This document shows positions 1 through 64,000 of a stretch of DNA of 64,000 nt, piece after piece. The DNA is from an uncultured Pelagibacteraceae bacterium (lineage in GTDB: Bacteria; Pseudomonadota; Alphaproteobacteria; Pelagibacterales; Pelagibacteraceae). Both the position numbers and the translations under genes were made by a program. Each line of letters starts with the position of its first letter. Position 1 is the first letter of the stretch. The stretch is taken from positions 1 to 64,000 of the forward strand of contig CACICF010000003.1 in the NCBI GenBank assembly GCA_902584995.1, read 5' to 3'. Below the pieces are notes generated by a model. It was not told the origin of the DNA, made no database searches, and was given only the letters and a program-made list of their open reading frames with translations.

Positions 1-1077
1 GAATTTGAGGATATTTCAACTAAGGTTCAAAAGACAATAAAAGATAAAGTATTAAAACGTGGGTGTGTAATTATTAGAAACGTTTTTGATAAAAATGTGG
101 TGAAAGATTTAAATGAAGATTTAGATAAATATATCTTGGAAAATAATTATTTTGAAGACCAGAAAAAAAAGATAGGTATAGACAAATACTTTAGCGACTT
201 AAAATCAGGAAAACCTCAAATTCTTGGTTTGTATTGGTCTAAAGCCCAATCAAAAATTAGACATTCTAAAGAAATGGAAACTGTAAAAAAATGGTTGAAC
301 AATTTTTGGAATTATAATTATAGGGGTAAAAATGTATTTGATCCAAATAGGGAACTTGTTTATGCAGATCGAGTAAGAAGAAGAGAACCAGGAGATGATA
401 CGTTAGGTTTATCTCCACATTGTGATGCTGGATCCGTTGAAAGATGGACAGATAATGCATATCAAAAAATTTACAATGATATTTTTTCAGACAATTTCGA
501 AAATTTTAATCCATTTGATGCTAAACACAGAGATGAAACAATTGAATTCGAATCTCCTGCGGTAGCACATGTATTTAGAACATTTCAAGGATGGACCGCT
601 TTAACAGAACAAGGTCCAAATGATGGAACTTTACAATTAATTCCTATTGTAAAAGGAATGTCATACGTTTTAACAAGAGCTTTATTAGATGATGTTCCTG
701 AAAATGAATTATGTGGATCAAAAGCAGGAAAAGCTTTATCGATAAATGAAAAATATCACAGTCTATTGCTAGAAGGTTTAATTTCAATTCCTAAGATGAA
801 TCCTGGAGATACTATTTGGTGGCATCCGGATGTAGTGCATGCAGTTGAGGAAAAACACAAAGGAAAAAATTACTCAAACGTTATTTATGTTGGAGCAACA
901 CCTTATTGTAAAAAAAATATTGATTATATCAAAAAACAATCCAAAAAATTTATTGAGGGTAAAAGTCCACCTGATTTTGCTCCTGAAGATTACGAAGTAA
1001 ATTATAAAGGTAGAGTCAAAGTTAATGACTTAAGTGAATTAGCAAAAAAACAATTAGGTTTAATTGATTGGAATTAA
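1..1077 (+). CDS. DUF1479 (YbiU-like) Fe(II)/2OG oxygenase, 5' end missing
   Basis: The reading frame is open from the first base of the window, so the gene starts outside it; the first ATG-like start inside (GTG at 97) is not the true start. The first codons encode RGCVIIRNVFDK, which resembles the usual N-terminal part of DUF1479 proteins. Numbering from the codon at 97, His108-x-Asp110 (in SPHCDAGS) and a distal His near 248 (in WHPDVVHAVE) form the likely iron-binding triad of the cupin-fold 2-oxoglutarate oxygenases. The substrate of this family is not known to me. It converges on the glutaredoxin gene with a 1 bp gap. It is one of six 2OG/Fe(II) oxygenases of different subfamilies in this window. 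Confidence 0.85.
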   Translation, partial: EFEDISTKVQKTIKDKVLKRGCVIIRNVFDKNVVKDLNEDLDKYILENNYFEDQKKKIGIDKYFSDLKSGKPQILGLYWSKAQSKIRHSKEMETVKKWLNNFWNYNYRGKNVFDPNRELVYADRVRRREPGDDTLGLSPHCDAGSVERWTDNAYQKIYNDIFSDNFENFNPFDAKHRDETIEFESPAVAHVFRTFQGWTALTEQGPNDGTLQLIPIVKGMSYVLTRALLDDVPENELCGSKAGKALSINEKYHSLLLEGLISIPKMNPGDTIWWHPDVVHAVEEKHKGKNYSNVIYVGATPYCKKNIDYIKKQSKKFIEGKSPPDFAPEDYEVNYKGRVKVNDLSELAKKQLGLIDWN

Positions 1078-1078
1078 T

Positions 1079-1333
1079 TTACTTTAAAGATGATTCTAGT
1101 TGACCATTTTTTTCAAGATCTCTTAGTTCTTGATAACCACCAATATGTTCATCGTTAAAAAAAATTTGAGGAATTGTTCTTCTTCCATTAGCTTTTTGAA
1201 TCATCTCATCTCTAAGCTCTGGACCTGTAGATACGTCAATAACTTTGTATTCAAGATTATTTCTTTTTAATAATCTTTTTGCAGCATCACAGAATGCACA
1301 CATTGGTCCAGAATACATTGTTATATTTTTCAT
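1079..1333 (-). CDS. grxC: Glutaredoxin 3
   Basis: A small thiol-disulfide oxidoreductase that uses glutathione to reduce disulfides in the cytoplasm. The 84-residue length is normal for GrxC. The dithiol active site is Cys12-Ala-Phe-Cys15 (usual form CPYC), followed by the cis-proline loop TIPQIF and the GGYQEL glutathione-binding turn (usual form GGCDD or GGYDD). The middle residues of the active site, Ala-Phe, differ from the common Pro-Tyr and may shift the redox potential; this is inference. It lies 28 bp downstream of the DUF2805 gene on the same strand and may be cotranscribed with it. Confidence 0.9.
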   Translation of the reverse strand: MKNITMYSGPMCAFCDAAKRLLKRNNLEYKVIDVSTGPELRDEMIQKANGRRTIPQIFFNDEHIGGYQELRDLEKNGQLESSLK

Positions 1334-1361
1334 ACTTTAGATATAATTATATTTCTTGATT

Positions 1362-1661
1362 TTACCAGTTATGAATTTCATTTTTCTTTATCTTAATTCT
1401 TATTTGTTTTCTTGAATATTCAAACTTTTTTCTATGTTTAATGCTTTGTGAATTTACTCTTTTTCTCCATAGCCTAAAAGACGAAGGTTTTAAACTTCTT
1501 CGCATTATCTTGATTACGTCAGACTCTGTTTTTCCAGTTTTTTTTTCTATATCTTCAAATGTAATTCTGTCTGCCCATGCCGCCCAAATGACCCAGTCTG
1601 GACTACCAGGTTTTGGCTCAGGATTTTTAACTCTGGTTGTGGGCCTGTGACTTTTTTTCAT
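1362..1661 (-). CDS. DUF2805 / TIGR03643 family protein
   Basis: A 99-residue basic protein of unknown function. The segment VIWAAWADRITFEDIEKKTG followed by SDVIKIMRRSLKPSSFRLWRKRV matches the conserved core of the TIGR03643/DUF2805 family, which looks like a helix-turn-helix-sized domain ending in an RLWRKRV block. The C-terminal 30 residues are very Lys/Arg-rich. The family is common in proteobacteria and has no established role that I know; nucleic-acid binding is possible from its charge but is not shown. It is divergent from the LysE exporter, with a 118 bp intergenic region between them. Confidence 0.8.
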   Translation of the reverse strand: MKKSHRPTTRVKNPEPKPGSPDWVIWAAWADRITFEDIEKKTGKTESDVIKIMRRSLKPSSFRLWRKRVNSQSIKHRKKFEYSRKQIRIKIKKNEIHNW

Positions 1662-1779
1662 AAAATTCTAGTAATCTTGAAATAAATAAATAATGCAAAT
1701 TTATATACCTGTGATATTATCACTTTTAGATAGTCCTATCTAGCCATCTTTAGCTCCCGGTTTTTTAGGGCTATCCATC
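1662..1779 (+). promoter_or_regulatory. Structured leader upstream of LysE-type exporter (candidate cis-regulator)
   Basis: This 118 bp divergent region is unusually structured for the window. Bases 1711-1723 form an odd palindrome (gtgata-t-tatcac). Bases 1728-1741 form a second dyad (agatag-tc-ctatct). Bases 1768-1773 (gggcta) can pair either with 1741-1745 (tagcc) or with 1751-1757 (tagc-t-cc, one bulge), so two hairpins compete. The same aggg at 1767-1770 is the only Shine-Dalgarno-like sequence before the ATG at 1780. Alternating pairing over a ribosome site is what translational riboswitches do, but I do not recognise a known class. The dyads could instead be protein operators. Confidence 0.35.
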
Positions 1780-2394
1780 ATGCTTCCGTTAAATTATTTT
1801 CTATTTCTTCAGATTATCCTATTCATGTTTATCACTCCTGGGACTCCTAGAATTGTAATCATTTCATATTCTATGAATTATGGTGTTAGAAATTGTGTTT
1901 GGACTGCACTAGGAGATGTTACTGCAAATATTATTCAAGCATGTCTTGTAATTTTTGTAATTGGATCTTTTATCTCTGATAACCCAACTTTATTAAATAT
2001 TTTTAAATGGCTTGGTGTAATTTATATACTTTATCTAGCATTCGACATTTATAAATCTAAACCTAAAGATATTAACTCAAGTGAAACTTTACAAAAAAGT
2101 TCGTTATCATTTTTTAAAGATGGTTTTTTAGTTGCGGGCACAAGTCCTAAAGCTTGGATGTTCTTCCCTTTTATTTTTCCTCAATTCATTGATTTTAATT
2201 CAAATTACGTTGCACAATTTTTAATTTTAATAACAACTTATGTAATATTAGATTTTTTATCTTTGGTTGGTTATGCAGTCTTAGCAAATAAAATGATTAG
2301 ATGGGTTAAAGCAAAAGCAAAGGTCATAAACACAATTTCTGCGTGCGTCCTAATTGTTATAGCTCTTATAATTGCATTTATGCAACAATATTGA
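1780..2394 (+). CDS. LysE/RhtB family amino-acid exporter
   Basis: An inner-membrane protein of about six helices and 204 residues, the normal size for LysE/RhtB exporters of amino acids and derivatives. The N-terminal TPGTPRIVIISYSMNYGVR corresponds to the family's TPGP motif with following G-x-R, and the central GTSPKAWMFF corresponds to the LNPKAxLFF motif. The exported compound cannot be read from the sequence. The start at 1780 leaves the membrane N-terminus intact, and its weak ribosome site lies inside the structured leader. The next gene, a binding protein with a strong ribosome site, begins 88 bp downstream. Confidence 0.85.
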   Translation: MLPLNYFLFLQIILFMFITPGTPRIVIISYSMNYGVRNCVWTALGDVTANIIQACLVIFVIGSFISDNPTLLNIFKWLGVIYILYLAFDIYKSKPKDINSSETLQKSSLSFFKDGFLVAGTSPKAWMFFPFIFPQFIDFNSNYVAQFLILITTYVILDFLSLVGYAVLANKMIRWVKAKAKVINTISACVLIVIALIIAFMQQY

Positions 2395-2472
2395 CCATTA
2401 ATGCGATACTACTGTTACTTGAAAAAAAACTAAATTCTTAGTTTAATAAGGTTTAAATTAATTAATTAAAAA

Positions 2473-2478
2473 GAGGAG
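2473..2478 (+). promoter_or_regulatory. Strong Shine-Dalgarno before the binding protein gene
   Basis: The sequence gaggag lies 4 bases before the ATG at 2483. Most genes of this window have no clear Shine-Dalgarno; the binding protein genes and the first LLM gene do, which suggests they are the most highly translated. Confidence 0.6.
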
Positions 2479-2482
2479 ATAA

Positions 2483-3721
2483 ATGAAAATTAAAAACATT
2501 ATAATTACATTTGTTTCTGCAATAGCAATTTTATTTTCAACTTCAGTTGTTTCATTTGCAAAAGTTGTTGGTGATAAAATTATCTTAGGTGCCGCAATTT
2601 CTTTAACTGGAAAATATTCATCTAACGGAGTTCATACTCAAAACGGTTATAATATGGCCGTTGATAGAATTAACGAGATGGGTGGTGTTAAAGTTGGAGG
2701 AAAAACTTACAAGTTTGACATTATCTATTATGATGATGAGTCAAATCCAAAAAGAGCAGCACAACTTGCAGAAAGATTAATTTCACAGGATGGTGTTGAG
2801 TTTATGCTTGGGCCATACAGTTCAGGTTTAACAAAAGCAATTGCGCCTGTAACAGAGAAATACGGTGTTCCAATGGTTGAAGCTAATGGTGCATCAAGAT
2901 CTTTATTTACTAAAGGTTATAAATATTTATTTGCAGTGCTTGCGCCAGCAAACTTATATTTAGATGTTGCAATTGAAACAGCCGTAGCGCTGAATGGTGG
3001 AAAAGGTGTTAGAATTGCTCAAGCTTTTGAGCAAGATGCATTCTCACAGGACGTTAGATTGGGTATTCTAGATGCAGCTGAAAGAACTGGATCTAAAATA
3101 ATAATTGATGACAAACTACCTAAAGAGCTAAATGATATGGCTGCAACTTTAGCAAAAGTTAAAGCTGTTAAGCCAGATGTGTTAGTTGTATCAGGTCATA
3201 CAAAAGGTGCACTAACTGCAATCAGACAGATAGCTGAAATGAAAGTTGATGTTCCAATGTTAGCAATGACACACTGTGATGCTGCAAAATTATCTAAGCA
3301 ACACGGTAAAAACTCACAGTACGCTTTATGTGCATCTCAGTGGCATAAAACATTAACTTACAAAGATGATTTCTTCAAAGACGGTATGACATATGCTGCA
3401 GACTTTGAGAAATTATTTGGTTATGATCCGCCATATCAATCAGCAGAATCATCAGCTGCTTTATTAGTATTCAAAGATGCATTTGAAAGAGCAAATACTT
3501 TTGATCAAAAGAAAGTAAGAGATGCTCTTGCAGCTACTAATATGCAAACATTCTATGGAAACATTAAGTTTGCCGAGGGTGGTCAGAACGTTGACAAACC
3601 AATGGTACTTTTCCAAGTAATGTGTGATGACGCAGGAAAATGTGAAAATAAAGTTGTAGCTCCATTAAAATGGGCTTCAGCAGAATTAATTCACCCAATT
3701 CCTAAGTGGTCTGAAAGATAA
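2483..3721 (+). CDS. ABC transporter substrate-binding protein, LivK type
   Basis: Periplasmic binding protein of the type I fold (Peripla_BP_6 family), which delivers branched-chain amino acids, amides or related solutes to a Liv-type permease. Residues 1-26 are a clear signal peptide (Lys-rich start, hydrophobic core, VSFA end). The mature part begins with GDKIILGAAISLTGKYS, the typical first strand and loop of the family, and the total of 412 residues is usual. It is the first gene of the livHMGF cluster but is separated from it by a terminator hairpin, which would give many more copies of the binding protein than of the permease. The ligand is not determinable; amino acids or amides are the likely classes. 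Confidence 0.88.
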   Translation: MKIKNIIITFVSAIAILFSTSVVSFAKVVGDKIILGAAISLTGKYSSNGVHTQNGYNMAVDRINEMGGVKVGGKTYKFDIIYYDDESNPKRAAQLAERLISQDGVEFMLGPYSSGLTKAIAPVTEKYGVPMVEANGASRSLFTKGYKYLFAVLAPANLYLDVAIETAVALNGGKGVRIAQAFEQDAFSQDVRLGILDAAERTGSKIIIDDKLPKELNDMAATLAKVKAVKPDVLVVSGHTKGALTAIRQIAEMKVDVPMLAMTHCDAAKLSKQHGKNSQYALCASQWHKTLTYKDDFFKDGMTYAADFEKLFGYDPPYQSAESSAALLVFKDAFERANTFDQKKVRDALAATNMQTFYGNIKFAEGGQNVDKPMVLFQVMCDDAGKCENKVVAPLKWASAELIHPIPKWSER

Positions 3722-3735
3722 TTAAAAATAATATT

Positions 3736-3764
3736 AGCCCCCTAGCAATAGGGGGCTTTTTTTT
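3736..3764 (+). terminator. Intrinsic terminator between binding protein and permease genes
   Basis: Stem agccccctag/tagggggct-like arms (3736-3757) around a short caa loop, followed by an eight-base T run. It stands 14 bp after the binding protein stop and 18 bp before the livH start. Because livHMGF has little other room for a promoter, partial readthrough is likely, giving an expression step-down. Confidence 0.9.
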
Positions 3765-3782
3765 ATATAGCATTTAGAAAAT

Positions 3783-4676
3783 ATGGATTTTTTAATTTTC
3801 CAAGTTCCGATGTTAACTTTACAAGCCGTGTTAGATGGTTTGTTACTTGGAATTTTATTTGCGTTAATCGCTTATGGAATGGCTCTCCAATGGGGAGTAA
3901 TGAATATAATTAATATTGCACAAGGTGATTTAGTTATATTAGGAGGATACATTGCATACTTCATGTATCTGTATGGAATTCATCCGGCATGGGGAGTAAT
4001 AGTTTCACCAATAATAATGTATTTTGTTGGTGTAATAATTTATAAATTAGTAATTAATAAAGTAGTTGATAGAGATCTATTTATTTCGATTTTAGCAACT
4101 TTCGGAATTAGTATCTTATTCATGCAACTAATGAACTTTGCATTTGGTGCAGATGTTGTCCTTGCAAACTCAGGATATGGCACAACAATGCTGTTTGATA
4201 ACTCTGTTACATTGCCAAATTCTAAAATTTTTTCAGCATTTATAAGTATTGTGTTTGCTATCGGGCTTGTAATTTATATGAAAAAATCTAAGCTTGGAAG
4301 GGCTATTAGAGCTACAGCCCAAAATGCTAGAGCTGCAAAAATTTTAGGCGTAGATACTGAAAAAGTTTATGCAGCAACTTTTGGAATAAATGCTGCTCTT
4401 TGCGGAGTAGCTGGAGCACTTATTTCTATTACATTTACTATTCACCCTTATATGGGCTTACCTTACACAATTAGATCTTTTATGATTGTAATTGTTGCTG
4501 GACTTGGAAATTTACCTGGTGTTGCAATGTCAGGTATGGGTTTAGGTGTATTTGAGGAGTTTGCAGATTATATTTTAGGAACAGAATTTAGAATTGGATC
4601 AGTATTTTTACTGTTAGTTTTAATACTTGTTTATAGAAGATTTAAACTTTCAAGAAAAAGAGAATATCTAAAATAA
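3783..4676 (+). CDS. livH: Branched-chain-type ABC permease LivH
   Basis: Inner-membrane permease subunit of a Liv-type (HAAT family) importer, 297 residues with about eight helices. The cytoplasmic coupling loop GRAIRATAQNARAAKILGVD around residues 175-195 is the EAA-type ATPase contact of LivH proteins, and IAQGDLVILGGYIAY near the N-terminus is the usual NxxxGxxxxxGAY-like LivH start. The stop codon overlaps the livM start by one base (TAATG), so translation is coupled. It should pair with the LivM, LivG and LivF that follow and with the binding protein upstream. Confidence 0.9.
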   Translation: MDFLIFQVPMLTLQAVLDGLLLGILFALIAYGMALQWGVMNIINIAQGDLVILGGYIAYFMYLYGIHPAWGVIVSPIIMYFVGVIIYKLVINKVVDRDLFISILATFGISILFMQLMNFAFGADVVLANSGYGTTMLFDNSVTLPNSKIFSAFISIVFAIGLVIYMKKSKLGRAIRATAQNARAAKILGVDTEKVYAATFGINAALCGVAGALISITFTIHPYMGLPYTIRSFMIVIVAGLGNLPGVAMSGMGLGVFEEFADYILGTEFRIGSVFLLLVLILVYRRFKLSRKREYLK

Positions 4677-5725
4677 TGAATAAAAATATTATTTTATATG
4701 GTGCTATTTTAATATTTGGTATTGCCGCACCTTTTATTTTTCCAGCGTTTAAAGTTCAATTATCAATCCTTTGTATATTAATAATTCTAGCTATCACTTG
4801 GAACGTCCAAGGCGGTGAAATGGGTTATAATACTTTTGGAAATATTTTATTTTATGGACTGGGTATGTATTTATGTGCCTCAGTTCAAGTAGGAATGTTT
4901 TTTCCTTTAGGCGAGTGGACTGAGGGTGGTGGAGAGAAAACTTTTGTTCATACTCCTGCTCAATTTTTTCAAGGGTTTGCAGTTGGTTTGGCAGTTGCAG
5001 CAGTAGTTCCAGCAATTATTGCAGGTTTAATTGGTTATTCAATTTTAGGTTTAAGAGGACATTACTTTGCAATTTGCACATTAGGTTTAGGGGTTGCAGC
5101 TGGAGAAATTTCTGGTGGAATAGAAATCATTGGAGCAGGACAAGGTTTTACAACACCTCCATTTCCTAATGTCGATAGGTTAGAAGCAAGAGGTGAGTTT
5201 TTCTACTTTTGTAGTTTTATAGTTTTGGTATTCACATTTCTTGCAGTTAAAGCAATTTATTCAACAAGATTTAAACTTGTTCTTAATGCAATTAGAGATA
5301 ACGAAGATAAGGCTGAAGCAATGGGTATTCAAACAATGAAATATAAAATTATTGGTTGGATGATCTCTGCATTTTTCTGTGGATTGGCCGGAGGTATCAT
5401 GGGCGGACTAGTTGGATATATAGACTCAACCGATGTAGCATTTGATGGAAGAGAAATGGGAGTATTCATGGTCTTGATGGCTATACTTGGAGGAAAAGGA
5501 ACTTTGTGGGGCCCAGTAATTGGTGCAACTTTATTTCATATTTTTAAAGAAGGTTTTTGGACTTTCTTCTTAGGTTGGCAGTATGTTGCTCTTGGGGTTT
5601 TGATTGTTGTAATTGTTATCTATTTCCCAGAGGGGATTATGGGTTGGTTAAGAGAAAAGTATCCAGAGAGATTTGGTGAAGTTGTGGATGAAGCAGATCG
5701 GAAAGCACAGGTTACACTTAAATGA
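4676..5725 (+). CDS. livM: Branched-chain-type ABC permease LivM
   Basis: Second permease subunit, 349 residues. LRGHYFAICTLGLG is the conserved LivM (L)RGxYFAxxTLG segment, and NAIRDNEDKAEAMGIQTMKY is the ATPase-contact loop; the final helices are followed by a charged cytoplasmic tail. It overlaps livH by one base and livG by four bases (ATGA), the usual arrangement in a translationally coupled operon. A heterodimer with LivH is expected from the family. Confidence 0.9.
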   Translation: MNKNIILYGAILIFGIAAPFIFPAFKVQLSILCILIILAITWNVQGGEMGYNTFGNILFYGLGMYLCASVQVGMFFPLGEWTEGGGEKTFVHTPAQFFQGFAVGLAVAAVVPAIIAGLIGYSILGLRGHYFAICTLGLGVAAGEISGGIEIIGAGQGFTTPPFPNVDRLEARGEFFYFCSFIVLVFTFLAVKAIYSTRFKLVLNAIRDNEDKAEAMGIQTMKYKIIGWMISAFFCGLAGGIMGGLVGYIDSTDVAFDGREMGVFMVLMAILGGKGTLWGPVIGATLFHIFKEGFWTFFLGWQYVALGVLIVVIVIYFPEGIMGWLREKYPERFGEVVDEADRKAQVTLK

Positions 5726-6462
5726 GTATTTTAGAGGTAAATAATGTCAGTAAGTCATTTGGAGGTGTTAAGGCTAATGTTGATATATCCATGTCAGTCG
5801 AAAAAGGAAAAATTGTAGGTTTAATTGGGCCAAATGGATCTGGAAAAACTACATTGTTCAATTCTATAGTTGGAACATATCCTATAGATCAAGGATCAAT
5901 TAAATTTAATGGTAAAGAAGTATCTGAATTACCAGTTCCAGTAATAGCTAAACTTGGTTTGCTTAGAACTTTCCAGCAAACAAGAATTTATGGAAAATTG
6001 AATTGCGTAGATAATATGCTTATAAGTCATAAAGCAAGCGATGAAAGTTTAGTTTCTATATTTTCCCAGATACCTCAAAATCTTACAGAAAAAGCTGAAA
6101 ACTTATTAAATTTTGTTGGATTATATCAAAAAAGAAAACTAAGAGCTGGAGATTTATCATTTGGTCAGCAGAAATTATTAGAATTAGCAATGGCATTAAT
6201 GAATGAGCCTGAGATGTTATTACTGGACGAACCGACTGCAGGTATCAACCCTACATTAATAAATGGAATTATTGATAGATTGATAAAAGTAAATCAAGAT
6301 TTTGGAATTACTCTACTTGTTATTGAACATAATATGAGAGTAATAATGCAATTAGCTGAAAGTATCTTTTGTCTTGCGCATGGAAAAATGCTTGCAAATG
6401 GAACACCTGACGAAATTAAAAATGACAAGCGTGTTATTGACGCTTATTTAGGAGCTCAATAA
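5722..6462 (+). CDS. livG: ABC transporter ATPase LivG
   Basis: Cytoplasmic ATPase of the Liv importer, 246 residues. Walker A GPNGSGKT lies at 36-43, the signature at 145-150 reads LSFGQQ rather than LSGGQ, and Walker B LLLDE is at 166-170 followed by PTAGINP. The Phe in the signature is a common LivG-type variation and does not suggest loss of function. It overlaps livM by four bases and livF by one base. Confidence 0.92.
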   Translation: MSILEVNNVSKSFGGVKANVDISMSVEKGKIVGLIGPNGSGKTTLFNSIVGTYPIDQGSIKFNGKEVSELPVPVIAKLGLLRTFQQTRIYGKLNCVDNMLISHKASDESLVSIFSQIPQNLTEKAENLLNFVGLYQKRKLRAGDLSFGQQKLLELAMALMNEPEMLLLDEPTAGINPTLINGIIDRLIKVNQDFGITLLVIEHNMRVIMQLAESIFCLAHGKMLANGTPDEIKNDKRVIDAYLGAQ

Positions 6463-7247
6463 TGGCAAATCAATATGAAGTTCTTGGTAAAGCTCCTGGA
6501 GCAGAGGATTTAAAAAAACTATCGTCAGAAAATGTTCACTTAACTATCAAAGGTTTATCAGCTGGTTATGGTAAGATGGAAATTTTACACAATTTTGATT
6601 TGTTTGTAAGTAAAGCACAATCTCTCTGTTTGATTGGTCCAAATGGTGCAGGAAAATCAACTATACTTCATTCAATATATGGTTTTACAAATATCTTTTC
6701 AGGAAAAATAGAAATTGATGGAAAAGAAATAACTAACCTCAGCCCTGCAGAAAAACTTAAGTCCGAGGGGATAGCATATATTCTACAGGATAATTCAGTT
6801 TTTCCAGATATGACTGTAGAAGAAAATCTTCTAATGGGTGGATACATTAAAGATAAAACAGAAGAATCTTTTGAAGAAGCAGAAAGAGTTCTTCAAAAAT
6901 ATGAAAGATTAAGAAACAGAAGAAATCAACCTGCAAAAGTATTATCTGGCGGAGAAAGACGACTATTAGAAATTTCTCGAGCCTTAGTTATGAAACCTTC
7001 TATCTTGCTTGTTGATGAACCATCAATTGGACTTGAGCCTAGATACATTCAAATGGTTTTTGAAATTTTAGATGATCTTCAAAAAAATGAGAAAAAAACA
7101 ATTATATTGGTTGAGCAGAATGCCAAAAAAGGTTTAGAGTTTGCTGATATTGGTTATGTTTTAGTTTCAGGAGAAACAGCTATTGCAGGTAAAGGAGATG
7201 ATCTTTTAAATAATCCAGATGTCGGCCGTCTATTCTTAGGCGGTTAA
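6462..7247 (+). CDS. livF: ABC transporter ATPase LivF
   Basis: Second cytoplasmic ATPase of the importer, 261 residues. Walker A GPNGAGKST is at 59-67, the signature LSGGERRLLE is near 160, and Walker B LLVDEPSIGLEP follows. About 25 residues precede the normal first beta strand (residues 27-35, HLTIKGLSA), a mild N-terminal extension; the start is fixed by the TAATG overlap with livG. Its stop in turn overlaps the azlC start by one base, so importer and exporter-type genes are translated together. Confidence 0.92.
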   Translation: MANQYEVLGKAPGAEDLKKLSSENVHLTIKGLSAGYGKMEILHNFDLFVSKAQSLCLIGPNGAGKSTILHSIYGFTNIFSGKIEIDGKEITNLSPAEKLKSEGIAYILQDNSVFPDMTVEENLLMGGYIKDKTEESFEEAERVLQKYERLRNRRNQPAKVLSGGERRLLEISRALVMKPSILLVDEPSIGLEPRYIQMVFEILDDLQKNEKKTIILVEQNAKKGLEFADIGYVLVSGETAIAGKGDDLLNNPDVGRLFLGG

Positions 7248-7951
7248 TGATAAACCTAAAATATTTTATCAAAGGAATAGTCTGCTCAAAAAAATTTGAT
7301 AGTCCAGCAATTGCATTAGGGGCTAGCTTCATTGCTATTGGTGCCTTATTAAAAAATTTAGGGTTTAATATACAAGAAAGTATTTTTTCAACATTTTTAA
7401 CCTATGCTCTTCCAGGATCATTAGTGATGGCGGAATCAATGTTAATTGGCGCGTCACTTGTAAATATTTTTTTAGCAGTATGGTTGGTAAATTCTAGACT
7501 ATTTCCAATGACAGTTTCAATTATGCCATTACTTAAACATGATAGCCAACCAAGATGGAAATATTATATATCTTGTCACTTTGTAGCTGTTTCTTCGTGG
7601 TTGATTTTAAAAAGTAATTATGAGGAAATTGATAAGAAATATAGAATAGATTTTTGGATTGGTATAGGAACAGCCACTTGGCTGATTGCCATTTTTTCAA
7701 CAGTATTAGGATTTTATGCTGCCGACTTTTTAAGCAAGGATATGATAATTGGACTTGCTATCGTAAATCCAATTTATTTTATGTGTGCAATGATAGGAGT
7801 AATGAAAACTATACAACTTTCCTCTGCAATTATCCTGGGTGCATTTTTAGGTCCAATTTTTTATTTTTTTTCACCAGAATGGAGTGTTTTACTTGGTGGT
7901 TTGGTAGCTGGTTCAATTGCTTACTTTATAGGAGAGGTTTATGACAGCTAA
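7247..7951 (+). CDS. azlC: AzlC family membrane protein (branched-chain amino-acid export type)
   Basis: Large subunit of the AzlCD (LIV-E) exporter family, which in characterised bacteria exports branched-chain amino acids or their analogues. The N-terminal segment AIALGASFIAIGALLKNLGF and the following Gly-rich helices match AzlC, with about five to seven membrane segments in 234 residues. It overlaps livF by one base and azlD by eleven bases. Finding an export pair fused by overlap to an import operon suggests control of the internal pool of the imported solute or of a by-product; this is inference. Confidence 0.85.
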   Translation: MINLKYFIKGIVCSKKFDSPAIALGASFIAIGALLKNLGFNIQESIFSTFLTYALPGSLVMAESMLIGASLVNIFLAVWLVNSRLFPMTVSIMPLLKHDSQPRWKYYISCHFVAVSSWLILKSNYEEIDKKYRIDFWIGIGTATWLIAIFSTVLGFYAADFLSKDMIIGLAIVNPIYFMCAMIGVMKTIQLSSAIILGAFLGPIFYFFSPEWSVLLGGLVAGSIAYFIGEVYDS

Positions 7952-8267
7952 TATTGTTTTAGCAATTTTAGTAACTTCTCTTGCAACTTATATTTCAAGA
8001 TTTCTTGGTGCTTTAACTTCAGAAAAGATAGGAGAGACATCTAAAATTTATAAATGGTTTAATTGTGTAGCATATTCAACTCTTGCGGCTTTAATATCAA
8101 GAATGTTAATTTTCCCATCTGGAGATCTTTCAGATGTGCATTATATTTTAAGAATAATAGTCATTTTATTATCAATATTAATTTTTTATGTCACTAAAAG
8201 AAATTTAGTTTATCCGACCATATTATCTGCTATAATTTTAGCTATATTAAATAGTTTTGTGGTATGA
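7941..8267 (+). CDS. azlD: AzlD family membrane protein
   Basis: Small partner of AzlC, 108 residues with about four helices. The N-terminal LAILVTSLATYISRFLGAL corresponds to the AzlD TyxxRxxG pattern (ATYISRFLG). It overlaps azlC by 11 bases and the pentapeptide-repeat gene by four bases (ATGA). A complex with AzlC is known for the family. Confidence 0.85.
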   Translation: MTANIVLAILVTSLATYISRFLGALTSEKIGETSKIYKWFNCVAYSTLAALISRMLIFPSGDLSDVHYILRIIVILLSILIFYVTKRNLVYPTILSAIILAILNSFVV

Positions 8268-8770
8268 AAAAACTTTTTTTTATTATATTTTTTTTAATAC
8301 TTTCTAGTAATGCAAATGCTGGATGTGATGATCCAATAGCCGATGGAGTAGACTTTTCGAAATGTAAATTTTCAGATGGTCAGGATTTACAAGGAACCTT
8401 TCTTCCTAACTCTAATCTCTCATTTGCTAGTTTTATTCAAGTAAATTTTGATAAAAGTATAATGATGAATTCAGATCTAACATTTGGAACATTTTCAGAG
8501 TCATCTTTCATACGAGCAAATTTATATGAGTCAAATTTAGGCGGTGGAAATTTTGAGCAATCAAATTTTACAAGTGCCAACTTAACTAGAGTAGATTTTA
8601 CTGGTTCTACTCTCATAGATGCAAATTTTCAGAATTCCAATTTAATGGAGGCAAACTTTACTTCATCTAATATTTTAAATGCAAATTTCGATGGTGCGAA
8701 TTTAATTGGCGCTACCTGGACAATGGGAGAAATTTGTGGACCAGAGTCTATAGGTATTTGTAATAAATAA
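8264..8770 (+). CDS. Secreted pentapeptide-repeat protein
   Basis: A 168-residue protein with a signal peptide (MKKLFFIIFFLILSSNANA). After it come about 17 tandem pentapeptides of the A(N/D)(L/F)xx type, for example SNLSFASF, RANLYESN, SANLTRVD, EANFTSSN and GANLIGAT, which fold as a right-handed beta helix. Four cysteines (GCDD, SKC, EICG, GIC) flank the repeats and could form disulfides in the periplasm. Function is unknown; other family members act as structural or binding modules. It sits inside the transporter operon, overlapping azlD by four bases. Confidence 0.8.
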   Translation: MKKLFFIIFFLILSSNANAGCDDPIADGVDFSKCKFSDGQDLQGTFLPNSNLSFASFIQVNFDKSIMMNSDLTFGTFSESSFIRANLYESNLGGGNFEQSNFTSANLTRVDFTGSTLIDANFQNSNLMEANFTSSNILNANFDGANLIGATWTMGEICGPESIGICNK

Positions 8771-8774
8771 ATTC

Positions 8775-9695
8775 GTGAAAAATCTTCTTAAATTAGATGG
8801 ATTTGAAATTTCCTTTCATGAAAAATCTGATAGGATAATAAATATAAAAATTGAGGATCAAATTATTGATCGATTATTATTTCCATTTAAAAAGTTTAAT
8901 ATTACAGCATTAGAATATAAACCATTTACAAGGTTCACTATTGCAAAAAGTTTAGATGAAACTGCATCTAATAAATTAAGTAATTTTTTAAACGAAATTA
9001 TTAAAGATAGAGATACTGGTTGTTTTATAATTGGTCCAAAAAACAAATCTTCTAAAATAGATCAAGCATTTTTAGTTAAACTATCAACTGCAATAACTCA
9101 CTTAATTGGAAATCCAAATCATGACTCAATGGCTGGAAAATACTATGCAAGGTTTCACGTTAAACATGAAGATAATAGTGACTCATATCTTCGTAAGGCA
9201 TACACAAATATGGATTTACATACTGATGGAACATATGTACGAGAAATAACTGATTGGATATTAATGTCAAAGCTTGAGGAGGAGAATGTGATTGGTGGAG
9301 AGACTGCCTTACTACATCTTGATGATTGGGAACATTTGTCTGATCTGTCAGATGATAAAATTGGACAGCAAAATTTTATTTGGGGATCTCCAAAAAGTAA
9401 AAATATTGATTATAAAGTTGAACACCCTGTTTTTTCTAAAGATAGTGATGGAAAACCTATTATTTCTTACATCGATCAATTTCCTGAACCAAAAAATATG
9501 GATCAAGGATTGTTTTTACAAAGATTATCTGATGCTCTCGAGGGTAGTAAAAATAAGATAGTCACATCTTTACCAGTTGGCAGTGCTGTTGTGGCGAATA
9601 ATTATTTTTGGCTTCATGGTCGAAAACCTTTTAAAGAAAATAAAAATTTATCAAGAGAATTACTAAGAATAAGAGGTTCCTTTTTTAACAATTAA
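8775..9695 (+). CDS. glaH: Glutarate 2-hydroxylase (GlaH/CsiD family)
   Basis: A 2-oxoglutarate/Fe(II) oxygenase. GlaH (formerly CsiD) of E. coli converts glutarate to L-2-hydroxyglutarate in lysine catabolism. The iron triad is His149-x-Asp151 in DLHTDGTY and His281 in FWLHGR. The blocks LLHLDDWEHL, HPVF, YIDQF, FWLHGR and SRELLRIRGSFF correspond one for one to what I recall of CsiD, and 306 residues is close to its 325. Translation starts at GTG (8775), four bases after the previous stop; no in-frame ATG lies nearby. No L-2-hydroxyglutarate oxidase (LhgO) is in the window, so the next step must be encoded elsewhere. Confidence 0.85.
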   Translation: MKNLLKLDGFEISFHEKSDRIINIKIEDQIIDRLLFPFKKFNITALEYKPFTRFTIAKSLDETASNKLSNFLNEIIKDRDTGCFIIGPKNKSSKIDQAFLVKLSTAITHLIGNPNHDSMAGKYYARFHVKHEDNSDSYLRKAYTNMDLHTDGTYVREITDWILMSKLEEENVIGGETALLHLDDWEHLSDLSDDKIGQQNFIWGSPKSKNIDYKVEHPVFSKDSDGKPIISYIDQFPEPKNMDQGLFLQRLSDALEGSKNKIVTSLPVGSAVVANNYFWLHGRKPFKENKNLSRELLRIRGSFFNN

Positions 9696-9712
9696 GTGTA
9701 GAAAATACACTT

Positions 9713-10483
9713 ATGAAACTTGGATTTATAGGAACTGGTAAAATTACTTCAGCAGTAGTGACAGGTATATGTAAGTCGAAAATTAAATATACCAAAATTA
9801 TTGTATCTGAAAGAAATAAAAAAATTTCGAAACAACTAAAAAAAAATTTCAAAAAAATTTATATTACAAAAAACAATCAAGATATTATCAATGATTGTAA
9901 CTGGATTTTTCTTGCTGTAACTCCTACTGTTGCTAATCAAATTATACATAAGTTAAAATTTAAAAAAAGTCAGGTGATTATAAGTTTTATATCAACAATG
10001 AATCTTGAAGATATTAAGAAGGCAGTAAAAGTAAAAGCAAATATTTCAAGAGTAATTCCTTTACCACCTATTTCTCTTAAAAAAGGACCAATTCCTATTT
10101 TTCCACCAAATAAGAAAGTTAAAAACTTTTTTAAACATCTTGGAACAGTGGTTGAAATTAAAAATGAAAAATTATCTAAAAATTTTTGGTCAACATCTGG
10201 AATGATGGCGCCTTTTTATGAATTATTAAGAACAATGTCTGAATGGTTAAATAAAAAGGGAATTCATAAAGATCAAGCCCAGAGATATATAACGTCTCTT
10301 TTTTTAGCGCTTTCTGAAGACGCTGTGGTTAATTCAAATAGAGATTTAAAAATACTTGTAAAAGACTCTCAAACACCGAAAGGATTGAATGAGCAAGGTG
10401 TAAATGAATTAAAAAAAGCTGGCTTTTACAAAGCTACTAATAAAACTTTAGGTAGTATTCTTAAAAGATTAAACAAAGCGTAA
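9713..10483 (+). CDS. ProC-like NAD(P)-dependent imine reductase
   Basis: Resembles pyrroline-5-carboxylate reductase in size (256 residues) and layout: an N-terminal Rossmann fold with GFIGTGK at 4-10, then a helical dimerisation domain. Two signature regions deviate. The loop normally reading R-x-M-P-N is RVIPLPP, and the C-terminal proline-binding SPGGTT-like motif is replaced by SQTPKGLNEQGV. It therefore may reduce another cyclic imine or be a different family member. It is very Lys-rich. It lies 17 bp after glaH and 15 bp before the second Liv system, so it probably belongs to the same transcript. Housekeeping ProC is an alternative I consider less likely. Confidence 0.65.
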   Translation: MKLGFIGTGKITSAVVTGICKSKIKYTKIIVSERNKKISKQLKKNFKKIYITKNNQDIINDCNWIFLAVTPTVANQIIHKLKFKKSQVIISFISTMNLEDIKKAVKVKANISRVIPLPPISLKKGPIPIFPPNKKVKNFFKHLGTVVEIKNEKLSKNFWSTSGMMAPFYELLRTMSEWLNKKGIHKDQAQRYITSLFLALSEDAVVNSNRDLKILVKDSQTPKGLNEQGVNELKKAGFYKATNKTLGSILKRLNKA

Positions 10484-10498
10484 TTTTATAAGAAACAA

Positions 10499-11266
10499 AT
10501 GTCTAATATTCTACAAATAGATAATTTATCAAAATATTTTGGTGGCTTGGCTGCTGTATCAAATTGCTCATTAAAAATAAAAGAAGGTTCAATTACAGGA
10601 ATAATTGGTCCAAATGGATCTGGCAAAACTACTCTATTTAATCTTATAGCAGGAAATCTCAAATCATCTGATGGAAAAGTATTATTCAATAAAGAAGATA
10701 TAACAGATGTTCCATCTCATGAGCTTTTCTCAAAAGGTTTACTTAGAACTTTTCAAATAGCCCATGAATTCTCAAATATGACGGTTCTTGAAAATCTAAT
10801 GATGGTACCAGGCAACCAAACAGGAGAAATCTTAATAAATGCTCTTTTAAAACCAAATTTAATTAAAAAAGAAGAAGATTTAATTAGAGCAAAAGCATAT
10901 GAAGTAACTGAGTTTCTAAATCTTAAACATCTAGCAAATGAACGTGCTGGCAACTTATCTGGTGGTCAAAAAAAGTTGTTAGAACTTGGAAGAACTATGA
11001 TGGTTGATGCAAAACTTGTATTATTGGATGAAGTAGGGGCAGGGGTTAATAGAACATTATTAAAAGACCTAGGCACAGCAATCTTAAGACTTAACAAAGA
11101 AAAAAACTATACTTTTTGTATGATTGAGCATGATATGGATTTTATAAGCAGAATGTGTGATCCAGTTATTGTAATGTCAGAGGGTTCTGTTCTTTTTGAG
11201 GGAACTTCAGATGAAGTTAAGAAAAACGAAAAAGTTATAGATAGTTATTTAGGTAGAAAGAAGTGA
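10499..11266 (+). CDS. livG: ABC transporter ATPase LivG, second system
   Basis: Cytoplasmic ATPase, 255 residues. Walker A GPNGSGKTT is at 37-45, the signature NLSGGQKKLLELG near 151-163, and Walker B LVLLDE at 172-177. After Walker B the usual DEPTAG reads DEVGAG, so the conserved Pro-Thr is missing, an uncommon but tolerated change. The order in this system is G-F-H-M, unlike H-M-G-F in the first one, so it is not a recent tandem copy. It follows the ProC-like gene by 15 bp. Confidence 0.9.
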   Translation: MSNILQIDNLSKYFGGLAAVSNCSLKIKEGSITGIIGPNGSGKTTLFNLIAGNLKSSDGKVLFNKEDITDVPSHELFSKGLLRTFQIAHEFSNMTVLENLMMVPGNQTGEILINALLKPNLIKKEEDLIRAKAYEVTEFLNLKHLANERAGNLSGGQKKLLELGRTMMVDAKLVLLDEVGAGVNRTLLKDLGTAILRLNKEKNYTFCMIEHDMDFISRMCDPVIVMSEGSVLFEGTSDEVKKNEKVIDSYLGRKK

Positions 11267-11974
11267 ATGGCATTTTTTGAGGGAAATAAAATGACAGGAG
11301 GATACGGCGATGGTCCTGATATTATTAACTCATGCTCTATAAATGTTAATAGGGGAGAGATAGTTGCTATTCTCGGACCAAATGGAGCTGGCAAATCTAC
11401 AGCAATGAAGGCAATGCTTGGATTGTTAAATCTAAAGTCAGGTAATATTTCAATTGATGGAGAGGATATTTCTAAACTATCTCCTCAAGAAAGAGTTAAA
11501 AAAGGAATATCATTTGTACCACAAACTAGAAATGTTTTTGCAGAACTTACTGTAAAAGAAAATTTAGAGGTTGGTGCTTTTTTAAGAACAGATAATGTAA
11601 ACAATGTTATAGAGGAAATATATGATCTATTTCCAGTTTTAAGAGAAAAAAAAGATCAAATTGTTGGACAATTATCAGGCGGGCAAAGACAACAAGTAGC
11701 TTTGGGAAGAGCTTTAATGATAAAACCATCTGTTCTTATGTTAGATGAACCTACAGCAGGCGTTTCCCCAATAGTAATGGACGAATTATTTGAACACATT
11801 ATTAGAGTTAAAAATACAAAAGTAGCAATCATCATGGTCGAGCAAAATGCAAAACAGGCTTTAAGCATTTCTGATCGAGGATATGTTCTTGTAACTGGTG
11901 AAAATAAGTTTGAGGGATCTGGTAAGGAATTATTAAATGATCCAGAAGTTAGGAGATCTTTCTTAGGAGCTTAG
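11267..11974 (+). CDS. livF: ABC transporter ATPase LivF, second system
   Basis: Second ATPase, 235 residues. Walker A GPNGAGKST is at 37-45, signature QLSGGQRQQVALGRAL is near 140, and Walker B MLDEPTAGVSP follows. It starts directly after the livG stop with no spacer and ends one base before livH starts. The N-terminal GGYGDGPDIINS is the adenine-stacking region of LivF proteins (A-loop Tyr). Confidence 0.9.
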   Translation: MAFFEGNKMTGGYGDGPDIINSCSINVNRGEIVAILGPNGAGKSTAMKAMLGLLNLKSGNISIDGEDISKLSPQERVKKGISFVPQTRNVFAELTVKENLEVGAFLRTDNVNNVIEEIYDLFPVLREKKDQIVGQLSGGQRQQVALGRALMIKPSVLMLDEPTAGVSPIVMDELFEHIIRVKNTKVAIIMVEQNAKQALSISDRGYVLVTGENKFEGSGKELLNDPEVRRSFLGA

Positions 11975-11975
11975 T

Positions 11976-12986
11976 ATGGATTTAATTAATGCAGTAATAG
12001 TTTTATTGAATTATACAATTATTCCAGCCTTAACATATGGTTCTCAATTAGCTCTTGGAGCAATTTTTGTAACATTAATATACGGTATTTTAAGATTTGC
12101 TAACTTTGCAACTGGAGACATGATGTCATTTGGTACAATGTTTGCTGTACTTTTTACTTATTACTTCCAATCTATTGGAATAAATTTTGGTTTTCTGCCT
12201 ACAGCTTTGCTCACTATTCCTTTTGCAATTTTTATGATGATTTTATACATGCTGCTAATTGATCAAACAGTTTTTAAATATTATAGAATTAAAAAAAGTC
12301 CACCAGTCCAGCTTGCTATGGTTAGTGTTGGGGTAATGTTTGTAACACAAGCAATCATAAGAATTATAATTGGACCAACTGACCGAAGATTTTTAGATGG
12401 AGAAAAATTCATAATTAAAGCAACTGAATTTAAAGAGATGACAGGTCTTGCAGAAGGATTAACAATAAAGTCTACACAAATGATAACAATTGTCGTTACT
12501 ATTATTGTTGTTGCTATAATGTTTTGGTTCTTAAATAAAACTAAGACTGGAACAAGTATGAGGGCTTACTCAGATAATGAAGATTTAGCTCTTCTCTCAG
12601 GAATAGATCCAAAAAAAGTAGTTCTAATTACCTGGATTATAGCAGGAATATTAGCAACAATTGGTGGAATTCTTTATGGTTTAGATAAAAGTTATAGACC
12701 ATTCGTGTATTTTAATAATATGTTGCCCATTTTTGCTGCTGCGATAGTAGGTGGAATAGGAAATCCATATGGAGCATTCTTTGGGGGTTATGTTATAGCG
12801 TTTGCTGAAATATTTTTGACTTATGCATATAAAAGATTTTTAGTCTATTTATTGCCTGAGTCTTTAGAACCAAATTCATTGATGCAACTATTGTCAACTG
12901 ATTATAAATTTGCGATCTCATTTTCAATACTAGTCATTGTTTTAATATTTAGACCATCAGGTATATTTGAAGGAAAACGCATATGA
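11976..12986 (+). CDS. livH: Branched-chain-type ABC permease LivH, second system
   Basis: Inner-membrane permease of 336 residues. FANFATGDMMSFGTMFA near the N-terminus corresponds to the LivH NxxxGxxxxxGAY pattern, and GTSMRAYSDNEDLALLSGID is the ATPase-contact loop. The C-terminus ends in RPSGIFEGKRI, typical of LivH/LivM. It overlaps livM by four bases. The first and second systems differ enough in permease sequence to suggest different ligands; urea, amide or amino-acid ligands are all possible. Confidence 0.88.
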   Translation: MDLINAVIVLLNYTIIPALTYGSQLALGAIFVTLIYGILRFANFATGDMMSFGTMFAVLFTYYFQSIGINFGFLPTALLTIPFAIFMMILYMLLIDQTVFKYYRIKKSPPVQLAMVSVGVMFVTQAIIRIIIGPTDRRFLDGEKFIIKATEFKEMTGLAEGLTIKSTQMITIVVTIIVVAIMFWFLNKTKTGTSMRAYSDNEDLALLSGIDPKKVVLITWIIAGILATIGGILYGLDKSYRPFVYFNNMLPIFAAAIVGGIGNPYGAFFGGYVIAFAEIFLTYAYKRFLVYLLPESLEPNSLMQLLSTDYKFAISFSILVIVLIFRPSGIFEGKRI

Positions 12987-14353
12987 GGAATTATTTAAAT
13001 ATAATTATTGCGTATTCAATAATGATGCTTTTAATTATTTTAGTTGGCATCTTTCAGTCTTGGTCTATAGCATTAACAATTTTTAATTATTGTATGATTT
13101 CGGCAGTAATGACACTGGGAGCAAATATTCAATGGGGTTATGCTGGCTTAATAAACTTTGGAATCATGGGGTATACTGCATTAGGTGGTTTGGCAGTTGT
13201 GTTAGTATCTGTGGCTCCTGTACCAGAAGCTTGGAGTGTGGGTGGAGTAAATATGATGACTTGCCTAGCAATAATCATATTAATGATTTTTTCTACAAGG
13301 TATATTTTAAAAAATATTCAAAAATCTAATAAAAGAAATTATTTAATAGCTGGAATAATTATAGTTGGACTAATTCTAATAAAAATAATTGCTGGACCTG
13401 CAATTGAACAAATAGAAGCCGTTGATCCTGCAAAGACAGGGTTTCTTGGAGGACTTGGGTTACCAGTTTTATTCTCATGGATAGTTGGAGGACTTTTTGC
13501 TGCTGGGCTAGCATTTATTGTAGGGAAAGTTGCTTTAGGATTAAGAGCAGATTATTTAGCTATTGCAACGTTATTGATAGCTGAAATTGTTGTTTCTATT
13601 ATTAAACATGAAGATTGGTTGGCAAGAGGTGTAAAGAACGTTATTGGGTTAAAAAGACCAGCGCCTTATGAAATTGATCTACAAACTTCTCCTTGGTTTA
13701 TAAATTTAGTAGAAAAATTTCACTTAGCAAAATTAGATCTTGCAAATTCATTGTCGGAGAGACAGGATATTTTAAATCAGTTAGTAATTGATGCATCATC
13801 TGTTTATGTAAAACTATGTTTTGCAGGCATGTTTTTAGTTGTAGTTATAATTTTATTAATAATTACACAAAAGGCTCTTTACTCCCCATGGGGTAGAATG
13901 ATGAGAGCAATAAGAGATAATGAAGAAGCCGCAAGCGCAATGGGTAAGAATGTAGTTAAACAACATTTATTTATATTTATTTTAGGTTCAGCAATAGTTG
14001 GTATTGCCGGAGCTATGATGGTAACTAATGATGGACTGTTCACCCCAGGAAGTTATAGACCAATGAGATATACATTTGTAATTTGGGTCATGGTAATTGT
14101 TGGTGGTACAGGTAACAATTTTGGTGCAATTCTTGGAGGATTTGTTGTATGGTTCTTGTGGGTAGAAGCAGCACCTATTGCTTTATTTTTCATAAATTTA
14201 TTTACAGCTCATTTACCTGAAACGAATGAAATCAAAATTCATTTAATTAATAGTGCTCCATATTTTAGATTTTTGCTCGTTGGTATTGGACTTCTTCTGA
14301 TAATGAGATTTAGACCTCAAGGAATAATTCCAGAAAAAATTATAAAACAATAA
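12983..14353 (+). CDS. livM: Branched-chain-type ABC permease LivM, second system (long)
   Basis: Permease of 456 residues, about 100 longer than the LivM of the first system. Core blocks are LGANIQWGYAGLINFGIMGY near residue 45, LGLRADYLAIATLLIAEIV near 185, and the coupling loop MMRAIRDNEEAASAMGKN near 310. Extra sequence lies between the first helices and the LRADYLA block (a helix pair around 100-150) and as a roughly 60-residue soluble segment after it (KHEDWLARGVKN onward). It overlaps livH by four bases. The long form is known among LivM proteins, so I read this as normal variation. Confidence 0.88.
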   Translation: MRNYLNIIIAYSIMMLLIILVGIFQSWSIALTIFNYCMISAVMTLGANIQWGYAGLINFGIMGYTALGGLAVVLVSVAPVPEAWSVGGVNMMTCLAIIILMIFSTRYILKNIQKSNKRNYLIAGIIIVGLILIKIIAGPAIEQIEAVDPAKTGFLGGLGLPVLFSWIVGGLFAAGLAFIVGKVALGLRADYLAIATLLIAEIVVSIIKHEDWLARGVKNVIGLKRPAPYEIDLQTSPWFINLVEKFHLAKLDLANSLSERQDILNQLVIDASSVYVKLCFAGMFLVVVIILLIITQKALYSPWGRMMRAIRDNEEAASAMGKNVVKQHLFIFILGSAIVGIAGAMMVTNDGLFTPGSYRPMRYTFVIWVMVIVGGTGNNFGAILGGFVVWFLWVEAAPIALFFINLFTAHLPETNEIKIHLINSAPYFRFLLVGIGLLLIMRFRPQGIIPEKIIKQ

Positions 14354-14359
14354 TTTGCG

Positions 14360-14968
14360 ATGAGTTATTTCATTTTAGGGTTCTTTACAGGACTGAGTTT
14401 AATATTAGCTATTGGGGCTCAAAATATATTTGTAATTGAGCAAGGTTTAAAAAAACAATTTATTTTTACTGTATGTGCAATTTGCACATTATCAGATTTC
14501 CTTCTTATATTTTTAGGAATATTCTTATTTCATTATTTTGAAAGTTTTTTTTCGCCTTCAGTTGAGTTAATTTTAAATATCCTTCTATTTTTATTTTTAA
14601 TTCATTTTATTTGGAAAAAACTTAAAAATATAAATACAAATTTTGAGATAAATCAAAAAAATGAAACCAAAGGCCTAGGTTCTGTAATAATTAAAACTCT
14701 TGGTTTTACTTTTTTAAATCCGCATGTCTATTCTGATACTGTATTTTTTTTAGGAAACTTTTCAAAAAGTTTTTTAATTAACCAAAAACTATTATTTGGA
14801 TTTGGTGCAACTCTTTCCTCAATTATATTTTTTTTCACATTAGGATACTTATCTAAGTTTTTATCTAATTACTTAAATAGCAATAAAGTTTGGAAAATTA
14901 TAAATATGCTAATAATTTTATTTATGTCAGCACTTAGTATTTTTGTATTAATCAATATTTTAGGATAA
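14360..14968 (+). CDS. LysE/ArgO family basic amino-acid exporter
   Basis: An exporter of 202 residues with about six helices. AIGAQNIFVIEQGL near residue 17 and TFLNPHVYSDTVFFLG near 116 are close to the ArgO/LysE forms (GxQNxxVxxQG and LNPHVYLDT), which export arginine and lysine. It is more specific to that branch than the first LysE-type gene of the window (1780-2394), which is RhtB-like. It is the last gene of the long plus-strand run, 6 bp after livM. Export of lysine or arginine would fit an operon that imports basic amino acids or peptide-derived solutes; this is inference. Confidence 0.82.
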   Translation: MSYFILGFFTGLSLILAIGAQNIFVIEQGLKKQFIFTVCAICTLSDFLLIFLGIFLFHYFESFFSPSVELILNILLFLFLIHFIWKKLKNINTNFEINQKNETKGLGSVIIKTLGFTFLNPHVYSDTVFFLGNFSKSFLINQKLLFGFGATLSSIIFFFTLGYLSKFLSNYLNSNKVWKIINMLIILFMSALSIFVLINILG

Positions 14969-15000
14969 AAAAAACTCCAGCGATTTTCACCGCTGGAGTT
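14966..15000 (-). terminator. Intrinsic terminator of the minus-strand binding protein gene
   Basis: Perfect 10 bp stem (aactccagcg at 14973-14982, cgctggagtt at 14991-15000) with an eight-base loop. On the minus strand it is followed by a run of T (A run at 14966-14974 on the plus strand). It sits between two convergent genes and serves the minus-strand one. Confidence 0.9.
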
Positions 15001-15013
15001 AGATAATTAAGTA

Positions 15014-16249
15014 TTATCTTTGTTTTTTGTCTTTAAACTTACCGCCTTTGATTTCTTTCTCAATAAAGGCACCAGATGCTTCACCAACATCAGTAAATTC
15101 AACACTAGATGCTCCCTCGTAGTTTACATCTTTACCACTAGCAAGTAAGTCTAATGCTTTTTTTAATTCTCCTGGGTATATTTTTTCTCCAGGAGCATTC
15201 GCCACTGACATAACATTTGCTTGAACGGTAGCTTTATCAGCTTTACCCCCTGCTTGCATTGCCAACACAATTAAAGCTGCTGCATCGTAAGACTCTGAAG
15301 TGTAAGGTCCTGATGAATCAATTCCTGCAGCACTAGCAACATCTTTAAATATTGATGCACCTTTACCCATAGACCCAGGTAGTGAGCCAAAAGATTTGTT
15401 AAGGTCATCACCAAATCTATCAGTTAAAGAGTCACCAATCATACCATCTGAAAGAACAAATATATCAAAAGCACCAGAATCAATTGATCCACCAATAATT
15501 GATCCACCCGCTTGATCTAAGTATCCAAGCACAGCCAAAGCATCTCCACCAGCAGCTGCTAAAGTTGCAACTTCAGCCCCGTAGTCAGCTTTACCTTCTT
15601 CGTGTGCAGTTACTGTTGTAACATTTATACCATGTGATTTTACTGCAGCTACATAAACATCAGCTAAACCTTTTCCATAGTCATTATTTGTGTGAGTTAC
15701 TGCTATACTTTTTACACCTCTATCTTTAGTTATATCGGCTAATACTTGACCACCTCTCGCATCAGATGGTGCAGTTCTGAAGAAAAGTCCATTGTCGTTA
15801 AGGTCAGTAAGTCCAGGTGATGTCGCAGAAGGTGATATCATAACTACACCATTTGGAACAGCAACATTGGTTGCTATTGCCCCTGTCACACCTGAACAAT
15901 CTGCTCCCATAATAGCCACAACTCCCCCTGAAACTAAACCTTCAGCAGCAGCTGTTGCCGCAGCTGAGTCAACACAAGTAGAGTCTGCTCTTTCAGCTTT
16001 AATTGTTGATCCACCAAGCAATGATCCTGAGTCAGATGCTTCTTTAAACGCAAGTTCTGCTGATGCCGCCATTGCAGGTGTCAAAGATTCAATAGGTCCA
16101 GTAAAACCTAATATAATACCCATTTTAATTTCCTCTTTTTCAACAACCTTATCTGCAGGTTTTTGTTGAGTAAAATAAACTATTGCTGCAATCACAACAA
16201 TTGCGACAGCAATCATTATTCCTATATTTTTATTTTTTGTTTCAGCCAT
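15014..16249 (-). CDS. Membrane-anchored LivK-type substrate-binding protein
   Basis: A type I periplasmic binding protein (Peripla_BP_6), 411 residues. The core starts with IKMGIILGFTGPIESLTPAM and runs through a Gly/Ala-rich domain with blocks such as VVAIMGADCSGVTGA and SPSATSPGLT. The N-terminus has seven polar or charged residues, then a hydrophobic stretch (IGIMIAVAIVVIAAIVYF, 9-26) with no clear signal-peptidase site, then a charged linker (ADKVVEKEEI). That looks like a signal anchor holding the protein to the inner membrane rather than a cleaved signal. A good ribosome site (gaggaa, 5 bases before ATG) precedes it. It converges on the second Liv operon and is its probable binding protein. 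Confidence 0.85.
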   Translation of the reverse strand: MAETKNKNIGIMIAVAIVVIAAIVYFTQQKPADKVVEKEEIKMGIILGFTGPIESLTPAMAASAELAFKEASDSGSLLGGSTIKAERADSTCVDSAAATAAAEGLVSGGVVAIMGADCSGVTGAIATNVAVPNGVVMISPSATSPGLTDLNDNGLFFRTAPSDARGGQVLADITKDRGVKSIAVTHTNNDYGKGLADVYVAAVKSHGINVTTVTAHEEGKADYGAEVATLAAAGGDALAVLGYLDQAGGSIIGGSIDSGAFDIFVLSDGMIGDSLTDRFGDDLNKSFGSLPGSMGKGASIFKDVASAAGIDSSGPYTSESYDAAALIVLAMQAGGKADKATVQANVMSVANAPGEKIYPGELKKALDLLASGKDVNYEGASSVEFTDVGEASGAFIEKEIKGGKFKDKKQR

Positions 16250-16321
16250 TCTTTCCTCGTTAATTATTTTATTTATATAAATACAAGTAAATCTTAATAC
16301 TTTAAATTTTCAATGAGAAAA

Positions 16322-17179
16322 TTATCTTATTTTTTGAGCAAAAAACACAGAAGTTATAACTATTAATCCCCCAATTATAGTAATTAACGATGGAATTTCT
16401 CCAAAAATAAAAAAAGTAAGAATTAACCCAAAAACTGGGAACAAAGCGTAGAAAGGAAGTACCATATCAATCGGATAAAATTTATACAGATAAAACATCA
16501 TTAAATGACCAAATAAAGAGATTATAGCTCCAGCATATAAAACTGTAAGCCAACTTCCAAAACTAATATTTTTAATAGTTTGAATAGAAGTTCCTTCAAA
16601 CAATACTGATAGTATAATTAAAATTACAAATCCAACTAAACTCATAAATGTATTTGTAAATTTTACATCTAAATTTTTAAGATACCTGGAGAAAACTTGC
16701 GATAAGCCATAAAAAAACGCCATACAACAAATTAGGAGAGATCCTGTTAATTCCTCAACAACTTTTGGGTCAAAAGCAAGTATCACAATACCAAAAAAAG
16801 ATGTCATGATAAGTAACCACTTTTTATAACTAATCTTTTCACTTAAAAATATTGAACTTAATATTATGCCAAAAGGAATAGAAAGTTGAGCTCCTATTGT
16901 TATTGGTGCCAGAATGCTTGAAGAGTTTATGGATAAATATAAAAACATATTAACCATAACGCCAAAACAAATTGAAAACCCAATCAAAGGAATAATATAT
17001 TTTCTTTCAATTATTTGAAATTTAAAAAATGGTATTAAACACAAAAACACAATTAACATTCTTAAACCCCCAAAAAGAATTGGGGGTATTGTATCGTTTA
17101 ATCCTAATTTACCTGTTGGATATGCACTTCCAAGAAGGAAGACTACAAATAAAATAAGTAATGTATGTTTTGTTGACAA
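16322..17179 (-). CDS. EamA/DMT superfamily transporter
   Basis: About ten membrane helices in 285 residues, the two-repeat EamA layout of the drug/metabolite transporter superfamily, whose members export amino acids, metabolites or drugs. The first repeat starts GSAYPTGKLGLNDTIPPILF and the second ends with IFGEIPSLITIIGGLIVITS, the usual EamA closing motif. It is the last gene of the LLM/TPP/aldehyde dehydrogenase operon, 3 bp after the dehydrogenase, so it probably exports or imports a compound of that pathway. One of five EamA proteins in the window. Confidence 0.85.
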   Translation of the reverse strand: MSTKHTLLILFVVFLLGSAYPTGKLGLNDTIPPILFGGLRMLIVFLCLIPFFKFQIIERKYIIPLIGFSICFGVMVNMFLYLSINSSSILAPITIGAQLSIPFGIILSSIFLSEKISYKKWLLIMTSFFGIVILAFDPKVVEELTGSLLICCMAFFYGLSQVFSRYLKNLDVKFTNTFMSLVGFVILIILSVLFEGTSIQTIKNISFGSWLTVLYAGAIISLFGHLMMFYLYKFYPIDMVLPFYALFPVFGLILTFFIFGEIPSLITIIGGLIVITSVFFAQKIR

Positions 17180-17182
17180 TTA

Positions 17183-18664
17183 TTATCTGATTGAGAAAGG
17201 ATCTAAAGTTGGTTCATCAGAGGTATAATACCAAGTAGTTTTAACTCTAGTATAATCTTTAATTGATTCCATTCCTGCTTCCTTTCCATACCCGCTATCT
17301 TTAATTCCTCCAAAAGGTGCAGATGGTGAAATTAGTCTATACGTGTTAACAAATGTTATTCCTGCCCTAATAGCATTAGATACTCTTAAACCTCTAGCAA
17401 AGTCACTGGTGTAGACACCAGAAGATAATCCATATTGATTATCATTCATTTTTTCTATTACTTCTTTTTCATCATTAAATTTCATGACAGATAAAACTGG
17501 CCCAAATAATTCATTTTCAGCAGTGGGAAGATTGTGGTTATCACATTCAATTATTGTTGGAGGAAAATAATAACCTTCATTAGAAAACGGGTGTCTTTTT
17601 CCTCCACATCTAACTTTTCCACCTTGTTCTATTGTTTTTTTGATATTTTTTTCGATAATTTCTAGTTGCTTAAAGTTACTTAAAGGACCCATTTCAGTAT
17701 CTGGATCCATTGGAGCACCAATTTTAATTTTTTCAGCTCTTTTTGTAAGTTTATCAAGAAACTCATCATAAATTCCTTTTTGTAAATATAATCTTGAACC
17801 TGCAATACAACTTTGTCCACTAGCACCAAATATACCTGCTGTAATTCCATTGATAGCATTTTCTTGATGTGCATCGTCAAATACTGCAACTGGGCTTTTG
17901 CCACCTAATTCTAAACTAACCTCAGACAAGTTTTCTGCAGAATTTCTAATAATATGTCTTGCAGTTTCAGGTCCTCCTGTGAAAGCAACTTTCTCAACTA
18001 AATCATGTGTGGTTAAAGCTTTACCACATGGATCTCCAAATCCAGTAATCACATTTACTACTCCTTTTGGAATACCAGTTTCCTCTATAAGTTTTGCAAA
18101 TTCAAACATCACAGCAGGGGCAAGCTCAGAGGATTTAATTACAATTGTATTTCCCATAGCTAGAGCAGGAGCAAGTTTTGTTGCTGTTAAAAACATTTGG
18201 GAGTTCCATGGCACAATTGCTGCAATAACACCTATAGGTATTCTTGAGGTTATAGCTTGAATGTTTGGTTTATCTATTGGAAGAACAGTACCTTCAACTT
18301 TATCAGCCATACCAGCGTAATAGTCATAATACTCTGCGATATAGTTTGCTTGTTTGTTGGTTTCTCTAAATAGCTTTCCAGTATCAATCGTTTCAATCTT
18401 GCCAAGTAATTCTGCATTGTCTCTAAGTTTGTTTCCAATAGCTCTTAAAAATTTAGCTCTTTCCCTTGGTAATATTTTTGGCCAATCTCCTTCAAAAGCT
18501 TTCTGAGCAGCTTTAACTGCTTTATCCACATCATTGGCACTTGCTTCTGGAACTACAGCCCAAGGTTTATTGTCTTCTGGGTTTAATGTTTCAAAAGTTT
18601 TTTTAGTATCAGAGTCAACCCATTCTCCTCCAATAAACATTTTATATTTTTTTAATTCAGGCAT
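17183..18664 (-). CDS. NAD(P)-dependent aldehyde dehydrogenase
   Basis: Oxidises an aldehyde to the acid. All family residues are present: Asn154 (PWN), Glu252 in LELGGKSP, and the nucleophile Cys286 in GQSCIAGS; 493 residues is standard. The subfamily resembles betaine-aldehyde and gamma-aminobutyraldehyde dehydrogenases, but the substrate cannot be fixed by sequence. The gene overlaps the upstream alpha/beta hydrolase gene by eight bases, in an operon with a flavin monooxygenase and an Xsc-like TPP enzyme, so an aldehyde made by those enzymes is the likely substrate. Confidence 0.9.
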   Translation of the reverse strand: MPELKKYKMFIGGEWVDSDTKKTFETLNPEDNKPWAVVPEASANDVDKAVKAAQKAFEGDWPKILPRERAKFLRAIGNKLRDNAELLGKIETIDTGKLFRETNKQANYIAEYYDYYAGMADKVEGTVLPIDKPNIQAITSRIPIGVIAAIVPWNSQMFLTATKLAPALAMGNTIVIKSSELAPAVMFEFAKLIEETGIPKGVVNVITGFGDPCGKALTTHDLVEKVAFTGGPETARHIIRNSAENLSEVSLELGGKSPVAVFDDAHQENAINGITAGIFGASGQSCIAGSRLYLQKGIYDEFLDKLTKRAEKIKIGAPMDPDTEMGPLSNFKQLEIIEKNIKKTIEQGGKVRCGGKRHPFSNEGYYFPPTIIECDNHNLPTAENELFGPVLSVMKFNDEKEVIEKMNDNQYGLSSGVYTSDFARGLRVSNAIRAGITFVNTYRLISPSAPFGGIKDSGYGKEAGMESIKDYTRVKTTWYYTSDEPTLDPFSIR

Positions 18665-19430
18665 TTTGTATATGGTATTTTATTGTATTATTTACATCAT
18701 CTGAGCATTCAATACTACAGAGATGTTTTCCTTTAGGAATAATTTTTACAACAGAATTTTTAATTTTTTTGCCTAAATTAATTGACATTTCTGGAGTTGA
18801 TCCCACATCACCTTCACCTGTTATCACTAAAGTTTTAGTCTTAATGTTTTCAAATTTTTCATTGTCTTGATGTTTCACGAATAAGGAATAGATCTTTATA
18901 AAATTATTCATATTATTGTTTTGAAGAATATTGAAAATTTTATCGGAGATGTCTGGATTTTTATTTAAAAAATCTTCTGTAAACCACCTTTTAAGAGCAT
19001 CTTTAGTAAGTTTATGATCTTTTTTAGTCTGTTCAAATCTATCATTTACAATTTTTTGCTCTTTATCAGATCGATTAAATATAGAGCATAAAAGTGTAAG
19101 AGAGGCCAATCTATCGTTAAATCTTGTAGCAAAATTTCTTGCAATTAATGAACCTATAGAAAAACCAACTAAGTGAACTTTATTAAATTTTAATTCATCC
19201 ATTAAGTTTAATATTTGATCAGAAAAATCATCAAAACTTAAATCATTTTTGTTTAAAGGTGTTTTACCATGACCTAGAATGTCATAAATTAAAACAGTAT
19301 TATCAAATTCATTTATCTGCGAATCCCATATAGAGTGATCAAGACCCACGCCGTGTATAAATATGATTGGAGTTCTATCTTTTTTATTTAATATATAAAA
19401 TGTACCTTTAGAGTCTGTTGCATTGATCAT
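18657..19430 (-). CDS. Alpha/beta hydrolase (3-oxoadipate enol-lactonase-like)
   Basis: A 257-residue alpha/beta hydrolase. Oxyanion region FIHGVGLDHSIW lies at 24-35, the nucleophile elbow is GFSIGS with Ser91, the acid is likely the Asp in TGEGDVGS, and the base is His in GKHLCSIE. The cap region contains RWFTEDFLNKNPD, shared almost exactly (RWFTDDFIKKNPD) with the hydrolase at 32359-33129, so the two are paralogues, and both lie next to a flavin-dependent LLM monooxygenase. It may hydrolyse an ester, lactone or amide made by its LLM partner. Two bp separate it from the DUF1185 gene. Confidence 0.85.
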   Translation of the reverse strand: MINATDSKGTFYILNKKDRTPIIFIHGVGLDHSIWDSQINEFDNTVLIYDILGHGKTPLNKNDLSFDDFSDQILNLMDELKFNKVHLVGFSIGSLIARNFATRFNDRLASLTLLCSIFNRSDKEQKIVNDRFEQTKKDHKLTKDALKRWFTEDFLNKNPDISDKIFNILQNNNMNNFIKIYSLFVKHQDNEKFENIKTKTLVITGEGDVGSTPEMSINLGKKIKNSVVKIIPKGKHLCSIECSDDVNNTIKYHIQNA

Positions 19431-19432
19431 TA

Positions 19433-20020
19433 TTACTTTGGTTCAATGCCCATTTCCTTCATGTCTTGGTACCTATCACCTGTTCTTGCATGTGCTCTTC
19501 CGGTTGAAGCACCTCCAATGGCAATTACAATTTCGTCATCAAAAGGAGCATCATGTATTGTAAACTCATGTGTTAAATAATAAGGTCTTAAACCTGAGTC
19601 AGTTTTATGCATCATTGGTATTGATATTTTTGATCCAGCAGGACCCCTCGTGTTTGTAAAACTTAGGTAAGAAGTACCACCAACTGCATCTCTAAATTTA
19701 TTACCAAATCTCAATGTATGAATAAAAGCAGATGCATGCTCAATTTCTCCACTTAATCCAACCACACCGGCTTTTCCATATGCTAATATTTTATCAGGAG
19801 AACCTATTTCTTTAATTAGTTCTGGGACAAGTAAATCTCCAAGTTTTGGGGCTAGATCTAAAATTATGGGTTTTAAATCCTCTACAAAACCTTTCCCGTC
19901 CCAGGGATTTTTAAAAACTGCTGCTACAGAAACCATTAAAACTGGATCTTTAGCTTCTTTCCCACCTTCAATAAAAGTTTTATCTACAAATTTATTAAAC
20001 TTCCTTAATTCTAATTTCAT
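19433..20020 (-). CDS. AA_synth / DUF1185 family protein
   Basis: A 195-residue protein matching the amino acid synthesis family (Pfam AA_synth, formerly DUF1185). Recognisable blocks are AYGKAGVVGLSGEIEHASA, LRFGNKFRDAVGGTSYLSF, NTRGPAGSKISIPMMHK and the end IAIGGASTGRAHARTGD. The family was named from genetic context and its biochemical role is not established. It commonly accompanies flavin monooxygenases and hydrolases in catabolic operons, as here. It overlaps the TPP enzyme gene by four bases, so its product is probably made in step with that enzyme. Confidence 0.85.
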   Translation of the reverse strand: MKLELRKFNKFVDKTFIEGGKEAKDPVLMVSVAAVFKNPWDGKGFVEDLKPIILDLAPKLGDLLVPELIKEIGSPDKILAYGKAGVVGLSGEIEHASAFIHTLRFGNKFRDAVGGTSYLSFTNTRGPAGSKISIPMMHKTDSGLRPYYLTHEFTIHDAPFDDEIVIAIGGASTGRAHARTGDRYQDMKEMGIEPK

Positions 20021-21717
20021 TTTTTAATTCTATGTGTAAAGCTATCTCTTCTAAAACTGTATAATGCTTTTGGATCTACATCAACATCTATAACAACTGG
20101 TTTGTTTGCTTTAAGTGCACTTTTGACAGCTTGATTTACCTCTGATAATTTTTTCACTTTAATTCCTTTTGCACCGTAAAGTTTAGCAACCTCATCAAAA
20201 GGAGGACTTTTAATATCTGCGCCCAAATACCTTTCGCCATAAAAATCTTTTTGGTAAGCCTTTTCGGCGCCCCAACTTTTATTATTCATAACTATTGTAA
20301 TTGTATTTATTCCATACTCTACGGCAGTGCTTAATTCTGAAATGGTCATGCCAAATCCACCATCGCCCATTAAACTAACAACAGTTTTATTAGGTTTTGC
20401 AACCTTAATACCCAAACCACAAGCAAATGAAAAACCCACTAATCCAAAATCTAAAGGAGTAAAAAGAGAAGGAGGATTGTAATACTCTAAAGCATCAGTA
20501 GCTTGAAGGCAAAGTGTTCCAGCATCAAGTGTAATAGCTGAATTTTTAGGAAGAACTTTTCTTAACTCTTTAAATAGTCCATTTGGTTGTATTGGATAAT
20601 TTTTAGATTTTATATTATCTCTATTTATTAAAAACTTTGATCTTTCTAATAAAAAATTATTTGTCCATTCTTTATAACTTAAAATTTTCTTTTGTTTTTT
20701 TAAATCATTCAATATTTGATTTGCAACATTTGCAGCATCACCATGAATACCAATGCTAATAGGAAAATATCTTCCTAACATTTTTTTTTCTAGTTCAACT
20801 TGAATAATTTTAGCTTTCTTGTTTATATTATCATAAGAATAGAAAGTAGAATTAAAACCAAGTCTTGTTCCTAATGCAATAATAAGTTCTGCTTCTTTAA
20901 CCAGTCTTGAAGCAACTAAATTACCTCTTGGCCCCATTTGTCCAGCATTTAGTTTGTGACTAAATGGTATCGCATCTCCGTGTCCAGCGGCTGTTACTAT
21001 TGGAACGTTTAAAAATTCAGCAAGATCAGTTACAGATTTAAATTTTGAATTATATTTTATACCTCCACCAGCAACAATTACAGTTTTCTTGGAATTAAGA
21101 ATAAGTTTTGTTGTTTTCTGAATTAAATCTTTTTTGCTTTTTAAATTACTTTCACTTTTAAAAGACTTTTTATTTTCATTGATTTTAAATTTTGATGAAT
21201 CTGAAAGTACGTTTCTTGGTAAGTTTATACAAACTGGACCTCTCCTTGGTGACATTGCAAGATTGAATGCATCACTGAAAGCTTTTGGAATATGACTTGC
21301 CTTTTTTACAGTCCAAGTCTTTTTGGTTATTGGATTAAATAGTGACTGTTGATCAAGTCCTTGAAATGCATCTTCCATTTTATCCTTGGTAGAATATAAA
21401 CCAGCAATAGATACAACAGGCGAAAATGCTGCTTTTGCTTGAGCAATTCCTGTAACTAGATTAGTAGCTCCTGGACCGTTTTGTCCTGCAATAATTACTC
21501 CTGGTTGATTGGAAGCTCTTGCATAGCCATCGGCCATGTGTGTTCCTGTTCTTTCATCTCTTACACCTATAAATTTAATTTTTTTTTCATGATACAACGC
21601 ATCAAACATTTCCATTGTAGCAGAACCAATTAAACCAAAGACGTGTTTAACTTTTTCCTTTTTTAGGGATTTCACTGCCGCTTGACCACCGGTTAAGGTA
21701 TTCTTGGACTTAATCAC
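20017..21717 (-). CDS. TPP-dependent enzyme, acetolactate synthase / sulfoacetaldehyde acetyltransferase-like
   Basis: A thiamine-diphosphate enzyme of 566 residues with the PYR, central and PP domains in order. The catalytic Glu is Glu55 in RDERTG. The TPP motif begins at GDGG (451-454) and ends at NN (478-479). GLIGSATMEMFDAL near the N-terminus, WGAEK at 482-486 and FRRD at 555-558 recall sulfoacetaldehyde acetyltransferase (Xsc) more than biosynthetic IlvB, judging from memory of that family. No small regulatory subunit or phosphate acetyltransferase lies near, so the true reaction is open. It overlaps its neighbours on both sides by four bases. Confidence 0.75.
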   Translation of the reverse strand: MIKSKNTLTGGQAAVKSLKKEKVKHVFGLIGSATMEMFDALYHEKKIKFIGVRDERTGTHMADGYARASNQPGVIIAGQNGPGATNLVTGIAQAKAAFSPVVSIAGLYSTKDKMEDAFQGLDQQSLFNPITKKTWTVKKASHIPKAFSDAFNLAMSPRRGPVCINLPRNVLSDSSKFKINENKKSFKSESNLKSKKDLIQKTTKLILNSKKTVIVAGGGIKYNSKFKSVTDLAEFLNVPIVTAAGHGDAIPFSHKLNAGQMGPRGNLVASRLVKEAELIIALGTRLGFNSTFYSYDNINKKAKIIQVELEKKMLGRYFPISIGIHGDAANVANQILNDLKKQKKILSYKEWTNNFLLERSKFLINRDNIKSKNYPIQPNGLFKELRKVLPKNSAITLDAGTLCLQATDALEYYNPPSLFTPLDFGLVGFSFACGLGIKVAKPNKTVVSLMGDGGFGMTISELSTAVEYGINTITIVMNNKSWGAEKAYQKDFYGERYLGADIKSPPFDEVAKLYGAKGIKVKKLSEVNQAVKSALKANKPVVIDVDVDPKALYSFRRDSFTHRIKK

Positions 21718-22883
21718 GATACTTTTTTAACTTCAGTATCTAGATCATCTTTAAAGTTAGGCATTACTTTTTCAGTGAATAATTTAATACTTTTCATACA
21801 ATCTTCATGTTTAACACCCGGAAAGTTAGACCATACTTGAAGATTTTGAAGATTTAGCTCTGATTGAAGTTCTTTTATCTTATCTGTTACGTATTCAGGA
21901 GTACCAAATAACATATTTCTCTTATGTAAAAACTCATAGTTAAGAAGATCTAATTTCCCTTCTGTTTGTGGAAGTTCTTCACCCGGATCCATATGATTTC
22001 CTAGACCTCTCCAGTGACAAACCCATCTCATATAATTTACCATGTGTTCACCAGCTTTCTCTTTGGCTTCTTCCATTGTATCTGCAACAAACATATCTCT
22101 AACAAGAGTTACCCCTTCTCCCAAAGGAACATTTTTTTTTGTAACTTCTGACCTTTTATTTTTGTATGCTTCAAATCTTATTTTGAGTGCTTTTACAGTA
22201 GGTATCCACATAATTACGTTAATATTATTTTCTGCAGCCCACTCAATAGATCTTATGCCATCAACAACTTGATGTATTGGAGGATGTGGATTTTGATATG
22301 GCTTAGGCAGAACACTAATTTTTTTCATAGTGCTATCTTCCATATTCATGAACTCTTCACTAGGTGGACTCATATCGTGTTGCCACACATAGTTAGGTGA
22401 CGGATAAGTATAAAATTCTCCTTCATGATTAAAAAATTTTTCTGACCAAGCTTTTTTTAAAATTTCTAATGTCTCTGCAAACAATCTAAAGTTTTTTGCC
22501 TGATCTTTTAAATCTGCTTCTTTATTTAGATTTATTGCTTCTCGACCATAAACTCCTCTGGCAACACCAACTTCTACTCTTCCTTTAGAAAGTTGATCAA
22601 GTGTAGCGATATCTTCTGCCAATCTTATTGGGTTATGAAAAGTAATTACGTTTGCAGCTTGTCCTATTCTTATATTTTTTGTTCTTGCTGCAGCATCTGC
22701 TCCTAACATTAAGGGATTAGTACACGACTCCATTCCCTCATGATTAAAATGATGTTCTGTAAACCATATTGAATTCCAATTATTTTGATCACAAAATTCT
22801 GTGATTTCTTTAGTCTCATCTAATAGCTGGTGATATGGTTTGTGAGTCCAATTTGTAGTATTACAAAAATAACCAAACTTCAT
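21714..22883 (-). CDS. LLM class flavin-dependent monooxygenase
   Basis: A luciferase-like (bacterial luciferase/F420-LLM fold) oxidoreductase of 389 residues that uses reduced flavin and O2. Characteristic segments are FTEHHFNHEG, IRIGQAANVITFHNPIRLAEDIATLDQLSKGRVEVGVARG (conserved barrel strands and turns) and the C-terminal LNLQNLQVWSNFPG. It is the first gene of the operon and has the best ribosome site in the area (aggagg, 5 bases before ATG). It probably oxygenates the imported substrate, with the TPP enzyme, hydrolase and aldehyde dehydrogenase acting later. No flavin reductase is encoded nearby. Confidence 0.88.
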   Translation of the reverse strand: MKFGYFCNTTNWTHKPYHQLLDETKEITEFCDQNNWNSIWFTEHHFNHEGMESCTNPLMLGADAAARTKNIRIGQAANVITFHNPIRLAEDIATLDQLSKGRVEVGVARGVYGREAINLNKEADLKDQAKNFRLFAETLEILKKAWSEKFFNHEGEFYTYPSPNYVWQHDMSPPSEEFMNMEDSTMKKISVLPKPYQNPHPPIHQVVDGIRSIEWAAENNINVIMWIPTVKALKIRFEAYKNKRSEVTKKNVPLGEGVTLVRDMFVADTMEEAKEKAGEHMVNYMRWVCHWRGLGNHMDPGEELPQTEGKLDLLNYEFLHKRNMLFGTPEYVTDKIKELQSELNLQNLQVWSNFPGVKHEDCMKSIKLFTEKVMPNFKDDLDTEVKKVS

Positions 22884-22984
22884 TAAAGCCTCCTTTAAAA
22901 ATTAATTTAAAGACGACCGATCCCACTTTCGTATAAGATTTTACGACGAGTTATGTATCGCTTTATATGACAATATTATTATTC
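22884..22984 (-). promoter_or_regulatory. Promoter and ribosome-site region of the LLM operon
   Basis: A 101 bp region between two minus-strand genes. On the minus strand it ends in aggagg (22889-22894) before the LLM start. Its middle part (about 22910-22965) is richer in G and C than surrounding intergenic DNA and holds short complementary pieces (cgta/tacg). I cannot define -35 or -10 boxes with confidence. Confidence 0.4.
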
Positions 22985-23956
22985 TTATCTTTGATATTCA
23001 ACGAATTTTTTTAAAGACTTATTTAGAAATTTATCATATCTGATGCCACCGTTACTAAATCTTCGCTTATTTAAAAAGGAAAGATTCATTTTAAAGTCAT
23101 AAGAAGGCTCAAAAAAGAAAGGAACAGAGAGCCTTTTTTGCTTATTCCACAATACCCTATGATTTGTTGCTTTAAACTTGCCTTTGCTTAAATATTCTAG
23201 CGCTCTACCTGTATTCACTACCAAGGCATTTTTATTGAAAGGAACATCATGCCATTTTTTTGTTTTCCGATTTTGAACTTGAAGACCACCTTTTTTATTT
23301 TGATATAAAACTGTGAAAATACCACTATCAACATGTGTTTCACATCCAAGTGCGACCCCATCTTGTTTTGATATTTCAACTGGTTTAGATTGATTTGGGT
23401 AATAATTAAATCTTAAAGTGCTAAGTGTTTTTAATCTCGAAAAGGCTTTTTTAGATAAATTAGGGTCTTTTTTATAAAGTTTTATAATACTTTTAAAAAG
23501 AGTTTCGCTTAAATTAAATAAATTTTCAAAATAATCTGCTAGTTTTGTAATAGATTGCTTATTAAATGACCTCTCTATACTTAAATGCTCGATGTATTGA
23601 TTTCTAGTTTTTTTTGAAAAATCCTTTGTTACTTTTAAGTCACCTAAGTCTAATCCTTCCTTTCCATTAACATCATTTGGAAAATATCCTCGATAAATAT
23701 TTTTACTCTTTTTATTCCATTTCTTTGGAGCCAATTTAAATTTATTGTTCTTATTTGATTTAAAAAAACTTTCTCCGATTTTACATACTTTATTTATTTT
23801 TTTTAATTTTATTCCATGACCGACTATTTGAAAAAAACCAACCTCAACACAAGCTTTTTCAATTTCCCTTGTAATTTTTAATGTTGCTTTTGAATTGAAA
23901 TTATTTTTTAGGATAGGATTTATATTTATTGTTGGAATATAATTTTTTCTTATCAT
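22985..23956 (-). CDS. Isopenicillin-N-synthase-family 2OG/Fe(II) oxygenase
   Basis: A 323-residue non-haem iron oxygenase of the IPNS/DIOX_N family. The N-terminal domain shows CVEVGFFQIVGHGI (36-49), the iron triad is His208-x-Asp210 and His266, and the co-substrate-binding R-x-S is Arg275-Leu-Ser277. These are the complete catalytic set of the family. Substrate unknown; bacterial members hydroxylate or oxidise small molecules. It overlaps the EamA gene by four bases and ends the seven-gene minus-strand operon that begins at the class II aldolase. Confidence 0.85.
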   Translation of the reverse strand: MIRKNYIPTININPILKNNFNSKATLKITREIEKACVEVGFFQIVGHGIKLKKINKVCKIGESFFKSNKNNKFKLAPKKWNKKSKNIYRGYFPNDVNGKEGLDLGDLKVTKDFSKKTRNQYIEHLSIERSFNKQSITKLADYFENLFNLSETLFKSIIKLYKKDPNLSKKAFSRLKTLSTLRFNYYPNQSKPVEISKQDGVALGCETHVDSGIFTVLYQNKKGGLQVQNRKTKKWHDVPFNKNALVVNTGRALEYLSKGKFKATNHRVLWNKQKRLSVPFFFEPSYDFKMNLSFLNKRRFSNGGIRYDKFLNKSLKKFVEYQR

Positions 23957-24903
23957 CTATTCGCTGGTGTATCTGTAGCAATCATTTGTCCTCGGACTTT
24001 TTCTCTAAAATAAATATACACGCCAGCACCAATAATTATTGATGCACCTAGAAAAGTTCTTGGCACTGGTATTGTTTCAAATAATATATAACCAGCTACC
24101 ATTGCAAATACTATGTATGAATACTCAAATAATGAAACTACAGAAGGTGAGGCAATACTATAGGCAGTAAATACACAAAAAAATGAAATCGAAGCAACTA
24201 TTCCCATTATTAAAACATAGGGCCATGCCTCTCCTGGATTAGTAAACCATTCTCTAACAATAAATTGTAAAGTTGGATCTGTGAAAGTGTTAAACTTTCC
24301 ATCGCCACTAACAAAAAATATTACTAAACTTGCAAATAATGCAAAAATATAAAGCCAAGTCATTTGAGTATAAATACTATCTTTATCGGATGTATATTTT
24401 GTTATTGTCATTGAGATTGAATAGCAAAGCGCACATGCTACAGGTGCTAATTTAAAGAAATTAAAATCATCTAAAGATGGATTTAAAACAATCAATACTC
24501 CAATAAATCCTACTACAATTGCACTCCATCTTCTAATTCCAATTTTTTCTTTTAAGAAAAATTTAGCAAACATAGACATAAAGAACGGGCAGGAGAAAAA
24601 TAGTGCACTTGTCATAGCAAGTGTCATAAAAGTCAATGAAATATAAAAAAAACTAAAACCAAAGAAAAAACATACAACTCGTATTAGTGTTAATAATGGG
24701 TAATGGGTTTTTAAAGATATTGTTTTTTTAGTTATTAAAACAAAGGATAGCAAAAATACTGATTGTATAAGGGTTCTTCCAAAATAAAGCTCAAATAAAG
24801 CAATATCCTCAAAAATAAATTTAATTAAAGAGTCTTGTATTGAAAAAAAAGCCATACCAGTCATTATAAAAAAAATTCCTCTGGTATTTTGGTTTGTGTC
24901 CAT
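23953..24903 (-). CDS. EamA/DMT superfamily transporter
   Basis: Ten predicted helices in 316 residues. Segments FFSIQDSLIKFIFEDIALFE and, in the second half, GYILFETIPVPRTFLGASII, are the start and end of the two EamA repeats. It is closely similar in layout to the EamA protein at 42097-43029 (both have the FLKEKIGIRRWSAI / FLKDKVGIYRWSAI block), so these two are paralogues. It stands 35 bp after the GMC gene and overlaps the next oxygenase gene by four bases. Confidence 0.85.
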   Translation of the reverse strand: MDTNQNTRGIFFIMTGMAFFSIQDSLIKFIFEDIALFELYFGRTLIQSVFLLSFVLITKKTISLKTHYPLLTLIRVVCFFFGFSFFYISLTFMTLAMTSALFFSCPFFMSMFAKFFLKEKIGIRRWSAIVVGFIGVLIVLNPSLDDFNFFKLAPVACALCYSISMTITKYTSDKDSIYTQMTWLYIFALFASLVIFFVSGDGKFNTFTDPTLQFIVREWFTNPGEAWPYVLIMGIVASISFFCVFTAYSIASPSVVSLFEYSYIVFAMVAGYILFETIPVPRTFLGASIIIGAGVYIYFREKVRGQMIATDTPANR

Positions 24904-24938
24904 GAGACACCTATATCAAATCAGTGGTGATAATAATA

Positions 24939-26525
24939 TTAATTATTTAAAATTGCCTCTGAGCCTTTTTCAGCAATCATAAGTGTAGGAGCATTTAGGT
25001 TTGCACTTGGTATTTCCGGTATCACTGAGGCATCAATCACTCTTAAATTTCCAATCCCATTTACTTTCAAATCTTGATCCACTACTGCCATATCATCAAC
25101 TCCCATTTTGCATGTTCCACAAGGATGATATGCAGTGTCTGCTTTCGATCTAATATATTCATTTAATTCATCATCTGACTGTGCATCAAAACCTGGCCCA
25201 ACTTCATCACCAGCGTGCTCTGCTAAAGCTGGCTGAGATAGAATTTTTCTTGCTACATGAATACACTCTCTTGTTTGTTTAAGATCTTCTTCTTCTTTTA
25301 AATAATTAAATAAAATTTTAGGATAATCGTATGGGTCTGAAGAATTAAGTGTTATTTCACCTCTACTTTTTGGATGATTTGGACTTGCATGTAGTTGATA
25401 ACCATGTGTATCAGGTTCTTCTAGGCCATGATTTATCACAAATGATGGAAAAAAATGAAATTGAATATTAGCAACTTTTCTATCAGGCGATGATTTTGCA
25501 AATCCACCAGCCTCTAAAAATGATTTTGAGCAGGGTCCAGATTTAAACATAAACCACTGCATACCTGCTAAAATTTTAGGAATTAATTTTGTGTATGTGT
25601 AAAGTGTATTAGGAGTTTTACATTTTTGCTGTATATAAGTTTCAAGATGATCTTGTAAATTCTTTCCAACACCCTTTGAGTGATGAATAACTTCAATACC
25701 ATTATCTCTAAGATGGGTTTCGTCGCCTATACCAGATAACATTAATAATTGTGGAGAATTTATAGATCCTCCACTCAAAATTACTTCCTTATTTGCATAA
25801 ATCTTTTCAACTTTGTTATTTATTTTTACTTGAAGTCCAACTGCTTTTTTCCCATCAAATAGTATCTTTTCAACAAATGAGTTTTTTAAGATATTTAGAT
25901 TTTTTCTATTTTCAACAGGGTTTAAATAATACTTGGCAACTCCAGCTCTCTCGCCTTGATGCATTGTAGTATCAAACATGCCAAAACCCTCTTGTTCCTC
26001 ACCATTCATATCTATATTTGTTTTGTGACCTGCTTCAGCTGCAGCATCAATAAATGCTTTAAACAATGGATTTGAATTTTTAGATAAATTTACTGGAAGT
26101 GGTCCCAATGAACCTCTATATTGATTTTCACCTTCAGACCAAGTTTCAATCTTCTTAAAATAAGGAAGAACTTTATCATAGGACCAATTATCCAAACCAA
26201 AATTTTCCCATCTAGTATAGTCATCTCTATTTCCTCTAACAAAGACCATTCCATTATGAGATGAGCATCCTCCAATCATCTTTCCTCTAGGGCAAAAAAC
26301 ACGTCTATTGTTCAAATATGGCTCAGGTTCTGAATAATATTTCCAATTATATTTGGGGTCATGCATTGTATAAAGAAGAGCTAATGGCATTTTAACCTTC
26401 CAAATATCACTAGATCCACCTGCCTCAAATATAGCTACAGAATTATTAGTATTCTCAGATAATCTGTTAGCAACTACACATCCTGCTGAACCAGCACCAA
26501 CTATTAGATAATCAAAAGCTTGCAT
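24939..26525 (-). CDS. GMC family FAD oxidoreductase, choline dehydrogenase-like
   Basis: A 528-residue flavoprotein. The FAD-binding GAGSAGCVVANRLSE is at 10-24, GGCSSHNGMVFVRG near 85-98 matches the GMC signature 1, and the catalytic pair is His467 (YHPCGTCKMG) and Asn511. This fits BetA-type choline dehydrogenase, which makes betaine aldehyde, as well as other alcohol dehydrogenases of the family. Choline oxidation would fit the neighbouring betaine and carnitine genes but is not proven. It adjoins the TauD gene with no spacer. Confidence 0.8.
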   Translation of the reverse strand: MQAFDYLIVGAGSAGCVVANRLSENTNNSVAIFEAGGSSDIWKVKMPLALLYTMHDPKYNWKYYSEPEPYLNNRRVFCPRGKMIGGCSSHNGMVFVRGNRDDYTRWENFGLDNWSYDKVLPYFKKIETWSEGENQYRGSLGPLPVNLSKNSNPLFKAFIDAAAEAGHKTNIDMNGEEQEGFGMFDTTMHQGERAGVAKYYLNPVENRKNLNILKNSFVEKILFDGKKAVGLQVKINNKVEKIYANKEVILSGGSINSPQLLMLSGIGDETHLRDNGIEVIHHSKGVGKNLQDHLETYIQQKCKTPNTLYTYTKLIPKILAGMQWFMFKSGPCSKSFLEAGGFAKSSPDRKVANIQFHFFPSFVINHGLEEPDTHGYQLHASPNHPKSRGEITLNSSDPYDYPKILFNYLKEEEDLKQTRECIHVARKILSQPALAEHAGDEVGPGFDAQSDDELNEYIRSKADTAYHPCGTCKMGVDDMAVVDQDLKVNGIGNLRVIDASVIPEIPSANLNAPTLMIAEKGSEAILNN

Positions 26526-27353
26526 TTAATTTGGATGATCACCCTCGACTGCAATCCTGTCCATAACTCTCTCATGGCCCAATCCTCTGCCAGGAAAAAA
26601 ATCAGTCAGACCTTGGTGAAGGGTACTTCTATTGTCCCAAATTGCTACAGCATTTTCAGTCCATTTAAATCTGCATGTAAAATCAAGCCTTTCTTGATGT
26701 AGAAAAATTTCATTTAAAATATCTGAACTTTCATTTTCATCTAAATCTAAAATTCTTTTAGTGTACATTGAATTTACATACAAAATTTTTTTTCCTGTTT
26801 CAGGATGAGTTCTAACTACTGGATGAGAATTTGAATATTCATCTAGATTACCATTCCCTTCCATTTCCTTATATGCATCAACAAATGCTGCTGCCCCTAG
26901 AGAGCTATGAATGGCTCTCTTATCATTAACCTTATTTTTAATTTTATCGCTTAATGTGTCGTAAGCGATTTCCATATTAGAAAACATTGTATCTCCACCA
27001 ACTGGTGGAACTTTAATTGATCTTAAGATAATTACTTTTGTTGGTTTAGGATTATAACTCACATCAGTATGCCAAGTTTCACCCCATTGTCTTTTTTCTT
27101 CTGGAGCTTTAATTATTCTTAATATTTCAGGATAATCTTTTCTTCCTTTAACATAAATATGTCTTTCTAATGGACCAAAATGTTTTGCTAAATTAATCTG
27201 TTCTTCCGATGTAATATCTTGATCTCTAAAGAAAAGAGCTTTGTGTTCTAATAATAGATTATTTATCTTCTTCCAATTTTCTAAAGAGCTATCTTTTAAA
27301 TTGATACCTCTTACTTCTGCACCTAATGCACCTGATACTAATTTAATTTCCAT
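26526..27353 (-). CDS. TauD/TfdA family 2OG dioxygenase
   Basis: A 275-residue Fe(II)/2OG dioxygenase of the taurine dioxygenase family. The iron triad is His95-x-Asp97 (WHTDVSY) and His246 (WDNRSTLHQGL), with the co-substrate Arg in RVMDRI near 262-266. Family members include taurine and 2,4-D dioxygenases; sulfonates, phenoxy acids and quaternary amines are all used by members. Sequence does not settle the substrate. It lies 3 bp after the thioesterase gene and directly before the GMC gene, in the betaine-linked operon. Confidence 0.85.
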   Translation of the reverse strand: MEIKLVSGALGAEVRGINLKDSSLENWKKINNLLLEHKALFFRDQDITSEEQINLAKHFGPLERHIYVKGRKDYPEILRIIKAPEEKRQWGETWHTDVSYNPKPTKVIILRSIKVPPVGGDTMFSNMEIAYDTLSDKIKNKVNDKRAIHSSLGAAAFVDAYKEMEGNGNLDEYSNSHPVVRTHPETGKKILYVNSMYTKRILDLDENESSDILNEIFLHQERLDFTCRFKWTENAVAIWDNRSTLHQGLTDFFPGRGLGHERVMDRIAVEGDHPN

Positions 27354-27356
27354 AGT

Positions 27357-27824
27357 TTATTTTTTTAACCTACCAGATAATTCTAAATTTTCAGACTTAA
27401 AACTTGATTTATTTTCGTCAATAAATTCACCCATAATTTTAAGCTTATCTTCCTCAAATTCTGTGACCTTTCTTTTACCCAAGTCAATATAAAGGGACAA
27501 ACTCTCCATAGTAGCAGCAAGAGTTTTAGTTTCTTTTTCGTACATTTCACATTTTAAATGTAATCTTTTTTTATCGTGATCAAAATGAGTGCAATATACT
27601 TCTACTTCTTGATTTTCTTTAACCTCATTATTGTAAGTGGTTCTAGTTTCAACAACCATAGTACTTCTCAGATTTGATTTTGCATTTTCACCACCCATTT
27701 GAAATTTATTAAGCATCGTTTCCCATGCTTGATCAAAGATTAAGATATAATAAGCCATATTCATATGTTCATTATAATCTGTCCACTCTTTGATTATTTT
27801 TCTGGTTGCAAGATGATACGACAT
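27357..27824 (-). CDS. cdhB: Hot-dog thioesterase, probable betainyl-CoA thioesterase
   Basis: A 155-residue 4-hydroxybenzoyl-CoA thioesterase-fold protein. EWTDYNEHMNMAYY (13-26) is the catalytic N-terminal motif with Asp16 and the HMN turn. The same motif marks CdhB, which hydrolyses betainyl-CoA to glycine betaine in L-carnitine breakdown, and the C-terminal thioesterase part of fused carnitine dehydrogenases. CdhA and CdhC homologues lie less than 4 kb away on the other strand, which supports the assignment. A general acyl-CoA thioesterase is the alternative. Confidence 0.75.
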   Translation of the reverse strand: MSYHLATRKIIKEWTDYNEHMNMAYYILIFDQAWETMLNKFQMGGENAKSNLRSTMVVETRTTYNNEVKENQEVEVYCTHFDHDKKRLHLKCEMYEKETKTLAATMESLSLYIDLGKRKVTEFEEDKLKIMGEFIDENKSSFKSENLELSGRLKK

Positions 27825-27826
27825 TT

Positions 27827-28687
27827 TTAACTTTTATTAATTTTATCAGCTATTAGTATTTTTCTTTTCATTTCTCTTAGGACAGGTTTTTCAATTAGTT
27901 TACCATCTATAACTACTAAACCCGTATTTGAGTTATTAAATTCCTCTAATATTTTTTTTGCCTTAGTAATTTCATCTTTTGGAGGTGTAAATACATCATT
28001 TAAAATTTGAATTTGTTTCGGATGAATAGAGCCTTTTCCAGTAAATCCAAGATTTCTCACTTGTTCAGCTTCTTTCCTCATTCCATCCATGTTTTCTAAA
28101 TCTAAATAAGGCACATCTATAACGTCTACACCGACACTAGCTCCTGCATGAACCAACTTTGATCTTGCATGAACAAGATTTTCCCATTTATTGTCAACTC
28201 TTAGCTCTGCTGCCATATCAACTCCACCAAAATATAAAGCCACAATTCTCTTGCTAGCATGAGCAATATTATAAATATTTTCTAAAGCTTCATTTGTTTC
28301 CATTATAACATGAAGATCGGTATCTAAATTACAGTCTGTAAGAAGATCGTCCATGAATGTTATTTCATCTGGTGTTTTAACTTTTGGTAACATAATAGCC
28401 TTTAGATTTACTTTACTTGAGATAAAAGCTTCTAGATCTAAAAGACCAAATTTAGTTCTTTGATTATTAAACCTTACAACTAGTTCTACATCATTTTTAA
28501 CTTCGAGCGTTTTAAGAGCTTCTATAGTATTTTTTCGGGCTTGTTCTTTATCGTTTATTGCTATTCCATCTTCTAATTCAATACAAACCATATCAGCACC
28601 TGATGCAATCGCTTTTGGAAACATTTCAGGGTGAAGCCCCGGTGTAAATATAAAACTTCTTCTTACTTTTAATTTATCTAAGTCCAT
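27827..28687 (-). CDS. CitE-like HpcH/HpaI family acyl-CoA lyase
   Basis: A 286-residue TIM-barrel lyase of the citrate lyase beta/malyl-CoA lyase family. RSFIFTPGLHPEMF opens the barrel; Arg72 (VVRFN), Glu130 (VIMET) and Asp157 (FGGVDMAAEL) are the likely CoA-substrate and magnesium ligands; FTGKGSIHPKQI is the conserved late loop. Members split malyl-CoA, methylmalyl-CoA or citramalyl-CoA into glyoxylate or pyruvate plus an acyl-CoA. It lies 1 bp after the class II aldolase gene and 2 bp before the thioesterase gene, so a CoA-ester intermediate is likely in this operon. Confidence 0.85.
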   Translation of the reverse strand: MDLDKLKVRRSFIFTPGLHPEMFPKAIASGADMVCIELEDGIAINDKEQARKNTIEALKTLEVKNDVELVVRFNNQRTKFGLLDLEAFISSKVNLKAIMLPKVKTPDEITFMDDLLTDCNLDTDLHVIMETNEALENIYNIAHASKRIVALYFGGVDMAAELRVDNKWENLVHARSKLVHAGASVGVDVIDVPYLDLENMDGMRKEAEQVRNLGFTGKGSIHPKQIQILNDVFTPPKDEITKAKKILEEFNNSNTGLVVIDGKLIEKPVLREMKRKILIADKINKS

Positions 28688-28688
28688 C

Positions 28689-29414
28689 TTAATTTTTATA
28701 ATCTGGCTCTTCTTTATCTAAAATGATCCTAATTTGAGACAAAAATAAATTTGCAAAATCTGTAGGAAAATTTTCATGCTCCTCTGCAGTTTTTTCTGCA
28801 ATTTCATGGCTTACAACATTAAGTTCCTGGTTTGTTGATAGAGCTGTAAGATATGTTTCTGCTGCTCTCTCAAAATAATAAAGAGAGTTAAAACCTTCAG
28901 CCACTGTTCTTCCTGTGGTTAAAATTCCATGATTTGCAAGCAACATGTGTTGTTTGTTTCCTAAAGCATTTGCCATCTTAATGGATTCTTCTTCTAGTCC
29001 TAGACCTCCAAATTCTTTGAATGCAGATACTCTATTGTAAAACATCATTGTATTTTGATCGATAGGTTTCATAACAGGATCTTTAAGAGTGGAGAGGGCA
29101 GTTGCATATTTTGAGTGAACATGAAAAATGCATCTTGCATGTGGTGCTTTTTCATGAATCGCGCTATGTATATACAGAGCTGTTGGATCAATTATGTCTG
29201 GTTTATTTTTTAGTTCCTCCTTATTTTCTTTAGTCACCAAGATTAAATCACTTGCCTTCATATTACTAAAATGAATGCCTGCCTTATTTACGTAAAAATC
29301 AGAAGAGTCAGGGACGCATGCACTAAAATGGTTTGCAACACCCTCATGCATATTTAGTCTTGCTGTCCATCTAAAAGTAGCGGCTAATTCTTTTTGTAAT
29401 TCAGATATTTCCAT
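28689..29414 (-). CDS. Class II aldolase/adducin family protein
   Basis: A 241-residue zinc-dependent aldolase-type protein. Metal ligands are His98 and His100 (FHVHSKYA) and His162 (ANHGIL). An acidic residue corresponding to the catalytic Glu of fuculose-phosphate aldolase is not obvious, and many adducin-like members lack it and act as decarboxylases or unknown enzymes. It is the first gene of the seven-gene minus-strand operon and diverges from cdhC, leaving only 35 bp for two promoters. Confidence 0.85.
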   Translation of the reverse strand: MEISELQKELAATFRWTARLNMHEGVANHFSACVPDSSDFYVNKAGIHFSNMKASDLILVTKENKEELKNKPDIIDPTALYIHSAIHEKAPHARCIFHVHSKYATALSTLKDPVMKPIDQNTMMFYNRVSAFKEFGGLGLEEESIKMANALGNKQHMLLANHGILTTGRTVAEGFNSLYYFERAAETYLTALSTNQELNVVSHEIAEKTAEEHENFPTDFANLFLSQIRIILDKEEPDYKN

Positions 29415-29449
29415 TTGTATGATTTTAAAATATAGTTGAAAAATAAATT
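29415..29449. promoter_or_regulatory. Short divergent promoter region, aldolase operon and cdhC
   Basis: Only 35 bp separate two divergent start codons. Such a gap cannot hold two independent full promoters, so the two transcription starts must overlap or lie within the coding sequences, and the two operons are probably controlled together. I see no operator-like dyad. Confidence 0.4.
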
Positions 29450-30337
29450 ATGAACAATAACGTTTTTATCTCATGTGCGGTTACAGGGTCCGGAGATACT
29501 GCAAGCAAACATCCTGATTTACCAAAAACTCCAGAGCAAATAGCTAAATCAGCAATAGAAGCAGCAAAAGCAGGAGCTGCAATTGCTCATATTCATGTAA
29601 GAGAAGAGGACGGTACGCCAAGCAGAAGACTGGAATTATATAAAGAAGTAGTAGATAGAATTAGATCAAGCGAAACAGATGTCATTTTAAATTTAACAAC
29701 TGGGATGGGCGGAGATTTAGACATTGGTCAAGGTAAAAATCCTCTAGAGTTTGGTCCAATGACTGATATGGCAAATGTAATGGAAAGAATAGCTAATGCA
29801 GAACAATTTTTACCCGAAATTTGTACTTTAGATGCTGGTACATTAAATTTTGGAGATGGTTCTGTAATTACAGTTAATACACCAAATGATTTAAGAAAGG
29901 CTGCAAAAAAATTACAAGAAATTAAAGTTAAACCAGAAATAGAGGCATTTGATTTAGGAAATATGTGGTTTGGATCGCAATTGTACAAAGAAGGCTTGCT
30001 TGATGATCCACCGATGTTTCAAATGTGTTTAGGTATTCCTTGGGGAGCTCCCGCTACCCCATTAGCAATGCAAGCTATGAAAGACATAATGCCTAAAGAA
30101 GGAGTGTGGTCAGGTTTTGCAATTTCAAAAAACGAAATGCCATTTGTAGCTCAAACAGTTGTAATGGGAGGAAACCCAAGAGTAGGTTTGGAGGATAACC
30201 TATATTTATCAAAGGGCAAACTAGCAACAAATGCTCAATTAGTAGAGAAAGCAATAAGGATAGTTACAGATCTTGGAGCATCAATAATGACAGCAGAGGA
30301 AACTAGGACAAAACTTAAACTTGTTAAACACAAGTAA
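29450..30337 (+). CDS. cdhC: BKACE (DUF849) enzyme, probable dehydrocarnitine-cleaving CdhC
   Basis: A beta-keto acid cleavage enzyme, 295 residues. With acetyl-CoA, CdhC turns 3-dehydrocarnitine into betainyl-CoA and acetoacetate. ISCAVTGSGDT starts the barrel; His47 and His49 (IHVRE) bind the metal; EICTLDAGTLNFGDG, LCLGIPWGAPA and VGLEDN are family motifs. The segments LDAGTLNFGDG and GLLDDPPMFQMCLGIPWG closely resemble what I remember of Pseudomonas CdhC. It overlaps the carnitine dehydrogenase gene by one base (TAATG), strong support for the assignment. Confidence 0.85.
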   Translation: MNNNVFISCAVTGSGDTASKHPDLPKTPEQIAKSAIEAAKAGAAIAHIHVREEDGTPSRRLELYKEVVDRIRSSETDVILNLTTGMGGDLDIGQGKNPLEFGPMTDMANVMERIANAEQFLPEICTLDAGTLNFGDGSVITVNTPNDLRKAAKKLQEIKVKPEIEAFDLGNMWFGSQLYKEGLLDDPPMFQMCLGIPWGAPATPLAMQAMKDIMPKEGVWSGFAISKNEMPFVAQTVVMGGNPRVGLEDNLYLSKGKLATNAQLVEKAIRIVTDLGASIMTAEETRTKLKLVKHK

Positions 30338-31281
30338 TGTTAAATATAAAAAAAGTTGCTGTAGTTGGAACAGGTGTAATCGGAATAGGGTGGATTATAA
30401 GATTTCTAGCTCATAATAAAATCGTTTATGCTTATGATAAAAATCTTAAGCAAAAAAAAATTTTGATTAAAGAAATAAAAAGAGCACTTCCATATGTAAA
30501 AAAACTTTTTAACAAAAAAAAAATCAATTTAAACAATTTAAAATTTTATCTATCTTTAGATGAAGCAGTTAAAGATGCTGATTTTATTCAAGAATGTGCA
30601 CCAGAAAATTATAATTTAAAAACTGTTTTAATGAGGGAAATTTCTAAAAGTTGCAAAAAAAATGTTTTAATTTCATCAAGTTCTTCAGGATTGTTGCCAT
30701 CAAAGATTTTTTCAAAATGTAAAAATATTCAGAGAGGTATTATTGGCCATCCATTCAATCCTGTATATTTGTTACCTTTGGTAGAAATAGTTCCTAGTAA
30801 AAAAACTAGTAAGAAATCTTTAAAAATTGCGAATAAATTTTATAAGTCAATTTCAATGAATCCAATAGTTCTAAAAAAAGAATTACCTGGTTATTTATCT
30901 GATAGACTTCAAGAAGCCTTATGGAGAGAGGCGTTACATATTATTAATGATGGATATGCTACAACTGAGGATTTAGATAGAGCTATAGAGGATGGTCCTG
31001 GTTTAAGATATTCTTTAATGGGAACATTTTTAACCTTCCATTTAGCGGGTGGAAAGGCTGGGATGAAGCATATGTTAGAACAGTTTGGGCCAGCATTAAA
31101 ACTTCCATGGACTAAGCTTAAAGCGCCAAAATTGTCAAAAAAACTCTCAGAAAGGTTGATTTCAGGTACCAAAAAACAATCTAGAGGAAAATCAATTAAT
31201 CAACTGTCAAATATAAGAGACGAGTATTTAGTCAACTTACAACTATTTAGAAAAAAATATGAAAATAAAATTAGAAAATAG
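30337..31281 (+). CDS. cdhA: L-carnitine dehydrogenase (3-hydroxyacyl-CoA dehydrogenase family)
   Basis: Oxidises L-carnitine to 3-dehydrocarnitine with NAD. Length is 314 residues. The Rossmann motif is GTGVIGIGW (11-19); SSSSSGLLPS, GHPFNPVYLLPLVEIV, SDRLQEALWREALHII and FGPALKLPWTKL match the layout of CdhA-type carnitine dehydrogenases rather than FadB-type enzymes. It lacks the C-terminal thioesterase domain found fused in some species; that function is the separate cdhB on the other strand. It is very Lys-rich. Translational overlap with cdhC supports the pathway. Confidence 0.85.
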   Translation: MLNIKKVAVVGTGVIGIGWIIRFLAHNKIVYAYDKNLKQKKILIKEIKRALPYVKKLFNKKKINLNNLKFYLSLDEAVKDADFIQECAPENYNLKTVLMREISKSCKKNVLISSSSSGLLPSKIFSKCKNIQRGIIGHPFNPVYLLPLVEIVPSKKTSKKSLKIANKFYKSISMNPIVLKKELPGYLSDRLQEALWREALHIINDGYATTEDLDRAIEDGPGLRYSLMGTFLTFHLAGGKAGMKHMLEQFGPALKLPWTKLKAPKLSKKLSERLISGTKKQSRGKSINQLSNIRDEYLVNLQLFRKKYENKIRK

Positions 31282-31317
31282 ATATCTAAAGAAAAATTAA
31301 AATGGTAAATTAAATAG

Positions 31318-32352
31318 ATGGACTTCAATCACTTCTTAACTAGCTATATGCCGGATACAAATGTAGGCTCAAAACAACATTTTAAAAATATGTTGGAAGA
31401 ATGTGTTGTTGCAGAGAAACTTGGTTATGCAACAGTATCAATTCCTGAACATCATTTAATAAATTTACTTATGATGCCATCACCTTTGCAGATGGCTGTA
31501 AAAATTGCATCTATCACAAAAAATATTAAAATCACAACTGGAATAGTTGTTTTGCCTCTTCACGATATGAGAACATATGCTGGTGAGGTTGCAACAGCAG
31601 ATATTTTAACTGATGGCAGATTAATTTTAGGTGTTGGGAGAGGTGCTTTTGCTTGGGAGATGCAAAGATTAGGAACTCCCATAGAAAAGTCAAAGGAAAA
31701 ATTTATAGAGTCACTCGAGGTATTACAATTATTGTTAAAAAACAAAGAGGTTTCATATAAAGGTAAATTCTATGATTTTGAACCAATCACAATTATGCCT
31801 CGACCGATAAGTAATCCTGTGCAAATGATGGTAGCTGCCATGAATTTAGAAAGTATTAAAGATGCAGCAGCAAGAGGATTTCATGTTCAGTCAACAGTAT
31901 TATCGGGTACTAAAGATCTCTTATTAAGTAGAGTGAATGCGTTTAAGGAGGGTTGTACAAAGTTAGGAGAAGAGGGAAAACTACTTAAACTATCCATGCA
32001 ACGTATGGCCTATTTAGCAAAAGATGAAAATGAGGCTAGAGAAAAAACGAAACTTGCTTATGAATATTACAAAAGATTCGATAATATGTTTACTGGCCCT
32101 GGTAAAGTATATGAAGGAAATATTGAAGCTTTACCAAGAAAACAAACTTTAGATGAATTAAAAGAAAATCTTTTGATTTGTCCACTGAATGAGATGATTG
32201 ATAAGTTAAGTGTCTATGCCGAAGCTGGAGTTGATGAAATTATTCTTAGTTCAAGTTTTGGTCAATCGCAAAAAGATTTAATAGAGTCGATGCATAGAAT
32301 TGGTGAAAATGTAATTCCATATTTTAAAAAATCAAACATACAAGTAGCATAA
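31318..32352 (+). CDS. LLM class flavin-dependent monooxygenase
   Basis: A luciferase-like flavoenzyme of 344 residues. SIPEHHLINL near 41, ITTGIVVLPLHDMRTYAGEVATADILTDGRLILGVGRGAF around 70-110 and the C-terminal SVYAEAGVDEIILSSSFG are the LLM barrel motifs. It lies 36 bp after cdhA and 6 bp before an alpha/beta hydrolase that is a paralogue of the hydrolase paired with the first LLM enzyme. It may attack another carnitine- or betaine-type compound, or an unrelated substrate; sequence does not tell. Confidence 0.85.
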   Translation: MDFNHFLTSYMPDTNVGSKQHFKNMLEECVVAEKLGYATVSIPEHHLINLLMMPSPLQMAVKIASITKNIKITTGIVVLPLHDMRTYAGEVATADILTDGRLILGVGRGAFAWEMQRLGTPIEKSKEKFIESLEVLQLLLKNKEVSYKGKFYDFEPITIMPRPISNPVQMMVAAMNLESIKDAAARGFHVQSTVLSGTKDLLLSRVNAFKEGCTKLGEEGKLLKLSMQRMAYLAKDENEAREKTKLAYEYYKRFDNMFTGPGKVYEGNIEALPRKQTLDELKENLLICPLNEMIDKLSVYAEAGVDEIILSSSFGQSQKDLIESMHRIGENVIPYFKKSNIQVA

Positions 32353-32358
32353 ATATCT

Positions 32359-33129
32359 ATGAATATCATAGATTGTAATTATTCAGTAACAGGGTCAGGA
32401 CCTGCAATTTTTTTTACCCATGGCGTAGGAGGAGCAGAGGATGCATGGAGGTTCATAGTTCCAAAACTCAAAGATAAGTTCACAGTTGTGACATATGATC
32501 TAAGAGGTCATGGAAAATCACCAGTTACTAATAAAGATTTTAATCTAGATGATCTTGTTTTAGATCTTGAAAGAGTTAGAGAAAAAACAGGTATAGAAAA
32601 AGCCCATTTTATGGGGCATTCTCTAGGAGGAATGATTGCACCTGCTTATGCAAGGAAATTTCCCGACAGAGTAAATTCAGTAGGTTTATTGTCAACAGTG
32701 GCAGGAAGATCAGATGAAGATAAACAAAAAGTGTGGAATGTAATATCTGATTTAAAAAATAAAGGTGTTGAACAAACTTTAAAAAATTTAACCACGAGGT
32801 GGTTTACAGATGATTTCATCAAAAAAAATCCTGATCTTGTTTCAAGAAGATTAAAACAGGTTATAGATACTGACAAAGATGTTTTTATTAATGTATTTAA
32901 AATATATGCAGAAACTGAAATGATTTCATGGCTAAAAGAAATTAAGAAGCCATGCTTATTTATGACAGGAGAAAATGATGGAGGTTGTACACCTTCTCAC
33001 AATGAGAGAATGTCAAATGAGATTGAAATTTCTAAATTGGTTATAATACCAAATGTAAAACACTCTTTTTTGATAGAGGCTCCTGAGCAAATAACAAATA
33101 ACTTATTAGGATTTATTGAAAGTTTATAA
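32359..33129 (+). CDS. Alpha/beta hydrolase, LLM-associated
   Basis: A 256-residue alpha/beta hydrolase. HGVGGAEDAW near 21-30 forms the oxyanion loop, Ser88 in GHSLGG is the nucleophile, Asp in TGENDGGCTP the acid, and His in VKHSFLIE the base. The cap motif RWFTDDFIKKNPD is nearly the same as in the hydrolase at 18657-19430. It follows the LLM gene by 6 bp and converges with the SDR gene, 4 bp apart and with no terminator hairpin between them. Confidence 0.85.
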   Translation: MNIIDCNYSVTGSGPAIFFTHGVGGAEDAWRFIVPKLKDKFTVVTYDLRGHGKSPVTNKDFNLDDLVLDLERVREKTGIEKAHFMGHSLGGMIAPAYARKFPDRVNSVGLLSTVAGRSDEDKQKVWNVISDLKNKGVEQTLKNLTTRWFTDDFIKKNPDLVSRRLKQVIDTDKDVFINVFKIYAETEMISWLKEIKKPCLFMTGENDGGCTPSHNERMSNEIEISKLVIIPNVKHSFLIEAPEQITNNLLGFIESL

Positions 33130-33133
33130 AAAC

Positions 33134-33919
33134 TTAATGCATTCTTAAAGTGTTTCCATCAACACCAACAACTTGTCCTGAAATTCTAGAAGACTCATCT
33201 GAAATTAAATAGCAGCACATATTCCCAATATCTTTTTCATAAACCCAAGTGTTTAGAGATGTCATAGAAACAAACTCACTTTCAACAGCTTTTTTAGAAA
33301 TTTTTAAAAATTTTGCTTTATCTCTGATTACTCTACCCATCCTGTCTCCTTTTACAGTTCCTGGACAAATCGCATTAACTCTAATTTTAAATTTTCCTAA
33401 TTCCATTGCTAAGGTTTTTGTCATTCCCACAACTGCCCACTTACTTGCTGAATACGGAGATCTTAGTGGAAAACCAAATATACCTGCAGTAGAAGATAGA
33501 TTAACTACAGAACCACCTTTATTTTTTTTTAACATTGGAATTGCTAATTTTGAAAAAATAAAATGACTAATTACATTTATTTTTAATGTTTGTTCCCAAT
33601 CTTTTGTCTTAAGTTTTTCCATAGTTCCAGTTGGACCTGCTACTCCAACATTATTAATTAGAGCATCAATTTTTTGTGTTTTTTTTTTAATTTCTTTAAA
33701 AAAATTAGTCACATCGTTTTCATTTGAAGCATCACAATGAAAACTAAATAATCTTTTATTATTTAATGGATGTTTTTTTAATTTATTTATTGATTTTTGA
33801 TCTATGTCACACAAAAATACTTTTGCACCTTTTTCAAGACACTCTTTTGCTGTCGCCCAACCAATCCCTGTAGCACCAGCAGAAATAATTATCTTTTTAC
33901 TTTTAAAGTTATATGACAT
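33134..33919 (-). CDS. Short-chain dehydrogenase/reductase
   Basis: A 261-residue NAD(P)-dependent classical SDR. Cofactor motif GATGIG is at 15-20, NNVG at 89-92, and the catalytic set is Asn115, Ser142/143, Tyr156 and Lys160; CPGTVKGDRM corresponds to the PG motif. An acidic Asp38/Asp40 after strand 2 suggests NAD rather than NADP. It follows the phytanoyl-like oxygenase by 8 bp, which follows a ProV ATPase, so it probably oxidises the alcohol made by the oxygenase. Confidence 0.9.
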   Translation of the reverse strand: MSYNFKSKKIIISAGATGIGWATAKECLEKGAKVFLCDIDQKSINKLKKHPLNNKRLFSFHCDASNENDVTNFFKEIKKKTQKIDALINNVGVAGPTGTMEKLKTKDWEQTLKINVISHFIFSKLAIPMLKKNKGGSVVNLSSTAGIFGFPLRSPYSASKWAVVGMTKTLAMELGKFKIRVNAICPGTVKGDRMGRVIRDKAKFLKISKKAVESEFVSMTSLNTWVYEKDIGNMCCYLISDESSRISGQVVGVDGNTLRMH

Positions 33920-33927
33920 TATTTTAT

Positions 33928-34779
33928 TTAATCGGCTAAACCGTCAGATCTAACTTTATTTCTTTCTATATGTATGGGCAACACCTTTCCATAAATTGCT
34001 TTAGAATGTTCAGGTGTATTTACTCTCCATGGATCTAATACATATGCTGGTATACACATGTAACGTGAGGTTTTTCCTGTTATTTTGGTTACTCTATGCA
34101 TAGTAAATCGTCCTTTAAATATTTGTAAATCACCAGGTTTTAGTTCAAGTTGTTTTACTTTTGAACGATCTCCATCTAGAACTTTTTTTACTTCATCAAA
34201 CCTTTCATTTCCTGGTTCTCTTATATTTGGACAATACTCAAATATCCCACCTTGTTCTGGTTTTTGTATCATAAGACTTAAAGTAAATTCACAACTATCA
34301 AAATGCCAAGGCAATATACCATCAGGCTCCATTACATTATAAGCATGACAAGCTAAGGGATCAGCCCATCTATAAATTGGAGAAATTCCTAGACAAGCAG
34401 ATACAAATTTAAGTAATTCTTCAGTTTCGTAAAGAAATTTCATTTCGGAGTCTTTTGCAAAGCAATCAGAGTTTAGATATCCATTGTATCTGTTCATAAA
34501 TATTCTTTTTGGATGATCCTTTGGAAGAGAGGGGTCATCTTTTGCATAAAGATATGCATTGATACTTTCTTTAGACATATAAACTTCATCTAACTGTTGT
34601 TCTAATTCTTTTCTCATAACTGCTAATGAATTTGGTAAAATAAAGTTTGGAATTACTGAACAACTATCATTTTCTAATTCTGCTTTACATTTTTCAATTA
34701 TTTTTTTTATTTTGTGAGATTGTAAGTCGTGAATAGGATATTTTTCTAAATCAACAATTTTGCCTAAGTTTTTTTTCAT
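33928..34779 (-). CDS. 2OG/Fe(II) oxygenase, phytanoyl-CoA hydroxylase-like
   Basis: A 283-residue protein with an apparent jelly-roll oxygenase core. Likely iron ligands are His159-x-Asp161 (PWHFDSCEFT) and His228 (FTMHRVT), with the co-substrate Arg239 in TSRY. The Asp is retained, so it should hydroxylate rather than halogenate (halogenases of related families have Gly there). FKGRFTMHRVTKITGKTSRY recalls ArpA/PhyH-type oxygenases. The substrate is unknown, but the gene lies between a ProV ATPase (16 bp upstream) and an SDR, suggesting oxidation of an imported osmolyte. Confidence 0.75.
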   Translation of the reverse strand: MKKNLGKIVDLEKYPIHDLQSHKIKKIIEKCKAELENDSCSVIPNFILPNSLAVMRKELEQQLDEVYMSKESINAYLYAKDDPSLPKDHPKRIFMNRYNGYLNSDCFAKDSEMKFLYETEELLKFVSACLGISPIYRWADPLACHAYNVMEPDGILPWHFDSCEFTLSLMIQKPEQGGIFEYCPNIREPGNERFDEVKKVLDGDRSKVKQLELKPGDLQIFKGRFTMHRVTKITGKTSRYMCIPAYVLDPWRVNTPEHSKAIYGKVLPIHIERNKVRSDGLAD

Positions 34780-34795
34780 AACTAATTTATATAAA

Positions 34796-35821
34796 TTATG
34801 AGCTTCTCAGCGATTCTTGTAATTCTTTATTAGAGATATAACCTTTAGCGTTTCCTTGTTTATCGACAACTTCGCAATTGGAATTACTACAAACAACTTG
34901 AGGTAGAAATTCCTCGATAAATTGATCTTCTTCAACTTTAATCAGGTTTGTTTTATCAATATCATCTGATTGATTTAAAGGTTTCATAATAATTTTTGCT
35001 TTAATAACTTTGGTTCTATTCACATCTTTTACAAATGCCTCTACATATTCGTCTGCTGGGTTCATTATAATATCTACTGGCGTTCCTACTTGTACAAGTT
35101 TTCCTGCATTTAAAATTCCAATATGATCTCCTAATCTAAGTGACTCATCAAGATCGTGAGTTATAAAAACTATAGTTTTTTTTAATTCTGCTTGGAGATC
35201 TATCAATTGTTTTTGCATGTCACTTCTTATCAATGGATCTAATGCTGAAAAAGCTTCGTCCATAAGCATAATGTCAGTATCTGTGGCTAAAGCTCTTGCA
35301 AGCCCTACTCGTTGCTGCATTCCACCAGATAGTTGAGCAGGATATTGATTTTCAAACCCAGATAAACCAACAGACTCAATTTTCTCCATTGCAGTAGCAT
35401 TTCTTTTTTCAATTTCCACACCTTGCATTTCAAGTCCGTACCCAACGTTTTGTAAAACTGTCTTATGCGGAAATAAGCCAAACCTTTGAAATACCATGCT
35501 CATTTTTTGCCTTCTAAATTCAATTAGTTGCTCTTTGTTAAGAGTAGTCACGTCCTTGCCTTCAACTAAAATTTCCCCAGAAGTAGGATCTATCAATCTA
35601 TTTAAGTGTCTGATTAATGTAGATTTTCCAGATCCAGATAAACCCATGCACACAAAGGTTTCTCCTTCTTCAATTTTTAAAGACACATTATCCAATCCAA
35701 CTGTATGTCCTGTTTGCTCTAAAACATCCTCTTTTGTAGCACCCTCTTGAACCATTTTAAGAACGCTGGAAGGTTTTGGTCCGAAAATTTTATATACGTT
35801 ATTGATTTCAATTTTTGACAT
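34796..35821 (-). CDS. proV: Glycine betaine/proline-type ABC ATPase ProV (orphan copy)
   Basis: A 341-residue cytoplasmic ATPase of the ProV/OpuAA family. The N-terminal FGPKPSSVLKMVQEGATKEDV is the family-specific region before the core. Walker A GLSGSGKST is at 60-68, signature LSGGMQQR at 164-171, and Walker B LMDEAF around 187. The C-terminal part (about 265-341) is a single short CBS-like region rather than the two full CBS domains of ProV. No permease is next to it; the only ProW-type permease here is 3 kb away and already has a neighbouring ATPase. It starts the operon with the 2OG oxygenase and SDR. Confidence 0.88.
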   Translation of the reverse strand: MSKIEINNVYKIFGPKPSSVLKMVQEGATKEDVLEQTGHTVGLDNVSLKIEEGETFVCMGLSGSGKSTLIRHLNRLIDPTSGEILVEGKDVTTLNKEQLIEFRRQKMSMVFQRFGLFPHKTVLQNVGYGLEMQGVEIEKRNATAMEKIESVGLSGFENQYPAQLSGGMQQRVGLARALATDTDIMLMDEAFSALDPLIRSDMQKQLIDLQAELKKTIVFITHDLDESLRLGDHIGILNAGKLVQVGTPVDIIMNPADEYVEAFVKDVNRTKVIKAKIIMKPLNQSDDIDKTNLIKVEEDQFIEEFLPQVVCSNSNCEVVDKQGNAKGYISNKELQESLRSS

Positions 35822-35934
35822 TTTTAAAAGTCTAATTCTTTTAATGCATCAAAGCAAACGTACAATTAGATTTATAAAAGGTTTTCAACCATTAATTGAA
35901 TTGAAATTTTTACCATTTTATATAATTATTTGTT
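35822..35934. promoter_or_regulatory. Divergent promoter region, ProV and gamma-butyrobetaine dioxygenase-like gene
   Basis: A 113 bp AT-rich divergent gap. On the plus strand tataat-like sequence occurs about 15 bp before the dioxygenase start. No Shine-Dalgarno is visible on that side and no clear dyad. Confidence 0.35.
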
Positions 35935-37059
35935 ATGAATTCAATTTCTAAAATCTCAAAAAATAGTACTTACCTTCAAATTATTTGGAATGATGGAGAG
36001 GAGAGTAAATTCAATTATATGTGGCTAAGAGACAATTGTCCAACCGCGCATGACAAGGACTCACGACATAGAATGTTTAATATTTTAGAAGTTTCTAAAG
36101 ATATAAATCCTAAAAAATATTCTCTTAATGATGATGGAAAATTAGAAATTGAGTGGAGTGAGGGAGAACACATAAGTTATTATGACCCAAAATGGTTAAG
36201 AGAAAATTGCTATACAATTAAAAATAAACAAAAATATACATCTCCTTATCAACTTTGGGATAATAATTTAAAAAATAATTTTGAAAGTATATGTATTGAG
36301 CATGATGAAGTAATTGACTCTGACGAAGGTTTAATAAAGTGGCTTGAACTATTACATCATAAAGGTATTGCGATAGTTAAAAATGCACCAACAGAAAAAA
36401 AATCAGGATTTAAAATACTACATCGAATAAGCCATGTGAGAGAAACATTTTTTAAAACTCCTTTTGAGGTAATAAATATTCCAAAACCAAATAATTCAGC
36501 ATACACGGCGCATGCGTTAAGAAATCATATGGATTTACCTTGGTTTGAACTGCCTCCAGGTTATCAGTTTTTACATTGTTTAGTAAATGATGCAAACGGT
36601 GGAGACTCTTCAGCAATCGATGGGTTTGCTGTAGCAGATTATTTAAGACAAAATGAAAAAGATATATTTGAGACTCTAGTTTCTGTGCCTCTAAAATTTA
36701 GAGATAAAGATTATACTCAAGAGTCCCATAGAAGTTACCATGCACCTGCAATTAGTTTAACAAAAGACAAAGATTTTCATGATATTAGATTTAGTGTTGC
36801 AACAATGGACGCTCTAGATTGTCATCCAGATCAAATGGATAAAGTTTATAAAGCCCACCATAGATTTGGAAATCTTCTACATGATGATAAGTTTCAGATT
36901 AAATTTAGATTAGGACGTGGAGACATATTTTCTTTTAATAATAGGCGTGTTTTACACGGCAGAACTGCTTTTGATCCAAATTCAGGTCATCGTCATCTTC
37001 AAGGATACTATTTAGACAGAGATGAAATACTTGGAAGATTAGAATACCTTAAAAAATAA
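35935..37059 (+). CDS. Gamma-butyrobetaine dioxygenase-like TauD-family enzyme
   Basis: A 374-residue two-domain protein: an N-terminal DUF971-type domain (WLRDNC at 30-35) and a C-terminal TauD domain. The iron triad is His198-x-Asp200 (NHMDLPW) and His341 (VLHGRTAFD). This layout is that of gamma-butyrobetaine dioxygenase (BBOX), which makes L-carnitine; trimethyllysine dioxygenase and TmpA share it. Of the three clustered zinc Cys of BBOX (pattern CxCxxC), only Cys35 remains; the others are Thr37 and Asp40. Carnitine-degrading genes 5 kb upstream support a quaternary-amine substrate. Confidence 0.75.
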   Translation: MNSISKISKNSTYLQIIWNDGEESKFNYMWLRDNCPTAHDKDSRHRMFNILEVSKDINPKKYSLNDDGKLEIEWSEGEHISYYDPKWLRENCYTIKNKQKYTSPYQLWDNNLKNNFESICIEHDEVIDSDEGLIKWLELLHHKGIAIVKNAPTEKKSGFKILHRISHVRETFFKTPFEVINIPKPNNSAYTAHALRNHMDLPWFELPPGYQFLHCLVNDANGGDSSAIDGFAVADYLRQNEKDIFETLVSVPLKFRDKDYTQESHRSYHAPAISLTKDKDFHDIRFSVATMDALDCHPDQMDKVYKAHHRFGNLLHDDKFQIKFRLGRGDIFSFNNRRVLHGRTAFDPNSGHRHLQGYYLDRDEILGRLEYLKK

Positions 37060-37062
37060 AAA

Positions 37063-37701
37063 TCATAAGTTTTCAAATATAAGATTATTGTTTTCGTAAT
37101 ATTTTAAAAACTCCTTTTTACTTTTGATTGTATAATAATATTTCTCTTTATTAGTTTTATTTATTTTTTCATTATTTAAAAATTTTTTATCTAATATTAA
37201 ATATTTTATTTTTTTATTTAGGCTGCTTTTTAAAATAGATTTTACGCTAGATTTATTGGAAAAAGACAAGCCTACTGATAGTTTTGGGTTAAGTTTAAGA
37301 AGATTATAGATGTTTTCATGCTTAAAAGAGATAAAAGTACATTTTTTGAAACCTCTGGTTTCTTTAATCAAATTAGATAAAAGTTTTTTATCAAATAATG
37401 GCTTTATTTCAATAAAGACAGGAAATTTATTTTTTGAAATTTTTAGAACCTCTTTTAACAGTGGTATTTGAAAGTTTTTATTTTTAATTTTTTTTAGATT
37501 TTCATAATTAATATTTTTGATACTTTTGCTTATTTTAAAAATTCTATTTAAAGTAAAATCATGGAAGCATACAAACTTTTTATCTTTTGTTGAATGAATA
37601 TCTGTTTCAATTCCAAATCTTTTCTTAAATGATGCTCGAAACGACTTTAAGCAGTTTTCTTTATAACTCTTATTTACTCTTCCTCGATGAATAATATGCA
37701 T
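37063..37701 (-). CDS. Glycerophosphodiester phosphodiesterase family protein
   Basis: A TIM-barrel phosphodiesterase of 212 residues from the chosen start. HRG near the N-terminus, ETDIH and CFHDFTLNRI are the GDPD metal and catalytic motifs. It hydrolyses glycerophosphodiesters such as glycerophosphocholine to glycerol-3-phosphate and an alcohol; choline release would suit the region. There is no signal peptide, so it acts in the cytoplasm. I chose the ATG at 37701; the eight codons before it lie in the terminator of the upstream binding protein gene. That start follows the T run directly, with no Shine-Dalgarno. The C-terminus is Lys/Asn-rich and divergent. Confidence 0.75.
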   Translation of the reverse strand: MHIIHRGRVNKSYKENCLKSFRASFKKRFGIETDIHSTKDKKFVCFHDFTLNRIFKISKSIKNINYENLKKIKNKNFQIPLLKEVLKISKNKFPVFIEIKPLFDKKLLSNLIKETRGFKKCTFISFKHENIYNLLKLNPKLSVGLSFSNKSSVKSILKSSLNKKIKYLILDKKFLNNEKINKTNKEKYYYTIKSKKEFLKYYENNNLIFENL

Positions 37702-37735
37702 AAAAAAAAAGGGCTTCGTTCTCACAAAGCCCTTT
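37702..37735 (-). terminator. Intrinsic terminator after the ProX binding protein gene
   Basis: On the minus strand the stem aaagggctt/aagcccttt (37708-37716 and 37727-37735) with a ten-base loop is followed by nine T. The T run directly precedes the ATG of the phosphodiesterase gene at 37701, the same arrangement as at 58160-58188. Confidence 0.9.
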
Positions 37736-37755
37736 TAATTAATTAGTTTAAAGAT

Positions 37756-38760
37756 TTATTTTGGAATCCAACTTTTCCATTTGTCTGGATTGTTGTCTTT
37801 CCATTCTTTAACAACTTCTTTAAGATCTCTATTTTTCTGTTTTACTTCAACCAACATTACAGCTTGATCAGCATTATCGAATTTCATTTTAGTGAAAAAT
37901 TCAGCTGCTTTAGCGTGCTCAGGCTTAGCAAAAGTATCAGGATTACCATAATTGAAAGTGTAGTCCTTTGCCCAACCAGTTGCTGGCCATGCTGCAGTTC
38001 CACAATCTTTCCAGTTGTTTGCTTCTGTGAATGAGTCACAAGTTTTATGTGCTGGAAGTTTTACACCAACCATGTCATAAGCACCAAAGAACCAATGAGG
38101 CTCCCATAGATATAACAAGAAAGGTTCTTTTCTTTCATAAGCAGCTACAGCTTCGGCAATTGCTGCTGCTTCTGTTCCTAATTCGTCAGCTTGGAAATCA
38201 ATACCTAAAAGATCAAGTCTTTTTTGGTCATGACAATTCCACCCTGCAACAGGACATGCAATTAATCTTCCTTTGCTTCCAGATTCAATTGTAGCAAATT
38301 TGTCTTTATGCTTGTTTAAATCTTCCCATGATTTAATGCCTAAACTTTCGGCTGCATATCTTGGAATGTAATAGTCAGATAAACCTATAATCCCAGATGT
38401 TCCTAAAAGTTTTACACTTCCATCACCTTCATAATTAAACATAGTTTGACCATCGTAAATTAGCGGACCTTTCATCATTACTGTGTCTGCTTCGGCATAA
38501 CTTGGCCAACTTTCACATGCAAAATCAATTTCTCCAGCTGCAATCGCTTCCCATAAACCTGTACCTGATGGGAATACAACTCTTTTGACTTTGTATCCTA
38601 ACTCTTCTTCTAGCATACTCACAGCTACTTGACATGTAATCTCTCCACCAGTCCAGTCAGCGACTGCAGCCGTTAATCTTTTAGCGTGTGCAGTACCAAA
38701 GCTTCCTAGAACTAATACAAGTGATAATATCAATGCTGAAATACTTTTTGATATTTTCAT
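37756..38760 (-). CDS. Glycine betaine/choline-type ABC binding protein ProX (OpuAC)
   Basis: Periplasmic type II binding protein of the OpuAC family, 334 residues from the chosen start. Signal peptide: MKISKSISALILSLVLVLGS to AHA. The core has ADWTGGEITCQVAVSMLEEE, CESWPSYAEAD, IACPVAGWNCHDQKR and LYLWEPHWFF, with several Trp that may form an aromatic box around a trimethylammonium group. Four or more Cys are present in the mature protein. An upstream ATG at 38775 overlaps the Shine-Dalgarno (gaggg) of the ATG at 38760, so I chose the latter. A terminator follows the gene, as in the other binding protein genes. Confidence 0.88.
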   Translation of the reverse strand: MKISKSISALILSLVLVLGSFGTAHAKRLTAAVADWTGGEITCQVAVSMLEEELGYKVKRVVFPSGTGLWEAIAAGEIDFACESWPSYAEADTVMMKGPLIYDGQTMFNYEGDGSVKLLGTSGIIGLSDYYIPRYAAESLGIKSWEDLNKHKDKFATIESGSKGRLIACPVAGWNCHDQKRLDLLGIDFQADELGTEAAAIAEAVAAYERKEPFLLYLWEPHWFFGAYDMVGVKLPAHKTCDSFTEANNWKDCGTAAWPATGWAKDYTFNYGNPDTFAKPEHAKAAEFFTKMKFDNADQAVMLVEVKQKNRDLKEVVKEWKDNNPDKWKSWIPK

Positions 38761-38857
38761 ATTATTTTCCCTCATTTTAATTAATTAAAAACTTATTTTA
38801 GATCAAAATTGATAGGTATGTAAACTTATAAAATTGTAACGTTTTTGTTTAGAATGC

Positions 38858-40981
38858 TTATAAACCAAGTGCTTCTCTTTGTTTTTTTGTCCAAGCAAGA
38901 GAAATTCTATCAATAATAATAGCCAATAAAACTATACCAATTCCTGCTGCAAGACCTCTTCCAGTATCTGATCTAGCTAAACCATTGAAAACTTCTAATC
39001 CCAAACCTTTTCCTCCAATTAGAGGAGTAACAATTTGCATTGCAAATGCCATAATTACTGTTTGATTAAAGCCAACGACTAAACTTGGTACAGCAAGTGG
39101 AAATTTAATTTTATTTAATGTTTGTAATAATGTTCCTCCAAAAGATCTAGAAACTTCAGAATATGTTCCTGAAACTTGTGTTAATCCTAGAGAGGTTAAT
39201 CTTATAATTGGAGGTATTGAATAAATTACTGTTGCAAGAACTGCTGACACTGTTCCTCCACCAAAAAACATTAGAACAGGTATTAGGTAGCAGAAATAGG
39301 GCAGGGTCTGCATAGCATCCAAAACAACGTTCTGAACATTCCTAAATCTCTCATTGTAGGATGCAATTATTCCGAGTGGAACACCAATAGCAAAACACAA
39401 AATTACTGAAACTAAAACTGATGAAAGAGTGATCATTGCTTGGGGCCATATCCCGTTAGCACCTATAAATAACAATAATAGCAATGTAACAACAGCAAAT
39501 CTCAATCCAACGGTAAAATATCCAATCGCTACAAATATACCAGTAGTGTACCACCATGGTATATGTGTGAGAAAAGTATCAAGTGGCCTTAAAAGATTAA
39601 GATAAATAAATCCCCTTAAACCTTTGGTAAACGCAATAAAGCCAGGGTTTACAGTTAATGATTTTACTCCATCGGCAATTGGTTGTCTTATAGAAAGTTT
39701 CCATTCCTCAGGAAAGGTTCCTATTTTAAATAAACTTGAATCTATAAAAGAAATGAGAAAAAAAATAATAAATGAGGGTATAATGTAATACCTTTTGCTT
39801 AATAATTCGCCTATATCTTTAGCGGTATCTTTATTAAATAAAGAAATTAAAAATTCAAAAACGTAAGCAATATATTTAGTAATATTTATGCAAACAAAAT
39901 TTACTAAACCACTCAAAAATTCTAAAGGTTTTTCTATAATTCTAGCGATACTGTATTTTTCCCAAGCTTGCGGTAGTAAGTAAAATTTTTGAACATCTGA
40001 CGGCAAAGTTGTTTTCGGTTTACTTAATGCTAAACCAAACCTATCAAACATGATAGCCATAAATAATATACAAAGACCACCTTCCATTGCCCAACCAACA
40101 TCTAAGTTTCTAATTGCTAGCCAAACTTGTCCCCCAATACCTTCGGCTCCTATAAAACAAGCAAGTACAACTAATGCTAATGCCATCATGATCACTTGGT
40201 TTATTCCCATCATTATGCTTGGTAGAGAAAGTGGTATTTTAATTTTAAATAATAACTGTAACTTGCTTGAACCAAAAGATGTAGCTGACTCAATCGTTTG
40301 TTCAGGAACCTGTCTTATACCCGTATTAGTTAATCTAATTATTGGGGGCATTGCATAAATCATGGTTGCCAATATTGCTGGCGCCCCACCGATTCCAAAA
40401 AAGAATAAAGCTGGAAAAAGATATACAAAGGCAGGCATAACCTGCATTGTATCTAAAATAGGCTTCATAAAATTATCAAACCTATCACTTTGAGAGCACA
40501 TCACACCCAATGTAACGCCAAATACAACGCACAGTAATACAGATAAACCCATTAAGGCCAAGGTCTGCATGGACTCATCCCACATTCCTGTTCCTCCCCA
40601 GAAGTAAATAACAAATAAAGAATACAGTCCAAGCCTTAAGCCACCAGCTATTAAACAAGGTAAAAAAATTATCGCTGCAATTAACAACCAAGGTGAGTCA
40701 ATTAGAAAGTCCTCTAGGAAATAATATCCATTTTTAATGTATCCAGCTATTATCTTGGTAAACCATCTATAATTTTTTTTTAAATAATCTTCGCCATCAT
40801 TTACCCAGGCTGTAAATGTAAATTCATCAGTAACTACTTTAGGCATTTTGGATGGACCTTCACTTTGAAAAGATAGCCATAAAGCTATAAGAAAAGTTAT
40901 TAAGATTACCGAATATGTTATTATATTTTTGGAGTTATTTGATTTTTCTTCAATACTTGTAACTTCAGATGACATATTCAT
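38858..40981 (-). CDS. Fused double ProW-type permease
   Basis: A 707-residue membrane protein containing two BPD_transp_1 permease domains in one chain, roughly residues 110-320 and 490-705. Each half has its own MQVMPAFVYLFP- or MQTLPYFCYLIPV-type helix, the PPIIRLT turn, and an EAA-like ATPase loop (SFGSSKLQLLFKIKIPLSLPS and SFGGTLLQTLNKIKFPLAVPS). ProW is normally one domain that forms a homodimer, so this is an intramolecular dimer that allows the halves to specialise. It lies upstream of ProX on the same strand and divergent from a ProV ATPase. Confidence 0.88.
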   Translation of the reverse strand: MNMSSEVTSIEEKSNNSKNIITYSVILITFLIALWLSFQSEGPSKMPKVVTDEFTFTAWVNDGEDYLKKNYRWFTKIIAGYIKNGYYFLEDFLIDSPWLLIAAIIFLPCLIAGGLRLGLYSLFVIYFWGGTGMWDESMQTLALMGLSVLLCVVFGVTLGVMCSQSDRFDNFMKPILDTMQVMPAFVYLFPALFFFGIGGAPAILATMIYAMPPIIRLTNTGIRQVPEQTIESATSFGSSKLQLLFKIKIPLSLPSIMMGINQVIMMALALVVLACFIGAEGIGGQVWLAIRNLDVGWAMEGGLCILFMAIMFDRFGLALSKPKTTLPSDVQKFYLLPQAWEKYSIARIIEKPLEFLSGLVNFVCINITKYIAYVFEFLISLFNKDTAKDIGELLSKRYYIIPSFIIFFLISFIDSSLFKIGTFPEEWKLSIRQPIADGVKSLTVNPGFIAFTKGLRGFIYLNLLRPLDTFLTHIPWWYTTGIFVAIGYFTVGLRFAVVTLLLLLFIGANGIWPQAMITLSSVLVSVILCFAIGVPLGIIASYNERFRNVQNVVLDAMQTLPYFCYLIPVLMFFGGGTVSAVLATVIYSIPPIIRLTSLGLTQVSGTYSEVSRSFGGTLLQTLNKIKFPLAVPSLVVGFNQTVIMAFAMQIVTPLIGGKGLGLEVFNGLARSDTGRGLAAGIGIVLLAIIIDRISLAWTKKQREALGL

Positions 40982-41057
40982 GTGAAACTTAAAATAAATA
41001 ATTTTACATTTAAAGAAAAATATTGTCTATTTTTATGATATTAAAATAACAAAAAAT
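40982..41057. promoter_or_regulatory. Divergent promoter region, permease and ProV
   Basis: A 76 bp AT-rich gap between divergent starts of the permease and the ProV ATPase of the same transporter; both are likely transcribed from here. No Shine-Dalgarno before the ATPase start and no visible dyad. Confidence 0.35.
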
Positions 41058-42104
41058 ATGAGTAATCAGCCAAAAATAACTTGCTCAAATGTCTGGAAAT
41101 TATTTGGGTCGGATGAAAAAAGAATTATTAAAGATTTAGATAAAAATTTATCAATTAAAGAGGTTCAAGAAAAAACAGGACATGTCGTTGCTGTAAAAGA
41201 TGTGAGCTTTTCAATAGAGAAAGGTGAGACATTTGTTGTAATGGGTTTGTCAGGAAGTGGAAAATCAACCTTAGTAAGATGTATTTCAAGATTAATCGAA
41301 CCAACAGCTGGAACTGTAAAAATGGATGATGTTGACGTAACAAAAATGAGTGGCAGAGAACTATTAGATTTAAGAAGAAATAAAATGAGCATGGTTTTTC
41401 AACATTTTGGTTTATTTCCACATAGGACTGTTGTGGAGAATATTGGATATGGTTTAGAGATTAGAGGAAATAAAAAAAATGATAGAATAGAAAAATCAAT
41501 GGAAGTTTTAAAAATGGTTGGCTTAGAAGGTTGGCACAACAATTACCCAAGAGAGTTATCAGGAGGAATGCAGCAAAGAGTGGGATTAGCTCGTGCATTA
41601 GCTGTAGATCCAGAAATTTTAATTTTTGATGAACCTTTTTCAGCTTTAGATCCATTAATTAGAAGAGAAATGCAGGATGAGCTATTAAAGATTCAAGAAA
41701 AATTACAAAAGACAATGGTATTTATTACTCATGATTTCTTAGAGGCAATTAAAATGGGTGATCATATAGCAATTATGAAAGATGGAGAAGTTTCTCAAGT
41801 AGGTACACCAGAAGAAATCGTTGCTAACCCCAAAGATCAATATGTAAAAGACTTTTGTGAAGACGTACCAAAATACAAAGTCCTTAGTGCAAGCAAAGTA
41901 ATGAGGGAAGAATGTTGTGACGATACAAAAAAAATGTTTGAAAACGGATCATATAATATCCCTCACAATTCAAAAATAGAAACTTTAATTGATAAACTTG
42001 TAGACACAGATCAGAAATTTCCAGTTGTAAATAGTGAGACAGGTGAACTTATTGGTGAAATTGATAGAGCTATAGTTATGAAATCAATGAAATCTGCTAG
42101 TTAA
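41058..42104 (+). CDS. proV: Glycine betaine/proline-type ABC ATPase ProV
   Basis: A 348-residue ATPase with the ProV pre-core region (FGSDEKRIIKDLDKNLSIKE), Walker A GLSGSGKST at 63-71, signature LSGGMQQR, and Walker B LIFDEPFSALDP. The C-terminal part (about 280-348) resembles one CBS-like unit ending in GEIDRAIVMKSM. It is divergent from the fused permease and is therefore the likely partner. It is similar but not identical to the ATPase at 34796-35821. Its 3' end overlaps the convergent EamA gene by eight bases. Confidence 0.9.
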   Translation: MSNQPKITCSNVWKLFGSDEKRIIKDLDKNLSIKEVQEKTGHVVAVKDVSFSIEKGETFVVMGLSGSGKSTLVRCISRLIEPTAGTVKMDDVDVTKMSGRELLDLRRNKMSMVFQHFGLFPHRTVVENIGYGLEIRGNKKNDRIEKSMEVLKMVGLEGWHNNYPRELSGGMQQRVGLARALAVDPEILIFDEPFSALDPLIRREMQDELLKIQEKLQKTMVFITHDFLEAIKMGDHIAIMKDGEVSQVGTPEEIVANPKDQYVKDFCEDVPKYKVLSASKVMREECCDDTKKMFENGSYNIPHNSKIETLIDKLVDTDQKFPVVNSETGELIGEIDRAIVMKSMKSAS

Positions 42105-43029
42105 TTTCTCTACTCACTTTAGTTTTTTTTTGTTTTACTTTATCTCTCCAAATTATAATCATTCCAGCAAACACAATTACAAAAACTCCTGGAAATAATT
42201 GTTCCCAAGGAGCCTCATTAAAAAATAACCAACCTAAAACAAATGATGAAGGAATACCAAAATATTCAAACGAAGCCATCTTACTTGCAGAGATTAATCT
42301 ATAAGAATAGATGAAAAGTATAGCTGCAGTACCTCCAAGAATACCAGTCAATGTCATAAGAAAAAAATCTTGGGCACTTTTTATTTCCGCATGTCCGGTA
42401 GTCAATAAAAACAGCACAACACCACCAATTACATTAAATATTAAAGTATATAATTGAATTTTAGCTGTTGAGTGACCATCAGGTATAAATTTTAAAATTA
42501 TCACACTCAATGCCCAAGCAATCGCAGTTAGAATTGGAAATATTGAGTAAAAACTAAATATATCACTTCCTGGTTGAACAATTAAAACAACGCCAAAAAA
42601 ACCTATAAATATTGCAGACCATCTATAAATACCAACTTTATCCTTTAAAAAAATTATTGATAAAATTACAATGAAAAATGGCGAAGAAAATGTAAGAACC
42701 ATAGCGGTAGCAAATTCTAAATTAATAACTGAAATAAATATAAATATATTCATTGATAAGAAAGCCAACCCCCTAAAAAAGCTTAAGACAATGAATTTGT
42801 TGTTTAGGTTTCTAAAAACTGAAATGTACTCTTTAGTAAATAAAATAAGTATAAATAGAGGAATTACCCCAGCTATATTTCTGAATACTGCTAACTGAAT
42901 TACAGTATATTCATTTCCTAAAAACTTTATTACAACCATATACATATCCACACATAGAATTGCTAAGAGCATCGTAACTATTGCTAAATAAGTTTTTTTT
43001 AAATCTGTATTCTCAGACAAAATATTCAT
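42097..43029 (-). CDS. EamA/DMT superfamily transporter
   Basis: Ten helices in 310 residues. The first repeat begins VDMYMVVIKFLGNEYTVIQL and the second ends in WLFFNEAPWEQLFPGVFVIV. It shares the FLKDKVGIYRWSAIFIGFFG block with the EamA protein at 23953-24903. It is divergent from the iron alcohol dehydrogenase gene with 36 bp between them. Function beyond small-metabolite transport cannot be told. Confidence 0.85.
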   Translation of the reverse strand: MNILSENTDLKKTYLAIVTMLLAILCVDMYMVVIKFLGNEYTVIQLAVFRNIAGVIPLFILILFTKEYISVFRNLNNKFIVLSFFRGLAFLSMNIFIFISVINLEFATAMVLTFSSPFFIVILSIIFLKDKVGIYRWSAIFIGFFGVVLIVQPGSDIFSFYSIFPILTAIAWALSVIILKFIPDGHSTAKIQLYTLIFNVIGGVVLFLLTTGHAEIKSAQDFFLMTLTGILGGTAAILFIYSYRLISASKMASFEYFGIPSSFVLGWLFFNEAPWEQLFPGVFVIVFAGMIIIWRDKVKQKKTKVSREIN

Positions 43030-43065
43030 TTATAATTTTTTAAAATTGTATACTTTATAAAAGAA

Positions 43066-44256
43066 ATGCAAAGTTTTAAACTTAACGAAACTGATATTCT
43101 ATCCAATCAAGATTGGACGTTTCCGACTAATATTGCATATGGCCCAGGCAGATTGAAAGAAATAGGTGGTATATGTAATAATTTGGATATTAAAAACCCT
43201 TTGATCGTTACAGATAAAGGAAGCACAAAATTATCATTTATTGTAAATTTACAAAATTATTTAAAAAGTTCTGATGTAAAATCAGATCTATTTTTTGATA
43301 TATCTCCAAATCCAAGAGAAGATGAAGTTTCAAATGGTGTTAGTAAATTTAAAGATGGAAACCATGATGCTATAATTGCAATCGGTGGAGGCAGTGCCAT
43401 GGATGGAGGAAAATTAATTTGCCTCACAGCAAACAATGACGTTCCCTTAAGAGATTTTGAGTTTGAATTAACTCCGCCTATAATTAGCAAGGATAATCCA
43501 TTCCCAAAAATTATAACTATTCCAACAACTGCTGGAACTGGAGCTGAAACAGAAATTTCAGCTATGGTTACTTATTTAAAAGAAGGCATGAAATTTTGTA
43601 TGTGGCATCCAGATGTTAGACCTTCCTTAGCATTGTTAGATCCAGAACTAACTATTGGATTGCCAGCAAATTTAACGGCATGGACTGGCGCAGATGCTTT
43701 AATCCATGGTATAGAGGGTTATTGTGTTCCTGGTTTCAATCCAATGTGTGATGGTGCAGCGTTAGAGGGATTGTCATTAATATCAAAATCTTTAGTCACA
43801 GCTGTAGAAGATCCTAGCAATATAGTTGCAAGAGGTGGAATGCATGTTGGATCTTGTTTAGCAGGAATTTCTTTTTTAAAAGGTTTAGGATTAGTACATG
43901 CTATTGCTCATATGGTTGGAGCCGAATACAATACTCATCACGGACTAACGAATGCAATAATATTACCTGTAGTTTTAAAATATAATCTACCAGGTATGGA
44001 AGAAAAAGTTAAAAGAATGTCTGAAGCAATGCAATTTAAAGATCATTCTGTAGATGCATTTATATCAAACATTGAAAACATTCTTGATAGAATTAAAATT
44101 CCAAAAAGTTTAAGCGAAATTGGAGTCCCAGAGGATTGTGTTGATAGAATTGCTGAAAAATCAATGAAAGATCAAGCCTATGGACAAAATCCTAGAAAAG
44201 CAACTTTAGAAGAAATAAAGGAAATTACTCTAGCATCCATTAAAAAAGCTAGATAA
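43066..44256 (+). CDS. Iron-containing (group III) alcohol dehydrogenase
   Basis: A 396-residue NAD(P)-dependent alcohol dehydrogenase. GGGS (107-110) binds the cofactor, and Asp210, His214, His278 and His292 are the four metal ligands (GADALIHGIEGY and HAIAHMVGAEYNTHHG). Close relatives are 1,3-propanediol and lactaldehyde dehydrogenases. It is the first gene of a four-gene operon with an amidase, EamA transporter and homocysteine methyltransferase. The substrate is probably a small alcohol or aldehyde from the amidase substrate. Confidence 0.88.
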   Translation: MQSFKLNETDILSNQDWTFPTNIAYGPGRLKEIGGICNNLDIKNPLIVTDKGSTKLSFIVNLQNYLKSSDVKSDLFFDISPNPREDEVSNGVSKFKDGNHDAIIAIGGGSAMDGGKLICLTANNDVPLRDFEFELTPPIISKDNPFPKIITIPTTAGTGAETEISAMVTYLKEGMKFCMWHPDVRPSLALLDPELTIGLPANLTAWTGADALIHGIEGYCVPGFNPMCDGAALEGLSLISKSLVTAVEDPSNIVARGGMHVGSCLAGISFLKGLGLVHAIAHMVGAEYNTHHGLTNAIILPVVLKYNLPGMEEKVKRMSEAMQFKDHSVDAFISNIENILDRIKIPKSLSEIGVPEDCVDRIAEKSMKDQAYGQNPRKATLEEIKEITLASIKKAR

Positions 44257-44268
44257 TAGTAAATTCTC

Positions 44269-45687
44269 ATGCTTGAAAATAAATCAGTTAAAGAAATTAT
44301 TTCTTTAATTAAGAAAAAGGATGTTTCAGTAAAAGAAATAGTTGGCTTATATTTTGAAAGAATAAAAAAATTTAATTCATCTTTGAATGCTATTGTTTCA
44401 ATTAAGGATGAAGAAGAAATAATTAAAGAAGCTGAGATTAAGGACAAAAATTTTGACGAAAATAAGCCGTTATTTGGTTTACCTCTTGCCTCTAAAGATT
44501 TGCTAGATGTAGTTGGTTTTCCAACCACTTATGGTTTTCCCGGATATAAAGATTATTTTCCAAAAAAAAATTCTATAATTGTTGATCGTCAAATAGATGC
44601 CGGTGGAATAATAATTGGAAAAACAAATACTGCTGAATTAGGAGTGGGCGCTCATACAGCTAATAGATTATTTGGAATAACACCAAACATTTATGGAAAT
44701 AGTCAATCATCAGGTGGATCAAGTGGTGGAGCTGGTGTTGCAGTTGCAGCAAATTTACTACCATTTGCTGATGGTACAGATATGATGGGTTCTTGTAGAA
44801 CACCTGCTGCTTATGCAAATGTCTATGGTTTTAGACCAACACCAGGATTACTTCCCGATTATCGAACAAATGAAAAAAAGAAAAATCTTCCAGTTATTTC
44901 AACACCAGGATGTCTAGCCAGAACACCTGATGATATGTCTATTTTTTTAGATGTCATAGTTGGAGAACATAAAGAAGATCCAATTTCTTTTAGTTTATAT
45001 AATTCTTTTAGTGAGGTTAATTTTAGTGACCAGGAATTTTCAAAAATAAAAATTGGATGGTTATCTGATATGAATGGTAATTATCAACATGATCCTCAGA
45101 TAATTGAAATATGTAATAAACAACTTAACAATCTTGAAAAGCATAAAGTTATAATTGAAAACTTAAAACCAAAAATAGATGCTCATAAATTATGGAATTG
45201 CTGGGGAACGTTGAGAGCAAAAAGTATTTATGAGGATATTATTACAATGAATATAAAAGATATTAATGAGATGACTCCACAAGCGATATGGGAATACAAT
45301 AAAGGTATCAAACTTACAGATGAAGATGTAAAATCTGCTCTTAACTCAAGAATTGAATTATCAAATGATGTAAATAGTTTATTTGGTGATTTTGATTTTT
45401 TAGCTTTACCATCTCAACAATCATTTCCTTTTGATAAAAATTTAAGACACCCAGAAAAAATTAATGATAAATTAATGGATACTTATCATAGATGGATTGA
45501 AATACATATATTTGCTAGTCTTTTTTACTTACCATCAATTTCTTTACCTATTGGTTTTAATAAAGAGGGATTTCCAATAGGTATTCAAATTATAGCAAAA
45601 CAAAAAGAAGATTTAAAAGTGATATCTTTTGCAAAAAGATATGAAGAAATTTTTAATTTTTCTAAAATTAAACCAAAATTAAACTAA
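44269..45687 (+). CDS. Amidase signature family enzyme
   Basis: A 472-residue amidase. The Ser-cisSer-Lys triad is Lys76 (LPLASKDLLDV), a Ser of the SSGGSSGGAG loop (148-155) and the nucleophile Ser175 in MGSCRTPAAY. Usual substrates are amides, nitrile-derived amides and indole acetamide-like compounds; the family also has GatA, but the lack of GatB/GatC neighbours and the MGSCR sequence (GatA has GGSIR) make a catabolic amidase likelier. It follows the dehydrogenase by 12 bp and overlaps the EamA gene by one base. Confidence 0.85.
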   Translation: MLENKSVKEIISLIKKKDVSVKEIVGLYFERIKKFNSSLNAIVSIKDEEEIIKEAEIKDKNFDENKPLFGLPLASKDLLDVVGFPTTYGFPGYKDYFPKKNSIIVDRQIDAGGIIIGKTNTAELGVGAHTANRLFGITPNIYGNSQSSGGSSGGAGVAVAANLLPFADGTDMMGSCRTPAAYANVYGFRPTPGLLPDYRTNEKKKNLPVISTPGCLARTPDDMSIFLDVIVGEHKEDPISFSLYNSFSEVNFSDQEFSKIKIGWLSDMNGNYQHDPQIIEICNKQLNNLEKHKVIIENLKPKIDAHKLWNCWGTLRAKSIYEDIITMNIKDINEMTPQAIWEYNKGIKLTDEDVKSALNSRIELSNDVNSLFGDFDFLALPSQQSFPFDKNLRHPEKINDKLMDTYHRWIEIHIFASLFYLPSISLPIGFNKEGFPIGIQIIAKQKEDLKVISFAKRYEEIFNFSKIKPKLN

Positions 45688-46580
45688 TGGTCAGACACAA
45701 ACATCATTTTAAAATAGCTTTTGCATTAGCAATAGCTGCTGGATCATGGGGAGTTTATTGGCTACCTCAAAGAATTTTAGAAGATGGGGGACTTACCGGA
45801 GGTTGGGGAACAATTTCTCAAATGATGATCGGAATTTTATTACTTACACCCATCTCTTTGTGGAGAAAGTATAAAGGTCGTACATCTGGTTTAGAAATTC
45901 CTTTTGTTGGTTTTTTAACGGGCAGTGGTTTTATATGTTACGCATTAAGTTTCTTGCTTACAGATGTTGTACGAGCATTGATCATGTTTTACATGATACC
46001 TGTCTGGACGACTATTTTTGAAATATATTTTTTAAAAAAAAGACCAGGTTTAGAAAGAGTTTTAACTTTAAGCTTAGCACTTGGGGGTTTGTGGGTAGTT
46101 TTCAGTCAATCTAATATCATACCATTACCACAAAATGCAGGAGATTGGTTGGCATTACTAGGAGGTGTACTATTTGGGGCTGGGTTAGTGCGTTTAGAAA
46201 TTTCCAAAACAGACGGCGTCTTTCCGGTAATCTTTTCTTTCTTCGTTTATGGGACAATATTTAATATTTTTGCTGGCTTTATTTTAAAAGATTACTTAGG
46301 ACCGATGCCACCGATTGAGGCTTTTGTATCAATGTTTACTTTTTTAGTTCTTATTTCAGTATTTTATTTTATTCCTACCGGAGTAGTTATAATGTGGTCT
46401 CCATCTGTTTTAGGTGCAGGCCTTTGTGCAATATTATATTTAAGCGAAATAGTAGTTGGAGTTATATCGGCTGGTATTTTAACAGATGAAACATTTGGTT
46501 GGAGAGAAGTTGTTGGAAGTACAATGATTGTTGTAGGAGGAGTATTAGCTGTTGTTCTAGCGCCAAAAGAAGAAAAATAG
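45687..46580 (+). CDS. EamA/DMT superfamily transporter
   Basis: About ten helices in 297 residues. It begins with a charged MVRHKHHFK and the helix ALAIAAGSWGVYWLPQRIL; its helix SFLLTDVVRALIMFYMIPVW is distinctive and differs from the other EamA proteins here. It overlaps the amidase gene by one base and ends immediately before the methyltransferase gene, so it belongs to this operon. Confidence 0.82.
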   Translation: MVRHKHHFKIAFALAIAAGSWGVYWLPQRILEDGGLTGGWGTISQMMIGILLLTPISLWRKYKGRTSGLEIPFVGFLTGSGFICYALSFLLTDVVRALIMFYMIPVWTTIFEIYFLKKRPGLERVLTLSLALGGLWVVFSQSNIIPLPQNAGDWLALLGGVLFGAGLVRLEISKTDGVFPVIFSFFVYGTIFNIFAGFILKDYLGPMPPIEAFVSMFTFLVLISVFYFIPTGVVIMWSPSVLGAGLCAILYLSEIVVGVISAGILTDETFGWREVVGSTMIVVGGVLAVVLAPKEEK

Positions 46581-47570
46581 ATGCTCTTTAAAGAAAAGTT
46601 TAAATCAAATTCAAAAATATTCTTAGATGGTGGAAATGGGTCTGAGATTGCAAATTTAGGAGGTGAGATGACACCAGCTTTTTCTGCATTAGCAACAATC
46701 TCAGCGCCAGAAATTGTAAGACAAGTTCATGAAAATTTTATGGATGCAGGCTGTGATCTTATTACAGCAAACACTTTTAGCACCACAAGACACAATATGA
46801 ATAGTATTAATAGAGGTGATGAAACAAAAGAGTTTATTGTTAGATCTGTAGAAATAGCTAAGAAGGCAATTAAGAATAAAGGGAAAGAAAATATAATTGG
46901 AATAGCAGGCAGTATGTCGAATTTTTTCTCATTAAAGGAAAATGAATTTGTTCCAGATCCAAAGTACTTACCTTCATTTAGAGAGGAAGAGAGAAATTAT
47001 AAAGAGGCTGCTAAAATCTTAAAAGAAGAAGGAGTAGATGTTTTAATTCTAGAAATGATATTAGATATAGATCACTCAAAAATCTTACTTAACTCTGCAT
47101 TAGAAACTGGTTTACCTGTTTGGGTTGGATTAAGTTGCTGTATAAGCAAGTTCGATAATAACGTAATTGGAAGAAATTTTAGAGCTGAAAAAGAAAAATC
47201 ACTTATTTATGATGAAAGTATATACATAGAGCAACCAAAATTTATTCCTGATGATAAGATTGTTCTTTTAGATGATATTATGAAATCTCTAACAAATATG
47301 GGCGGAGATGTTTATGGTATTATGCATACTTGGCTTGTTGATGCCTTTGATGGATTGAAGGTGATTAAAAATAATTGGCAGGGTCCAATTATGTTTTATC
47401 CAGAAATACATAAGTTTGATACAAAAACACATAAGGCAATAGTGACCTACACAGAGGATGAATTTACTGATGAATGTGGAAAACTAATTGATGACCAAAT
47501 TCAAATTATTGGAGGATGTTGTGGTGTTACAGATAATCATCTTAAAAAATTAATTTCAAGGTATTCTTAA
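46581..47570 (+). CDS. Homocysteine S-methyltransferase family protein
   Basis: A 329-residue TIM-barrel methyltransferase that moves a methyl group onto homocysteine. FLDGGNGSEIANLGGEM opens the barrel; the zinc Cys are in GLSCC (near 186) and the C-terminal GGCCGV. The donor is not fixed by sequence: betaine, S-methylmethionine and others are used by family members. The amidase operon and the second methyltransferase 1.6 kb away suggest a role with methylated amines or sulfonium compounds. Its end converges with the beta-lactamase-type gene at 47579, with 8 bp between them. Confidence 0.85.
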   Translation: MLFKEKFKSNSKIFLDGGNGSEIANLGGEMTPAFSALATISAPEIVRQVHENFMDAGCDLITANTFSTTRHNMNSINRGDETKEFIVRSVEIAKKAIKNKGKENIIGIAGSMSNFFSLKENEFVPDPKYLPSFREEERNYKEAAKILKEEGVDVLILEMILDIDHSKILLNSALETGLPVWVGLSCCISKFDNNVIGRNFRAEKEKSLIYDESIYIEQPKFIPDDKIVLLDDIMKSLTNMGGDVYGIMHTWLVDAFDGLKVIKNNWQGPIMFYPEIHKFDTKTHKAIVTYTEDEFTDECGKLIDDQIQIIGGCCGVTDNHLKKLISRYS

Positions 47571-47578
47571 TTTAAATA

Positions 47579-48736
47579 TTAATTATTAACTAAATTTATC
47601 AACATATTAATCATATCAACTTTATAACTCTCTTTTGTTGCAGATTTTGTTTCCAATACTGAGAAAAATGCAGCAACTTTGCCAGTTTTAAAATTTGTTG
47701 CTAAAAACTGACCTCCATATCCAGAGTGTCCAATCATGTTGCCAGACACCATTGTTGAATTTGAGTAATACAAATATTTATTTTTTGATAATTCCATGTA
47801 TTTAGGTCCTAAATTTTTAATTGTTTTGTCAAAATAAGAAGATGATCCAACTTTTCTATTTCCAACCCCCATACCTTTTCTAGCAAAAAGCAAACCCATT
47901 CTTAAAAAATCCCTAGCAATTAAACAACCACCACCAGACATCCATGGCATCCCATATCTATCAGAAGCAATATATAAGCCTTCTTCAAAGCCAGCAGCTT
48001 CAACTGCAGACAATACCCAATCTCTTAAAGTTCTTCCACTTACCTTTTCTACAATTAATCCCACTACATCAGTATTCGCTGATTTATAAAATGCATATTC
48101 AGAACTATTTATTAAACTTTTGTTATTAATTTTTTTAATTGAATTTAAATATTCCTCTTGGCTTAAATGATTTTTTAAATTTTTTGGTAGTCTCCAACCT
48201 CCAACTGGCTCATGTAAAAATGAAGAAGAATATGCTTTAGTATAATCTTCGGTATAGGAATTTATAATATTCATATTTAAAACATCTTGTATTGTTGCTT
48301 CAGCGTAACCACTTCCAATTTTAGGCAAATAATGTGAAACTTTTTTATTCAAATCTATTGATTTATTTTTAACAAGTTCACCAACAAATAAGTTAATAAA
48401 CATTTTAGTTATTGACATTATCGTCTGCGGTTGATTTCTTTTGAAATCTTTAGCATATTTTTCAAATAATATATTTTGACCTTTGCCAACGATTAACGAG
48501 CAAAAAGATTTATTTTTGATCATTTTTTTAACCAATGGTATTTTACTAATTTTATTATTAAGTTTTGACTTTAGTCTTAATACTAGATCAGATCTTAAAT
48601 AAAGACTGTACCGATTTATTTTATGTAAATTTCTATAACCAAATCTTCTAGTTTTTGGAAGATTCCATAAAGCCTTATTATCTTTAATTGTTTCTAACTC
48701 AGGATTTTTAACAGAAGATAATTTTTTTATTTTCAA
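47579..48736 (-). CDS. Serine hydrolase, class C beta-lactamase fold
   Basis: A 385-residue protein of the beta-lactamase/esterase family. The catalytic Ser108-x-x-Lys111 is in MSITK, the Tyr motif is in YAFYKSANTDVV, and HSGYGGQF is the third (K/H-S/T-G) motif. No clear signal peptide is present, so a cytoplasmic esterase, amidase or lactonase is likelier than a cell-wall enzyme or antibiotic resistance. It overlaps msrA by four bases as the last gene of the operon. Confidence 0.8.
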   Translation of the reverse strand: MKIKKLSSVKNPELETIKDNKALWNLPKTRRFGYRNLHKINRYSLYLRSDLVLRLKSKLNNKISKIPLVKKMIKNKSFCSLIVGKGQNILFEKYAKDFKRNQPQTIMSITKMFINLFVGELVKNKSIDLNKKVSHYLPKIGSGYAEATIQDVLNMNIINSYTEDYTKAYSSSFLHEPVGGWRLPKNLKNHLSQEEYLNSIKKINNKSLINSSEYAFYKSANTDVVGLIVEKVSGRTLRDWVLSAVEAAGFEEGLYIASDRYGMPWMSGGGCLIARDFLRMGLLFARKGMGVGNRKVGSSSYFDKTIKNLGPKYMELSKNKYLYYSNSTMVSGNMIGHSGYGGQFLATNFKTGKVAAFFSVLETKSATKESYKVDMINMLINLVNN

Positions 48737-49185
48737 TATTTTAAAGATTTTTTTTGTTCGTATTTCTGGTGATATCCTTCTGCTTTACAATAATTTTTTT
48801 CCTTGGATATTTTTGTTGATACCTTACCATCCAATTTTTTATTAACTTCGTTTAACACCTTTTCAGCAATCCTTTTTTCTTCGTCAGTATTATAAAATAT
48901 TTCTGATCTATATTGAATTCCTACATAAGTACCTTGCCGATTTACTTGAGTAGAGTCGTGCAATTCAAAAAATAGGTTGACCATGTCCTCATATGATTTT
49001 TCTTTTTCATCATATTGAACTTTTACAACTTCAATATGACCAGTGTCACCCCCGCACACAGCTTTATAGGTTACATTAGGATCATCACCTCCACAGTAAC
49101 CACATTCAGTAGAGATTATACCGCTGATACCTTCGTACTTAGTTTCATCCCAGAAACAACCAATACCACCAATAAATGTTTTCAT
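48733..49185 (-). CDS. msrA: Peptide methionine sulfoxide reductase MsrA
   Basis: Reduces methionine-S-sulfoxide in proteins. The catalytic Cys10 is in GIGCFWDE; GYCGG, GGDTGHIEVVKVQYDE and a C-terminal YCKAEGYHQKY are the family motifs. The last has Cys two residues before the Glu, a likely resolving Cys, and Gly in place of the usual Asp of EDYHQ. At 150 residues it is somewhat short. It lies 18 bp after the methyltransferase gene. Confidence 0.88.
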   Translation of the reverse strand: MKTFIGGIGCFWDETKYEGISGIISTECGYCGGDDPNVTYKAVCGGDTGHIEVVKVQYDEKEKSYEDMVNLFFELHDSTQVNRQGTYVGIQYRSEIFYNTDEEKRIAEKVLNEVNKKLDGKVSTKISKEKNYCKAEGYHQKYEQKKSLKY

Positions 49186-49203
49186 TACTTTTTAATTTAT
49201 ACT

Positions 49204-50118
49204 TTAGTTTTTTAAAATTGAAATGGCTTTAATTTCATCAACTCCTATTCCACAACAGCCACCTATAATTTGAGCTCCATCTTTAATCCACGTTTTTACT
49301 TCATTCAAATAATCATCAGGAGTCATATCATCTATAAATCTCCAATGTGGTTTTTCATAATATCCTTTATTTGGATACGCTCCTATAACTCCATCAAAAT
49401 TTTCTCTTGCAGTTTTAATTGCCTTACCTGTGGTTTTAATATCAGAATGAGCTACTAAAATTGGACCGTTATGAATTTTTTTGAAATTATTTATAGATAT
49501 TTCAAAATTTTCATAAACATGAGTATCAGAGTCAATTGTGTCATTATATCCAAGCATTATTTGATTTTGATCATTCGTTACACATGATACTGACAACCAA
49601 ACTGGTATATTTATTTTTGTAGAACAGTTTAACATTGTTTCCACAATATCTGCCTGAGAAGACATAGCCTCTAAAATAATTAAATCTACTCCTTCACCTG
49701 ATAAAATCTTTAATTGTTCATCAAAGCCAGGTATCATTGCTTTTACTCCAAGTTTATAAAAATTACCAAAAGTTGAAACGCTTCCAGCAAGAGCAACATC
49801 TTTATTTAAATTTTTAATTGCTTCTTTTGCAACTTGAACACTTTTTCTATTAAAATCCTCAATCGAGTCTTCGTAACCATACTGTCTCATCGATATAGGT
49901 GTAGTACTATATGTATTGGTAGTTATTACATCAGCGCCCGCATTTATATAATCTTCATGAATTTTTCTTACTAATTCTGGATGATCTACTGAGCATTTTC
50001 CGCACCACATTTTTTCATCCATTTTAGCGCCATTCTTTTCTAATTCAGCGCCCATTCCACCATCTAAAATAATAGTTTTTTTATTTTCTAATTTTTCATG
50101 AATTGCTGAATAAGACAT
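49204..50118 (-). CDS. Homocysteine S-methyltransferase family protein
   Basis: A 304-residue barrel methyltransferase. ILDGGMGAELEKNG begins the barrel; zinc Cys are in SVSCVT and the C-terminal GGCCGI. It is a homologue of the enzyme at 46581-47570 and faces it across two genes. I chose ATG at 50118: it has an aagga ribosome site at 50127-50131 and leaves 4 bp after the VOC gene. An upstream start at 50214 would run 92 bp into the VOC gene in another frame with a non-family N-terminus. Confidence 0.85.
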   Translation of the reverse strand: MSYSAIHEKLENKKTIILDGGMGAELEKNGAKMDEKMWCGKCSVDHPELVRKIHEDYINAGADVITTNTYSTTPISMRQYGYEDSIEDFNRKSVQVAKEAIKNLNKDVALAGSVSTFGNFYKLGVKAMIPGFDEQLKILSGEGVDLIILEAMSSQADIVETMLNCSTKINIPVWLSVSCVTNDQNQIMLGYNDTIDSDTHVYENFEISINNFKKIHNGPILVAHSDIKTTGKAIKTARENFDGVIGAYPNKGYYEKPHWRFIDDMTPDDYLNEVKTWIKDGAQIIGGCCGIGVDEIKAISILKN

Positions 50119-50122
50119 AGTA

Positions 50123-50509
50123 TTATTCCTTGCTATTTGTAAAGGTGCAAATTTTATTTCCATCAAGATCACGAACGTAAGAATAATAAACTCCTGATCC
50201 CTCTGGTCTTTCACCTCCTGATCCTTCGCTAGTACCTCCAGCTTTTAGTCCTGTTTCGTGAAATCTATCAACAATAACTCTTGAAGATGTTATAAATGAT
50301 ATTTGTGTTCCATTTCCAAAAGTTGCTTCTTTTTTATTAAACGGTTTTGTGATGTAAAACTCTATTTCGTTTGTATCTTTCTTTCCATATGCAGCATAAT
50401 CATTCTCTACAGTTTCGTTTCTTGTTAGCCCAATAACTCCCAAAACTTCATCATAAAACTTAATGGCAGCATCTAAATTATTTGTACCCACCATTACATA
50501 ACCAATCAT
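50123..50509 (-). CDS. VOC superfamily protein (glyoxalase/dioxygenase fold)
   Basis: A 128-residue protein with two beta-alpha-beta-beta-beta units: MIGYVMVGTNNLDAAIKFYDEVL and later VDRFHETGLKAGG to YYSYVRDLDGNKICTF. The Asp-Gly-Asn turn and the first-strand pattern are typical of the vicinal oxygen chelate fold. Usual functions are glyoxalase I, dioxygenase or resistance protein; none can be selected. It lies between the aldehyde dehydrogenase (30 bp) and methyltransferase (4 bp). Confidence 0.85.
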   Translation of the reverse strand: MIGYVMVGTNNLDAAIKFYDEVLGVIGLTRNETVENDYAAYGKKDTNEIEFYITKPFNKKEATFGNGTQISFITSSRVIVDRFHETGLKAGGTSEGSGGERPEGSGVYYSYVRDLDGNKICTFTNSKE

Positions 50510-50539
50510 CTCAACCTCAATTATTTTGAATATAATTTT

Positions 50540-51970
50540 TTAATTCCAACCAGTAATTGCCTTAACCTCTAGGTATTCAGTAAAACCCCACAGTCCACCC
50601 TCTCGACCATTTCCTGATTGCTTAAATCCTCCAAAAGGTGCTCCAGTTTCGGCTCCTTGACCGTTGATATAGACTGTTCCTGCTCTTACTTTTCTTGCTA
50701 CTCTTTTTGCTTTTTCTTTATCTTCAGTTTGTAAATAGTTACCTAATCCGTAAGATGTATCATTTGTAATTTTTATTGCCTCTTCTTCTGTATCAAATGG
50801 AATAATTGAAAGTACTGGACCAAATATTTCTTCTCTAGCAATTTTCATATCGTTGTTGACATCTGTAAAAATCGTAGGTTTAACAAAATACCCCTTATTA
50901 AGACCATTTGGTAGATCGGGCCCGCCGGCAGCAAGAGTTGCACCTTCTTTAATTCCCTCATTAATAAGATTAATAACTTTATCATATTGAACTTTGGACA
51001 CTAAGGGTCCAATGTGATCGCCTTTTTTAGATGCCACGTCTACTTTAATTTTATTTGCTTCATCTACAGCTTCTTTTACTGCTCTATCATAAATTGATCT
51101 TTGAACTAGCATTCGTGTTGGAGCATCACAAGATTGTCCAGTGTTACTCATTATAGTTCTAACTCCATCCCTTACAGCATCCGGATAAGAGTCCTCAAAA
51201 ACTATATTTCCACCTTTACCGCCAAGTTCAAGCGTGACCTTCTTAATTGTGTCAGCTGCATTTTTCTGTATCAATTTTCCTGCTCTTGTAGATCCTGTAA
51301 ACGAGACCATATCAATATCTGGATGACCAGATATATGATTCCCAACTACTTCTCCGTTACCATTAACTAAATTGAACACACCTGGAGGAAATCCAGCCTC
51401 GTCAATTATTTCCGCAAACAAAACACCTGATACTGGAGCCACTTCTGATGGTTTTAAAATCATTGTGCAACCTGCTGCAAGCGCTGGTATAACTTTTAGT
51501 ACTATTTGGTTCATTGGATAATTCCATGGCGTTATTAATCCGCAAACTCCAATTGGCTCATATCTAATTTGATTGTTTGATTTTGGATCAAACTGATGTT
51601 CAAAATTAAAATCTTTTAAAATATCTATTACATTTTTAGATATATCTGCCCCCATTTTAGTATGTATCTCTGATGCAAAATCTAATGGCGCACCCATTTC
51701 CATTGATTGTGCTTCAACCATTTCATCCCATCTTCTATTATAAATTTCACAAAATTTTTCTAATAATTTTACTCTCTCTTCTTTCGAGGTTTCTCTCCAG
51801 GTTTCAAATGCCGCTTTAGCAGCACTTACAGCTTTATCTGTATCTTCAATTGATCCTAAAGATATTACAGCAAAAGCCTCCTCGGTTGATGGATCAATTA
51901 CATCAAAATCATTAGGTTTAACCGGTGCAACCCATTTTCCGTTTATATAAAAATTTTTCTTTTCAATCAT
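50540..51970 (-). CDS. NAD(P)-dependent aldehyde dehydrogenase
   Basis: A 476-residue aldehyde dehydrogenase with Asn150 (TPWNYPM), Glu248 (LELGGKGG) and the nucleophile Cys281 (NTGQSCDAPT). It is a second subfamily, distinct from the enzyme at 17183-18664, closer to broad-specificity aldehyde dehydrogenases. It follows the hydroxyacid dehydrogenase by 21 bp, so an aldehyde from the alcohol or hydroxyacid substrate of that operon is its likely substrate. Betaine aldehyde is possible if the choline oxidase of this island is active. Confidence 0.88.
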   Translation of the reverse strand: MIEKKNFYINGKWVAPVKPNDFDVIDPSTEEAFAVISLGSIEDTDKAVSAAKAAFETWRETSKEERVKLLEKFCEIYNRRWDEMVEAQSMEMGAPLDFASEIHTKMGADISKNVIDILKDFNFEHQFDPKSNNQIRYEPIGVCGLITPWNYPMNQIVLKVIPALAAGCTMILKPSEVAPVSGVLFAEIIDEAGFPPGVFNLVNGNGEVVGNHISGHPDIDMVSFTGSTRAGKLIQKNAADTIKKVTLELGGKGGNIVFEDSYPDAVRDGVRTIMSNTGQSCDAPTRMLVQRSIYDRAVKEAVDEANKIKVDVASKKGDHIGPLVSKVQYDKVINLINEGIKEGATLAAGGPDLPNGLNKGYFVKPTIFTDVNNDMKIAREEIFGPVLSIIPFDTEEEAIKITNDTSYGLGNYLQTEDKEKAKRVARKVRAGTVYINGQGAETGAPFGGFKQSGNGREGGLWGFTEYLEVKAITGWN

Positions 51971-51991
51971 AAATGTACTTTAACACAGAAT

Positions 51992-52933
51992 TTAAATTTC
52001 ATAACCTTTTTCTTCAGGCTCGTTATCTGTCAACTCCTCAGGAAACCCTTCAGCTCTAAAATCAATTTTATTTAGATCTTCCATTCTTTTTACAATCATT
52101 GATGACCAAGCTCTTGAGCCATATTTTTTTTGGCCATCTTTAAATATTTCAACTATTTTAGGAGAAATTTCCAAAGGTGCATTTAATTTTTTTGCGAGTT
52201 CATCAAATAGACCCGTATCTTTTAAAACAAGGTCCATCGTAAAATTTATATTATAAGAGCCATTTAAAATAACTTGGCTCTCAGTTTCATGAACAAATGA
52301 ATTTCCTGATGACACAGCAATTCCTTTATAAGCTTTCGTAAGATCTAGGTTTGATTTTTTGGCTACTGTCCATGCCTCCCCAAGAGCAACCAAATGTGTG
52401 GAAGCTAAATAATTTGTAATTACTTTAAGAACAGACGCTGTGCCCAATTCTCCTGTATGTAATATTTTACGCCCCATTACTGTTAAAGCAGGCAAAATAT
52501 TTTCAAATGCATCCCTGTCTCCACCAACAAAAATTGCTATATTTCCTGAGGCAGCTCTATGGCATCCTCCACTTACTGGACCATCTAAAGGTATTGCTTT
52601 TTTTTCAATTACTTTTTTACCAATTCTTTTTACCTCTGATTCATCAGTGGTACTCATTTCCAACCATATTTTATTTTCAGAAAGACCCTCTAATATTCCG
52701 TTTTGACCTTCCATCACCTCAGCACAAATTTCAGGAGAAGGAAGGCAGGTTATTATTAAATCAACTTCCTGCGCTAGCTCTTTATTAGAGTTTGCTATTT
52801 TAGCACCCAAAGCTTCAAATTGTTTTGTTAAATTTTTATCTAAATCTCTAACTGTTAAATTAAATTTATTCCTCAATAAACTCCCAGCTAGTTTTCCTCC
52901 GACATTTCCCAAGCCAATAAATCCTATCTTCAT
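51992..52933 (-). CDS. Beta-hydroxyacid dehydrogenase family oxidoreductase
   Basis: A 313-residue 3-hydroxyisobutyrate dehydrogenase-like enzyme. The Rossmann motif is GLGNVGGKLAG (7-17), the substrate loop GPVSGG is at 118-123, and the catalytic Lys170 and Asn174 (KVITN) are present. Members oxidise 3-hydroxyisobutyrate, tartronate semialdehyde, glyoxylate or 4-hydroxybutyrate-type substrates. It overlaps the EamA gene by one base and precedes the aldehyde dehydrogenase. Confidence 0.88.
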   Translation of the reverse strand: MKIGFIGLGNVGGKLAGSLLRNKFNLTVRDLDKNLTKQFEALGAKIANSNKELAQEVDLIITCLPSPEICAEVMEGQNGILEGLSENKIWLEMSTTDESEVKRIGKKVIEKKAIPLDGPVSGGCHRAASGNIAIFVGGDRDAFENILPALTVMGRKILHTGELGTASVLKVITNYLASTHLVALGEAWTVAKKSNLDLTKAYKGIAVSSGNSFVHETESQVILNGSYNINFTMDLVLKDTGLFDELAKKLNAPLEISPKIVEIFKDGQKKYGSRAWSSMIVKRMEDLNKIDFRAEGFPEELTDNEPEEKGYEI

Positions 52934-53796
52934 TAATTTACCTCCTCTTTCTTTTTATATAATATCATTACGACACCAAATATTATTACTACTCCTCCAA
53001 TAAATAATTCAGTTGTTGGTTTCTCGCCTAATAAAAATATTGCAGCAAGCAATCCTGTCGGTGGTATACCCATAGTTACTATAGGTAACACTTTATATAA
53101 TGGATTATTTTTTAGAACATAATAAAAGCATCCATAAGTTATAGGTTGCATAATAAATCCAATGTAAAAAGCTATTAACCAATGATTAAATTTAGCAGTT
53201 GATAAATATGAGATTGTATCACCTTCAATTACTGCAGAAATTAAAATTAAAGTAGGTCCGGAAAATAATGCAAGCCATGCAACTAAAGCTAAAGGATTAA
53301 TTTCTTTACTCAAAGGTTTAACAATCACTTGACCGAGTGCCCATATTGCTGAACCTAGAATAGTAAGAGCGATACCAAATATTTTTCCATCTAAATTAGG
53401 CGAGCCAATTAAAATATATACTCCTATAAATGCAACTCCTATTCCAATCAAAGCTCTTAAAGTTGGTTTCTCTTTCAACATAAAAAAAGCAAAAATTACT
53501 CCAAAAGGAACTTCTGTTTGTACTAATAATACTGCCGCTGATGCATCTATAAAATTTAAACCAGTATAGGTAATACTGTATTGCAAAGTGTTTGCTATAA
53601 ACGAAGCGATAAAAATTTTTTTTAAGAATCCTCTTGGAATAGGAAACCACCAAATTAATATAGAGGCAGCAAAAATAAATCTTAATCCCATTAAAAGTAT
53701 TGGAGGAAAAGACTCAAAAGCAGGTTTTGCAATTACAAAACCAAAACCTAAAAAGATAGGAACAAGTGATGCAACTAGAGTGTCTTTAAAATTCAT
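52933..53796 (-). CDS. EamA/DMT superfamily transporter
   Basis: About ten helices in 287 residues; it has FVIAKPAFESFPPILLMGLR in the first repeat and IFLLGEKPTTELFIGGVVII at the end. It opens the seven-gene minus-strand operon (EamA, hydroxyacid dehydrogenase, aldehyde dehydrogenase, VOC, methyltransferase, MsrA, serine hydrolase). It is divergent from the EutA-like gene, with 60 bp between. Confidence 0.85.
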   Translation of the reverse strand: MNFKDTLVASLVPIFLGFGFVIAKPAFESFPPILLMGLRFIFAASILIWWFPIPRGFLKKIFIASFIANTLQYSITYTGLNFIDASAAVLLVQTEVPFGVIFAFFMLKEKPTLRALIGIGVAFIGVYILIGSPNLDGKIFGIALTILGSAIWALGQVIVKPLSKEINPLALVAWLALFSGPTLILISAVIEGDTISYLSTAKFNHWLIAFYIGFIMQPITYGCFYYVLKNNPLYKVLPIVTMGIPPTGLLAAIFLLGEKPTTELFIGGVVIIFGVVMILYKKKEEVN

Positions 53797-53856
53797 TCAA
53801 TTCATTTAATATTAATGATTATTCAAGAACTTATGATATATTCTCTTTTTTAAATT

Positions 53857-54597
53857 ATGAATTCAACAAAAATAGAACCAAAATACATAAGTAAATCAAA
53901 TCCACGAGTTGGCCTTATTGCTCTTGCAAGTGATTTTATGATTGAGAGAGATTTTATTAATGTAATAAAGGATAGAGAAATTGATTTTTTTGTTAATAGA
54001 ATAGAGTGTTATAATCCTTTAACCAAAGAAAATCTGATTAAAATGTCAGATAAAGTAACCGATGTTGCAAAAGATATTCTCCCAGACCAAGATATAGACT
54101 GTGTTGTCTATGGATGCACTTCAGGAACAATAGCCGTAGGATACAATTCCATAGAACAAAAAGTAAAAGCAGCAAAACCAATGGCAGAGGTTACAACACC
54201 AAGTACTGCTGCTATAAAAGCTTTAAAGAAACTAAATATAAGCAAGCTTTGTTTATTTACTCCATACAGTAAAAAACTTAATGATGATGTTATAGAATAT
54301 TTTAAATCAGAAGGATTTGAAATAACTTCCAATTCTTATTTTGATATAGAGGCAGACTACGATATCGGTAAAGTAGATCAAAATTATTTGTATGATGTGT
54401 TGTCTAAAATAGATTTAAATGGCGCGGAAGCATTATTTGTATCTTGCACAGCTTTACCTGTACTTCCAATAATTGACAAACTTGAAAAAAAATTGAATAC
54501 AGTTGTTTTATCAAGTAACCAGGCTTTAATCTGGGATACACTTGTTAAAATAAATAAAGATAATCAAGTTGAGGGTTTTGGAAAATTATTCAGATAG
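53857..54597 (+). CDS. EutA-like Asp/Glu racemase superfamily protein
   Basis: A 246-residue protein of the maleate isomerase/arylmalonate decarboxylase/EutA group. Two catalytic Cys are in place: Cys87 in YGCTSGT and Cys197 in SCTALP. EutA is found in ectoine utilisation operons with the EutD/DoeA hydrolase, and the next gene here is an ectoine-hydrolase-like enzyme 6 bp downstream, so EutA is the best match. The reaction of EutA is not well defined; maleate isomerase or a racemase are the alternatives. Confidence 0.72.
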   Translation: MNSTKIEPKYISKSNPRVGLIALASDFMIERDFINVIKDREIDFFVNRIECYNPLTKENLIKMSDKVTDVAKDILPDQDIDCVVYGCTSGTIAVGYNSIEQKVKAAKPMAEVTTPSTAAIKALKKLNISKLCLFTPYSKKLNDDVIEYFKSEGFEITSNSYFDIEADYDIGKVDQNYLYDVLSKIDLNGAEALFVSCTALPVLPIIDKLEKKLNTVVLSSNQALIWDTLVKINKDNQVEGFGKLFR

Positions 54598-54603
54598 AAA
54601 GTA

Positions 54604-55773
54604 ATGTCATTTAGCAAAGAGGAATACAAACAAAGATTAAAAAAAGTAAAGTCAATGATGGAAAAAAAAGGCATTGAACTTTTAATTTCTCACGACACTA
54701 ATAATATGAACTATTTGACTGGTTATGATGCATGGTCTTTTTATTATGCTCAATGTGCAATTGTTCATATAAATGCAGACGAACCTCTTTGCTTTGTAAG
54801 AGCACAAGATGCTGGAGGCGCTTATATAAAAACCTATCTTAAAGATGAAAACATAATTGTGTATGACGAAAATTATATTCACACATGGCCAAAACATCCC
54901 TACGATTATTTAGTAAAAATAATTAAAGATAGAAAATGGGATAAACTTTCAATTGGTGTTGAAATGGATGCCCATTACTTCACAGCTTTTTGCTATGAAA
55001 AGATAAAACAAGGTTTACCAAACGCAAAAATTAAAGACTCAGAACGTTTAGTTAATTGGGCGAGATTTGCTAAATCTGATGCAGAAATAAAATATATGAA
55101 AAATGCTGCATTGATTTCAGAAAAAGGGATGAAAACTGCAATGGAAGTAATTAAGACCGGCGTAAGACAATGCGATGCTGTTGGAGAAATACAAAAAACT
55201 TTATTTTATGGAACACCAGAGTTTGGAGGAGAATATTCTAGTATTGCAACACTTCTTCCAACAGGGAAGGGAACTTCAGCTTCACATTTAACTGCTACAC
55301 AAGATAAGTTTGTAGAGGGGGAAGCAACAATTGTAGAGTTATCTGGAGTTTACAAAAGATATCATTCTCCAATGGCAAGAACTGTTTTGTTAGGAAAACC
55401 CGATCAACTAAAAATTGATACGATGAAAAAGACTATTGAAGCTCTAGAAGCTGGAATTAAAGTAACAAAAGCTGGAAATACTGCAAATGATGTTGCCCAA
55501 GCATTTTGGGGAGTTTTAGACAAATATGGAATAGAAAAAAAGTCTAGAACAGGCTACTCAATTGGTATTGGTTACCCACCAGATTGGGGTGAACATACTT
55601 TAAATATTTATAAAGAAGAAATGACAGAATTAGTTCCAAATTCTTGTTTTCATATGATAGCTGTAATGCAATTTGGTGATTGGGGAGTTGAAGCATCAGA
55701 ATCTATAAGAGTTACTGACAATGGATGTGAATTATTTTGTAATTATCCAAAAGAGCTACATATAAAGAGTTAA
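54604..55773 (+). CDS. M24 family hydrolase, ectoine hydrolase (DoeA/EutD)-like
   Basis: A 389-residue protein with creatinase N-terminal and M24 pita-bread C-terminal domains. YDAWSFYYAQ near 41, HLTATQDKF (His228) and SIGIGYPPDWGEHTLNI near 310 are typical of ectoine hydrolase. Positions that bind metal in aminopeptidases are changed: the first Asp is Glu/Leu (VELSG, 244-248) and the second Asp is Pro256 (HSPMART). Thus it should be a metal-free enzyme like ectoine hydrolase or creatinase, not a peptidase. The deacetylase partner EutE/DoeB is absent here. Confidence 0.75.
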   Translation: MSFSKEEYKQRLKKVKSMMEKKGIELLISHDTNNMNYLTGYDAWSFYYAQCAIVHINADEPLCFVRAQDAGGAYIKTYLKDENIIVYDENYIHTWPKHPYDYLVKIIKDRKWDKLSIGVEMDAHYFTAFCYEKIKQGLPNAKIKDSERLVNWARFAKSDAEIKYMKNAALISEKGMKTAMEVIKTGVRQCDAVGEIQKTLFYGTPEFGGEYSSIATLLPTGKGTSASHLTATQDKFVEGEATIVELSGVYKRYHSPMARTVLLGKPDQLKIDTMKKTIEALEAGIKVTKAGNTANDVAQAFWGVLDKYGIEKKSRTGYSIGIGYPPDWGEHTLNIYKEEMTELVPNSCFHMIAVMQFGDWGVEASESIRVTDNGCELFCNYPKELHIKS

Positions 55774-55818
55774 TTAACTGTTGCAAATAACAAAACTAAA
55801 TGTTTTAAAAACTATCTT

Positions 55819-56904
55819 ATGTCAAAAAAAGCTGATTTCGTAAAATTTGATAAAGTAGACAAAAGTTACGACGGAAAAGTATTAGTAGTAAAAGATCTGA
55901 ATTTAGATATTGAAGAAGGTGAGTTTGTAACAATGCTTGGACCTTCTGGTTCAGGAAAAACTACATGTCTAATGATGCTTGCTGGTTTTGAAACCCCAAC
56001 CAACGGAGAAATATTTTTAGATAACAATCCAATTTCAAATATTCCACCACATAAAAGAGGAATCGGAATGGTTTTTCAAAATTATGCTTTATTTCCTCAC
56101 ATGACAGTTTTTGAAAATTTAGCATTTCCGTTAAAGGTAAGAAAGATGTCTCAAGAGGATATAGAAAAAAAAGTCGACAAAGCTTTATCAATGGTCTCAT
56201 TGGGTGGATTTGCAAACAGAATGCCAGGTCAACTATCAGGTGGTCAACAACAAAGAGTTGCAGTTGCAAGAGCTTTAGTTTTTGATCCGGCTGTTGTTTT
56301 AATGGATGAGCCTTTAGGTGCGTTAGATAAAAATTTAAGAGAAAGCATGCAGTACGAAATTAAACACATTCATGAAAGTATTGGCGTAACAGTAGTTTAT
56401 GTAACTCATGATCAGGGTGAGGCTTTAACAATGTCAAATAGGATTGCGGTATTTAATGATGGTAAAGTTCAACAACTATCAAGCCCTGATAAGTTATATG
56501 AAGAACCAGTTAACTCTTTTGTTGCAGAATTTATTGGCGAAAATAATACTTTTGGTGGAGAAGTTTCTGAAATTTCAAATGGAACATGTAAAGTTAAATT
56601 ACAAAAGGGTGAAATAATTGCTAATCCAATTTCAGTTAAATCTGTTGGAGAAAAAACTACAGTATCAATCAGACCAGAACGAGCATTGATAAACCCTAAA
56701 GGTAAAATGGATAATAATCAAAAAGGAAAAATTGAAGAAGTCATTTATCATGGGGATCATACTAGGGTTAGATTAAATTTACTTGGTAATTCAGAATTTA
56801 TATTGAAAGTTCCAAATAGTTCTCAAAACCTAGATATAAAACTTGGTAATGAAATTAATATTGGCTGGAACAGTCATGACGCTAGAGCTTTAGACCCAAA
56901 ATAA
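55819..56904 (+). CDS. Spermidine/putrescine-type ABC ATPase PotA
   Basis: A 361-residue ATPase: Walker A GPSGSGKT at 41-48, signature QLSGGQQQR at 138-146, Walker B LMDEPLGALD at 161-170, and a C-terminal TOBE region (about 275-361) with FIGENNTF linking. This is the PotA/AfuA-type layout for importers of polyamines, amino acids or opines. It opens the transport part of the cluster, 45 bp after the M24 gene, and is followed by the binding protein and two permeases. Confidence 0.9.
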   Translation: MSKKADFVKFDKVDKSYDGKVLVVKDLNLDIEEGEFVTMLGPSGSGKTTCLMMLAGFETPTNGEIFLDNNPISNIPPHKRGIGMVFQNYALFPHMTVFENLAFPLKVRKMSQEDIEKKVDKALSMVSLGGFANRMPGQLSGGQQQRVAVARALVFDPAVVLMDEPLGALDKNLRESMQYEIKHIHESIGVTVVYVTHDQGEALTMSNRIAVFNDGKVQQLSSPDKLYEEPVNSFVAEFIGENNTFGGEVSEISNGTCKVKLQKGEIIANPISVKSVGEKTTVSIRPERALINPKGKMDNNQKGKIEEVIYHGDHTRVRLNLLGNSEFILKVPNSSQNLDIKLGNEINIGWNSHDARALDPK

Positions 56905-56994
56905 GCGTAATTACAACATTTTCGCCAAAATCACCTGTTGACTCTTATATTCTATGTTGCTGTACTCCTTTTTTTATAAAAAAAACGTTTAAAC

Positions 56995-57000
56995 GGAGGA
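56995..57000 (+). promoter_or_regulatory. Strong Shine-Dalgarno before the PotD-type gene
   Basis: ggagga lies 3 bases before the ATG at 57004. The 99 bp upstream gap is AT-rich and likely holds a promoter for the binding protein, but no boxes can be fixed. Confidence 0.55.
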
Positions 57001-57003
57001 TAA

Positions 57004-58122
57004 ATGAAAAAATTAAGTAAATTATTACTTGCTTTAACATTTGCAGTTTCTGTATCTACATCCGCTTTTGCAGTAGTTGTTGCATCATGGGGTGGAGCAT
57101 ACACCGAAAGTCAAAAGTTAGGATATGGAGATCCAACATCTAAAGCATTAGGTGTGCCGATCGAGTGGGTTGACTATTCAGGTGGACTTTCAGAAATTAA
57201 AGCGCAAATAGAGGCAGGAGCAATCACATGGGATATTATAGACGTATTCGCTTATGATACTATTAATGGTTGTGACGAAGGAATTTTTGTTGAGTTTGAT
57301 TTTGACAAAGATTTCCCGCCAGCACCAGATGGTACACCAGCTAGTGAAGACTTCTTTACTGATATGCCAAGTAAATGTGCGGTAGGAAATATCTTATATT
57401 CTTGGAACTATGCTTACAACAGTGATTTATTAAAAAGCACGCCAACGACTTTAAAAGATTTCTTTAACACACAAAGATTTCCTGGAAAAAGAGCTATTTA
57501 CAAAAGTGCATTAACTAACTTAGAAATTGCATTAGCAGCAGATGGCGTAAAAATGGGTAAAGGTGGAGAATTTATCTACAAAAAATTAGAAGAGCCAGGA
57601 TATGTTGACAGAGCAATGAATAAAATCAAAGCACTTTGTGAGGATCCAAATGGCGGATGTGTATTTTGGTCAGCTGGAGCTCAACCACCAGAATTATTGA
57701 TGAGTGGTGAAGTTGTAATGGCGACTGGTTGGAATGGTAGATTTTTCAATGCAGCAGTTGGAGAAGGTGCTCCAATAGTTCAAGTTTGGGATGGACAAGG
57801 TCTTGACTATGAATATTTTGCATTAGTAAAAGGTGGACCAAATCAAGATGACGCTATGAAGGCTTTAGCAATGATGACAAGTACTGAGATGTTAGCAGGA
57901 AGTGCAAAATACATTGCGTATGCACCATGGAGAAAATCATCAATTGCAGTTATGGAAGCAGGCGAGCCTTGGTATAAAGATGGAAAAACTAACATGGTTC
58001 CACATATGCCAACAGCACCAGCTAACCTTAAAAGATACTTCTTAGTAAACGCTGAGTACTGGGCTGATAACGGCACAGAGCTTGGTGAAAAATGGGAAGC
58101 TATGAAAGCTAGTATTAAATAA
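57004..58122 (+). CDS. Spermidine/putrescine-type binding protein PotD
   Basis: A 372-residue periplasmic binding protein of the type II fold. Residues 1-23 form a signal peptide (LLLALTFAVSVSTSAFA); the mature part starts VVVASWGGAYTESQKL, the common PotD/opine-binding start. EWVDYSGGLSEIKAQIEAGAITWDIIDV and ILYSWNYAYNSD are family blocks. The ligand could be a polyamine, opine or an ectoine-type solute; the linked EutA- and ectoine-hydrolase-like genes favour a small nitrogenous solute. A terminator directly follows it. Confidence 0.88.
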   Translation: MKKLSKLLLALTFAVSVSTSAFAVVVASWGGAYTESQKLGYGDPTSKALGVPIEWVDYSGGLSEIKAQIEAGAITWDIIDVFAYDTINGCDEGIFVEFDFDKDFPPAPDGTPASEDFFTDMPSKCAVGNILYSWNYAYNSDLLKSTPTTLKDFFNTQRFPGKRAIYKSALTNLEIALAADGVKMGKGGEFIYKKLEEPGYVDRAMNKIKALCEDPNGGCVFWSAGAQPPELLMSGEVVMATGWNGRFFNAAVGEGAPIVQVWDGQGLDYEYFALVKGGPNQDDAMKALAMMTSTEMLAGSAKYIAYAPWRKSSIAVMEAGEPWYKDGKTNMVPHMPTAPANLKRYFLVNAEYWADNGTELGEKWEAMKASIK

Positions 58123-58159
58123 TTAAAGTTTTAAACACTTTAATTTTATATTATATTTA

Positions 58160-58188
58160 GGGCGGTTATTTTAACCGCCCTTTTTTTT
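58160..58188 (+). terminator. Intrinsic terminator between PotD and PotB genes
   Basis: Stem gggcggtta/taaccgccc (58160-58168 and 58172-58180) with a ttt loop, then eight T (58181-58188). The PotB start codon ATG begins at 58189, the next base. Readthrough here would be the only way to express the permeases unless a promoter lies within the binding protein gene. Confidence 0.92.
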
Positions 58189-59442
58189 ATGAGCTCAGAA
58201 ACAGGAAAAATTTTAACAACAGATGGAATTCCCTTAGAGGAAAGTCTTAAACAGGCAGAAAAGAAAAATAAAATTAAAGCTTTTCTACTAGTTGCCCCAT
58301 TATTATTGTTTTTAATAATTACATACATGATTCCAATTGGAGATATGTTTTCTAGAAGCATAGATGACAAAATGGTTACAAACATGCTTCCCAAAACTTA
58401 TAAAGCAATGGAAACTTGGGATGGTAAAGAACTTCCACCAGAGGAAGTTTTTGAAGCATTTTATTTAGACTATAAAATTCTAGTTAAAAACAAAACAGCA
58501 GGAAAATTACAGACACAATTAAACTATGAAAAAAATGGATTTAAAAGTGTTTTAAAAAAACTAGCAAGAAAACAAAAGAAATTTGAGGAGGGAAACTATA
58601 AAGAACAAATTATGAAAGTTCATAAAAGATGGAGAAATGTTGAATATTGGAGAGCAATTAAAAGAAGAGCTCCATCTTATACATATTCAAAATACCTTAA
58701 AGGTGTAGACATGTATTCTAATGAAGATGGAAAAATTGTTCAGGTTTCTGAGGATAGAAGAATTCATAGAATATTATGGATAAGAACAGTGGAGGTAGCT
58801 TTTTTTGTTACTTTATTTTGTTTTTTGATGGCTTACCCAATTGCACATTTACTGGCAACTTTGCCAATGAAATATAGTAATTTACTTATGATTTGTGTTC
58901 TTCTTCCTTTTTGGACTTCTTTACTTGTAAGAACCGCCAGTTGGATGATTTTGTTACAGCAACAAGGGATTGTGAATGATTTCTTTGTTTGGACAGGTCT
59001 TGTTGCGAACGATAACAGACCTGAGATGATGTATAATAAAACTGGAACTTACGTAGCAATGACTCAAATACTTTTACCTTTTATGGTCTTACCTTTGTAT
59101 AGTGTCATGAAAACGATCTCTCCAAGTCTTATGAGGGCTGGTAAGTCTTTAGGTGCAACTCCAGCGGTTGCATTTTTTAAAGTTTATTTTCCACTTACAA
59201 TTCCAGGAATAGGCGCAGGTTGTCTATTAGTTTTTATTTTAGCAATTGGCTATTATATTACACCAGCGCTTGTTGGAGGTGCATCTGGAACACTTATTAG
59301 TAATCAAATTGCATATCATATGAAAAGTACTTTAGATTGGAGCTTTGCATCTGCAATGGGTCTGATGCTTTTAACTGGTGTGTTAGCAATATATTGGATT
59401 TATAATAAACTTGTTGGAGTTGATAACATCAAATTAGGTTAA
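58189..59442 (+). CDS. PotB-type ABC permease with a large first loop
   Basis: A 417-residue permease. A 30-residue cytoplasmic lead is followed by helix 1 (about 31-50), then a soluble, strongly charged loop of about 147 residues (51-197), then the usual core from RTVEVAFFVTLFCF with the EAA loop AGKSLGATPAVAFFKVYFPLTIPG. Typical PotB proteins have a first periplasmic loop of about 40-50 residues. The start at 58189 lies directly after a terminator T run with no Shine-Dalgarno; no other in-frame start would keep helix 1. Confidence 0.85.
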   Translation: MSSETGKILTTDGIPLEESLKQAEKKNKIKAFLLVAPLLLFLIITYMIPIGDMFSRSIDDKMVTNMLPKTYKAMETWDGKELPPEEVFEAFYLDYKILVKNKTAGKLQTQLNYEKNGFKSVLKKLARKQKKFEEGNYKEQIMKVHKRWRNVEYWRAIKRRAPSYTYSKYLKGVDMYSNEDGKIVQVSEDRRIHRILWIRTVEVAFFVTLFCFLMAYPIAHLLATLPMKYSNLLMICVLLPFWTSLLVRTASWMILLQQQGIVNDFFVWTGLVANDNRPEMMYNKTGTYVAMTQILLPFMVLPLYSVMKTISPSLMRAGKSLGATPAVAFFKVYFPLTIPGIGAGCLLVFILAIGYYITPALVGGASGTLISNQIAYHMKSTLDWSFASAMGLMLLTGVLAIYWIYNKLVGVDNIKLG

Positions 59443-59444
59443 TT

Positions 59445-60299
59445 ATGGCATTACCAAAATATACAGAACCACATTATAGAATTTGGCATTACTTTTATTT
59501 ATTAGTGTGTGGTTGTGTCTTTTTCTTTTTGATAGCTCCTTTATTTGTAATTTTTCCATTATCTTTCAATGCAGAAGAGTTTTTGGTTTTTTCTGATGGA
59601 ATGAAAAGATTAGACCCTGATGCATTCTCATTGAGATGGTATAAGGATATGATTTATGGAACAAAAAATCCATGGGGTTTAGCTGCAAGAAATAGTTTTA
59701 TAATTGCAATCTTTGCAACATTGGGATCAATTATTTTAGGTACTCTTGCCGCATTAGGTTTAAGTAGCAGACATATGCCCTACAAAGGTTTGATAATGGC
59801 AATTTTAATTTCACCAATGATAGTTCCACTAATTATTTCTGGGGTAGCGATTTTCTTTTTCATGGCAAAGGTAGGTTTGGCAGCAACTCATTTAGGTATA
59901 ATTCTGGCACACATTATTCTTGGAACACCTTTTGTAGTAATAACTGTAACTGCAACACTTTCAGGTTTTGATCATAGTATTACACGTGCGGCCTCAAGTC
60001 TTGGAAGTAGTCCATATAATACATTTATGAAAATTACTTTACCTTTGATATTACCAGGAGTTATTTCTGGTGGTCTTTTTGCTTTTGTTACCTCTTTTGA
60101 TGAGGTCGTCGTAGTATTATTCTTAGCTGGCTTAGATAATACTACAATACCAATTCAAATGTGGACTGGACTTAGGGAGCAATTAAGTCCGACAATTTTA
60201 GCTGTAGCAACCTGTTTGATTATATTATCAGTATTGATTTTATTAACCGCTGAACTTTTAAGAAGAAGATCTGAGAGATTAAGAGGAATAAATAGATAG
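59445..60299 (+). CDS. PotC-type ABC permease
   Basis: A 284-residue permease of six helices with the EAA loop ITRAASSLGSSPYNTFMKITLPLILPG near 180-206. It starts 2 bp after the PotB stop and completes the PotABCD-type importer. Its stop is adjacent to the convergent thiolase gene (1 bp gap) without a visible terminator. Confidence 0.9.
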   Translation: MALPKYTEPHYRIWHYFYLLVCGCVFFFLIAPLFVIFPLSFNAEEFLVFSDGMKRLDPDAFSLRWYKDMIYGTKNPWGLAARNSFIIAIFATLGSIILGTLAALGLSSRHMPYKGLIMAILISPMIVPLIISGVAIFFFMAKVGLAATHLGIILAHIILGTPFVVITVTATLSGFDHSITRAASSLGSSPYNTFMKITLPLILPGVISGGLFAFVTSFDEVVVVLFLAGLDNTTIPIQMWTGLREQLSPTILAVATCLIILSVLILLTAELLRRRSERLRGINR

Positions 60300-60300
60300 T

Positions 60301-61425
60301 TTAATTTACAGACTCAATTACTGTAGCTATTCCCATTCCCAAACCAATACACTGAGTAGATAGAGCATATTTTTTGTTTTCTCGTTTTAATAGATCGGCT
60401 GCTTTACCAGTAATTCTTGCACCTGTTGCACCAAGTGGATGACCAAGAGCAAGAGCTCCACCATCTAAATTGACCTTATCCTTATCTATACCTAAGTCTT
60501 TAATACACGCTAATGATTGAGAAGCAAAAGCTTCATTCAATTCAACAATATCAATTTGTTCAGCTGACAAGTTAGCTCTCTTCAAAGCTTTTTTTGAAGC
60601 GCCAATTGGACCTAATCCCATGTAATCAGGGTCACAGCCCTCAACAGCAGTAGATATTATTCTTCCTAAAATATTTAAATTATTTTCTTTTGCATAATTT
60701 TCTTCACAAATTAAAGTTGCCGCAGCACCGTCCGTTAAAGGTGATGAAGTTGCAGCTGTAACTGTTCCATTTTCATCAAAAGCAAGTTTTAATCCATCTA
60801 ATTTTTCCATTGTACTATTTGGTCTAATGTTTCCATCAGTATCACAATCACCAATTGATACGATTTCATTCTTAAAATTCCCTTTAGTCTGAGCTTCGTG
60901 TGCTTTTTGATGACTTGATATAGCAAATTCCTGTTGTTCATTTCTTGAAATATTATATTTTTTAGCAACATTTTCTGCAGTTGTTCCCATTGAAAAATAA
61001 ACATGTGGATTGTCTGTCTTACTTTCAGGGTAGGGGATTGGCTCAAAACCAGTATTTACTCTTGTCATGCTTTCTACTCCTCCACAAACAAATACTTTTC
61101 CAGCACCTAATGAAATTTTACCAGCTGCAATATGAATGGCTTCCATTGATGAGCCACACCATCTATCTACTGTCATGCCTGAGGTTTTAACATTCATACC
61201 ACTTAGAAAAGTAGTCAACTTTCCAATATTAAAACTTTGTTCTCCTGTTTGAAATGCACAACCAACTACAATATCCTCAATGTCATCTTTTTTAACATTT
61301 GATTTAGATACTAAATCTTTAATTACTTCTGCTAATAGATTAACTGGCTTTGAGTCAATTAGAGCTCCTTTTCTAGCCATAGTAAAAGGCGATCTTGAAA
61401 ATCCTGCTATCACTGGTTTAAACAT
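60301..61425 (-). CDS. Acetyl-CoA C-acetyltransferase / thiolase
   Basis: A 374-residue thiolase. The acyl-accepting Cys90 is in VDRWCGSS, the base His329 in GHPLGATGAR, and the second Cys359 in TQCIGLGMG. It can run toward acetoacetyl-CoA cleavage or formation, or act on 3-ketoacyl-CoA. It could process acetoacetyl-CoA from the carnitine pathway if a CoA-transferase or ligase is present elsewhere. It lies 15 bp downstream of the DmdA-like gene. Confidence 0.88.
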   Translation of the reverse strand: MFKPVIAGFSRSPFTMARKGALIDSKPVNLLAEVIKDLVSKSNVKKDDIEDIVVGCAFQTGEQSFNIGKLTTFLSGMNVKTSGMTVDRWCGSSMEAIHIAAGKISLGAGKVFVCGGVESMTRVNTGFEPIPYPESKTDNPHVYFSMGTTAENVAKKYNISRNEQQEFAISSHQKAHEAQTKGNFKNEIVSIGDCDTDGNIRPNSTMEKLDGLKLAFDENGTVTAATSSPLTDGAAATLICEENYAKENNLNILGRIISTAVEGCDPDYMGLGPIGASKKALKRANLSAEQIDIVELNEAFASQSLACIKDLGIDKDKVNLDGGALALGHPLGATGARITGKAADLLKRENKKYALSTQCIGLGMGIATVIESVN

Positions 61426-61440
61426 AATTTGAATATAAAG

Positions 61441-62607
61441 TTAATCAGGAAATGGTAAAGAAGTTATAATGCCTTTTCTGTTTTTTCCATTAAAAGTGTT
61501 TATAAAAACTTCATTCCCTAAATCCCAAAAATCTCTATTTATCATTGATAAACCTATATTTTTCATAATTCTTGGGGAATAAATTCCAGATGCTATTTGA
61601 CCAATCTTTTTATTGTTTTTTGAGTATACTGGCAAAGGAACTCCCGTTGGTTTACAGGGTTCGCCATCAAAAATTATTCCTCTCATCTGTTGTTTAATTC
61701 CTTCAGATTGAATCTTTCTCAAAGCATCTTTTCCAATAAAATCATGATCATCTTCTTGTTTACAATATTTCTCAAGATTGCATTCTAGCGGGTTATTTTC
61801 TCTGGTGAAATCATTACCATAGGACATAAGTCCTGCCTCAATTCTATCAATTAGGTTTGGACATCCTGGAGATATATTAAATTTTTGACCATGATCCCAA
61901 ATGATATCCCAAAGCTTTTCACCAAGTTCAATCTCATTAAAATGAGTTTCAAATCCTTTGAAATAAATTTCAAAACCATCTTGCTTACTATATCCAGACC
62001 TAGCGATTACCTGTTTTGTACCCAAAAAATCAAAAACTTTAAAATTAAAAAATTTTAATTTTTTTATGTCTTCACCAAATATTGAAATCAATAGGTCTTC
62101 AGATTTAGGACCTTGAATAGCTAGCGGGTAAACATCAGGCTCAATAATTTCAACATCTAATTTTGATCCTAAAGCAATTCCTTTCGCCCAAAGCAAAATA
62201 TCTGAGTCTGCTATTGAAATCCAAAACATATCATCATCTAATTTTAATAAAACTGGGTCATTAATCATCCCAGCAGTTTCATCTATAATTGGTATATAAA
62301 AACATTTGCCTGTCTCCATTTTTTTTATAGATCTTGGTGTAATTTTTTGCACAAGCTTTTCTGCGTCTGGACCTGTAATTTGTACTTGTCTTTGACATGA
62401 CACATCCCAAACTTGAACATTTTCTCTTAAATGCCAGTAATCTTCTTCAACAGTATTTTTAAAACCTTTTGGTAGTAGCATGTGATTGACAACAGTAAAA
62501 TCAGATACTCCACATTCCTCTACTTTATTTGTAAATGGAGTTCGTCTTATACGTCTAGACATGTTTAGTTTAATATTTTTAATTATATTTGAAGTAGAAA
62601 TTGACAT
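61441..62607 (-). CDS. DmdA-like tetrahydrofolate-dependent demethylase (GcvT family)
   Basis: A 388-residue GcvT-fold protein. SRRIRRTPFTNKVEE, YWHLRENVQVWDVS, AIQGPKS, ARSGYSKQDG and SPGCPNLIDRIEAGLMSYGND match what I recall of DMSP demethylase of Pelagibacter block for block. In that enzyme the AR-SGW residue is Trp (197 in my memory) and is Tyr206 here; the Tyr 9 residues later is kept (Tyr215). This suggests DmdA or a close paralogue acting on a related methylated onium compound. An internal ATG at 62562 (before SRRIRR) is a possible alternative start; neither start has a clear Shine-Dalgarno. Confidence 0.65.
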   Translation of the reverse strand: MSISTSNIIKNIKLNMSRRIRRTPFTNKVEECGVSDFTVVNHMLLPKGFKNTVEEDYWHLRENVQVWDVSCQRQVQITGPDAEKLVQKITPRSIKKMETGKCFYIPIIDETAGMINDPVLLKLDDDMFWISIADSDILLWAKGIALGSKLDVEIIEPDVYPLAIQGPKSEDLLISIFGEDIKKLKFFNFKVFDFLGTKQVIARSGYSKQDGFEIYFKGFETHFNEIELGEKLWDIIWDHGQKFNISPGCPNLIDRIEAGLMSYGNDFTRENNPLECNLEKYCKQEDDHDFIGKDALRKIQSEGIKQQMRGIIFDGEPCKPTGVPLPVYSKNNKKIGQIASGIYSPRIMKNIGLSMINRDFWDLGNEVFINTFNGKNRKGIITSLPFPD

Positions 62608-62612
62608 AATAT

Positions 62613-63077
62613 TTATCTAAAATTTTTAGTAGTTTGAATATAATATTTTTTTTCAACAAATTTACATCTTCCAGAACTATCAAAATCAGTTATAGTTTCT
62701 TCTCCATCGCTTTTTGCCCAAAAATAAGATGATCTTTTATAAATGTAATCATCGACTGGTTTTATAAATTTAAATTCTTCACTATTTTTGAATTCTTTAT
62801 CATCCCAATTTATGGAATAACTAAATCCCAATTTATTTTTTTTTATTTTTTCATTAAAACTAATTTGATAACCATCTTCCTCTAAAATATAGAAAGCCTC
62901 AGCTTTGGAGCTTTTTATTTTAACTAAAATTTTACCACCATCGTTTCCTTTAATTAAATAACCACCATCAGCTCTTATATTATCAATTATACTTTCGCAG
63001 CTTAGATAAATATCTTTTGCATTTAAATTTGAAGAAAATATAAATATTGAAAAAAAAAATAAAATCTTATATTTCAT
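62613..63077 (-). CDS. Small secreted protein of unknown function
   Basis: About 154 residues from the chosen start. A signal peptide is clear (MKYKILFFFSIFIFSSNLNA). The mature part is beta-rich by eye, with two Cys (LSCES and GRCKF) that could form a disulfide, and contains no known motif. I chose the ATG at 63077, which leaves a 2 bp gap to the upstream gene; a start 18 bases earlier would overlap that gene and put charged residues ahead of the signal. It lies 5 bp before the DmdA-like gene. Confidence 0.65.
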   Translation of the reverse strand: MKYKILFFFSIFIFSSNLNAKDIYLSCESIIDNIRADGGYLIKGNDGGKILVKIKSSKAEAFYILEEDGYQISFNEKIKKNKLGFSYSINWDDKEFKNSEEFKFIKPVDDYIYKRSSYFWAKSDGEETITDFDSSGRCKFVEKKYYIQTTKNFR

Positions 63078-63079
63078 TT

Positions 63080-63415
63080 TTATTCTGACCACCACACAGT
63101 ATAGCTATTTTTAGAAATTATAATTGGAATATGATAATTTTTATTTGGTTTTTCCATTCTAAATTTTATATTTATTTCTGAAATTATCTTTTTTTCATTA
63201 AAATATTTTCCAGTTTTACAAACTATTTCATACTCACACTTGCAGTCCTCTTTACTTAATTCAAATTCTTGAAGTATTCGACCACCTTCATCAGATTTAG
63301 TTTCAAAGAAAGCTTTCTTTTCCCCATTTTCAATAATTTGATAAATAATTACATCAACATTTGCAGCGTGAGATCCATTTGTGGCGTCTAATAAGTGTGA
63401 TGAAAATATTGCCAT
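63080..63415 (-). CDS. 5-Hydroxyisourate-hydrolase-like (transthyretin-related) protein
   Basis: A 111-residue protein with the HIUase/transthyretin fold. His7 (SSHLLDA), Arg46 (GGRIL) and His95 (NYHIPIIIS) match the active-site residues of HIUase in uric acid breakdown. The C-terminal YRG(S/T) signature, which carries catalytic residues, is absent: the chain ends SYTVWWSE. It may therefore be inactive as HIUase or act on another substrate. No urate oxidase or OHCU decarboxylase lies nearby. It lies 1 bp after a TPP enzyme gene. Confidence 0.75.
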   Translation of the reverse strand: MAIFSSHLLDATNGSHAANVDVIIYQIIENGEKKAFFETKSDEGGRILQEFELSKEDCKCEYEIVCKTGKYFNEKKIISEINIKFRMEKPNKNYHIPIIISKNSYTVWWSE

Positions 63416-63416
63416 T

Positions 63417-64000
63417 TTATTCTATTGATGACTTCTCTCTTTTACTTGCAACTGCAGAGACTATTGGGCTTAGTACTGGTTTTGCTTTGACATTTACACA
63501 TGCAGGTTTTCCACTTTCCATTGCCCTTTTAAGCGCCGGTGCTAGTTCTTCTCTTTTATTGACTAATTCTCCATACCCTCCAAAACCCTCAAATATCTTA
63601 TGAAATGGTATATCTCGAAAATCAGTTGCAACGCTTTTCCCACTTTTAAATAACCTCTCTTGTTGTTGCCCTATTGAGGCCAATCCACCATTGTTATCAA
63701 TTACAACAGTAATAGGTTTTTTTTCATAAAATACACTTTCAATAGACATACCTCCTGATAAAAACGCACCATCTCCACTTATTAGAACAACATTTGAGTC
63801 TGGATTGTGATTTTTAGCAGATAAAGCGAACGAAACCCCAACACCTAACATACTAAAAGTTCCAGGATGTAAGATACCTTTTAATTTTTTACCTTTTGCA
63901 CCAGCAATATTAATTGCAATCTCTGACCAGAAATGGGTATTTCCTCCATCTATAACAAGCCAGTCATTTTCACCCATTGCTTCTTGGACATCTAATGAAA
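63417..64000 (-). CDS. TPP-binding enzyme, C-terminal part (cut by window edge)
   Basis: The frame is open to the right end of the window (codons before the ATG at 63977 read on as SLDVQEA), so the gene starts outside. The visible part is the PP (TPP-pyrophosphate-binding) domain: DGGNTHFWSEIA, GTFSMLGVG, the motif GDG (in ISGDGAFLSG) and its paired VVIDNNGG about 26 residues later. This fits acetolactate synthase-like, oxalyl-CoA decarboxylase-like or glyoxylate carboligase-like enzymes; the missing N-terminal domain prevents a choice. It is one of two TPP enzymes here and differs in subfamily from the one at 20017-21717. Confidence 0.8.
   Translation of the reverse strand, partial: SLDVQEAMGENDWLVIDGGNTHFWSEIAINIAGAKGKKLKGILHPGTFSMLGVGVSFALSAKNHNPDSNVVLISGDGAFLSGGMSIESVFYEKKPITVVIDNNGGLASIGQQQERLFKSGKSVATDFRDIPFHKIFEGFGGYGELVNKREELAPALKRAMESGKPACVNVKAKPVLSPIVSAVASKREKSSIE

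Follow-up and report, generated by a model that had tools for sequence, protein, structure and literature searches.

In the excerpt of PMC5806209 used here, the carnitine operon of Pseudomonas aeruginosa is established as caiX-cdhCAB-hocS. For SAR11, an Arctic island carrying the same kinds of genes as the locus studied here was described in 2025 (PMC12421898), and the available part of PMC12636525 notes carnitine genes in offshore SAR11 genera. An excerpt of PMC12478193 reports that CdhABC of R. pomeroyi increase when grown on N-osmolytes. Given the operon and the published island, the system as such is not new. Here we analyse a stretch of 64,000 nucleotides (hereafter the window) from an uncultured Pelagibacteraceae bacterium and compare its gene island with these systems.

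We estimate at roughly 85% the probability that this SAR11-type window encodes the uptake of gamma-butyrobetaine and L-carnitine and their oxidative breakdown to glycine betaine. More specifically, a ProXWV-type ABC transporter would import a quaternary amine, the BBOX homologue would hydroxylate gamma-butyrobetaine at C3 to give L-carnitine, CdhA would use NAD to convert carnitine to 3-dehydrocarnitine, CdhC (a BKACE) would turn 3-dehydrocarnitine and acetyl-CoA into betainyl-CoA and acetoacetate, and a thioesterase would release glycine betaine from betainyl-CoA. Glycine betaine could then be kept as an osmolyte or demethylated, and acetoacetate would be activated to acetoacetyl-CoA and cut by a thiolase. 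This reading is well supported at the sequence level: the genes are there, they belong to the expected families, and both their linkage and their co-occurrence were observed. From these observations we infer each of the enzymatic steps, what the transporter carries and any growth benefit. Carnitine or gamma-butyrobetaine may be a carbon, nitrogen and methyl source for the carrier, as an earlier sequence-only reading had suggested.

That reading had placed homologues of CdhA, CdhB and CdhC, a BBOX-like dioxygenase and a neighbouring ProXWV transporter in one island (Table 1). An ORF check of the window returned all four enzyme genes as full-length frames with matches to the expected families. 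The cdhC and cdhA genes do overlap, sharing one base in TAATG, and the transporter is represented by an OpuAC protein, a permease and two ProV-type ATPases. A substrate prediction for the binding protein from PDB was abandoned, the best match (4xz6, E 1.4e-14) being too distant.

Table 1. Features of the island and its surroundings in the window, with predicted function and model matches.
Feature	Coordinates	Strand	Evidence
GMC oxidoreductase, choline dehydrogenase type	24939..26525	-	NF002550 722.6 bits, above cut-off 605
TauD-family dioxygenase	26526..27353	-	PF02668 192.7 bits
cdhB candidate, predicted betainyl-CoA thioesterase (4HBT)	27357..27824	-	4HBT_2 match
HpcH/CitE-type C-C lyase	27827..28687	-	PF03328 139.7 bits; NF038242 244.5, below cut-off 375
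Class II aldolase-family protein	28689..29414	-	NF005689 ('hypothetical protein') 298.1, above cut-off 260; PF00596
cdhC, predicted BKACE-family 3-dehydrocarnitine cleavage enzyme	29450..30337	+	PF05853 307.8 bits, cut-off 24.8
cdhA, predicted L-carnitine 3-dehydrogenase	30337..31281	+	Best NCBIfam NF005471, 344 bits, cut-off 414
Luciferase-like monooxygenase behind cdhA	31318..32352	+	PF00296 146.9 bits
Alpha/beta hydrolase	32359..33129	+	PF00561 108.7 bits
Second ProV-type ATPase, divergent from BBOX	34796..35821	-	TIGR01186 370.2 bits, above cut-off 326.6
BBOX homologue, predicted gamma-butyrobetaine hydroxylase	35935..37059	+	TIGR02409 322.9 bits, cut-off 414.75
ProX-type (OpuAC) substrate-binding protein	37756..38775	-	PF04069 147 bits
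ProW-type permease	38858..40981	-	PF00528, two BPD_transp_1 stretches
ProV-type ATPase	41058..42104	+	TIGR01186 366.8 bits, above cut-off 326.6
Aldehyde dehydrogenase	50540..51970	-	HpaE 446, TIGR01804 BADH 436.4 bits, both below cut-off

Compared with the P. aeruginosa operon, as far as the excerpted source describes it, the window likewise holds CdhC, CdhA and CdhB homologues, and close to them a binding protein of the type for quaternary amines as well as an alpha/beta hydrolase. Unlike the operon, it has the thioesterase on the opposite strand, 1.6 kb off, and contains BBOX and additional aldolase, lyase and monooxygenase genes; Pfam or NCBIfam searches with most of the island's proteins gave no AraC/DJ-1 (CdhR-type) regulator. 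By its place, the hydrolase could fill the role of HocS, the acylcarnitine hydrolase. Place is the only hint of this, since a sequence search of 37 loci gave a match to it in just one (L229, 22% identity). A Novosphingobium locus has a hydrolase after the carnitine dehydrogenase, without a monooxygenase in between.

Judged by gene names only, the Arctic island shares with the window the glycine betaine ABC transporter, CHDH, ALDH, CDH, BKACE and BBOX, together with a class II aldolase, a thioesterase, GDPD, ADH, a 3-hydroxyisobutyrate dehydrogenase type and DMT transporters (PMC12421898). The CitE-type lyase of the window is absent from its 17 named genes, among which are a lactoylglutathione lyase and an SMR transporter. 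The TauD-family dioxygenase, whose three NCBIfam matches include no BBOX model, is perhaps the 'BBOX(2)' of that island, by name and place. The sequence-only reading had expected both the presence of the pathway here and its arrangement to be notable; the genes are there, and that expectation is weakened by an island of these gene kinds already in print.

To place the locus among its relatives, the best 80 of 591 cdhC loci were searched and split 39/15/26 by locus number and record title. The 26 further loci (18 Pseudomonas, two Burkholderia and six others, namely Paraglaciecola, OM182 and four metagenome bins) carry cdhA in 24 cases, BBOX in 10 and the thioesterase in 23 at E 1e-4, or 17 at 1e-6 with a competing fused carnitine dehydrogenase query. 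Among the remaining 54, several of them cut by contig ends and two of the 15-locus group (L221, L223) also bearing Pelagibacteraceae titles, the counts are 41 for cdhA, 34 for BBOX and 40 for the thioesterase. All four genes are linked, as in the window, in nine Pseudomonas loci and one Burkholderia locus of these best 80; the earlier reading had named Pseudomonas as a known bearer of the pathway. Those loci are co-directional and compact, with the BBOX start at most about 3.6 kb from the cdhC start, whereas in the window the four genes use both strands and, with other genes inserted between them, take up about 10 kb.

In six of seven annotated plasmid loci with BKACEs 48-57% identical to CdhC, an annotated carnitine dehydrogenase is adjacent or one gene off; a Citricoccus plasmid locus has a 3-hydroxyacyl-CoA dehydrogenase-type gene and a thioesterase at the BKACE, and in Leisingera acetoacetate-CoA ligase, BKACE and carnitine 3-dehydrogenase are consecutive. 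Among the loci read, those of Rhizobium, Paracoccus, Leisingera, Novosphingobium and Sulfitobacter bear an annotated fused carnitine 3-dehydrogenase (NF005716), and one alphaproteobacterial fusion (L038) passes that model with 705.8 bits (cut-off 592). The fused form combines the same two predicted activities that the window holds as separate dehydrogenase and thioesterase genes.

In the BKACE tree CdhC falls inside a clade of 16 rows (support 99/98), the other 15 of which have a CdhA homologue at the locus. All 10 sampled BKACEs without such a neighbour branch elsewhere, though four of these carry a long-branch flag. CdhC is 54-60% identical to the BKACEs of the 26 further loci among the best 80 of 591. 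Residues H47, H49, R244, E248 and D249, which we take to be the zinc and catalytic residues of Kce, are invariant in nine aligned sequences. CdhA shares 45-49% identity with the cdhC-adjacent dehydrogenases of the Pseudomonas and Burkholderia loci. Its NF005471 score lies below the equivalog cut-off and above that on any other model, the highest non-carnitine one reaching 222 bits. The sequence-only reading had named as grounds against itself a better alignment of CdhC and CdhA to non-carnitine enzymes; in the sequence comparison, CdhC groups with the BKACEs linked to carnitine dehydrogenase, and CdhA scores highest on carnitine dehydrogenase models.

Co-occurrence was assessed in 120 genomes of the same genus, 46 with cdhC and 74 without; one match (G047, E 4.1e-5) was dropped from the cdhC set. 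A cdhA gene is present in 41/46 of the former and 0/74 of the latter, abutting cdhC in 29, on a different contig in seven and apart on one contig in five. The association is more than chance. Being relatives, and for the most part incomplete, the genomes do not count as independent trials, and their relatedness inflates the counts. The thioesterase occurs in 41/46 genomes with cdhC but also in 47/74 without, and its homologue was found in 0/53 genomes of a sister family, f2; it is therefore not tied to the pathway. Its 4HBT domain resembles the thioesterase part of carnitine dehydrogenase loci, and its sole NCBIfam match is the C-terminal part of NF005716 (positions 347-472) at 60 bits, the cut-off of 592 covering the whole fusion. 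CdhB is the weakest assignment of the set; it shares with CdhA and BBOX a score below the curated NCBIfam cut-offs.

In the sister family f2, cdhC, cdhA and a BBOX homologue 58-62% identical to that of the window stand in a row in seven of the eight loci read, the eighth contig ending before BBOX. Of the 39 cdhC-bearing f2 genomes, 34 have an acetoacetate-CoA ligase gene (741 bits, cut-off 520.9) no more than 3 kb from cdhC. In the genus of the window this ligase is present in 40/46 genomes with cdhC versus 22/74 without; the 80%-complete genome from which the window comes gave no match.

Given that BKACE substrates are varied (excerpt of PMC4922564), and that CdhC lies below the cut-offs of all four substrate-specific BKACE models it matched in NCBIfam, as CdhA does for its equivalog, the pair might act on another beta-hydroxy or beta-keto acid. 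The clade placement of CdhC, on which we set aside a different BKACE, and the recurrent carnitine dehydrogenase neighbours make this very improbable. Somewhat less remote, yet still quite unlikely, is that CdhA and CdhC would degrade imported carnitine while the BBOX homologue acts on some other trimethylammonium compound. Its TIGR02409 score exceeds those for TmpA (271) and trimethyllysine dioxygenase (201), making it top of the three models with a lead over TmpA of just 52 bits, both under cut-off; the BBOX of the f2 row (310.7) and of L038 (382.6) also score below the TIGR02409 cut-off. The alignment retains the Fe(II)/2OG ligands H198, D200, H341 and R353 and four aromatic cage positions, F173, F177, Y190 and Y359. 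For human BBOX we take the ligands to be H202, D204 and H347 and the cage to be Y177, W181, Y194 and Y366, so that Y177 and W181 are Phe in the window. The cage fails to tell BBOX from TmpA, being common to TmpA-like rows. The L038 and Burkholderia rows of the alignment have a CPCxxC motif, presumably the Cys motif that binds zinc near the N terminus of human BBOX; the rows of the window and of f2 lack it. In favour of another substrate, 14 of 55 same-genus genomes with BBOX (matches of at least 75% identity), including one single-contig genome that is 99% complete, have no detected cdhC or cdhA. Against a different substrate stand the position of BBOX after cdhC-cdhA in f2, its presence at 10 of the 26 further loci of the best 80, and a distinct TmpA-like paralogue encoded by the same genome as the window (TmpA 338.7, BBOX 263.4); with the lower scores on the other two models, this paralogue led us to reject the window protein as TmpA or trimethyllysine dioxygenase. 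A small gene beside a TmpA-like gene at one f2 locus (L031), which by eye resembled a TmpB of HD type, had no match in NCBIfam (E <=1e-20) or Pfam (E <=1e-5) and is not put forward as one.

A possibility of more weight, though one we do not favour, overlaps with breakdown and does not exclude it: the island may mainly supply glycine betaine as an osmolyte and cold protectant, by uptake and conversion of choline and carnitine, rather than as food. Such a role has been proposed for the Arctic island (PMC12421898), and it agrees with the choline-dehydrogenase-type gene within the island of the window (TIGR01810 betA 658.1 bits, below cut-off 732.1). The aldehyde dehydrogenase has the betaine-aldehyde type second among its matches, and relatives 52-54% identical adjoin or lie near cdhC in several f2 loci. 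The acetoacetate-CoA ligase association instead indicates breakdown, as would genes downstream at L031 that we read as BHMT-like and DMGDH-like; their scores are under the cut-offs, the methyltransferase-family gene scoring 97.8 on the betaine model (cut-off 338) and the oxidoreductase-GcvT gene reaching 174.7 against a cut-off of 1164 for a sarcosine oxidase model. As for BHMT in the window, two homocysteine S-methyltransferase-family genes (46581, 49204) were considered, and both stay below the cut-offs of betaine models.

Beyond the window, a different gene set was seen in 12 sister genomes: neither cdhC nor cdhA was detected, and BBOX is immediately preceded by a gene of the class II aldolase family. 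This set was limited to aldolase matches with 71% identity or more; eight same-genus genomes whose only matches were at 29-35% (G012, G022, G025, G053, G055, G084, G108 and G109) were dropped. In the window, the aldolase-family gene is divergent from cdhC, 35 bp away. It is conceivable, if rather doubtful, that BBOX has two mutually exclusive partners in the genus, either cdhC-cdhA or an aldolase acting in an uncharacterised carnitine breakdown without CdhA and CdhC. As a guess, carnitine might be cleaved to betaine aldehyde, which would then pass to the neighbouring betaine-aldehyde-type dehydrogenase; retro-aldol cleavage on an unactivated carboxylate would be unusual. Novelty possibly lies in this arrangement.

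For the gamma-butyrobetaine and carnitine route itself, with the gene set known and the island in print, the value of the present analysis is mainly added sequence-level support, from the placement in the BKACE tree, the cdhC-cdhA-BBOX row of f2 and the acetoacetate-CoA ligase association. SAR11 are among the most abundant heterotrophs of the ocean. If many of them have this route, it would give them an extra source of glycine betaine, and hence of glycine and methyl groups.

All four ORFs that the sequence-only reading had assigned to a pathway from gamma-butyrobetaine to glycine betaine, namely homologues of CdhA, CdhB, CdhC and BBOX, are intact and belong to the claimed families by Pfam and NCBIfam matches, and the interpretation appears right as far as sequence can tell. 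CdhC, a member of the BKACE family, is the best-supported part of this predicted pathway. Its closest named relatives among the best 80 of 591 loci (L160-L195; 87-100% identity) are titled Pelagibacteraceae, Pelagibacterales or Candidatus Pelagibacter, which suggests a SAR11-type genome. In a tree of 26 BKACEs, it falls in a clade of 16 (support 99/98) that contains every sequence with a CdhA homologue at the same locus, searched within flanks of about 5 kb. The ten BKACEs lacking such a homologue all lie outside the clade (eight come from plasmids, with 30-46% identity, and two are extra paralogues, with 28-29%); four of the outside sequences were flagged as long branches. Plasmid annotations were also read. 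At 48-57% identity, an annotated carnitine dehydrogenase adjoins the BKACE or lies one gene away in six of seven annotated loci, and the seventh, from Citricoccus, holds a thioesterase and a gene of the 3-hydroxyacyl-CoA dehydrogenase type. At 46% identity or less, all seven annotated loci have other neighbours, and one more locus carries no annotation.

The top NCBIfam model for CdhA is L-carnitine dehydrogenase (344 bits, below the cut-off of 414), against 222 bits for the top non-carnitine model. CdhA is 45-49% identical to the gene adjoining cdhC in Pseudomonas and Burkholderia loci, and its nearest PDB relatives are lambda-crystallins. The dioxygenase scores highest as BBOX (322.9) ahead of TmpA (271) and trimethyllysine dioxygenase (201), all three below cut-off, whereas TmpA-like paralogues used as controls rank the opposite way, both in a sister family of 53 genomes (TmpA 347, BBOX 292) and in the window's own genome (338.7 and 263.4). 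In BBOX the metal ligands are conserved, as are the positions of the aromatic cage. Two cage positions are Phe in all seven bacterial sequences aligned; their human BBOX counterparts are Tyr and Trp.

Among 120 same-genus genomes, cdhC was found in 46, cdhA in 41 (all within the cdhC set, with the two genes abutting in 29) and BBOX, at 75% identity or more, in 55, of which 41 have cdhC. The sister family has cdhC in 39 genomes, cdhA in 39 and both in 38; BBOX lies directly 3' of cdhC-cdhA in seven of eight loci read, the eighth contig stopping before that point. Acetoacetate is the expected CdhC co-product from the reaction type, according to excerpts of PMC12482172 and PMC4922564. Of the 39 cdhC-positive sister-family genomes, 34 have acetoacetate-CoA ligase no more than 3 kb from cdhC; in three the distance is about 15 kb, in one the ligase is on another contig, and in one it was not found. 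Within the genus, the ligase occurs in 40/46 genomes with cdhC versus 22/74 without (Fisher p 5e-10, kinship ignored). No ligase was detected in the genome that the window comes from (1.09 Mb in 32 contigs, about 80% complete); the near-identical relatives G005 and G063 have it.

The sister-family locus L031 carries, in order, a minus-strand part (TmpA-like gene, acetoacetate-CoA ligase, aldehyde dehydrogenase), then cdhC, cdhA, BBOX and a DddP-type DMSP lyase (787.8 bits; cut-off 600), followed by a homocysteine methyltransferase-family gene, an oxidoreductase-GcvT gene, and ProV- and ProW-type genes. We read the methyltransferase-family and oxidoreductase-GcvT genes as BHMT- and DMGDH-like. 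The methyltransferase part varies, since L032 and L039 have a match in the corresponding position and L033, L034, L036 and L040 do not. The small gene adjoining the TmpA-like dioxygenase looks HD-type by eye, and at the chosen thresholds neither Pfam nor NCBIfam gave a match to it.

The betainyl-CoA thioesterase step is assigned, with moderate confidence, to the CdhB candidate. This 155-aa protein matches a single NCBIfam model, the thioesterase part of a fused carnitine 3-dehydrogenase, at 60 bits; a Caballeronia carnitine-locus thioesterase scores 98. Used as a query, it detected a thioesterase in 23 of 26 further cdhC loci, taken from the same best 80. Of 17 matching plasmid records, nine are at carnitine loci (four Burkholderia, three Caballeronia, Citricoccus, and Paracoccus, where the match falls within an annotated carnitine 3-dehydrogenase), and the others are from Azospirillum (seven) and Methylobacterium (one). 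The assignment is weakened because, of the 88 same-genus genomes with this thioesterase, 47 have no detected cdhC, and because it was found in none of the 53 sister-family genomes.

Additional features of the window and of related loci (L numbers)
Feature	Position	Remarks
CitE/HpcH-type lyase and class II aldolase	27827-29414	between cdhB and cdhC
Luciferase-like monooxygenase and alpha/beta hydrolase	31318-33129	same strand as cdhA, directly behind it
Dioxygenase-like protein	33928-34779	HalD (halogenase D) is the top Pfam match at 45.9 bits (cut-off of 26)
Two ProV-type ATPases	34796-35821; 41058-42104	
Two homocysteine S-methyltransferase-family genes	46581-47570; 49204-50214	
Thiolase adjoining DmdA	60301-61425	419 bits, cut-off 240.55
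DMSP demethylase DmdA	61441-62607	532 bits, cut-off 410
TmpA-like dioxygenase and small gene	L031:4445-6087	
Class II aldolase-family gene and BBOX	L097:8268-10135; L099:8409-10279; L137:5245-7115	also in 9 further genomes

Several relatives lack the monooxygenase-hydrolase pair. The lyase and aldolase could both in principle cut C-C bonds. The two ATPases of the island compare with one ProX and one two-domain ProW; in some same-genus relatives, the genes near the first ATPase include a distinct ProX/ProW pair, at identities of about 21-30% and 37-40%. The dioxygenase-like protein has no NCBIfam match, and neither methyltransferase-family gene reaches the betaine-homocysteine model cut-off. 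The DmdA-thiolase pair lies 24 kb from BBOX.

Excerpts of published work describe carnitine metabolism genes unique to offshore SAR11 genera (PMC12636525), a Pseudomonas carnitine operon (PMC5806209) and raised CdhABC in R. pomeroyi growing on N-osmolytes (PMC12478193). In the excerpts of one open-licence literature collection, no step-by-step account of the conversion of gamma-butyrobetaine into glycine betaine was found for SAR11. The sole paper there naming both 'butyrobetaine' and 'class II aldolase' is PMC12421898, on an Arctic SAR11 genomic island.

In 14 BBOX-positive same-genus genomes, neither cdhC nor cdhA was found, and in 12 of these BBOX directly follows a gene of the class II aldolase family, which encodes 243 aa in L097. 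The two alignments end 20-26 bases apart, and the ORFs overlap in L097 and L099. At 71% identity or more, this gene was found in none of the 46 cdhC-positive genomes of the genus. Of seven such loci read, six have a BADH-like aldehyde dehydrogenase directly adjoining BBOX and the seventh has it 7 kb off; relatives of this dehydrogenase also occur near BBOX in some cdhC-positive loci. A 56% identical aldolase homologue in the alphaproteobacterium G174 adjoins an AraC/DJ-1-type regulator and a thiolase. The pairing may reflect one or two events rather than twelve, since in the BBOX tree a single clade (100/99) takes in 11 of the 12 aldolase-linked sequences, the twelfth having no supported placement. 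The aldolase-BBOX pair is a possible alternative route.
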